DNA of 32,887 bases. Source: Bdellovibrionia bacterium (GTDB taxonomy: Bacteria; Bdellovibrionota; Bdellovibrionia; Bdellovibrionales; JAGQZY01). The translations under genes were made by a program, and so were the position numbers. Positions 1 to 32,887 of this stretch are shown here, in pieces (the first letter of the stretch is position 1; every line of letters begins with the position of its first letter). The stretch lies in contig JAUHWN010000030.1 in the NCBI GenBank assembly GCA_030424665.1, positions 1 to 32,887 on the forward strand, written 5' to 3'. The notes beneath the pieces were generated by a model. The model was given only the letters and a program-made list of their open reading frames with translations, made no database searches and had not been told where the DNA came from.

Positions 1-20
1 ATGTCGACGAGATTCTTGGG

Positions 21-1121
21 CTATTTAAGCTGAGTAAAGAGTTCAACAAGCTTTTTTGACTCTTGCTCCCAATTATACTCTTCCAAAATTGCTTTCCGCC
101 CATTCTGCCCCATTAAGGTGAGCTCTTCAGGGCTTTTTAGCATCGATGCCACTTCTTCTCCTATTGCCCTCGAAGACAGAGGGTCAACGGACCTACCACA
201 ACCAAGCCCCTCTAAAATGGGCTTCCAGGCCGGGAAATTTGAACCAAGAATAGGTACCTGAGCTGACATATACTCAAACAATTTATTGGGCATTGATTGG
301 TCGTGGTTCGGACCCGGGTGAAAAAGTACTAATCCCAACTGACTCTCGCGAAGATAGTCAAACATCTTCTTTCGCTCAAGTAACCCTAGATATTTCACTC
401 GCCCCCAATTCCCCGTCGCTTTACAGCTCGCCATCAGTTCGGCGGACTCGAAGTTACCAGCGAGAACTAACTCATATTCGTCGGGCCAATATTTTATGGA
501 CTCAACCATTTCTAAAGCACCCCGCCTTTTACTTATGTTACCGCCGTAAAATACTTGTTTTTTTCTTTCTTGGAACGGAATCGGCTCCGGCATCGTAGTT
601 AGCTTCGGAAAGTTTCTTAAAGGATATATTCGGCTCGAATTAAATTCTTCAGCAATTTTGGGGGTCGCCGTAAGAATTCCATCAAAGAATTTAGCCGCTG
701 TTCTTTGAAAATTACCAATGGAAAACGAAAGCAACTTTCGACTCCAAGGAGGCAAGTACTCTTTAGTTAAGATATCGTCTGCTAAGCTTTCATGAACATC
801 ATATACAACTTTAAATCCTAAAATTTTCAATACAAGTCCAACCGGAATAAGTTCAGAGTCGTGGAATTCAATGACATCTGCTTTAGACTTGTAGGCTTTT
901 ATTCCAACTCGAAAGGAAGTCGTCAGCATTCTCTCAATTCGCCCCTTTGGGACAACGACCGGTTCAATTTTTACTTTTTGCTCGCCCTGATTCATCAGGT
1001 TTTTTTTAGTTGGAACAACAAAAACTAACTCAGCGCCCATGCTATCCACTAATGTTTCAGCTTGCTTAATTATTCGAACGTCATTATCAGGGTGAACAGA
1101 GGACATTTGACAAATTTTCAC
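21..1121 (-). CDS. Family 4-like glycosyltransferase (GT-B fold), GTG start
   Basis: Probably a cytoplasmic, membrane-associated retaining glycosyltransferase that adds one sugar to the lipid-linked repeat unit; donor and acceptor are unknown. The first strand KICQMSSVHP, the YDVHE segment and the C-terminal PNKLFEYMSAQVPIL block, which holds the nucleotide-sugar-binding glutamate region, are typical of GT4 enzymes. The ORF track starts 11 codons earlier at a TTG. I prefer the GTG at 1121: an AAGGA lies 7 nt before it, it follows the upstream stop by 4 nt, and it begins exactly at the first beta strand. It is the last gene of a minus-strand run after wzy-like and wzz-like genes. The product of about 366 residues is full length for the family. 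Family assignment is firm; specificity is not. Confidence 0.85.
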   Translation of the reverse strand: MKICQMSSVHPDNDVRIIKQAETLVDSMGAELVFVVPTKKNLMNQGEQKVKIEPVVVPKGRIERMLTTSFRVGIKAYKSKADVIEFHDSELIPVGLVLKILGFKVVYDVHESLADDILTKEYLPPWSRKLLSFSIGNFQRTAAKFFDGILTATPKIAEEFNSSRIYPLRNFPKLTTMPEPIPFQERKKQVFYGGNISKRRGALEMVESIKYWPDEYELVLAGNFESAELMASCKATGNWGRVKYLGLLERKKMFDYLRESQLGLVLFHPGPNHDQSMPNKLFEYMSAQVPILGSNFPAWKPILEGLGCGRSVDPLSSRAIGEEVASMLKSPEELTLMGQNGRKAILEEYNWEQESKKLVELFTQLK

Positions 1122-1125
1122 CGAC

Positions 1126-1761
1126 CTATCCTTCTTTCGCAAAAAATCGAACAATCAACAGATAGCTCATCGAGATAATTAAACTAAAAACGAGGGCAAA
1201 TAAAAAATAGACAGGAAAAGATAATCTTACTTGGAGAGGTTCAGAGGATTCACCGACGACAATTCGGGTTCCATAAGACGAGGGCCCTAGGTAAGATTGA
1301 AGGCTCATAAAATCTTCTTTGTTAAACCCAAGAGCTCTAACCAAGTCGCTTTCTTTTTTCAAAAAACTGGCGAGATAAGATTTCTGCTCGTCCATCAACT
1401 CCCTATGTCTCTTGAAGAATTTCTCACTCAGAAGTTTTCGAGTTTCGATCAACTCCTGGGGAGAGCTGCCGTTGAGCCAAATTGCTATCAGATAATCCTT
1501 TTCGCTTTTGATTCTTACTTTGAAATCCAGATCTCGTTTTTCTCGTAATTCATTTAAAATTTGCTGCTCAAATACTCCAGGTCTAACTATCGGAGTCTCA
1601 TTGTTGTAATGCCCTATTTCAAAGACAAAGTAGAGTCGATAACGACTGTTTTGAAATACCTGAAGAGCCAAAAGAGCTATTAAGGACAAACCAAACAATA
1701 CGAGCGAAGATTTCGCAAAAGGAGTCTTTTTGACTATTTCAATAAAGCCTCTACTCGTCAC
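1126..1761 (-). CDS. Short Wzz-like chain-length regulator (polysaccharide co-polymerase)
   Basis: Likely an inner-membrane protein controlling polymer length with the Wzy-like polymerase encoded just upstream. It has one hydrophobic segment near the N-terminus (SSLVLFGLSLIALLALQVFQ), a charged, mostly helical periplasmic region of about 140 residues, and a second hydrophobic segment near the C-terminus preceded by prolines (EPLQVRLSFP). This two-helix layout is that of Wzz-type co-polymerases, although at about 211 residues it is short for them and there is no kinase domain. The track start is a TTG at 1788. A GTG at 1761 has AGGAG six nt before it and is preferred; it overlaps the wzy-like stop by 11 nt. 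The call rests on topology and position, since no diagnostic motif was recognised. An unrelated two-TM protein is possible. Confidence 0.55.
   Translation of the reverse strand: MTSRGFIEIVKKTPFAKSSLVLFGLSLIALLALQVFQNSRYRLYFVFEIGHYNNETPIVRPGVFEQQILNELREKRDLDFKVRIKSEKDYLIAIWLNGSSPQELIETRKLLSEKFFKRHRELMDEQKSYLASFLKKESDLVRALGFNKEDFMSLQSYLGPSSYGTRIVVGESSEPLQVRLSFPVYFLFALVFSLIISMSYLLIVRFFAKEG
1129..1133 (-). promoter_or_regulatory. Ribosome binding site that decides the GT4 start
   Basis: AAGGA on the minus strand lies 7 nt before the GTG at 1121 and sits inside the last codons of the wzz-like gene. The TTG start used by the ORF track has no comparable site, so translation of this GT is probably coupled to the gene before it. 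Confidence 0.6.
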
Positions 1762-3130
1762 TGGTGACTCCTGTTTTTTGAAGGACAAATCTTAATACAA
1801 AGTACCCGAATGCCAGCAATATGACAAAAGCTGTTTTTTGATCAAATACAAAAGACCCAATTCCGGTCTCAGCGATTTTAATAAAGTGGGTACTCGACCA
1901 TGCAATAACGGCAATGGCTAAACAATTGACTCCAAGAAGCCCCAAAAACCGAGATAAACAGCAAATGAGAAAACCCACAATAAAAGAAATGACACACACT
2001 CCTAGGGCTCCAAAATTTGCAAAAAGTTCGGCCCAATACGGCCCAGGCGCTGAACCGACTACCTTTGCCTCTGAGTATCTCGAATTCATAAAGCTCTTGG
2101 TTTCGATCGGCAATAGTACCGGTTCGAACGGAAAAAAACCGCGCGGGTTGGGCAAAGTTCTCCCCTCGAGATAGCCTTTATCCATTTGAGCCAGTTCTAC
2201 TTGAAAGTAAGCGACAGCCGGGGCTCCGATCGTAATTCTCTGACCTATCGACCTTAGGTAGTCAAACGGCGTATATCGATCCGTTTTCATAGTTAGACTT
2301 ACTAAACCTACGACTATAAAAAAGCCGCCAACTCCTAGGATAACTGAAAGCCCTCGAGATAAATTTAACCACCTGTTAGTGCTTAAGAGTATTTTCAATG
2401 TGACAACCATGCCAATTGAAAACCAAACAAATGGAGCTTTTTCCCCAGTAACGAAACTAGCGAAGACTACTGTTACAAGAATAAGAGGAAGAAGAACTAA
2501 ACTCCTTCTGCTTTTTTCTGAAAAATATAAAGCGATCCAGAAAAAACAACTGAAAAAAAGAATGTCATGAAAGAACATTTCGAAATAGTGATACGGCAGA
2601 ATACCTGCATAGTTATTTGTAGCATCACTCCTTGAAATAGAAAATTGATCACTATGTCCCATTACGGCTTCCACAATCGGAATTGTCTCTAAACTAAAAA
2701 GGTATATAGAAAATATTAAAGCCGAGAACAAAAATAGAGCTATTCCAAAGGTAAAATCAAAATTATTTTTTTGCGGAAATTTCTTTAACTCAGTCAAAAA
2801 GGCAAACCGTTTACGATCCACCTGCAAAAGTCGACAGGTAAAAACCCCTACGCCATAAAAAAGTAACGAAAGACTCGAAATCAAAGCTACAAACAAGATT
2901 TTACTTTCGTCATCGATTCCAAGGTAATGAAAATGATAATGACTGTATCCAAAATAAAGAGGAATGAAGCCTATGTGCGCGACCATAAAGCAATAGAGAT
3001 GAACCCAGAAAGGCAAATTAAATCGCTCCTCCTCCATATTAGTAACTCCGCGGACTCGAGACAAAAGAAGGCAAATGGCTGAGACAGCAAGAAACGAAAG
3101 TACGAATAGGAAGGATTCTATGAACTCCAT
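1751..3130 (-). CDS. wzy: Wzy-type O-antigen/oligosaccharide repeat-unit polymerase
   Basis: Polytopic inner-membrane protein of 459 residues with about ten or more hydrophobic segments, beginning with one in the first 25 residues, which supports the ATG start. It probably joins lipid-linked repeat units on the periplasmic face. The central GEKAPFVWFSIG segment, a long loop containing GRTLPNPRGFFPFEP, and the late block YWAELFANFGALGV resemble O-antigen polymerases, where a loop is followed by an aromatic-Glu-Leu-Asn-Phe-Gly segment. It heads the minus-strand run wzy-wzz-GT, and Wzx is encoded across the divergent promoter region. Wzy proteins are poorly conserved, so the call rests on topology, this local resemblance and neighbours. 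A ligase-type membrane enzyme is the main alternative. Confidence 0.75.
   Translation of the reverse strand: MEFIESFLFVLSFLAVSAICLLLSRVRGVTNMEEERFNLPFWVHLYCFMVAHIGFIPLYFGYSHYHFHYLGIDDESKILFVALISSLSLLFYGVGVFTCRLLQVDRKRFAFLTELKKFPQKNNFDFTFGIALFLFSALIFSIYLFSLETIPIVEAVMGHSDQFSISRSDATNNYAGILPYHYFEMFFHDILFFSCFFWIALYFSEKSRRSLVLLPLILVTVVFASFVTGEKAPFVWFSIGMVVTLKILLSTNRWLNLSRGLSVILGVGGFFIVVGLVSLTMKTDRYTPFDYLRSIGQRITIGAPAVAYFQVELAQMDKGYLEGRTLPNPRGFFPFEPVLLPIETKSFMNSRYSEAKVVGSAPGPYWAELFANFGALGVCVISFIVGFLICCLSRFLGLLGVNCLAIAVIAWSSTHFIKIAETGIGSFVFDQKTAFVILLAFGYFVLRFVLQKTGVTSDE
1768..1772 (-). promoter_or_regulatory. Ribosome binding site for the wzz-like gene
   Basis: AGGAG (minus strand) lies six nt before the GTG at 1761, inside the end of the wzy-like gene. 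It argues for this start over the upstream TTG at 1788. Confidence 0.55.
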
Positions 3131-3324
3131 AAGCAGACAAAAATATTCTCAGCTAAACGATTAATTTTAAACTCATTTGCTACCATTTTCGCTTCTATCG
3201 CGCAAGGTGGCAAAGCTCGCTACTCCCCTGTTAATCAGAACATTCTGCCATTTTCGCCAAATATGCGGTAGACATATGTCTGAAAAATAGATTACCTGAA
3301 GCACTACCGGTAAGGAGACAATCA
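3131..3324. promoter_or_regulatory. Divergent intergenic region between the wzy-like and first amidotransferase genes
   Basis: These 194 bases separate the left minus-strand operon from the plus-strand amidination operon and so should contain promoters for both. I could not identify a convincing -35/-10 pair on either strand. The right end holds a good ribosome binding site for the amidotransferase. A 12-base palindrome at 3270-3281 is noted under rejected items, as it is expected by chance. No coding potential was seen. Confidence 0.45.
3312..3317 (+). promoter_or_regulatory. Ribosome binding site fixing the GTG start of amidotransferase A
   Basis: AAGGAG lies seven nt before the GTG at 3325, near-ideal spacing. 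It supports the non-ATG start and a protein with a 30-residue extension before the first zinc-type cysteine pair. Confidence 0.7.
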
Positions 3325-4524
3325 GTGGAGAAAGAAACTCGGGCTTCATTTGAACTTAATCAAACTCAGGAATCCAAGGTAAGTTCTAAAGGCGAAACGC
3401 TGTCTCACTCAAAATACCAAATTTGTACCAAATGCATCATGGACACAACTGATCCATTGATCGAATTTGATGATAAGGGCGTATGCAGCCATTGCCATCA
3501 CTGGGATCAAGTTCAAGAAAAACAATACTTTACTGGTGCTGATGGAGAATCTAGGTTCTCCAAGATCGTAAGCAAAATAAAGTCTGAAACTAGTGGCGAC
3601 ACCTATGACTGTATTCTTGGGCTAAGTGGTGGTGTTGATAGCACTTATGTTGCTTACCTAACAGAGAAACACGGGCTGAATGCACTCGCTGTTCACATGG
3701 ATAGTGGCTGGAACTCAGAACTGGCTGTAAAAAACATTGAAAATATAATCAAAAAATTAAATTTCGACCTCTTTACTCATGTAATCGATTGGGACGAAAT
3801 GAGAGATCTTCAGCTATCTTATTTTAAAGCTGGAGTAGCCAACTGCGATGTACCTACAGACCATGCTATAACCGCAATACTCTACAAATTAGCAGAAGAA
3901 AAAGGTATCAAATACATAATGAGCGGTTCGAATCTGGCAACAGAATGCATACTTCCTTTTTCTTGGGGATACGATGCTAAGGACTCTATCAATTTAAAAG
4001 CAATTCAAAAAAAATTCGGAACATTAAAACTAAAAAACTATCCCTCTCGAAGCTTCTATAAAACTTATATTCATGACGCTTATTTGAGTCGATTTACAAC
4101 GATTCGCCCCCTCAACTTTATTGACTACAATAAAGAAGATGCAATGGCGATAATCAAAAAAGAACTCGATTGGAGAGAGTACGGGGGAAAGCATTATGAG
4201 TCCGTTTTTACCCGTTTTTTCCAAGGCTACTATTTACCGAACAAGCATGGTTTCGACAAGAAAAGAGCCCATCTCGCAAGTTTAATTCAATCAGGTCAAC
4301 TGAGCAGAGATGAGGCACTTAAAAAGATGGAATTATCAGATTACCCCGAAGATTTGATGCTTCAAGATAGAGAATTTATCGCCAAAAAGTTAGGCTTATC
4401 AGTCACCGAATTCGAAACCATAATGGATGGCCCTAAAAGGGAGTTCTCAGATTTTCCATCAGCGTACCCCTACCTACAGTTTTTAAGAAAATTGAAATCT
4501 TTGCTTCGACCATCAAAATCCTAA
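3325..4524 (+). CDS. wbpG: N-acetyl sugar amidotransferase, WbpG/PseA family (copy A)
   Basis: Cytoplasmic enzyme of 399 residues that should convert a sugar N-acetyl group to an acetamidino group, using ATP and ammonia supplied by HisH/HisF. Two cysteine pairs at about residues 34/37 and 54/57 (CTKCIMD, CSHC) form a zinc-type site. The ATP pyrophosphatase loop SGGVDS is at 101-106, followed by HMDSGWNSELAV, as in WbpG of Pseudomonas aeruginosa and PseA of Campylobacter. The GTG start is supported by a strong ribosome binding site. Its partners hisH and hisF lie 3 kb downstream on the same strand, separated by a GT4 and wzx, and wbpA/B/D-like genes follow. The substrate is therefore plausibly a UDP-di-N-acetyl-hexuronic acid. 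The family is secure; the exact sugar is inferred. Confidence 0.9.
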   Translation: MEKETRASFELNQTQESKVSSKGETLSHSKYQICTKCIMDTTDPLIEFDDKGVCSHCHHWDQVQEKQYFTGADGESRFSKIVSKIKSETSGDTYDCILGLSGGVDSTYVAYLTEKHGLNALAVHMDSGWNSELAVKNIENIIKKLNFDLFTHVIDWDEMRDLQLSYFKAGVANCDVPTDHAITAILYKLAEEKGIKYIMSGSNLATECILPFSWGYDAKDSINLKAIQKKFGTLKLKNYPSRSFYKTYIHDAYLSRFTTIRPLNFIDYNKEDAMAIIKKELDWREYGGKHYESVFTRFFQGYYLPNKHGFDKKRAHLASLIQSGQLSRDEALKKMELSDYPEDLMLQDREFIAKKLGLSVTEFETIMDGPKREFSDFPSAYPYLQFLRKLKSLLRPSKS

Positions 4525-4733
4525 GAAAGAGCTACGACCCAGCACGCCAAGAGTTGATGCGTCACATTAATTACTGATTTCACACCCTAGTTTTGAGGTG
4601 ATATCGACTCAATACTCAATCATTTCTGGCCCGGGCCGAAGATTTGGGTTAAGTTTTTTATGAACTAAAAAAATTAACGCCAGTTAGAGTTTAAATATTG
4701 GAGAGGCCTAAACTCCAATCTTGAAATAGTATA
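4525..4733. other. Intergenic gap of 209 bases before the GT4 gene
   Basis: The longest gene-free stretch in the window. No ORF or RNA gene was recognised. It includes a GC palindrome (ggcccgggcc, 4628-4637), an AT-rich stretch before the next gene, and a small inverted repeat listed separately. An internal promoter for the GT4-wzx-hisHF part is plausible from the gap size, but no clear promoter hexamers were found. Confidence 0.4.
4697..4719 (+). repeat. Inverted repeat (7-bp stem, 9-nt loop) just before the GT4 start
   Basis: ATTGGAG and CTCCAAT pair perfectly around a 9-nt loop, ending 14 nt before the ATG at 4734. No normal ribosome binding site sits next to that ATG; the only purine-rich GGAGAGG is inside the hairpin, too far upstream to serve it directly. 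It could be a leader structure affecting translation. There is no T-run after it, so it is not a typical terminator. A stem this short can occur by chance. Confidence 0.25.
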
Positions 4734-5918
4734 ATGAAGACAAACTTACACTTAACCTTGACTCGTTTTGAATTTGAAAGCCGTGTTCTCAAAGAAACCG
4801 AGACTATTCTCAAGCACAAAATTTACGATAAAGTCCGAATACTAGCCCTCGGTGACTATGAAATTAAAAGCAGACAACACTTAGGGCGAAATCGATTTCT
4901 TCATCGACTCCGACTGAAAACCCGTGCTCTTCCAAAGGATATCTTTTCACAGTCGATAAAGTTCCTAGAGTTCTGGTTTATTGCCTTATTTTATACAAAA
5001 AATGTAAAAGCTGTTAACTGCCATAGCTTAGCCACCTTGCCAGTTGGAGCAACAATCAAGTTTTTGACTGGGGCTCACTTAATTTACGATCCACATGAAC
5101 TTGAAACAGAGGCCTCCGGACTCAAAGGTGTTAGAAAGCAACTTTCAAAAGTGTTCGAGAAGCTATTGATCCACTATTGCGATAAGGTCATTGTCGTAAG
5201 CTCTTCAATTGCTGATCATTATAAAGATGCTTATCATTTGCGAGAGAAGCCAATCACTCTTCTGAATTGCCCAAACTATCAAGAGTACACGCCATCAAGC
5301 GCACTTCAGGAGGCTCTGGGGCTCGCATCTACTGAAGAGATATTCCTTTATCAAGGAGGATTAGCACCAGGTCGAGGAATCCCTGACCTGCTCAAGGCAT
5401 TCTCTGACCCTCGCTTAGAGAATATGAATTTAGTATTTCTTGGCTACGGCCCCTTAGAAGAGGAAATATTGGGTGTCTCAAGAAATCACAAGAATATCCA
5501 TTTACTTCCCGCTGTACCTCCCGATCAGCTGCTAAAATACACTCGAAGCGCAACATACGGTTTATTTCTTTGTGAGAACACTTCGCTTTCTTATTATTAC
5601 TGTCTACCCAATAAACTTTTCGAGTACATTATGGCTGGCCTGCCACCAATAGTTACAGACCTCCCTGAAATGTCTCGAGTTATTAGCACCAACAACCTTG
5701 GAACGATCGTCAAAGGTGATGATTTGGTCGAAAAGTGTATCCAGTTGCTATTATCGGGTCACCTTAAGAAAAACAGAGACCTTTGGCATAAAAACTGTCT
5801 CGAATTCGCAAAAACATTAAATTGGCAAACCCAGGAGCAAAAACTCATATCGGAATTTCAGCACCTATGGACCCTCGACAGAGAAAGTAAATACAAACTT
5901 TCGGACAGCCCAACCTGA
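4734..5918 (+). CDS. Family 4-like glycosyltransferase (GT-B fold)
   Basis: A 394-residue GT, probably acting at the cytoplasmic membrane on the growing repeat unit. The middle block LIYDPHELETEASG, the KVIVVSSSIADHY strand-helix, the YQGGLAPGRGIPDLLKAF nucleotide-binding region and the C-terminal PNKLFEYIMAGLPPIV block are typical of GT4. It shares the PNKLFEY block with the GT at 21-1121, so the two are relatives within the family. It lies between amidotransferase A and wzx. The ATG lacks an obvious ribosome binding site and sits just after a small hairpin. N-terminal similarity to other GT4s is weak in the first 20 residues, so the start is a little uncertain. Donor sugar unknown. Confidence 0.85.
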   Translation: MKTNLHLTLTRFEFESRVLKETETILKHKIYDKVRILALGDYEIKSRQHLGRNRFLHRLRLKTRALPKDIFSQSIKFLEFWFIALFYTKNVKAVNCHSLATLPVGATIKFLTGAHLIYDPHELETEASGLKGVRKQLSKVFEKLLIHYCDKVIVVSSSIADHYKDAYHLREKPITLLNCPNYQEYTPSSALQEALGLASTEEIFLYQGGLAPGRGIPDLLKAFSDPRLENMNLVFLGYGPLEEEILGVSRNHKNIHLLPAVPPDQLLKYTRSATYGLFLCENTSLSYYYCLPNKLFEYIMAGLPPIVTDLPEMSRVISTNNLGTIVKGDDLVEKCIQLLLSGHLKKNRDLWHKNCLEFAKTLNWQTQEQKLISEFQHLWTLDRESKYKLSDSPT

Positions 5919-5972
5919 TCATAAATGTACCTGTTTTTACTTTTAATGGGACACAGTGTAAAAGCCTCTTTA

Positions 5973-5999
5973 TTGACCCCAAAAACTTTCTCGTAATAT
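5973..5999 (+). promoter_or_regulatory. Weak candidate promoter upstream of wzx
   Basis: TTGACC (one mismatch from the sigma-70 -35 hexamer) is followed after 15 nt by TAATAT; an alternative -10, TATTTA, lies at an 18-nt spacing. It falls in the 111-base gap before the GTG start of wzx. Neither arrangement is strong, so this is tentative. Confidence 0.2.
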
Positions 6000-6029
6000 T
6001 TAAAGAACTTCGAGAGTAGAGAGTAAATC

Positions 6030-7472
6030 GTGGAAACTAAAAATCCATTTAAAAATATGCTTGTTGTAGGTGGTGGCGGTTTTTTAGCCCAGCTTATCCA
6101 AGTAGCTTCTACTCCAATTATTACTCGCATCTACTCTCCCGAAGACTATGCAACATGGGCCATCCTAATCAGCGTTATCGCGATTTTTTCAGCAACAGCT
6201 ACGCTTCGATTTGAACTTGCCATTGTACTTCCCGACACCAAGGAATTAGCATCAAGTGTTTTCCTCCTTTCGCTCATAACTTCATTTGTGAGTGCAATAG
6301 TTTCCATTCCAATTATTTATCTTGCTGGACCAACTCTCGTTGGGATTAAGGAGACCGACATTATTTGGCAATGGACTTGGTCAATTCCGATATTAGTTTT
6401 TGTCAGCGGACTCTACCAAGCTTGCACCTACTGGTTCATCCGCGAGAAGTCTTTTAAAACGATCGCCTTTTTGGGAATTTGGTTAACTTTTGTTACAAGC
6501 CTTACACAGGTCACATATGGACTTGTCTACGAAGCCGATTCCCAGGGACTCATCCTAGGGACCTTACTTGGGCAATCTTGCATTGGAGTTGCAGGCGCTT
6601 ACTTGATTGTGAGAAGGGACGGCTGGCTTATTTTGAAAAGGTTTACAATTCCTGATTTGTTCAATTCGTTCAGAGTCTTCAGTACTTATCCGAAATACAT
6701 GACGCCCTATACGGTAATGGGCGTACTCCGTGAAAGACTCACTATTTTCTTTTTTAACTCTTTTGGGACCTCATTTGAGGTTGGTAAATATGCGTTTTCT
6801 GCGAGGATCGCGAACCTACCCGTTAACTTAGTATCAAATGGAGTGAGGCCAATTCTCTATCAGTCTGCATCCAATGAACCAAGTAAGGCGACTGAGGACT
6901 TGATCGTCAAAGTCTTAAATTTTATCGTCAGCTTTAGTATTCCAATTTGGATACTGGTTTTATTCGAGTCAGAAACAATATTTGCATTCGTATTTGGCGA
7001 GGACTGGAGAGATGCGGGAGTCTATGGAGCTCTGCTCTCGATACCGGCGATGATCCTTCTGGTTTCAAATTGGATGGACCGTCTCTTCGACGTCAATAAC
7101 AGACAAAGACTTGCCTTTGGAATGGAAGTCGTGTTTTCGATATTATCAATTTTCTCATTTCTTTTGGGTTACTATATCTGGGGCAATATTCTCGACGCTC
7201 TCATTGTTCAGGTCATAGTTTTAACTTGTTACTATTTGGTATGGCTTGTCGTTCTTTTTAAAATTGCCAATTTTTCCATGTTTAATTTGCTTAAACTAGG
7301 CCAGAAGTCTCTTTTACTGGGTCTCGGTTTTACTTTGTGCTTTTTAGCAATTAACTACTTCGCCAAAGACAACTGGGGACTCCTCATTTACGTCGCTATA
7401 ATTACTGGGTACTTTGTGATTTATTTAAGAAATCAAAATTTTATAATTAATATGTTAGTGAGAAACCGATGA
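6030..7472 (+). CDS. wzx: Wzx-type polysaccharide flippase
   Basis: A 480-residue polytopic protein with roughly twelve or more hydrophobic segments, belonging to the MATE-like polysaccharide transporter superfamily. It should move undecaprenyl-diphosphate-linked repeat units to the periplasmic leaflet for the Wzy-like polymerase. The N-terminus is diagnostic: a glycine-rich first helix (VVGGGGFLAQLIQ), then TPIITRIYSPEDYATW, matching the conserved R-x-Y-x-P-x-D/E-Y segment of Wzx/RfbX proteins, and RFELAIVLP in the second helix. GTG start with a modest GAGAG about 8 nt before. The last codons overlap the hisH-like start by four bases, tying its translation to the amidination genes. Confidence 0.9.
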   Translation: METKNPFKNMLVVGGGGFLAQLIQVASTPIITRIYSPEDYATWAILISVIAIFSATATLRFELAIVLPDTKELASSVFLLSLITSFVSAIVSIPIIYLAGPTLVGIKETDIIWQWTWSIPILVFVSGLYQACTYWFIREKSFKTIAFLGIWLTFVTSLTQVTYGLVYEADSQGLILGTLLGQSCIGVAGAYLIVRRDGWLILKRFTIPDLFNSFRVFSTYPKYMTPYTVMGVLRERLTIFFFNSFGTSFEVGKYAFSARIANLPVNLVSNGVRPILYQSASNEPSKATEDLIVKVLNFIVSFSIPIWILVLFESETIFAFVFGEDWRDAGVYGALLSIPAMILLVSNWMDRLFDVNNRQRLAFGMEVVFSILSIFSFLLGYYIWGNILDALIVQVIVLTCYYLVWLVVLFKIANFSMFNLLKLGQKSLLLGLGFTLCFLAINYFAKDNWGLLIYVAIITGYFVIYLRNQNFIINMLVRNR

Positions 7473-8098
7473 TTCATATTATCGACTATGAAATGGGCAA
7501 TCTTGGCTCTATACAAAATATGCTTAAAAAGTTGGGAGCACCCTCTGTAGTAACCTCGTCCCCCGATGAAATTCTAAAAGCTAAGCAGTTAATACTCCCT
7601 GGTGTGGGGGGCTTTTTTAAAGGCATGGATCAGCTCGCTAAACTCAATTTAATTCAGCCCCTTAAAGAAAAGGCTCAAGACCCGGAATCGCACCTTCTGG
7701 GCATCTGTCTCGGAATGCAGCTCCTTACGGACTACTCAGAGGAAGGCGACAGAGAAGGCCTCGGAATTATTTCGGCAAAAACAATTCGCTTTCAATTTGA
7801 GGGTGATCAAAAGCGATTAAAGGTTCCTCATATCGGATGGAACTTCATCGACGTTCAAAAAGAAAATCCTTATTTCCCAATATATGAAAAGGAGAATCGA
7901 TATTATTTCGTTCATTCCTACCACGTTCAGGTCGAAAATAATGAAGATTGCCTTGCTCGATCAGAATATGGAATCGAGTTTGACTCCATAATTCAAAGGG
8001 GAAACAATTTGGGCGCTCAATTTCATCCTGAAAAAAGTCATAAATTTGGAATCGCATTTTTCAAAAGATGGCTCAAAGAAACAGGAGCCCTCCAATGA
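7469..8098 (+). CDS. hisH: HisH-like glutamine amidotransferase for sugar amidination (copy A)
   Basis: Class I glutaminase of 209 residues that releases ammonia from glutamine for delivery via the HisF-like partner to the WbpG-type amidotransferase. The PGVGGFFKGM oxyanion strand, the nucleophile elbow GICLGMQ (Cys80) and the QFHPEKS pair (His186, Glu188) complete the catalytic triad. It overlaps wzx by ATGA at the 5' end and the hisF-like gene by ATGA at the 3' end. No other histidine-biosynthesis genes are present, so this is the polysaccharide-locus paralogue (as with P. aeruginosa HisH2), not the histidine-pathway enzyme. The assignment to sugar amidination is by context and is well precedented. 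Confidence 0.9.
   Translation: MIHIIDYEMGNLGSIQNMLKKLGAPSVVTSSPDEILKAKQLILPGVGGFFKGMDQLAKLNLIQPLKEKAQDPESHLLGICLGMQLLTDYSEEGDREGLGIISAKTIRFQFEGDQKRLKVPHIGWNFIDVQKENPYFPIYEKENRYYFVHSYHVQVENNEDCLARSEYGIEFDSIIQRGNNLGAQFHPEKSHKFGIAFFKRWLKETGALQ
8083..8087 (+). promoter_or_regulatory. Ribosome binding site for hisF-like gene A
   Basis: AGGAG lies seven nt before the first of three consecutive ATG codons (8095, 8098, 8101). The ORF-track start at 8068 (read as MAQRNRSPP) has no such site and would lengthen the protein beyond the family start. Confidence 0.65.
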
Positions 8099-8856
8099 TG
8101 ATGCGTCCACGGATAATCCCAAGCTTACTTCTACGTAATTCAGGTCTCGTAAAAGGCGAGAAGTTCAAAGATTATAAGTACCTCGGAGACCCGATCAACA
8201 TAGTCAAAATATTTAATGAAAAGGAAGTCGACGAAATATTTCTACTCGACATCGGCGCTACCGATTCTGGCGGGGAGCCGCGCTACGACTTTCTTCAGGA
8301 CATTGCCTCCGAGGCCTTTTTTCCACTGGGATATGGTGGAGGTTTAAAAAACTGTGAACAAATCAGAAAGATCCTTTCTAGTGGTTTTGAGAAAGTTTCA
8401 ATTAATACGGCGGCTGTCGAGAACCCTGGCTTTATTAAAGAGGCGGCTCAGACTTTCGGTAGCTCCACGATCGTGGTCTCGATCGATGTCAAAAAGTCCT
8501 TTCTTGGCGGCTACACAGTATTCACACACTCTGGCCAAAAAAAGACCAAATTGAAGGTTACAGAATGGGCTGAGCAAATCGAAGATCTCGGAGCCGGAGA
8601 GATTCTGATTAATAGCATCGACCAAGACGGCACCATGAGTGGCTATGATCTTGCTCTCATTGAGCAAGTTGCCAGCCGGGTTAAAATACCTGTCGTGGCT
8701 GCTGGAGGGGCTGGAACGCTTCAGCATATGGTTGAAGCTGTGCAGAAAACTGGAGCCTCTGCAGCGGCTGCGGGTAGCTTTTTCGTGTTTCAAGGACCTC
8801 ATCGAGCCGTTCTTGTTAGCTACCCCACAGATCAAGAAATCAGGGATCACTTTTAA
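8095..8856 (+). CDS. hisF: HisF-like cyclase-fold subunit for sugar amidination (copy A)
   Basis: A (beta/alpha)8-barrel of about 253 residues that in this setting should receive ammonia from HisH and pass it to WbpG. The motifs VSINTAAVENP, VVSIDVKK, SIDQDGTMSGYD and AAGGAGTLQHM follow HisF throughout. The first catalytic aspartate of true HisF (Asp11 in the CLD-V-K-D-G segment) is replaced by leucine in RIIPSLLLRNSG, while the second (Asp130 position, in VVSID) is kept. This pattern fits a barrel that no longer cyclises the histidine intermediate, as in LPS-type HisF2. I start it at 8095, the first of three ATGs, because of AGGAG seven nt before and the ATGA overlap with hisH; the track start at 8068 is unlikely. 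Confidence 0.88.
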   Translation: MMMRPRIIPSLLLRNSGLVKGEKFKDYKYLGDPINIVKIFNEKEVDEIFLLDIGATDSGGEPRYDFLQDIASEAFFPLGYGGGLKNCEQIRKILSSGFEKVSINTAAVENPGFIKEAAQTFGSSTIVVSIDVKKSFLGGYTVFTHSGQKKTKLKVTEWAEQIEDLGAGEILINSIDQDGTMSGYDLALIEQVASRVKIPVVAAGGAGTLQHMVEAVQKTGASAAAAGSFFVFQGPHRAVLVSYPTDQEIRDHF

Positions 8857-8959
8857 GCTGGGCCCTCCTCAGACAGCTTGACTGCCTGTCCTTTCCGAGA
8901 GACAAAAATACTTTAGAATTTTTCCATTATATAGATATATCTACTGAATTGAGGAACCT
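8857..8959. other. Gap of 103 bases between the hisF-like and wbpA-like genes
   Basis: A short stem GACAG/CTGTC with a 9-nt loop (8872-8890) follows the hisF-like stop but has no T-run, so it is at best a weak terminator. The right half is AT-rich (tatagatatatcta), a plausible promoter region for wbpA-B-D, but no good -35 match was found. GAGGAA precedes the wbpA-like ATG by four nt. Confidence 0.3.
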
Positions 8960-10273
8960 ATGTCTCGAGCATCAAAAGAGTTTTTTGACAAAGTAAAGTC
9001 CAAAGAGGCTGTCATCGGAATTATCGGAATGGGCTATGTCGGCCTTCCACTCATGCTCCGATTTAATGAGGTTGGCTTCAAGGTCTTGGGTATCGATATC
9101 GACTCGGATAAGGTCAATAAACTAAATAAGGGCGAAAGTTATATTGCCCATATTGACGGTGAAGAAATACTCAAGTCGACAAAGACAGGTTTCGAGGCCA
9201 CCACAGACTTTTCAAGATCTAAAGAAGCTGATGCTCTCATTATCTGTGTACCTACTCCTCTCAACAAATATCGTGAACCGGACATCAGCTTCGTCACGAA
9301 AACGATGGATGCTCTAGCTCCTCACCTCCGTAATGGGCAAATGATTTCACTGGAATCGACAACCTACCCCGGAACGACCGAAGAAGAACTTCGTCCTCGC
9401 ATCGAGGAGCGTGGTTTTAAAATTGGAGAAGACATCTTTCTAGTTTACTCTCCTGAACGTGAGGACCCCGGTAATCCTAATTTCACAACTCGTACAATTC
9501 CAAAAGTTGTTGGTGGCAGTTGCCCAACCTGTAAAGAGATCGGTACCGCTATATACAGTACTGTAATAGATCATGTTGTCCCAGTTTCGAGCACAGAGAC
9601 AGCTGAAATGGTAAAACTTCTCGAGAATATTCATCGTGCAGTAAACATCGGCTTGGTTAACGAAATGAAAATTGTCGCTGATAGAATGGGAATAAATATT
9701 CACGAGGTAATTAAGGCCGCAGCAACCAAACCTTTTGGATTTACAGCCTATTACCCGGGCCCCGGACTCGGTGGGCATTGCATACCTATCGATCCATTTT
9801 ATCTGACGTGGAAAGCTCGCGAATACGGCCTTCACACTCGCTTTATTGAATTGGCTGGTGAAGTAAACACGAACATGCCCCATTGGGTTGTCGCGAAAAC
9901 TGTCGATGCTCTAAACGAACGCGGAAAAGCCCTTAAGGGAAGTCGTGTTCTCATGCTTGGAATCGCTTATAAGAAAAATGTCGATGATATGAGGGAGTCT
10001 CCTTCTGTCGAACTCATGGAAATCCTTCAAAGCAAAGGTGCCGAGGTTCACTATCATGACACTTACGTGCCTGTATTTCCTAAAATGAGAGAACATCACT
10101 TTAACCTTAGCTCTGTTGAATTGAGCTCGGAAACTTTAAATACTTATGACTGCGTCGTTCTCGCGACTGATCATGACAACTTTGATTATGATCTGATCAA
10201 GAACAACGCGAAGCTAATTATTGATACTCGTGGCCGATACCTTGAACACGAAGAGCACATTATCAAAGCCTAG
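8960..10273 (+). CDS. wbpA: UDP-GlcNAc 6-dehydrogenase-like nucleotide-sugar dehydrogenase (WbpA type)
   Basis: Cytoplasmic NAD-dependent enzyme of 437 residues that oxidises C6 of a UDP-sugar, most likely UDP-GlcNAc to UDP-GlcNAcA, the first step of the di-N-acetyl-hexuronate pathway. GMGYVGLP at about 23-30 is the dinucleotide-binding loop; [11 protein letters not shown] and YSPEREDPG are family blocks; [14 protein letters not shown] holds the catalytic Cys274; [15 protein letters not shown] is the UDP-binding C-terminal domain. It is followed after 8 nt by the wbpB-like gene, then directly by the wbpD-like gene, in the order known for this pathway, which favours GlcNAc over glucose as substrate. 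A GAGGAA site precedes the ATG. Specificity for the GlcNAc epimer is inferred from context. Confidence 0.92.
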
Positions 10274-10281
10274 GACTTTAA

Positions 10282-11346
10282 ATGAATTTAATTACACACG
10301 AACCGATAAAAGACCGAAAAATTAAATTAGCTCTGGTGGGAGCTGGACGAATTTCTGAAAAGCACTTTCAGGCGATTGAAAAACACAATGACAATTTAGA
10401 ACTGGTGGCAATTTGCGATAACAATCCCGAGGTTCTAAAAACTATGACGGCTGAAAAAAATGTCGAGGGCTTTTTAGGCCTCGACGAGATGCTAAAACGC
10501 AGTGATGCCGATGCCGTCGTCTTAACCACTCCCAGCGGGATTCACCCTAACCAAGCTATCCATGTTGCTCGTGCTGGCAAACATGTCATTTCTGAAAAAC
10601 CCATGGCAACACGTTGGGAGGATGGAAAAGAAATGGTCGCCGAATGCGATCGTAACGGTGTTCGACTTTTCGTTGTTAAGCAAAATCGGCACAATGCGAC
10701 CCTTCAAATGCTAAAAAGAGCAATTGATGAAAAGCGCTTTGGCCGAATCTATATGGTGAACGTTAACGTCTTTTGGACACGCCCCCAAGATTACTATGAT
10801 CAGGCCGACTGGCGTGGCACCTGGGAGTTCGACGGTGGAGCATTCATGAATCAGGCAAGTCATTACATCGATCTACTCGATTGGATGATTGGTCCTATTG
10901 AAAGCCTGCAAGCTTATACAACCACATTGGCGAGAAATATCGAAGTGGAAGATACAGGGGTTGCCTCCCTAAAATGGCGATCTGGTGCATTGGGATCGGT
11001 CAATGTCACTATGCTCACCTATCCAAAAAACTTTGAAGGTTCTCTCACGATTTTAGGCGAAAAGGGAACCGTTCGAATTGGCGGTGTTGCAGTTAACGAA
11101 ATTCAAAATTGGCAATTTGAAGATACCCAAGATTACGATAAGCAGGTCAAAGAAGCCAATTATGAAACAACCAGTGTTTATGGCTTCGGACACCCTGCCT
11201 ACTACGAAAACGTTATCCAAACACTTCGCGGCGAAGCAGAACCACTTACTTGCGGACGCGAAGGTCTGAAGTCGCTTGAAGTGCTTATAGGACTTTATCG
11301 TTCAGCTCGTGACGGTAAAAGAGTATCGCTTCCTCTTGATTACTAA
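10282..11346 (+). CDS. wbpB: UDP-GlcNAcA 3-dehydrogenase-like oxidoreductase (WbpB/WlbA, Gfo/Idh/MocA family)
   Basis: A 354-residue NAD-dependent oxidoreductase expected to oxidise C3 of UDP-N-acetylglucosaminuronate, giving the 3-keto sugar for transamination. The Rossmann loop LALVGAGRISEKH is at 17-28, the family EKPMA motif has Lys106, and a catalytic-region histidine lies in FMNQASHYIDLLDW at about 194. NRHNATLQMLKRAI and FWTRPQDYYDQADWRG are blocks I associate with WbpB/WlbA rather than with other Gfo/Idh enzymes. It is encoded between wbpA- and wbpD-like genes on the same strand. In the known pathway this enzyme works together with an aminotransferase (WbpE); no typical one is seen in this window. 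Confidence 0.9.
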   Translation: MNLITHEPIKDRKIKLALVGAGRISEKHFQAIEKHNDNLELVAICDNNPEVLKTMTAEKNVEGFLGLDEMLKRSDADAVVLTTPSGIHPNQAIHVARAGKHVISEKPMATRWEDGKEMVAECDRNGVRLFVVKQNRHNATLQMLKRAIDEKRFGRIYMVNVNVFWTRPQDYYDQADWRGTWEFDGGAFMNQASHYIDLLDWMIGPIESLQAYTTTLARNIEVEDTGVASLKWRSGALGSVNVTMLTYPKNFEGSLTILGEKGTVRIGGVAVNEIQNWQFEDTQDYDKQVKEANYETTSVYGFGHPAYYENVIQTLRGEAEPLTCGREGLKSLEVLIGLYRSARDGKRVSLPLDY

Positions 11347-11901
11347 ATGGGTGAAGAAATGATGATTCACGAATCTGCTAAAATTCATGAGACTGCGATT
11401 GTAGATGACGGTGCTAAGATTGGAGCCAACTCCAGAGTTTGGCACTGGGTCCACATATGTAGTGGTGCTCAAATAGGAGAAGGCTGTTCATTTGGTCAAA
11501 ATGTCTTCGTCGGTAATGACGTCAAAATCGGCAATAATGTTAAAGTTCAAAATAATGTTTCGATCTACGATTCTATTACTATTGAGGATGATGTTTTTTG
11601 CGGACCAAGTATGGTTTTTACTAACGTAATTAACCCCCGTTCGGCCATTATCCGTAAAGATGAATACTTAAGAACCCACGTAAAAAAGGGTGCTAGTATA
11701 GGTGCTAATGCTACAATCATATGTGGGAATACTATAGGTGAATATGCGTTTATAGCAGCGGGCGCCGTAATAACTAAGGATGTTCCTGCTCACGCCTTAA
11801 TGGCGGGAGTGCCGGCGAAGCAAATCGGATGGATGAACAAAGAGGGACATCGAGTAACTGACCCGAAAGAAATCGAACAGCTCAGTCAAGCTCACATTTA
11901 A
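11347..11901 (+). CDS. wbpD: UDP-3-amino-GlcNAcA N-acetyltransferase-like (WbpD/WlbB type)
   Basis: Left-handed beta-helix acyltransferase of 184 residues, probably a cytoplasmic trimer using acetyl-CoA to acetylate the 3-amino group of UDP-2-acetamido-3-amino-glucuronate. Hexapeptide repeats ([42 protein letters not shown]) run from about residue 25 to 160. The loop [17 protein letters not shown] and the C-terminal [14 protein letters not shown] are close to what I recall of WbpD. The ATG at 11347 directly follows the wbpB-like stop; ATGs at 11359 and 11362 are alternatives with a weak GAAGAA before them, so the first few residues are uncertain. It ends the plus-strand run and faces the seven-gene minus operon across 3 nt. 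Confidence 0.9.
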
Positions 11902-11904
11902 TCA

Positions 11905-12714
11905 TCATAAAACAATTTCTAGACCATTTTTTATCTTTATAAGACTCAGCTTTTTGCTCTTGAATTTCTTTAAATCCTTTGCATTAGGCCAACTGTAGTA
12001 TGATTTTTGGGGTATCTTTGATACCGAATAGCAAGTCCTTGTCTTCAAATAATCCATCAATAATTCTTTTCCCAAAGCATTGTTTCTTACAATATTAGAA
12101 AAGAGGTCTTTGCTATAGTCTATTGGGATTTCTTTTTGACTTAAAACTGGCCCCTTATCTAACTCGGGGGTTACTTCAAATAAGCTCGTCCCGATAAACT
12201 CTTCCTGGTTTTTCATAGAATGAAACTCAGCTGCAATACCTTTGTACGACGGCAATACAGATGAATGGACACACACTGTATTCTCTTTGGGAACCTTAAG
12301 TAGCTCTTTTGAAAATATTTGATTTATTCTTATCAGAAAGCGATCCGGTCTAAGGTCTCTAAATTTTTTTATCCATAAAGGTGAGCTAAAGTTATCAGAA
12401 TAGTAAATTGGAATTTTTCTTTCTTTTGCAATTTTAATTAAATTACTAACTTCAAAATTCTCACACTTAGATGCTTTACTAAAAGGATTCAACTGGAAAA
12501 GTCTAAAAAGTCCGTTGTAGAAAGCTAAAAACAACCAGTATTGAAATGCACATTTCTTTAAAAGAGCCAACGCCCCTTGGTTTTTCCCTTGTTTGTTCTT
12601 TGTAATACTTGTCGTTACACAAAGTGCCGAAACCTTTATATCAGAGTCACACATCACTCCGGAGAAAATCGTGTGAGAAGTTAGATCGTTATTTATAAAA
12701 ATTACGACTCTCAT
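11905..12714 (-). CDS. Formyltransferase-like protein with a substituted catalytic asparagine
   Basis: A 269-residue protein with the C-terminal half of the formyltransferase fold (as in ArnA, sugar N-formyltransferases and Fmt): HSSVLPSYKG, then GTSLFEVTPELDKGPVLSQKEIPI. In the family, the triad is Asn, His and Asp in N-x-H-x-S-L-L-P and the downstream D-x-G. Here His150 and Asp186 are present, but the asparagine position is Cys148 (ENTVCVHSS; codon TGT). The N-terminal 100 residues are divergent. I start it at the ATG at 12714, which overlaps the methyltransferase stop as ATGA; the track start is a TTG five codons earlier. Being last in an operon with a DegT-type aminotransferase, it could N-acylate an amino sugar. 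With the Asn lost, formyl transfer is not assured. Confidence 0.6.
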   Translation of the reverse strand: MRVVIFINNDLTSHTIFSGVMCDSDIKVSALCVTTSITKNKQGKNQGALALLKKCAFQYWLFLAFYNGLFRLFQLNPFSKASKCENFEVSNLIKIAKERKIPIYYSDNFSSPLWIKKFRDLRPDRFLIRINQIFSKELLKVPKENTVCVHSSVLPSYKGIAAEFHSMKNQEEFIGTSLFEVTPELDKGPVLSQKEIPIDYSKDLFSNIVRNNALGKELLMDYLKTRTCYSVSKIPQKSYYSWPNAKDLKKFKSKKLSLIKIKNGLEIVL

Positions 12715-13520
12715 ATTTTTCTCAACCAAAGAGTCACTTTTTCGTTAACATCATTCTTTTCAACCTCCACCACCGTTCTATCTACCCAGGACATAATTTC
12801 ATCAGCCTCTAAAACACTCAATTGTTTCGGGGATATGTTCACACTTACAACTTCCTTGACAGCTTTATAACTAGAGTTCCATAAAGCCAGTCCTGACTTA
12901 GTAGGTAAAAATCCCCATATAGGAACCATCAAATGAACTAGGAGAAAACCTAAACCTATGATATTTAAAACCTTGTATGCTGATCTAAGAAATGAAAAAA
13001 CTAACCCTCCAAACCCTTGAGGTTTTGGAAGAATCCAGAACCCTATCAACCCTCCTGATCGGGTTACTCTCAACAACTCTCTAAAAGCCTTCTGAGGTTC
13101 ATCAGAGTATGCAATTACTCCATAACTAAAAGTGACATCAAAACTATTGTCTCTAAATGGCAATGAACAGACATCTCCCTGTACAAAAATTGAGTTCGCT
13201 GGTGCTCGACTTTGAGCCTTTAATAAGGCACTTTCCGATAAATCTAAAAAACAGTAGGTTGTCGACTGAATATTTAATTTTTTTAAAACCTGACTATGAA
13301 CACCATCTCCGCAGCCAGCATCTAACACGAAGTTAGCCTGCTTTAAATCCGTTAGAGCCGCAGATAAAAATTCCTCACCTTGTTGCAACTTCAACAATGG
13401 GATTTCTTTGTCAGCTTCATCCCAATGACTGTCAAAGTTACTGGAATCTATGAAAGAGTACAGTCCCTCGCCAATCCTTCTTCTTGACCTGCTTGTATCA
13501 AATTTATCTCGAATATCCAT
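12711..13520 (-). CDS. Class I SAM-dependent methyltransferase
   Basis: A 269-residue protein with the SAM-binding motif VLDAGCGDGVHS at about 65-76, an acidic strand end at FLDLSE, a motif II-like DVTFSYGVIAYSDEP and a post-motif LLRVTRSGGLIGFW: the methyltransferase type 11 arrangement. After the Rossmann domain there is a hydrophobic stretch (IIGLGFLLVHLMVPIWGF), which may anchor it to the membrane. It is encoded between the DegT-type aminotransferase (5-nt gap) and the formyltransferase-like gene (ATGA overlap), so a sugar or lipid-linked glycan is the probable methyl acceptor. The target atom cannot be told. Confidence 0.8.
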   Translation of the reverse strand: MDIRDKFDTSRSRRRIGEGLYSFIDSSNFDSHWDEADKEIPLLKLQQGEEFLSAALTDLKQANFVLDAGCGDGVHSQVLKKLNIQSTTYCFLDLSESALLKAQSRAPANSIFVQGDVCSLPFRDNSFDVTFSYGVIAYSDEPQKAFRELLRVTRSGGLIGFWILPKPQGFGGLVFSFLRSAYKVLNIIGLGFLLVHLMVPIWGFLPTKSGLALWNSSYKAVKEVVSVNISPKQLSVLEADEIMSWVDRTVVEVEKNDVNEKVTLWLRKI

Positions 13521-13525
13521 GAAAC

Positions 13526-14764
13526 CTAACTACTCGCCCCATTCATAACATCGATCAATTTTTCACTGATTCTTGACATTTCTTCTTCTAAGTCAAAATC
13601 GAAAAATCTATTTTCAAAAAAAGTAAGAGGTAAGTTGAGTACTCTCTTGGAATAATCATGAGCAATCGGGCATGAATTATATCCCATAGACTTATAGGCA
13701 CTCAAATCAGAAATAGAATAGTCAACGATAATTCCAACCTCAGACTTGAATATCTCTCGTAACTCGAGTCTTGTCACGTCTCGCTCTTTCTCTCTTACGA
13801 GTACTGGGTAGTGACTCCATGTCGCGCCATCAACGTAACTCAGTTGTCTAAACCAGGTGTTATCATCAAGTGGCTTCATAAGATCAAAATATTTCTTAGC
13901 TATTTTTCTGCGGTTCTCAACCCTTTCGTCAAAACGCTCGAGTGAAGATTTCAAAATTGATTTCGAAGTTCTACTCAGGTGGTGGTCATAATCTCGTGGG
14001 AGATCTATTCGGTCTTCCGCAAAATATTGTGTTTCGGAGTCTAGGGATGAAGTATTATTTATAAGATAATCAACAAGTGAATAGATTCCTGGGTTAAATG
14101 CAATTTGACCCGCTACACTATATAGATATTCATATAGTCCATCAAAATTCGCTTTTAAAAACTTTCGATTAAAAAGAGTGACTTTGTCTGCAATAGCTTT
14201 GTCTCGAATTGACAAGATTCCAGCGTGAATTCCATTCACTAATTTGGAAATATTGGCCCCATAGATCGCTACATCACCATAATGCGTTACAACTTTCCCT
14301 GTAGAGTCTTTGCAAAAATAAGAATGCGCACAATCTTGAACGACAATAACTTCAGGAAACCTAGCTTTTACTTCCCTATATAATTCAGCAGTCTCCTCTG
14401 GATAACCAAAAAGATGAGTTGGTATAATCATGGCTGTTTCATTGTCGATCGCTTCAAGATAAGCTTCAGAGGCCGGCTGAAAAGAGTCCTCTGATGAATC
14501 TAAAAAAACAGGCGTGTTTCCACTCTTTACAATCGCATGAGCGACCACAACACATGAATAACTTGGAATAATAACTTTTTTACCTTCTAATTCCAAAGCA
14601 CAAAGAAGAGCATACAGTCCTGACCGCCCATACTTGTACAAGAAGTGATGATCTAACCCCGATTTCCTTTTTAGATACCCAAAAATTTCAAACTCTAAGT
14701 CAGCAATTTCAACGGGTGCTAAAATATCTGAAGGACGATAGTCCGGACTAAATCTTGGGTACAT
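13526..14764 (-). CDS. DegT/DnrJ/EryC1/StrS-type PLP aminotransferase, divergent
   Basis: A 412-residue fold-type I PLP enzyme, presumably aminating a keto nucleotide sugar. YKYGRSGLYALLCAL, VIIPSYSCVVVAHAIV and PVFLDSSEDSF give the N-terminal cofactor-binding part; VVQDCAHSY carries the ring-nitrogen aspartate (Asp144); YGANISKLVNG carries the expected Schiff-base lysine (Lys174). The lysine context differs from the usual S-F-H/F-x(2)-K-x(3)-G-E-G-G of sugar aminotransferases such as WbpE, and the protein is about 40 residues longer than those. It overlaps the preceding gene by 17 nt and has GAGGA at its ATG. It may supply the missing WbpE step for the wbpA-B-D genes, or make another amino sugar in its own operon. 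I cannot decide between them. Confidence 0.78.
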   Translation of the reverse strand: MYPRFSPDYRPSDILAPVEIADLEFEIFGYLKRKSGLDHHFLYKYGRSGLYALLCALELEGKKVIIPSYSCVVVAHAIVKSGNTPVFLDSSEDSFQPASEAYLEAIDNETAMIIPTHLFGYPEETAELYREVKARFPEVIVVQDCAHSYFCKDSTGKVVTHYGDVAIYGANISKLVNGIHAGILSIRDKAIADKVTLFNRKFLKANFDGLYEYLYSVAGQIAFNPGIYSLVDYLINNTSSLDSETQYFAEDRIDLPRDYDHHLSRTSKSILKSSLERFDERVENRRKIAKKYFDLMKPLDDNTWFRQLSYVDGATWSHYPVLVREKERDVTRLELREIFKSEVGIIVDYSISDLSAYKSMGYNSCPIAHDYSKRVLNLPLTFFENRFFDFDLEEEMSRISEKLIDVMNGASS

Positions 14765-16217
14765 TCCTCAAATATTTCCTTGAAAAGCTATTGGCAGATG
14801 CCATGTGCTCGTAAAATCCAGGGTGCAAGAGCGAATAGCCACCTGCCTCTTTAACAAATAGCTGTTCTGAACTTTTGTCGAAATTAATTTCAATTGAAGT
14901 CGGCACTTGTGACCCACTACCCATAACAAACCTCTTTAAAAGCCTCTTAAATAACCTATGCATAATTGGTAAAAAATAGAAAAGTGGCCCTAAAACACGT
15001 AATAAGATTGTAGTAAATGCATTAGGCAATTTTTGCTTTACATCAACTAAACTATATTTAAAAGAAAATCCATTTTTTCCAACTGCCTTAGCTTGGACCA
15101 TTCCCCGTGTAGCCCAATTACTTTTCTTAAAACCGGGAATAGAAATATCTTCAAAGAGATCCGACTGACCGATACGAATCCCCTCAACCACCCCATTTGA
15201 AAAAGAAACTAGCAGATTTAGACTAGAAGATCTAAAGCAATACAGGTTCGCATTATTGAAGTATTGATCACAATCCTCTATTTTTTCATTTTTAAAAGTA
15301 ACCTTTCCAGCTTTATATTGGCGATAGAAAAAACTCCAAGTCGTATAGATTGTTGCAAAGTTCCCTGAATCGACAGAAACAGGACTTAAAAGTCTAAGGG
15401 ATTTATATGCACTCTCAATCCATATCTGGGGAGTCGGAATAAATGAGGACGCCCCTAGGTAGAATATTGAGGTCCCCCTAGAACCGATATCACCTGCAAA
15501 ATTACCATTCTGCTGAAAAAAGAATGAACAAAACTCACCAGCGCTCTCCAGCTTTTCAACCCAGGTATCAGGAAGCTCTCTTACGGAGTTAGCCATCGCG
15601 AAATAATGCAGAAGAAGGGTCTGGTAGCCAGGGTCAGCTCCATCATACTCTGGAAACCATCCCTCTTTATCCATAATATTAAACAATGGTTCAACAACAG
15701 ATACGTCTCCAGACTCCAACCACATAGCAAGATACGCAGTAGCTAGATGATTAGAAATAACTCCGTGTGTTTCTGGTGTCCTTTTCAAAAACCCAACCGA
15801 CTCTTGGATGACTTCTTGAATCTCATTCTCTGAGTCTTGTGTTAAGAAATTTGAGTGCTTGTTTTTTAAGTAAGAGAAATAAAAAGCAACCATTGCCGTA
15901 ACTGCAAAGGAAGACTCATAGGGGTAGGCTTCTTCAAAACTCCCATTACTCCTTTGAAGCTTTTTAGTACCCTTGATTACATGCCCCACGAGTTTTAGAA
16001 TTTCCTCCTTAGGTAGTCCACTCAACTCGTTAGTATCTAATAGCCCAACCAAACTTGCCTGCCAAGAGCCGTTCGAAAAATCCTTTACTTTCCAGGCCCA
16101 GTAATCCCTATCACAGTATCCCAGAGTTTTAGAATCTTCTCTGAGGTCAACCTGATTTAAAAACCTTTGATGGCTGTATCGTAAGATTGAAGGTAAGTCT
16201 TCTATGAATAAGCTCAT
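14748..16217 (-). CDS. Uncharacterised protein, probable alpha/alpha-toroid fold, polysaccharide-locus associated
   Basis: No confident function. The 489-residue product starts as ATGA overlapping the deacetylase-like stop. The first 330 residues are helical with repeated aromatic or glycine-rich turns (CDRDYWAWKVKDFSNGSWQ, SNGSFEEAYPYESSFAV, KEGWFPEYDGADPGYQTLL, GDIGSRGTSIFYLG), the pattern expected of an alpha/alpha barrel such as polysaccharide lyases, glycosidases or epimerases. The last 150 residues look beta-rich with one hydrophobic patch (LLRVLGPLFYFLPIMHRLF). No signal peptide is visible, so it is probably cytoplasmic or membrane-peripheral. It sits between the NodB-like and aminotransferase genes. 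It might be a heparinase-like relative or a uronyl-epimerase-like enzyme, but the usual heparinase II/III C-terminal motifs were not found. Confidence 0.6.
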   Translation of the reverse strand: MSLFIEDLPSILRYSHQRFLNQVDLREDSKTLGYCDRDYWAWKVKDFSNGSWQASLVGLLDTNELSGLPKEEILKLVGHVIKGTKKLQRSNGSFEEAYPYESSFAVTAMVAFYFSYLKNKHSNFLTQDSENEIQEVIQESVGFLKRTPETHGVISNHLATAYLAMWLESGDVSVVEPLFNIMDKEGWFPEYDGADPGYQTLLLHYFAMANSVRELPDTWVEKLESAGEFCSFFFQQNGNFAGDIGSRGTSIFYLGASSFIPTPQIWIESAYKSLRLLSPVSVDSGNFATIYTTWSFFYRQYKAGKVTFKNEKIEDCDQYFNNANLYCFRSSSLNLLVSFSNGVVEGIRIGQSDLFEDISIPGFKKSNWATRGMVQAKAVGKNGFSFKYSLVDVKQKLPNAFTTILLRVLGPLFYFLPIMHRLFKRLLKRFVMGSGSQVPTSIEINFDKSSEQLFVKEAGGYSLLHPGFYEHMASANSFSRKYLRNVPKI

Positions 16218-17275
16218 AAGTACCGATCTCTGAAATCGTTTAAGTCAAATGATACAGCTCCTTCACACTTTAACCATGTGAGAAACTCTTGGTAAGTTCT
16301 TTCCCATCTGTAACTTGGCGAGGCCGCACGGTCATGCCAATCTACACTAACGACTCCCCCCATAGAGATTAGAGGTCGAAACTTCTTTTTCAACAGTTTT
16401 AATGCCTGAGAATGACTCAGGGATAGCTCATCAAATAAAGTTCCATCCATTGCGACTAATGGGATTTCTTGAATTCTTCGTGATTTAGTCGGAAAGTAGG
16501 GTCCCAACATACCTCCCCTGAAAGCAACGCGGTCGTTCCATCCTAGTGATGAATCAATTTGAATCCCTGCATCAGCTAATACATCCAGGTCATTCACATC
16601 TGGGACATTTAACCAATGTTGTCTATTAATCACAATATTACAATTGACTATAGTCTCAAGATCACTTTTTTCTTTTTGAAATTTATTTTCAACAATAGAG
16701 TTTAAACTCCCATGAGAACCTATAGTCGAATTTGACTCCTTCAATATTTTAATTACTTTCCCGAACAGTTCGGAACGAATGTCATAAGATGGGTCTATAA
16801 AATACTCTCGCAAACGTTGCTTAAGGGAGTCAGATCTCACTGGGTTAGGTATAAAGACGACTGGATTTCCGTCATCACCGCAAAAATCGTTACTTATCTC
16901 TAAAATGTTTGAAATCGAGTCTAAATAATCTCCGCCAATTTGAGAAAATTTCCGATATCCTACTAAACGTTTTAACACCATTCGCTTCGTAGGATATATG
17001 TAATCTATATCATGGGATAACATAACTCTGAGGCCTTCGATCTTCTTCTTTAGTCCAACTGACTGACACAACTCATCAATCTTTTGCTCTACCATCGGAA
17101 CCTCAAAAGACTTGCCAAGAGAATACCCTAAACCTTTTGATTTAATATCTGTATTAAACATGTCGAATAGACTTTCTCCTAATTCGATATTTGAATTAGC
17201 AAGCTCATCTACCTGGGCAAGATCACAATTGTATTTTAATAAAATATGGTTTTTGAGAAATTCTTCTGCGCTCAT
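16214..17275 (-). CDS. Polysaccharide deacetylase-like (NodB homology) protein
   Basis: A 353-residue protein with the NodB pattern: VMLSHDIDYIYP (His88, Asp89, Asp91), IGSHGSLNSI (metal-ligand His188), RQHWLNVPD, then DSSLGWNDRVAFRGG and a final VDWHDRAASP. It belongs to the sub-group with an extra N-terminal domain of about 80 residues often found in surface-glycan loci. The usual second histidine of H-x(3)-H is Asn192, so the metal site may be incomplete, although I recall relatives with a similar HGS/HPS form. There is no signal peptide, so it probably acts in the cytoplasm on a sugar nucleotide or lipid-linked intermediate. ATG overlaps the asparagine-synthase stop by one base (TAATG) and its end overlaps the toroid-like gene. 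Fold firm, substrate unknown. Confidence 0.75.
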   Translation of the reverse strand: MSAEEFLKNHILLKYNCDLAQVDELANSNIELGESLFDMFNTDIKSKGLGYSLGKSFEVPMVEQKIDELCQSVGLKKKIEGLRVMLSHDIDYIYPTKRMVLKRLVGYRKFSQIGGDYLDSISNILEISNDFCGDDGNPVVFIPNPVRSDSLKQRLREYFIDPSYDIRSELFGKVIKILKESNSTIGSHGSLNSIVENKFQKEKSDLETIVNCNIVINRQHWLNVPDVNDLDVLADAGIQIDSSLGWNDRVAFRGGMLGPYFPTKSRRIQEIPLVAMDGTLFDELSLSHSQALKLLKKKFRPLISMGGVVSVDWHDRAASPSYRWERTYQEFLTWLKCEGAVSFDLNDFRDRYL

Positions 17276-19062
17276 TACAAAAACCTCAATTCAATACCCC
17301 TCGATCGGCTCCAAGAATCTAAACACAGAGCAATCCAAATCCGATGGGCATAAACTTCGTCCAATGCAAAAGGTCTTTTCTTGGCGCTAAAATCTTTAAA
17401 AAAGCTAACGAATTTCTTTTTAGAGTCTTCTCCCTTAAAAATAGTTGAGGATTTAAGTCGTTCCTCAACAAAGTCACTTAGTTCATGCTTAAACCATAGG
17501 CGAAGAGGAGTAGGAAATCCGCGCTTTTTAGCTTGAAATATTTCTTCGGGTAGATAATTTTTAGCAACATCAATAAGCATATGCTTTAATCTACCTTTCG
17601 CCATTAGTTCTCGTGAATCTATTCTATCTACATAGTCCACAATTTCTTGACTCCACAATGGCATACGTGTCTCTAGCGACCATTTCATGCTAATATGGTC
17701 TTCAATGGTCAACAAGCCAGGCAGGTAAATTTCTTTATAGTAACTTTTTAGGTCGGCAACCTTGTCGAACGAGGCCGAAGAAAACAGCAGTTCATTATCT
17801 GTATCCTTAAAGTCATTTAAGCTTGGAGCAAAAGCCAATTTACCTGTCTTTAGATATTTCAAAACCGAATAAAAGAACCATATGGATGACTTAGAATTTA
17901 AACTCAAAAGTACTCTAAGTTTATCCAACAAACCAAATTGAGGCGAAAAAAAGTATGCCGACAAGAATAAAGGATATCCAAAGAACAACTCATCTCCGCC
18001 ATGTCCCGATAAAACTACCTTGAAAGACTTCGAAACCTCACTGGCAACCACATACTGGGATAAGCTCCCCATTCCCATCCTCGGTTGATCTAGTTGATTT
18101 ACCAAGTCATCAAAGTACTTTATAAAGTGATCTGGTCTAATTTCGACGGGCACGAGTTCAATATTTGCTTTTTTTGAGACTACTTCTGCGAGAGGCAGTT
18201 CAGAGTAATAAGGGTCTTCAGTATCAAAAAAACCCGTAAATGCAGTAATAGTTTGACCTAGCTCCTGCCTTGCCAAAACAGAAACAAGTGTCGAATCAAT
18301 ACCACCGGACATATATGTTGAAATTGGAACATCGCTTACCAAATGAGATCTTACTGAATCTAAAATGACATCTTCTAGACTACTTTCTTTTTTCTCCTTT
18401 GGTTTGTATTTAATTTTACCTTGAGAGGTTCTAATTATTTTACTTTTATCTATTTTAAACTTTACCCACCCACCCAGGGGAAGGGCCTTGATATTTTTAA
18501 AAAAAGTACACTCTGATCCGTAATTTTCAAACTCGACATAACTTTTAATGGTTGTCTGATCTAATTCAGTCTTATCCTCTGCATCCAAGTAAGATAAAAT
18601 AAGTTTAATTTCAGATGCAAAAATTAACTTTTTTTCATCGTGAAAGAAGTAGAGTGGCTTTATTCCGAGGGTATCTCGAAACAACATTAATTCAGACGTC
18701 TCGTTATAAAAAAATGAACCAGCATACATTCCATGGCATTTATTCAGAAAATCTTCTTTTTCGCTCAGGAGGCCATTAAAGAGTACCTGAGAATCTGAAG
18801 TCGCTTGATGCTCTATATCTTTATAGTTATATATTTCACCATTAAAAACGAGCGACCCCGCCTCAGACTCCATAGGCTGATTAGCGTCTTCCGAAAGATC
18901 AATGATGGCCAACCGTGTGTGTCCTAGAACTAATTTTCCACCATCAATTTTAGTAACACCTCTAGAGTCCGGACCCCGATGTGATATAAGGTCAAGACGC
19001 TTTAAAACATCTTCTTCAGACAATTGGTTTTGGGATGAGAAATATCCAAATACGCCACACAC
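17275..19062 (-). CDS. asnB: Asparagine synthase (glutamine-hydrolysing) family amidotransferase
   Basis: A 595-residue two-domain enzyme. The N-terminal class II glutaminase has the nucleophile Cys2 (MCGVFGYF), SHRGPDSRG, HTRLAIIDLS and FNGEIYNY; the C-terminal synthetase has the ATP loop STYMSGGIDSTLVS (SGGIDS at 252-257) and SGHGGDELFFGYP. The requirement for cysteine as the second residue fixes the GTG start at 19062, which overlaps the GT2 stop as TAGTG. In polysaccharide loci such proteins (for example WbpS in P. aeruginosa) are thought to amidate the carboxyl group of a hexuronic acid, and wbpA-type uronate synthesis is nearby, so uronamide formation is the most likely role. Free asparagine synthesis cannot be excluded from sequence. 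Confidence 0.88.
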   Translation of the reverse strand: MCGVFGYFSSQNQLSEEDVLKRLDLISHRGPDSRGVTKIDGGKLVLGHTRLAIIDLSEDANQPMESEAGSLVFNGEIYNYKDIEHQATSDSQVLFNGLLSEKEDFLNKCHGMYAGSFFYNETSELMLFRDTLGIKPLYFFHDEKKLIFASEIKLILSYLDAEDKTELDQTTIKSYVEFENYGSECTFFKNIKALPLGGWVKFKIDKSKIIRTSQGKIKYKPKEKKESSLEDVILDSVRSHLVSDVPISTYMSGGIDSTLVSVLARQELGQTITAFTGFFDTEDPYYSELPLAEVVSKKANIELVPVEIRPDHFIKYFDDLVNQLDQPRMGMGSLSQYVVASEVSKSFKVVLSGHGGDELFFGYPLFLSAYFFSPQFGLLDKLRVLLSLNSKSSIWFFYSVLKYLKTGKLAFAPSLNDFKDTDNELLFSSASFDKVADLKSYYKEIYLPGLLTIEDHISMKWSLETRMPLWSQEIVDYVDRIDSRELMAKGRLKHMLIDVAKNYLPEEIFQAKKRGFPTPLRLWFKHELSDFVEERLKSSTIFKGEDSKKKFVSFFKDFSAKKRPFALDEVYAHRIWIALCLDSWSRSRGIELRFL

Positions 19063-20132
19063 TAAACGTCTCGTCTATGTTGATTCTCAAGAACTCTCAC
19101 AATGTGCTTCAAGACCTCTTCTTGCTGCATTTTTAAAATTTGCAAGGTCGCTAAGGAAAAGAAAGTCTGTATCGAAAGTATCGTACCTAAACCTGCAATA
19201 AAAAAAGTATGTGGACTTTGATTGAATGAGCTCGACAAACCGATCCAAAGTTTTCTCCAAAAACCCTCATCTGTCTCTGGCCAAAAATTAAATACAGAAG
19301 ATCCTATAACAACGTACTCATAGATACTCACTAAAAACAAAAGAGCAACCAAATACTTAAACAACCTAGTTGGTTTAATGAGCAAACCATAAAGTAGATG
19401 ATTTTTAGCTGCACCCAACACCTTTAGATTGGTCTTTCTTCTCGGGCCGTCTTCCTTTTTCCAAACCAAGTCTCCTGGTACTTCGACAATTTTGCAACCT
19501 AGAATAGCCGCCTTACGTAAGACCTCGAGATGAAGTTCTTTACCTTCTTCGAAGAGGGGGAGCTCTCTAATTAACCCTCCTCGATACCCTCGAACAACAC
19601 ATGTTACAGTAGAAATCTTCTGAGAGAAAAAGCCAGTCAGTAACCAATTGGCAAATTTAGAAAGCAACAATCGATTAAAGGGAACATTTTGAGCTGTACC
19701 ACCTTTCATGTAAGGGCTAACTACAACAATGTCTGTATTGGGAGAATTACTAAAAGCCTCAAGAATTCTATCAATGTGGTAGACCTCATAGGTAAGGTCG
19801 GCATCTAAAGTTATTACAATCCGACCTCGGGAGAGCTTATAACCTACTTTTAATGCAGCGCCTCTGCCCTTGTTGAACTCGAAACTATGTATTCTAAGCT
19901 GAGTATGCTCTAAAGCTAGCTTTTCTAATATCTCTTTAGTGCCATCAGTACTGCCATCATTCACCACCAAAAGCTCGTAAGTAACTCCTGGGTGCATATC
20001 CTCTAAATGACTTTTAATTCGGTGTAAGGACTTCTCGATATTATTCGATTCATTAAAACAAGGAACCAATATAGTAAGTCCTAAACCTTCAGTTACCTTT
20101 AATGTAGAGTCATTTATTGCTGTACTTTCCAT
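19062..20132 (-). CDS. Family 2 glycosyltransferase with two C-terminal membrane helices
   Basis: GT-A fold enzyme of about 356 residues resembling dolichyl- or undecaprenyl-phosphate glycosyltransferases. ILVPCFNESNNI and LLVVNDGSTDGTKEIL bind the nucleotide, and TLDADLTYEVYHI is the metal-binding D-x-D. After residue 260 come two hydrophobic segments (YLVALLFLVSIYEYVVIG and FFIAGLGTILSIQTFFSL) that anchor it in the membrane. It is first in the seven-gene minus-strand operon, so it may start or prime the glycan that the downstream enzymes modify. The track starts at a TTG (20141); the ATG at 20132 is more likely, though neither has a good ribosome binding site. An N-terminal extension of about 17 residues precedes the first strand. 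Confidence 0.85.
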   Translation of the reverse strand: MESTAINDSTLKVTEGLGLTILVPCFNESNNIEKSLHRIKSHLEDMHPGVTYELLVVNDGSTDGTKEILEKLALEHTQLRIHSFEFNKGRGAALKVGYKLSRGRIVITLDADLTYEVYHIDRILEAFSNSPNTDIVVVSPYMKGGTAQNVPFNRLLLSKFANWLLTGFFSQKISTVTCVVRGYRGGLIRELPLFEEGKELHLEVLRKAAILGCKIVEVPGDLVWKKEDGPRRKTNLKVLGAAKNHLLYGLLIKPTRLFKYLVALLFLVSIYEYVVIGSSVFNFWPETDEGFWRKLWIGLSSSFNQSPHTFFIAGLGTILSIQTFFSLATLQILKMQQEEVLKHIVRVLENQHRRDV

Positions 20133-20141
20133 TTTCAACAA

Positions 20142-20226
20142 AGCTATATTATCTCGATAAATTGCTCAAGATACTTCGTCAGGCGGCACCCTAATTGGGG
20201 TCTTATGCGCAGCATTAGGAGGGGCT
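20142..20226. promoter_or_regulatory. Short divergent promoter region between the minus and plus operons
   Basis: Only 85 bases separate the first gene of the seven-gene minus operon from the plus-strand methyltransferase-HTTM operon, so both promoters must lie here or overlap the coding ends. On the minus strand, ATAATATAG close to the GT2 start could serve as a -10, but no -35 at good spacing was seen. Confidence 0.4.
20216..20224 (+). promoter_or_regulatory. Very strong ribosome binding site before the methyltransferase
   Basis: TAGGAGGGG is nearly the full anti-Shine-Dalgarno complement and ends two nt before the ATG at 20227. It is the strongest site noticed in the window and makes this start secure. 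Confidence 0.7.
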
Positions 20227-20943
20227 ATGAATCCAAACTCAGAATACTCGATTGATAGAGATCTGGAAAAGTGGAAAGCATATGCAAAGGAGATCCATAG
20301 CCGAAATATCGTAAAATCAGGAAGCGATGAAACCTTCTATACGTTCGCCCAATCCTCTGCTGAACGAGGTAGTCATAGCTGGATCGCAAACCTTCCGCTA
20401 AATAGAGACAAAGTCTTAGAAATTGGTGCTGGAGGGGGAGAACATATTGAGTTTGAAAAGGGCAAAATGAACCTTAAGAACTACACGGCCCTCGATATTG
20501 ACAAAAATTTCTTGAACATTATTAGTCAGCGCTACCCAGATGTGGACTTAGTAGAGTCCAAAGCAGATAAGACCCCCTTTGAGGACTCTACCTTTACTAC
20601 GATAATTGCTCACGGCGTTCTAGAGCATATCTCAAGCCTAGATAGCACACTCCAAGAAGTATCGAGAATATTGAAAGATGACGGTAAATTTGTAGTATTA
20701 GTGCCAGCAAATGGAAATTTCACAATAAATCTATTTAAACTTTTGGTGACTTACCCTAGCCTTAAAATTCGAGGTATCAAACGACCGTCTTATATTTGGC
20801 ATTTCGAAAACGCTAATTCTTTGACCCGAATTCAGGTCTACCTTGAAAAGAACTTTTTAATAGAGAAAACGGTTAGCCTCCCTTTTAAAGCACTACCTAG
20901 ATTTCTTTCTCCATTGATTGGCTATGTTTGTTCAAAAAAATGA
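20227..20943 (+). CDS. Class I SAM-dependent methyltransferase
   Basis: A 238-residue protein with motif I VLEIGAGGGEH (about 63-73), an acidic strand end ALDIDKNF, motif II-like TIIAHGVLEHISS and post-motif ILKDDGKFVVLVP, typical of the methyltransferase type 11/12 group that modifies sugars or lipids. A patch near the C-terminus is basic and hydrophobic (NLFKLLVTYPSLKIRGIKRP). It is first in a four-gene plus-strand operon, and its end overlaps the next gene. The operon continues with three membrane proteins, so the acceptor may be a membrane-bound glycan or lipid. The acceptor cannot be determined from sequence. Confidence 0.8.
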   Translation: MNPNSEYSIDRDLEKWKAYAKEIHSRNIVKSGSDETFYTFAQSSAERGSHSWIANLPLNRDKVLEIGAGGGEHIEFEKGKMNLKNYTALDIDKNFLNIISQRYPDVDLVESKADKTPFEDSTFTTIIAHGVLEHISSLDSTLQEVSRILKDDGKFVVLVPANGNFTINLFKLLVTYPSLKIRGIKRPSYIWHFENANSLTRIQVYLEKNFLIEKTVSLPFKALPRFLSPLIGYVCSKK

Positions 20944-21818
20944 TAAAATTTCATAGACCAACCATCAAAATTAATACTGCGATTCATTTTTTTATTCATC
21001 TGCTAATTTTAGCTCTTGGTATTGGATTATATGGACTTAGATTCGACGTGGTCAAAATCAGTACTTTACAATGGATTTTATTGATCCTTACCTCATCTAC
21101 TTCGATTGTACTAACAAGTTCATTAAGATTAAGTACTAAGAGAGTGCTGGTCATTTTTTTTCTAAGTTTCTTAGTAGAAGTTGCGATTCTCGATACTACC
21201 TTTCAAAGAAGAATACTTTTGCTATCGTTTTGCTTGCCTTTAATTTCATTTTTCAGGTCCAAAATCTGGAAGGCATATAAAAAAATCCCCAATCAGTTTA
21301 CTCCGATAAAACTAATAGTATTGGGGAATATCACGACTTTTATTTTTTTAGTTCATCTCCCCCCTTTCTACGGGGGCATCGCAGGATGGGAGGCAGCATA
21401 CAAAGACCCGCTAGTTTACCTAAGTGGAATAAAAATATACAACAAAGAAGGGGATTCAGTCTGGTATTCGAATGGCATTACCTCACCCTTAAATTTTCCA
21501 TATAGACTCTATTTTGAGCACAGATATGACAGTAAAAAACTAGAAACTTATATCAAGCTTCTGTTTGATATATACAAGAGGTCCTACAAACATCTTAAGT
21601 CCGGATTCTTTCCATCTCAATATTTGCTTAAAGAGTTTGCCTACCCCGGCCATAATCCTTACTCAATCGAACCTTATAACAGGTTCCCCCCTAGTCAGGT
21701 GACCTTAATGACCTTTGAAACGATCGGGTTTGATCTTAAATCTAAAAAAAAGAAAGTACACAACATTGATTGGAAATACGACCTCAGCACTAGATCCTGG
21801 GAAAAGAGGTTCAATTGA
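20928..21818 (+). CDS. Uncharacterised membrane protein next to the HTTM-like gene
   Basis: Not recognised. The first 150 residues contain about four to five hydrophobic segments (for example FFIHLLILALGIGLYGL and WILLILTSSTSIVLTS). The remaining 145 residues form a soluble, aromatic-rich region (WYSNGITSPLNFPYRLYFEH, PYSIEPYNRFPPSQVTL, WKYDLSTRSWEK), probably exposed on the periplasmic side. The gene overlaps the methyltransferase; an ATG at 20940, forming ATGA with its stop, is an alternative start four codons in. Its own end overlaps the HTTM-like gene by TTGA. The close coupling suggests a two-subunit membrane complex, but this is inference only. Confidence 0.6.
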   Translation: MFKKMIKFHRPTIKINTAIHFFIHLLILALGIGLYGLRFDVVKISTLQWILLILTSSTSIVLTSSLRLSTKRVLVIFFLSFLVEVAILDTTFQRRILLLSFCLPLISFFRSKIWKAYKKIPNQFTPIKLIVLGNITTFIFLVHLPPFYGGIAGWEAAYKDPLVYLSGIKIYNKEGDSVWYSNGITSPLNFPYRLYFEHRYDSKKLETYIKLLFDIYKRSYKHLKSGFFPSQYLLKEFAYPGHNPYSIEPYNRFPPSQVTLMTFETIGFDLKSKKKKVHNIDWKYDLSTRSWEKRFN

Positions 21819-22774
21819 TTTCCTCACTTAAAACTTATCTATTCGAAGTAAAATCAATATTTTCTCCGATTTCCGAGCTTAGACTTCATTACATCAGAAT
21901 TTTTATTTGCCTGTTCTTTGTTTACAAAATACTCAGTAGAGACTTTTCAGTATTTGAATTATTCGAAAAATCCAATTTGAGTCTCTACCCAAAAGATATG
22001 TATCCAATGGATCGAGCTTTTTATCTGTTTACTCCAGATTTTCTAACTGATTTGGTGACTTTTCATTGGATTCACTGGTTTGTACCTATCAAAAACGAAG
22101 CATGGATTAACTTTGCACAATATGCCACGGTCATATTTCTGATTTTATTTGCGATTGTTGGACCAGGCCCTAGAAGATCTTTTGGAGTAATTTCGATCAG
22201 TCTTATTTTTTACCTTTGGGGGTTTTTGTGGAAAAATGGCCAAGACATAGACGCAATTTTTATCCCCATGCAAATTGTACTTCTGCTCGCAGTTTCCCAC
22301 CCTAAGAATACTAGTCTCTTGATAACTTCGAATTATTCTAGAGAGTCAAAAGATGGAGGAGTTATCATTGGCTCGATTGTAATAATCTTTGTATGTTATT
22401 ACTTTGGTTCGGGACTGAATAAACTCATAGATGTACCTGTCCATCGCTGGTTCTCCTATGAGCTTTCGCAAGAAATCTTAAGAGCTAGAGTTAGGTCTGA
22501 CTTGGGATATTTCGTTCAGGCTCCTAAGTTTTTCTCATTCATGACTACCGTCCCCTGGACAGATTCCATTTTAGTACCTATTACTTATCTTTCTCATTTG
22601 TCGATGCCACTAATACTTGTCCACAGAAAGTGGGTTGTAAAAGCATCTGTATTTTACATTTCCTTCCACTTGATGACTTGGAGCATAGGAATTCTGTTTT
22701 TTGGAATGATATTAATGTGGCTTGTATTCCTACCTATTGATCGATTAGTCTTCGGGAAGAAATTTGTAATATAA
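21815..22774 (+). CDS. HTTM-like membrane protein (vitamin K gamma-carboxylase-related family)
   Basis: A 319-residue protein with about six to eight hydrophobic segments resembling the HTTM (horizontally transferred transmembrane) domain shared with vitamin K-dependent gamma-glutamyl carboxylase. The first membrane segment follows a basic arginine (YIRIFICLFFVYKIL), and CYYFGSGLNKLIDVPVHRW matches the region where the carboxylase has its catalytic lysine (Lys203 here). The end, SFHLMTWSIGILFFGMILMWLVFLPID, is like the last HTTM helix pair. The TTG start overlaps the preceding stop as TTGA and has AAGAGG seven nt before. No carboxylase C-terminal domain is present, so the reaction is unknown. 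A DoxX-like or other four-helix membrane oxidoreductase relative is an alternative. Confidence 0.55.
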   Translation: MISSLKTYLFEVKSIFSPISELRLHYIRIFICLFFVYKILSRDFSVFELFEKSNLSLYPKDMYPMDRAFYLFTPDFLTDLVTFHWIHWFVPIKNEAWINFAQYATVIFLILFAIVGPGPRRSFGVISISLIFYLWGFLWKNGQDIDAIFIPMQIVLLLAVSHPKNTSLLITSNYSRESKDGGVIIGSIVIIFVCYYFGSGLNKLIDVPVHRWFSYELSQEILRARVRSDLGYFVQAPKFFSFMTTVPWTDSILVPITYLSHLSMPLILVHRKWVVKASVFYISFHLMTWSIGILFFGMILMWLVFLPIDRLVFGKKFVI

Positions 22775-24711
22775 TGAATGCAATAAGTAGTAAATTGAAA
22801 ACATATTCTAATTTATCTTATTTTCTTATTTTGGTTCCGATTAGTTACGGGATCTACCAAAGATTAAACCAGCTTTTGGATTCTATCGCTCTCTCTGGAT
22901 TTTCACCAATTGCCTATGTCTATCGATCAATTCATGCTGAAAATTTTTTACGCGACATAGAAGCTGGTGTCCAACTTTTCGACAAATCTTTCATAATGAA
23001 GCTCTACGTTTTGGCTTTTGAATATTTTGATATCACACCCGAAGTTTTAATTTTTATTTTTATCTTTCTAGAATTGATCGTTTCATCTCTTGTCATAATT
23101 TTTCTTTGCAGGAGTGTTGCTAAAACCTCATCCCCTCTTTTCGCAGTTACATGCACACTCTTCTTCGTTTTCTCAAATATAAGAAATTTAGACTTAGCTC
23201 GTTTTGGATTTCTTTATATCGGTCAATTTTATATTTTTGCTGATTCTGCAAGATTATTAGCATTTGCCTTTTTATTTAATAACAGAATCAAATCAAGCTA
23301 CATATTTGCAGTAATTTCATTCGCAATCCATCCATCGATAGGATTAATCAGCCTCCTATGCATTAGCTCTACGCATCTTCTTTTTTCTATTAAGGATAGA
23401 ACTTTAATATCCTTTTCTATTATTAATGTACTAACTTTAGCTTCATGTGCCCTTTGGACCTTCTTCAATTTTGATAAGTCTTCCCTCGGTGGGTCTTCCA
23501 TTCCTACAGACTCCTGGGTTGCACTTTCTAGACTATTTAATTTTCATTGGTATCCGGTAGATATGGGAATGTTTTCAAAGTATCATTACGAACGCTTCTT
23601 CCCCATTTGTACCCTATTGATGATATCGTGCTTGATTTGGAAGAAGAGTTTGCTTTCACCTCGAGTTAAACAAACTATCTTCTCAATTTTTTGTATCACT
23701 ATTCCGCTTTCGATTTTTGGCGTTATTTTCTCTGAACTTTCAACAAGTCCGTTTCTACATAAACTCTCACTCCATAGAAGTTCCGATTTAACAATTACGT
23801 TTGCGGCCCTATTCATTTTATCTTTTGTAATGGAAAAAGACTCCAGTAGGCATTTGATTGTAAAGCTTATTTGTTTCTCGGGACTTGTTCAGGCCTTTTT
23901 CTCACCTAGTTCTCCACCGATTTTATATCCTGGATTAATTTTGATTTATGAAATCTTGAGAAATAAAGAACGACCATCTACTTATGAAATAAAAGTTAAA
24001 TTAATGATACTTTGTGCTTTAGCATCATTTGTTTTGATTTATCTTGTTATATACGGATTTCAAAATATTTTTAGCCCGGCTTACTCTGGTAATATCTACA
24101 TCGCTGGCGTTTTGCTAGGCTTGACCTCTATATATAGCTTAAGGCCTACGATCTTCGTTAACTTGAGAATTATCGTGGTTTTGGTTGCAATGATGAGCTC
24201 TATCAATTGGATAAAATCATCTGAGCTAATTGATTCTTATCTAAAAAAAGCAGGAGATTATAGAGCGACCCAGGTATGGGCAAAGGAAAATACCCCTTTC
24301 AACTCACTCTTCGCGCCAGACCCTACTATCTTTTATGGCTGGAGAGACTTCTCGCATAGAAGCTCTTTTGGAAATATTCGAGAATGGTTACATACTAATT
24401 GGTTATATAATTCAAATTTTGGACTCTACAAAGAAGGACTTCGAAGAGCGAAGGCTCTTGGTATTGATTACACGGAATTTTTAGGTAGATCACCTTCTAA
24501 TCAGGGCTATTTTGAGATGCTACCAATTTTAAGAAAACGATTCTATAATTTTGATTCAAAACTTCATTGCGATTTAAAAAACGAGTTCAATATACAGTAT
24601 TTTGTATTCGATAAAGAACATCTAAATGACTCCAAGCCTCCAGTAAAGATCTTTGAAAATAGGCATTTCTTCATAGTTGAATCGAATAAATTTGTTAAGT
24701 GTTCGAACTAG
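22774..24711 (+). CDS. Large polytopic membrane protein, GT-C glycosyltransferase-like topology
   Basis: A 645-residue protein with roughly eleven or more hydrophobic segments to about residue 490, then a soluble C-terminal region of about 150 residues (VWAKENTPFNSLFAPDPT, GWRDFSHRSSFGNIREWLHTNW). The layout, the lumenal-type loop after the first helix, and ENTP followed by a W/R-rich block resemble GT-C-like membrane proteins of glycan loci, but I saw no clear D-D/E-x-Y donor motif in the first loop. The GFLYIGQFYIFADSARLLAF and FAIHPSIGLISLL helices resemble an uncharacterised membrane family. It is last in the HTTM operon (ATG overlaps the HTTM-like stop by one base) and meets the minus-strand methyltransferase tail to tail with a 4-nt overlap. 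It may be a periplasmic-face sugar transferase. Confidence 0.55.
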   Translation: MNAISSKLKTYSNLSYFLILVPISYGIYQRLNQLLDSIALSGFSPIAYVYRSIHAENFLRDIEAGVQLFDKSFIMKLYVLAFEYFDITPEVLIFIFIFLELIVSSLVIIFLCRSVAKTSSPLFAVTCTLFFVFSNIRNLDLARFGFLYIGQFYIFADSARLLAFAFLFNNRIKSSYIFAVISFAIHPSIGLISLLCISSTHLLFSIKDRTLISFSIINVLTLASCALWTFFNFDKSSLGGSSIPTDSWVALSRLFNFHWYPVDMGMFSKYHYERFFPICTLLMISCLIWKKSLLSPRVKQTIFSIFCITIPLSIFGVIFSELSTSPFLHKLSLHRSSDLTITFAALFILSFVMEKDSSRHLIVKLICFSGLVQAFFSPSSPPILYPGLILIYEILRNKERPSTYEIKVKLMILCALASFVLIYLVIYGFQNIFSPAYSGNIYIAGVLLGLTSIYSLRPTIFVNLRIIVVLVAMMSSINWIKSSELIDSYLKKAGDYRATQVWAKENTPFNSLFAPDPTIFYGWRDFSHRSSFGNIREWLHTNWLYNSNFGLYKEGLRRAKALGIDYTEFLGRSPSNQGYFEMLPILRKRFYNFDSKLHCDLKNEFNIQYFVFDKEHLNDSKPPVKIFENRHFFIVESNKFVKCSN

Positions 24712-25535
24712 CGCTTTTTTAATGTTGCGTAAATCATCAGACCCATTTTCTTATCTAGAAACCTGTGAGCAAACTTAGGCATTCTCAAAGGTAGCGCTCT
24801 AGCGGGAAAAAAATGTAAGTATGTCTCTTCAACCCGAAAGTACTTCTCGAGTAATTCTCGATAGTCGGTCTCAGTAAATGCTATACCATAGGGGTTTTTA
24901 CCACCATCATACTTTCGAACTATTTCACTTACATCGTTTGAAGCTGCCATCTCATGTCGCTGCCTACCTTTTAAATCGATAAACTTACCAAAAAAACGAG
25001 AAATTGGACCAAGAGCTGACCAGATCTTAAGAACAGACCCATGATAGTAAACAGAAACAGATGCAGTTCCTCCAGGTGTCAAAACCCTACTAATCTCCTG
25101 CAAACACTTCTCATACTCAGGTGTGTGATGTATAACACCCTGACAATTCACATGTTCAAATGAACCATCTTTAAAACTCATATTTGCAGCATTCTCCCTG
25201 AAGAGATTTTTATGGTCGAATCCAAAAGTTTTACAACGAATTTCTGTGAGCCGAAGTGCATTTTCTGTGAGGTCAGCCGATGTGACACTAAACCCACGAC
25301 GCAAAAACTCAACCGTCCAGAAGCCAATTCCACAACCCAGATCTAAAACAGACTTTGAAGTATCTTTTGGGAAGATTCTTTCATCGATACGTCCGGCAAA
25401 GCAATCATCTATTACAGTATGAGCGTGACTTTCAAAAAAATCTTTACTTCCTACTTCAGAGTTAGACTCATCAGTCCATAGAGGATTCTCCTCCCAAAAC
25501 GATCTAATTTCCTGAATCTGCGGCTCTGTGTTCAT
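24708..25535 (-). CDS. Class I SAM-dependent methyltransferase
   Basis: A 275-residue protein with motif I SVLDLGCGIGFWTVEFL (about 62-78), TSADLTENAL, motif II-like HVNCQGVIHHTPEY and ISRVLTPGGTASVSVY, typical of methyltransferase type 11. The C-terminal 90 residues (KIWSALGPISRFFGKFIDLKG onwards, with YRELLEKYFRVEETYLHFFPARA) resemble small-molecule or sugar O-methyltransferases of LPS loci. It follows the second amidotransferase by three nt, has AGGA seven nt before its ATG, and closes the minus-strand run GT-C, WbpG-like, methyltransferase. It may methylate the amidinated sugar or its amidino group, which is unproven. Confidence 0.82.
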   Translation of the reverse strand: MNTEPQIQEIRSFWEENPLWTDESNSEVGSKDFFESHAHTVIDDCFAGRIDERIFPKDTSKSVLDLGCGIGFWTVEFLRRGFSVTSADLTENALRLTEIRCKTFGFDHKNLFRENAANMSFKDGSFEHVNCQGVIHHTPEYEKCLQEISRVLTPGGTASVSVYYHGSVLKIWSALGPISRFFGKFIDLKGRQRHEMAASNDVSEIVRKYDGGKNPYGIAFTETDYRELLEKYFRVEETYLHFFPARALPLRMPKFAHRFLDKKMGLMIYATLKKR

Positions 25536-25538
25536 TGA

Positions 25539-26744
25539 CTATCCTAAGTATTTCAAATAAAGAAGTTCAGGTAAAACACCCATATCACAAGCAACCTTTA
25601 TCGGGTACTTAAGCATTTTCATCATCGGGTAGTAACTCGGATAATCCAAAAATGACTTCGGAGGACGACTATACCACTCATCCCATTCTTGACGACTAAT
25701 TTCGAACTTTGAAATAGTGTAGTCGATCAACTCTGGGTCGTACTCATACGGGTGAGACTCTAAATACTTTAAAGCCTCTTCTCTTGTTTTTTGTCCTGAT
25801 CTAATTAGCGCAGAAAACTCAGTTTTTCTTTTATCTATATTAAACTTTTTCGGGAGCAGGTAAGATTGAATAAACTTGGTGTAGTAGGACTCATGATGAT
25901 GCCCACCGTAGTATTCCCAACCACACTCTTGCTTTATTACTTTATCCACATGCTCTTGATCGTATTCAGAATAATTTAGAATCGGAACAACTTTTATACC
26001 CTTATAAAAGGTATAGTAAATAAGGTCAGGAATTGTAAAGTTCTTAAAATCTTTGAGCGGCCTATTGCCGAATTGCTTATGTATTGCGTTTATATACTTA
26101 CCATCGATATAGGTCCAACCAATAGGGGCCACACCTTCGGTTCTAAATGAGTGACCATTGAGAACATATTTTATATTCTCTTTACCCGCGATTAAATGTA
26201 GAACCCTGTGAATCGCTACATCCGTTGGAACCTCAACATCAGGTACACTCGCCTTTAAAAAAGAGATTTGTAAATCCCTAAACTCTTCCCAGTCAGCAAC
26301 TATAGTTTCGAGATCGATATTTAATTTCTGAGTCGCGTTTTGAATATTAGTCACTGCCGTCTCGGAGTTCCAACCATTATCAAAATGTACTGCTAAAGGC
26401 CTCAAACCCAATTGTTTGGCGGTGTACATAGTCCAAGTACTATCTCTCCCACCACTTGTACCAACGACACAGTCGTAGTCCTTGCCCTTGCCGGCTTGTC
26501 TGATTTTATCGACAAGTTTCTCTAGGGTTTCCTGACGAACTTTTTCATTATGTATGGGGTATTTAGCTTCAAGGATGTCATGGATGTGACAAAACTGACA
26601 GACACCTTTTTCGTCAAACCTAATCTCAGGAATTGAAGTGTCCATTACACAACGAGTACACGTTTGCTCTTCGAAATTTTTTTGTAAATGAGAACGATAG
26701 CTCTTTCTAGAGAGAGTATTCGTAGATTCTCTTATAACTTCCAT
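25539..26744 (-). CDS. wbpG: N-acetyl sugar amidotransferase, WbpG/PseA family (copy B)
   Basis: Second acetamidino-forming amidotransferase, 401 residues. Zinc-type cysteine pairs are at 29/32 and 49/52 (CTRCVMDTSIPE, CQFCHIH), the ATP loop is SGGRDS at 97-102, and HFDNGWNSETAV and PDVEVPTDVAIH follow as in copy A. The two copies align over nearly their whole length but are clearly diverged, including V versus R in the ATP loop, so they are not a recent duplication. The ATG overlaps the GT-C-like gene by 38 nt and has GAGGAG about 8 nt before it. Its HisH/HisF partners are most likely the divergently transcribed pair at 29800. The substrate may be a different N-acetyl sugar from that of copy A. 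Confidence 0.9.
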   Translation of the reverse strand: MEVIRESTNTLSRKSYRSHLQKNFEEQTCTRCVMDTSIPEIRFDEKGVCQFCHIHDILEAKYPIHNEKVRQETLEKLVDKIRQAGKGKDYDCVVGTSGGRDSTWTMYTAKQLGLRPLAVHFDNGWNSETAVTNIQNATQKLNIDLETIVADWEEFRDLQISFLKASVPDVEVPTDVAIHRVLHLIAGKENIKYVLNGHSFRTEGVAPIGWTYIDGKYINAIHKQFGNRPLKDFKNFTIPDLIYYTFYKGIKVVPILNYSEYDQEHVDKVIKQECGWEYYGGHHHESYYTKFIQSYLLPKKFNIDKRKTEFSALIRSGQKTREEALKYLESHPYEYDPELIDYTISKFEISRQEWDEWYSRPPKSFLDYPSYYPMMKMLKYPIKVACDMGVLPELLYLKYLG

Positions 26745-29661
26745 CCTCTAACTCCTCTTCGACGACTAAGTTACTTATCGTCACCTTTGGTTTTTCTCGT
26801 CTTATTGGGTCGCCTTTTGGTCCAATAGCAATGCGAGTCGAATTAAACTGTTTTGGATCTAATTTTCCTTCTTCAATGAATCTTCTCAACCCAGACATTG
26901 TCTCAAAAGTGAATGTACCAAAGTTTTCATCAAGGAATAAATCATGTATGTAGAAATTTTTATCTTCCTTTGAATCATAAAGTCCAAGTTGAACTTGCCC
27001 AGTACCCTTTATTTTACCCCTAACGCGGTAATTCTTGTCAGTCCGAAAATCAATCCGTGGACTGTACAAAAATGACTTTCTACCGTCGACAATCTTCAAG
27101 TAAATGCCCATATCTGATTGCCCCCATCTTATATTTTCAGGAACTTGCCAGTGGGCCTGTGCTCTCCAACCTTGGAGTTCTGCATCCCAGGACTCAGTCC
27201 GCCTATTTGAATAGCGCTCTTGAGTGTTAAAGAGCTTAAAGGACTTAAGCTGAATTTCTGACTTTCCAACTGAAGAGACCGCGACTCTGAATTCTTTTGT
27301 AGATGGTATAGGAGCCAATTGAAACAATACATCTCTCTTTTTAGAAACAGTCCCTTCCCAAATTAAACTATAGCGATTTAATCCCGTCTTAGTAAATTCA
27401 ATTAAATAAACTCTAGATAATCCATTTCCCTCAATGGAGAACTCCCCACTATGGATCATTCCCCCTTCAATCGAGAATTCATTCGAAAAAGCCTGACTTG
27501 GTACTGAATTTATCAGGCCCTTCCCACTGTATCGAAACAGTTCAACTCGATTACTGAGGCTTCGATTATCCGTAGAATTAAAATTTGTGCTTAAATAATT
27601 ATCTTTAGAGCCCTTGTAGTAATCGACATTTGAAAACTCAGTCCAAACAACAGAATTCACACCTTCATTCCACTCAAATACTAATAACTGATTGTCATTG
27701 TTACCAGTCTGAGATTCATCTAATAGTTGGAAGATGCGGTAACCGTACTCATCCAGCAGAAGTTTCGCAAACGCAGAGTTGCCAACTAACTTAGAAACCA
27801 CTGAATTATAGAAAGCCGGTTCCGCGTAACCGGGAGTCGCTATATGTGTGACCCCCTGCTCTTTTAAGTAATCAAAGGCCCTATCCACCGATTGAATTGA
27901 ATAGAGTTCTTTAATTTTAGGGTCTAAATGGCTGACAAACTCTCGCTGACCGTAATAGGAGAAATCACTCTGCCTGAAGTTAAGAATCTTAGCATCCTTA
28001 GCAGTTTCATCTTTAACGAAGAGAACTGAGCGATAAATTCCGGAACGGTAGGAATACAGCTTCTCAAGGTCTGAATCAAAAAGTGTCAACGGAGACAATC
28101 TCGCAGAATAGGTTTCATAGGCAGTTCGATAACTGGGTAAATAACAAAGATAAGCCAAAACTAATACGATTAGCCCCTTGAGAACCCGAGACCTGGGCTG
28201 CCAATTAAACTTAGAAAATAGAGCTCCAGCGATGAGAATAATGCTCAAGGAAACAAAAGGCTGAGATGTCATCATATACCTATCATTTTTGATGAGAGCA
28301 TCTGTACCAATTATAGTACTCAATACTGCTCCAAAGAGATAACCAACTACGACAAGTATACTCAGCGAAAGTAAATCAAGTTTAAAATTTAACCAAGACT
28401 TAATCCGACTGGATTTTCTAAGAATGAAAAAAAGTCCAGACAAAAACATTAGTAGGAATGCCCAGTAACTGTAGCCAAATGATTCAGTCTTAGTAAAACC
28501 TTTTAAAGCTCCTCGTACCACCCTTTGAAATGGCTCGCCGATTTCACGGGTTACCCTGAAATAATCCTTATACCCAAGCTCCTTCAATTCATATACGGGA
28601 ACAGCACCGGCGTCAGCAACGACAGACCCAAAGTTGCGGATGTTATCTACATACTGTGGGATAACGAAAATGAGTCCCGCAAATAGCGCCGGCACCACAA
28701 AAACGAGTGAATTGCGAATTTTCAAAAACCAAAGAAGTAAACATAAGCCCAGAATAATGGGTATAATTAATATTCCGATGGAATGTGTATAGAGAGCGAA
28801 TCCAACTCCAAACGTAAATAGCCCTGCCAATGCAAAACTGGGGTTTTGGAGTAACTTCCAAAATAAAACTATCGCAACTAGAAAGCCATGAATTCGAATG
28901 GGATCTATGTGAGAAATAGACGCTTGAGCGTAATACATCGGAATGGATATGAGAAAATGAACTCCAATAGCCCTCAACCAGATTGGAAGCCCTCTGGTTA
29001 AACTAAAAATAAGAAGAACCGAATAAAGGCTAAATGTTGGTGCGACAAATTTAATCCAACCGGCATACTCGGTCGAACCTTGAATAAAATAGTTCCAAAC
29101 TAACAAAAGCACATAACCCATGGGATGGGACCACGGCCCATAATAGCCATTAGCTTGGTCAGAATTAAGAATGGGATAGGCGTCGCTACTTTTTAAATCA
29201 GCGAGAATTCGCGCCGTTTGCGCATATTCAAGAGGGTCGTTCCCCGTCATCGGAAAAGCCATATTCGCAAAGTACAGAAGTGAAACCACCAAAATGACAC
29301 TCGCGATTGCCAACCGATCGAGCCATGATGACGGCCAAAGAGAACGGATATCCTGAAAAAATGAAGTTAAAAGTTGAGAGAACTGCCCAAGCTCTTTGTT
29401 AAAGAATACAGGTAGCATCAGAAGGGCAGAGGATACTACGATGAGGTAGAAGTTTTGAGGAAGCCCAGGCACAATCGCAAGAGACAGATTGAGCAAGAGC
29501 GATACAACAAATGGCCCTAGCCCCATCAAAATCCATAAAAACTGATAGGCATCTTCAGTATTTTGAAATTTAACAATTCGAAGGCAAGGAAGTAACAATA
29601 AAATCGGAGTCAAAAAATAAGTAAAAAAGATCAATAGGATCTGAATAAGAAGATCTAACAT
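26707..29661 (-). CDS. GT-C-like membrane glycosyltransferase with long beta-rich periplasmic C-terminus
   Basis: A 984-residue protein. About a dozen hydrophobic segments lie in the first 520 residues, with the first long loop holding MTGNDPLEYAQTARIL (Asp142, Glu145), the expected position of the GT-C catalytic acidic pair, and later SHIDPIRIHGFLV and TDALIKNDRYMMTSQPF, as in ArnT/PMT-type enzymes. Residues 520 to 984 are soluble and look like an alpha/beta part followed by beta-sandwich repeats (GMIHSGEFSIEGNGLSRVYLIEF, YSPRIDFRTDKNYRVRGKIKGTGQVQLGLYD), possibly carbohydrate-binding. It should transfer a sugar from an undecaprenyl-phosphate donor in the periplasm. It is first in the minus-strand run and overlaps amidotransferase B. 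GT-C class probable; substrate unknown. Confidence 0.75.
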   Translation of the reverse strand: MLDLLIQILLIFFTYFLTPILLLLPCLRIVKFQNTEDAYQFLWILMGLGPFVVSLLLNLSLAIVPGLPQNFYLIVVSSALLMLPVFFNKELGQFSQLLTSFFQDIRSLWPSSWLDRLAIASVILVVSLLYFANMAFPMTGNDPLEYAQTARILADLKSSDAYPILNSDQANGYYGPWSHPMGYVLLLVWNYFIQGSTEYAGWIKFVAPTFSLYSVLLIFSLTRGLPIWLRAIGVHFLISIPMYYAQASISHIDPIRIHGFLVAIVLFWKLLQNPSFALAGLFTFGVGFALYTHSIGILIIPIILGLCLLLWFLKIRNSLVFVVPALFAGLIFVIPQYVDNIRNFGSVVADAGAVPVYELKELGYKDYFRVTREIGEPFQRVVRGALKGFTKTESFGYSYWAFLLMFLSGLFFILRKSSRIKSWLNFKLDLLSLSILVVVGYLFGAVLSTIIGTDALIKNDRYMMTSQPFVSLSIILIAGALFSKFNWQPRSRVLKGLIVLVLAYLCYLPSYRTAYETYSARLSPLTLFDSDLEKLYSYRSGIYRSVLFVKDETAKDAKILNFRQSDFSYYGQREFVSHLDPKIKELYSIQSVDRAFDYLKEQGVTHIATPGYAEPAFYNSVVSKLVGNSAFAKLLLDEYGYRIFQLLDESQTGNNDNQLLVFEWNEGVNSVVWTEFSNVDYYKGSKDNYLSTNFNSTDNRSLSNRVELFRYSGKGLINSVPSQAFSNEFSIEGGMIHSGEFSIEGNGLSRVYLIEFTKTGLNRYSLIWEGTVSKKRDVLFQLAPIPSTKEFRVAVSSVGKSEIQLKSFKLFNTQERYSNRRTESWDAELQGWRAQAHWQVPENIRWGQSDMGIYLKIVDGRKSFLYSPRIDFRTDKNYRVRGKIKGTGQVQLGLYDSKEDKNFYIHDLFLDENFGTFTFETMSGLRRFIEEGKLDPKQFNSTRIAIGPKGDPIRREKPKVTISNLVVEEELEDGSYKRIYEYSL

Positions 29662-29799
29662 TTTCTTGAAGTCCCTTTAAACCCGTAAAACTAGCATCTC
29701 GAGGCAAAATACTCAAAATTCAAGATGCATACGCAGAGCGAAAAGTGTTATTACTAGCTGTATTAAACCTGAACTAGTTTGTATAGGAAAAGTATATAA
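29662..29799. promoter_or_regulatory. Divergent intergenic region between the GT-C-like gene and hisH-like gene B
   Basis: These 138 bases lie between two divergent transcription units that together hold the second amidination set, so they should contain both promoters and may co-regulate them. TAGGAAAAG precedes the hisH-like ATG by about eight nt. No confident promoter hexamers or RNA structure were identified. Confidence 0.4.
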
Positions 29800-30423
29800 A
29801 TGGTAGCAATCGTAGACTACGGCTTAGGCAATTTGGCTTCACTGCGTAATCTGTTTGATCGCCTCAAATTGGAGAGTTCAATCTCCTCAGATCGAGAAAT
29901 CATCCAAAAAGCAAAGTATATTATTTTGCCAGGTGTCGGCCATTTCGCCCACGGAATGAAAAATTTAGGGGAACTTGGTCTCATAGAAACTCTCAACGAA
30001 GAGGTTTTGCAGAAGAAAAAGCCAACCCTGGGGATATGTTTAGGCATGCAGCTTATGACAAGGGGCAGCGAGGAGGGCCAATGCGAGGGCCTTGGCTGGT
30101 TCAATGCCGATACAAAGAGATTTAAATTCGATGCAAAGCAATCGAGATTAAGGGTCCCTCATGTTGGTTTCAATAATGTTGATGGGGATGACAAGATATT
30201 CAGCCGAAATTCGTCAAACCCTTACTTTTACTTTACCCACTCATACTGCGTCCAATCCGACTCTCCTGAAGAGATCGCTGGTGAAACTTTTCACGGTGTA
30301 AAATTCGTATCTGCTCTCAGAAAGGAAAACATTTGGGGAACTCAGTTTCACCCAGAAAAAAGCCATCGTGAAGGAATAGCTCTTATTAGCGAATTTTTGG
30401 AGTTAAAAAATGCTGAGAACTAG
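29800..30423 (+). CDS. hisH: HisH-like glutamine amidotransferase for sugar amidination (copy B)
   Basis: Class I glutaminase, 207 residues, giving ammonia to the paired HisF-like barrel. LPGVGHFAHGM is the oxyanion strand, GICLGMQL holds Cys80, and TQFHPEKSH gives His184 and Glu186, so the triad is complete. It overlaps the hisF-like start by 14 nt. It diverges from copy A throughout, with many substitutions despite identical motif spacing. It is encoded head to head with the GT-C/WbpG-B unit and on the opposite strand. Its partner WbpG is therefore probably copy B by proximity, though cross-use with copy A is possible. Confidence 0.9.
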   Translation: MVAIVDYGLGNLASLRNLFDRLKLESSISSDREIIQKAKYIILPGVGHFAHGMKNLGELGLIETLNEEVLQKKKPTLGICLGMQLMTRGSEEGQCEGLGWFNADTKRFKFDAKQSRLRVPHVGFNNVDGDDKIFSRNSSNPYFYFTHSYCVQSDSPEEIAGETFHGVKFVSALRKENIWGTQFHPEKSHREGIALISEFLELKNAEN

Positions 30424-31192
30424 AGTCATGCCCACCCTTTTAATTAAAGGAAACGGACTGTACAAAGGAATACAATTTAAAAACCATCGGTATGTCGGAG
30501 ACCCGATGAATGCAATCCGAATTTACGCGACAAAGGAAGTCGATGAACTCGTTCTTCTAGATATTGAAGCACGTAAGAATGGAAAGTGTATTGACCCCGA
30601 TATCGTTCAAAGGGTCGCCAAAGAAACTATGATGCCACTTACAGTCGGTGGTGGTATTACGACCTTGGATCAAGCTAAAGCATTGTTTAATGCGGGGGCT
30701 GAAAAGGTTTCACTGAATAGTGTAGCTTTCGATAGTCCAAATTTAATAAGTGAAATTGCAAATATTTACGGAAATCAAAGTATCGTGGTTTCAATGGATT
30801 TAAAGAAAAACCTATTTGGTAAGTATCAACTTTACAGCGAAAGCGGCTTAAAAAAACAAAAAGTAAACTTAGTTGATCATGCGAAAGCCATGGAATCTCT
30901 TGGTGCGGGGGAACTCCTAGTAACCTCGATGGACCAAGAAGGGACTATGCAGGGATTCGACATTCAATTGACCTCAATGATTTCAGAGGCCGTTTCTATT
31001 CCTGTTATCGCCTCTGGTGGAGCAGGAAGCATTGAGCACATGGCTCAAGTTGTCCATGACGGTCATGCTGACGCCGTTGCAGTCGGCAGTTTTTTCGTAT
31101 TTCACGGCAAACGGAGAGCGGTTCTTATTAACTTCCCTCTTCAATCTGAGCTACAAAAAGCTTTCCATCCGAACGAAAGACATTCGAATTGA
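30410..31192 (+). CDS. hisF: HisF-like cyclase-fold subunit for sugar amidination (copy B)
   Basis: A (beta/alpha)8-barrel, 260 residues, with TVGGGITTLDQAKALFNAGAEKVSLNS, IVVSMDLKKN, TSMDQEGTMQGFD and ASGGAGSIEHM. Numbering coincides with Thermotoga maritima HisF: position 11, the catalytic Asp of true HisF, is Leu (VMPTLLIKGNG), and Asp130 is kept. As in copy A, this points to ammonia channelling to a WbpG-type enzyme rather than imidazole ring closure. TTGGAG lies seven nt before the ATG, inside the hisH-like gene. Its stop overlaps the TTG start of the following flippase-like gene, linking amidination to a membrane transporter gene. Confidence 0.9.
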   Translation: MLRTRVMPTLLIKGNGLYKGIQFKNHRYVGDPMNAIRIYATKEVDELVLLDIEARKNGKCIDPDIVQRVAKETMMPLTVGGGITTLDQAKALFNAGAEKVSLNSVAFDSPNLISEIANIYGNQSIVVSMDLKKNLFGKYQLYSESGLKKQKVNLVDHAKAMESLGAGELLVTSMDQEGTMQGFDIQLTSMISEAVSIPVIASGGAGSIEHMAQVVHDGHADAVAVGSFFVFHGKRRAVLINFPLQSELQKAFHPNERHSN

Positions 31193-32136
31193 AAAAATCC
31201 ATAGCCATCATAGTTAGCTTGTTACTTGTCGTTTGGTGTGGATACTTCACTTATGAAAACCGCGAACAATTTTACCCAATCCTTGAACTGAAGGCATATT
31301 GGATTACCTCACTTGTTCTCGTTTCATTCTTTTACATTTGGGCCCAAGGTTTAATACTTAAATATGTCTTAGAGCCCTACAAGATCAAACTCAAGTTTAA
31401 GGAATGGTTCGGGATTTTGGTTGTAACGTTATTTGGTAACTACATATTTCCTTTTGCAGGAATTGGCTTTAGAGCCACCTACCTTAAAAAAAATCATAAT
31501 TTACAAGTCGGCGACTTTATTGCGTCGACCGTCGCGATTTATTGGTGGGAATTTTTGATTTTTGCCTTCGGGGGGATCGTTGGGCTATCACTTTTACAAA
31601 CTGATACTACCGTCGATAAATGGGTGCTTCTTCCAGTTTTAGTTAGTGGGATCACTTTTCTTTTTATTATTTACTTTCTCAAGTTTCGCTTTCCCTTAAT
31701 CGGTCCCAAAAAAATGATCATTAAAGTAAATTCGATGCTTGAGTCTTGGGATGGGATTAAAAAAGATCGAGCTATGATGAGTAAAGTGGGATTGTCCACC
31801 ACTCTCGTCTTTGTCCTCTACACAATTATGTTCGCTATAGCCTACGAGGCTTTTGGATTTATTGTCCCGATAGCCGGAAACATGATTGTTGCTTGCCTCA
31901 GTGATTATTCCTTTTTTATTCGTTTAGCTCCCGCTGCTTTCGGGTCCTACGAGGCGAGTATAGTTTACTCTTCTCAACTCTATAATCTGACTCTTGCGGA
32001 AGGCTTGATGGTTGCGGGATTAGTTCGAGTCGCAATGATGATCTGCTACTTTTCTCTGGGACCCATTTATAGCTATGTTCTGCTGGGCACCTTTTCTAAA
32101 AAAGCTCTCTCTGAGGCAACTAAAGCAGCGACCTAA
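31189..32136 (+). CDS. Flippase-like membrane protein, LPG-synthase TM/UPF0104 family
   Basis: A 315-residue polytopic protein with about seven or eight hydrophobic segments and the family marks FGNYIFPFAGIGFRATYLKK in the first third and RLAPAAFGSYEASIVY in the last third, the latter matching the conserved P-x(2)-(F/L)-G-x(2)-E-A segment of the lysylphosphatidylglycerol synthetase N-terminal (flippase) domain. Stand-alone members lack the aminoacyl transferase domain and are often encoded beside polyprenyl-phosphate GT2 enzymes. The TTG start overlaps the hisF stop as TTGA with no clear ribosome binding site, so it is probably translationally coupled. Likely role: moving a lipid or lipid-linked sugar, or an accessory to it. 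Confidence 0.8.
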   Translation: MKKSIAIIVSLLLVVWCGYFTYENREQFYPILELKAYWITSLVLVSFFYIWAQGLILKYVLEPYKIKLKFKEWFGILVVTLFGNYIFPFAGIGFRATYLKKNHNLQVGDFIASTVAIYWWEFLIFAFGGIVGLSLLQTDTTVDKWVLLPVLVSGITFLFIIYFLKFRFPLIGPKKMIIKVNSMLESWDGIKKDRAMMSKVGLSTTLVFVLYTIMFAIAYEAFGFIVPIAGNMIVACLSDYSFFIRLAPAAFGSYEASIVYSSQLYNLTLAEGLMVAGLVRVAMMICYFSLGPIYSYVLLGTFSKKALSEATKAAT

Positions 32137-32203
32137 ACCTAATGGCTTAAAAAAGTGACTTCAATACTTCACAAAACTAAATCGATGAAGCGCTGAGGTT
32201 TTA
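32137..32203. other. Convergent gap of 67 bases
   Basis: This lies between the flippase-like gene and the edge GT2, which face each other. No clear hairpin plus T-run terminator was seen on either strand. The stretch is AT-rich, with ttaaaaaa near the left end. Confidence 0.3.
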
Positions 32204-32887
32204 CTAGTAACTTGTCTTGCGATTTAAGTGCCTATTTGATTCCATATCAAACCAAAACGCGAAGAAAATACTTTGCAGGCCAAAACCAAACGAAAATAAT
32301 AGCGCCAGCGTTGTTAACTCAGGGGCGTATCCCAGCTGAATCCACATGTATATGAGTCGCGAAAAGAAACCCACAGTGGCAAAAAAGAATATAAATCCCA
32401 TTCCGTAAAACAATACGAGTGGGTGAAAATCTCGAATGATGTATTTTTCTTTCATTCTCCAAAAGAAAAGTTTTACGAGAAGCCAGCCAATCGTAAATAC
32501 AGCTTTTTTAATATTGAGCTTTGATTGCTCGCCAACATTATAGACGGGCTCTGTGATGACATCTTTGACCCTAAAACGGTAAACATTGAGCTTTACCAAA
32601 AGGTCATTGGGCTGCCCGTACCTTTTATACATGGTTTGCCAATCAATGGCCTTGAGGGCCTTTTTATTGATTGCTGTATAGCCAGTTTGCGAGTCAGCAA
32701 TATGCCAGTAACCAGAGGCAATTTTAGTCAGCAACGAGAGCATTGAGTTTCCGAAATAGCGAACTCGTGGAATCTTTTTATAGGCCTCTCCTGAATGGAG
32801 GCGGTTGGCTTTTGAGTAATCGCATTCATCCTCAACAACCGGGTCCATAATTCGCGGAAGGTCGATCGGGTCCATCTGTCCGTCACC
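32204..32887 (-). CDS. Family 2 glycosyltransferase, DPM1/polyprenyl-phosphate type, 5' end outside the window
   Basis: Partial gene. The frame stays open past the track's ATG to the window end and reads GDGQMDP, the metal-binding loop of dolichyl- or polyprenyl-phosphate GT2 enzymes, so the real start lies beyond 32887 and the ATG at 32875 is internal. After it come SGEAYKKIPRVRYFGNSMLS, SQTGYTAINKKAL and VKLNVYRFRVKDVITEPVYN, all normal for this group. Three hydrophobic segments follow (FTIGWLLVKLFFW, VLFYGMGFIFFFATVGF, LTTLALLFSFGFGLQSIFF), a GT2 membrane anchor. It probably makes an undecaprenyl-phosphate sugar, a natural donor for the GT-C-like enzyme encoded nearby. Confidence 0.85.
   Translation of the reverse strand, partial: GDGQMDPIDLPRIMDPVVEDECDYSKANRLHSGEAYKKIPRVRYFGNSMLSLLTKIASGYWHIADSQTGYTAINKKALKAIDWQTMYKRYGQPNDLLVKLNVYRFRVKDVITEPVYNVGEQSKLNIKKAVFTIGWLLVKLFFWRMKEKYIIRDFHPLVLFYGMGFIFFFATVGFFSRLIYMWIQLGYAPELTTLALLFSFGFGLQSIFFAFWFDMESNRHLNRKTSY

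Follow-up and report, generated by a model that had tools for sequence, protein, structure and literature searches.

A recurrent, putative glycan-tailoring operon of a Bdellovibrionia bacterium encodes a member of a widespread protein family with a predicted polysaccharide-lyase-like fold

The Wbp/Vim system of P. gingivalis comprises WbpABED, WbpS, the putative deacetylase VimE and VimA, and its proposed product is 2-N-seryl, 3-N-acetylglucuronamide (PMC7468200). For O antigens, it is established that WbpS enzymes of the asnB type form uronamides (PMC3684757). Proteins of toroid type that modify hexuronic acids during the assembly of lipid-linked glycans have been described in haloarchaea, i.e., Agl32 (PMC13308652), a GlcA C5-epimerase for which only a helical domain is described, and AglQ (PMC3827465), for which an isomerase function is proposed. 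In DSepi1 a toroid is combined with a beta-sandwich. The Bordetella wbm loci, with the variable region wbmO-wbmZ, specify a diacetamido-uronic acid O antigen and carry serotype-specific genes (PMC3849452). A literature search for the gene cassette described here returned nothing beyond the Wbp/Vim paper and the uronamide papers.

The window, i.e., the whole stretch of DNA analyzed, is an entire contig (C253) of 32,887 bases from a fragmented 4.4-Mb genome. It constitutes a surface-polysaccharide locus that encodes a Wzx-like protein, group 1 glycosyltransferases, wbpA-wbpB-wbpD-like genes and two sets of wbuX/hisH/hisF-type acetamidino genes. Seven minus-strand ORFs, running from 20141 down to 11905, form an operon arranged tail-to-tail (convergently) with wbpABD (Table 1). 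Read in the order of transcription, its first four junctions overlap by 1, 1, 4 and 17 nt, the fifth is a gap of 5 nt, and the sixth is an overlap of 19 nt, which shrinks to 4 nt if an internal ATG is the start of the formyltransferase-like gene. For the GT2 gene, an ATG gives 20132, the end assigned in the original prediction, and an upstream TTG gives 20141. The ORF coordinates bear out the predicted arrangement of seven genes on one strand with overlaps of 1-19 nt and a largest gap of 5 nt, and Pfam supports the calls of a GT2, an asparagine-synthase-type enzyme, a DegT enzyme, a methyltransferase and a formyltransferase-like protein; the calls of a NodB-like deacetylase and a toroid-like protein hold on the motif, family and structural evidence given below.

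Table 1 Features of the operon and of the convergent wbp genes, with positions in the window
Feature	Position	Strand	Evidence
GT2 glycosyltransferase	19062..20141	-	PF00535 1.9e-25
Class II glutamine amidotransferase, asparagine-synthase family (WbpS-like)	17275..19062	-	PF00733 5.6e-61, GATase_7 4.3e-25
CE4/NodB-like deacetylase, VimE-related	16214..17275	-	NF053580 VimE 8.6e-18; CE4 motifs; Foldseek
Alpha/alpha-toroid + beta-sandwich protein, polysaccharide-lyase-like fold	14748..16217	-	AF2 model, Foldseek
DegT-fold PLP aminotransferase, toroid-associated clade	13526..14764	-	PF01041 7e-32
SAM-dependent methyltransferase	12711..13520	-	PF08241 (Methyltransf_11) 2e-22
Formyltransferase-like protein	11905..12729	-	PF00551 (Formyl_trans_N) 1.1e-12
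wbpA-like UDP-sugar 6-dehydrogenase	8960..10273	+	PF03721; TIGR03026 446 bits
wbpB-like Gfo/Idh/MocA oxidoreductase	10282..11346	+	PF01408, PF02894
wbpD-like hexapeptide N-acetyltransferase	11347..11901	+	Hexapep 4.8e-21

The products of the wbpB-like and wbpD-like genes are 69% and 67% identical to those of the genes in the corresponding positions of locus L116, and 51% and 66% identical to those of locus L114. WbpE is encoded on contig C220; it shares 59% identity with wbp-linked WbpE and groups with wbp-linked WbpE in the tree. A candidate WbpE in L114 (L114:9004-10089) was rejected as a UDP-GlcNAc 2-epimerase-like protein. WbpA, WbpB, WbpE and WbpD of the Wbp/Vim pathway are all represented in the window's genome. 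With the wbpA-, wbpB- and wbpD-like genes beside the operon and WbpE on C220, the bacterium is probably able to produce UDP-GlcNAc(3NAc)A, the wbpA-like dehydrogenase being a probable supplier of the substrate.

The GT2 enzyme has hydrophobic C-terminal segments at residues 253-284 and 313-331, as identified by hydropathy, matches the NCBIfam ArnC model below its cut-off (52.7 bits), and is 48% and 52% identical to the GT2 enzymes of the related operons L065 and L114, respectively. Judged by its sequence, it is likely an ArnC/DPM/GtrB-like enzyme that transfers a sugar to polyprenyl phosphate. The amidotransferase scores 334 bits with TIGR01536 and 231 bits with TIGR03108 (cut-off 817), and a Cys immediately follows the initiator residue.

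For the deacetylase, Pfam gives no match and the PDB sequence search gave nothing usable. The closest and only family match is VimE, at 64 bits versus a cut-off of 440, which makes the two proteins related and not equivalent. The CE4 motifs SHDxD and IGxH are invariant among six relatives, as are H88, D89, D91, H188, R218, H220, D277 and H314. The structural model is of low confidence (pLDDT 63), and its best PDB matches in Foldseek are CE4 enzymes, including ArnD (8t0j); the NodB fold and the metal-binding and catalytic motifs of CE4 deacetylases are thus both found in the window protein. Its N-terminus has no signal-peptide-like stretch in hydropathy analysis. ArnD is another cytoplasmic CE4 enzyme.

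In the DegT enzyme, the PLP lysine sits in a NISK motif, and a long insertion is common to the window protein and those of the Chloroflexi loci L028 and L029. The eight DegT enzymes encoded beside a toroid fall into a single clade (support 100/99) that is distinct from WbpE and other DegTs; the window enzyme has a long branch in this tree, and sampling started from toroid loci, hence the tree speaks for a clade and not for exclusivity. The possibility that this enzyme is the missing WbpE was rejected on account of its position in the toroid-adjacent clade and the WbpE on C220. DegT enzymes require a ketone substrate, and no obvious source of a ketone was found among the cassette genes. The gene or genes after DegT differ between loci, being a GNAT gene (L128, L027, L032), a formyltransferase gene (L130) or methyltransferase genes (L028, L029, L034), and in the window both the methyltransferase and the formyltransferase-like gene come after DegT. 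This variation among acyl- and methyl-transfer genes fits the decoration of a new amine. Full-length relatives of the methyltransferase adjoin toroid-type DegT genes in L028 (35%) and L029 (30%).

The formyltransferase-like protein aligns with Cys in place of the catalytic Asn (VCVHSS), with His and Asp kept, and the Asn-x-His plus Asp signature of 10-formyl-THF formyltransferases is therefore lacking from the window protein; the catalytic Asn is retained in the formyltransferases of L090, L094 and L130. Because of this replacement N-formylation is unsure and the protein may not formylate, which renders doubtful the N-acylation originally assigned to it. Its nearest NCBIfam model is ArnA (66 bits), and with ArnC (52.7 bits) for the GT2 and ArnB (57.7 bits) for the DegT enzyme, three of the operon's proteins touch Arn-family models. 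Together with the presence of ArnD among the Foldseek matches of the CE4 model, this would suit an Arn-like route, in which the amino sugar produced by DegT is N-formylated by the formyltransferase and then passed to undecaprenyl phosphate by the ArnC-like GT2; the CE4 enzyme would act as an ArnD-like deformylase and render the transfer irreversible, and asnB and the toroid would be accessories. We regard such a route as unlikely. The scores amount to roughly a tenth of the cut-offs for ArnA, ArnB and ArnC (529-777), the ArnD model has no match in the operon, and the CE4 enzyme is matched by the VimE model and by none of the Arn set; furthermore, the formyltransferase is devoid of its catalytic Asn, and the L065 and L114 operons keep GT2, deacetylase and asnB, whereas no DegT or formyltransferase was seen in them.

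The toroid protein has no sequence match in Pfam, NCBIfam or the PDB, and a profile built from 75 of its relatives retrieved no lyase among PDB sequences; by sequence, the protein is accordingly not placed in PL8, PL33 or PL15. Its AlphaFold (AF2) model, calculated from a 75-sequence alignment, is a toroid with a beta-sandwich (mean pLDDT 89, pTM 0.92). The top Foldseek matches include chondroitin AC lyase, PL33 lyases, hyaluronate lyases and the alginate lyase Atu3025, with E-values of 1e-5 to 1e-3 for PL8/PL33/PL15 lyases, whose toroid plus beta-sandwich architecture is matched. The alignments with lyases are long and span both domains, and the TM-scores are modest (0.40-0.45, query-normalized). 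Assignment to heparinase II/III was rejected, as it is without Pfam support. AglQ was rejected as a homologue, its GFP fusion of only 44 kDa being too short (PMC3827465), and is kept as an analogy.

Relatives of the toroid are encoded at 433 places in a scan of contigs, and the 80 loci kept span bacteria and archaea. Within the window's class, 11 of 144 genomes have the toroid, often immediately beside asnB. On sequence criteria, the toroid is a widespread and previously undescribed protein family, and it is not bound to one sugar, since many of its members are without an accompanying deacetylase or asnB. Hydropathy reveals nothing signal-peptide-like at the N-terminus, and the protein is apparently used inside the cell, in the building of surface sugars.

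Residues N156, E190, D195, Y198 and R247 occur in 75/75 toroid sequences, and position 157 is His in 66/75. Abstraction of the C5 proton is common to lyases and C5-epimerases, and an enzyme using this mechanism is therefore our favored guess for the toroid; from the modeled fold, we infer a uronic acid or uronamide as its substrate and C5-proton chemistry as its mode of action. A sugar hydrolase or a non-catalytic scaffold that is devoid of such chemistry, accompanied by otherwise ordinary uronamide tailoring, would agree with the additional Foldseek matches to GH154, an AGE-family epimerase and the thioester-domain toroids of complement and macroglobulin, and with a C-terminus that is shorter than in the rest of the family. 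However, the invariant Asn, Glu, Asp, Tyr and Arg residues in 75 diverse relatives argue for catalysis, and lyases with both a toroid and a beta-sandwich align at length over the two domains, so that the hydrolase or scaffold interpretation appears doubtful. Taking C5-proton chemistry further, we tentatively propose, while holding it for rather improbable in full, that the family consists of cytoplasmic lyase-fold biosynthetic enzymes of bacteria and archaea, which would epimerize at C5, or dehydrate, the uronates or uronamides of nucleotide- or lipid-linked sugars. In the present cassette, the toroid would make the substrate for a dedicated DegT enzyme and thereby lead to a type of amino-uronamide not yet known.

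The block GT2-asnB-deacetylase-toroid-DegT recurs with unchanged gene order and strand in G272/L128, a member of the phylum outside the window's class, where it is followed by a GNAT gene; identities to the window proteins are 43% (GT2), 42% (asnB), 36% (deacetylase), 31% (toroid) and 32% (DegT). In genome G360, GT2-asnB-deacetylase and toroid-DegT-formyltransferase are located on separate contigs, G100/L065 (also L016) has GT2-deacetylase-asnB-PF03706-GNAT-toroid, and G043/L114 has GT2-asnB-deacetylase-FemAB-GNAT beside wbpA/B/D, with the toroid in terminal position on a separate contig, a split compatible with a single broken operon. In Chloroflexi, L028 reads GT2-asnB-toroid-CE4-MT-DegT-MT, and L027, L029, L032 and L034 have toroid, CE4 and DegT together; L032 belongs to the culturable Pelolinea submarina. 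The Chloroflexi CE4 proteins (PF01522) have no significant similarity to the VimE-type deacetylase, and the same partners therefore recur with two CE4 subfamilies. A search of a plasmid collection gave one weak, unannotated match.

Profile searches of 369 genomes of the phylum found the deacetylase in 13, the toroid in 26 and both in 7, versus 0.9 expected, and some of these 7 carry the two genes on separate contigs; the one-sided Fisher p of 4.9e-6 is a guide only, since the genomes are related. Among the 80 named toroid loci, asnB is present in 6/6 with a VimE-type deacetylase versus 26/74 others (p 0.003), and a formyltransferase in 2/6 versus 0/74 (p 0.005). The module is real and recurrent. 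The original prediction that the genes act as one unit agrees with the five-gene block of L128 and with the same parts in L028, and its proposed search for co-occurrence finds the genes together in relatives and not apart without a shared neighborhood.

The GC content of the operon is 0.377 versus 0.42-0.44 in other contigs sampled from the same genome, and G075, the sole other genome of the window's genus that was compared, lacks both the deacetylase and DegT and does have a toroid-asnB pair of the C156 type. The low GC content and this absence point, at the level of sequence, to horizontal acquisition of the operon. They would also be expected of an ordinary O-antigen locus, in which generic genes, of kinds common in polysaccharide loci, were brought together through horizontal transfer and form no functional unit other than a normally packed operon. 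We consider this very unlikely, as the five-gene order is repeated in another class of the phylum, the same parts occur in Chloroflexi with a dissimilar CE4 enzyme, and one DegT clade is tied to the toroid; coupling beyond chance is indicated by the recurrence of the block elsewhere.

It is, in our estimate, an even call that the cassette is a horizontally acquired, recurrent glycan-tailoring unit through which the surface polysaccharide of the locus receives a heavily modified uronamide. For the substrate, each reaction and the order of reactions, we infer the following. WbpA/B/E/D would provide UDP-GlcNAc(3NAc)A, the carboxylate of which would be converted to an amide by the asnB enzyme, and the VimE-type CE4 enzyme would take off an N-acetyl group. 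The lyase-fold toroid would then work on the uronate or uronamide via the C5 proton, by C5-epimerization or elimination, the DegT enzyme would add an amine, and the products of the last two genes, the methyltransferase and the formyltransferase-like protein, would decorate the product. The GT2 would load the sugar onto undecaprenyl phosphate or a growing lipid-linked glycan. An unannotated family of more than 430 members is now tied to a defined context of uronamide formation, N-deacetylation, amination and acylation, and the function of the toroid is thereby opened to experiment. Should the toroid prove to be a biosynthetic epimerase or dehydratase, lyase folds would serve in the cytoplasm of many phyla to construct surface glycans, and a predictable sugar could be assigned to a number of polysaccharide loci.

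Compared with the Wbp/Vim system, the window has in common the Wbp supply genes, an asnB-type amidotransferase and a CE4-type deacetylase that is nearest the VimE model, but adds the lyase-fold toroid, a distinct DegT, a methyltransferase and a formyltransferase-like gene. No VimA-like aminoacyl transferase is encoded in the operon, and a search of the genome with one divergent query, the FemAB-like GNAT of L065, gave no match. The original prediction had placed both the deacetylase and the toroid outside standard pathways; this stands for the toroid, which matches no family, and falls for the deacetylase, for which VimE of the Wbp/Vim system is both a precedent (PMC7468200) and the nearest model. 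The simplest reading is that the window pathway would be a cousin of Wbp/Vim in which the free amine and the ring are modified differently. The Arn pathway employs proteins of similar kinds, namely a DegT aminotransferase, an N-formyltransferase, a CE4 enzyme and a GT2 directed to undecaprenyl phosphate, whereas asnB and the toroid of the cassette have no Arn counterpart and its supply genes are of Wbp type. The toroid has the alpha/alpha-toroid and beta-sandwich of PL8/PL33/PL15 lyases and of DSepi1, but no detectable sequence similarity to the lyases and epimerases of the PDB. The tailoring chemistry of the Bordetella wbm loci may resemble that of the cassette. Taken together, the parts mostly resemble known uronamide-tailoring pathways, and what is unusual is one undescribed protein family, the toroid.

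Among the genes that adjoin the operon divergently, at least two appear by eye to encode multi-membrane-spanning proteins, of 319 and 645 aa, and the three are candidates for a membrane glycosyltransferase or polymerase. The 984-aa protein is possibly a GT-C type transferase, the donor for which could be a polyprenyl-phosphate sugar supplied by the operon GT2. Since the window carries two sets of acetamidino genes and a third wbuX homologue lies on contig C45 (locus L125), more than one acetamidino sugar is suggested. In the formyltransferase-like protein, the catalytic Asn is replaced by Cys; the relatives at loci L090, L094 and L130 keep the Asn.

Features in the window and in two genomes of the genus
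Feature	Position	Strand	Remark
Three divergent genes adjoining operon	20928-24711	+	Pfam search, no match
984-aa protein	26707-29661	-	First half hydrophobic (by eye); Pfam search, no match
Formyltransferase-like protein	11905-12729	-	Motif VCVHSS
wbuX/hisH/hisF-type acetamidino genes, two sets	3325-4524, 7469-8856; 25539-26744, 29800-31192	+, +; -, +	
Second toroid paralogue and asnB	G000:C156:4360-7881 (L022)		Counterpart on G075:C9 (L023)

The second toroid paralogue of the same genome shares ~30% identity with the operon toroid and is directly adjoined by asnB, the pair sitting downstream of a GT2 gene; this arrangement is kept in a second genome of the genus and seems to be the form in which the pair is native.

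Two loci, L054 and L090, from cyanobacterial and betaproteobacterial DNA, have a radical SAM/SPASM gene immediately after the toroid gene, and each also encodes a VimE-type deacetylase together with a FemAB-like GNAT. The toroid recurs in a second context at eight mostly alphaproteobacterial loci (L035, L037, L038, L039, L041, L043, L046 and L048), comprising asnB, a gene for a ~720-aa protein, often methyltransferases, and then the toroid; the ~720-aa protein partially matches WbpB.
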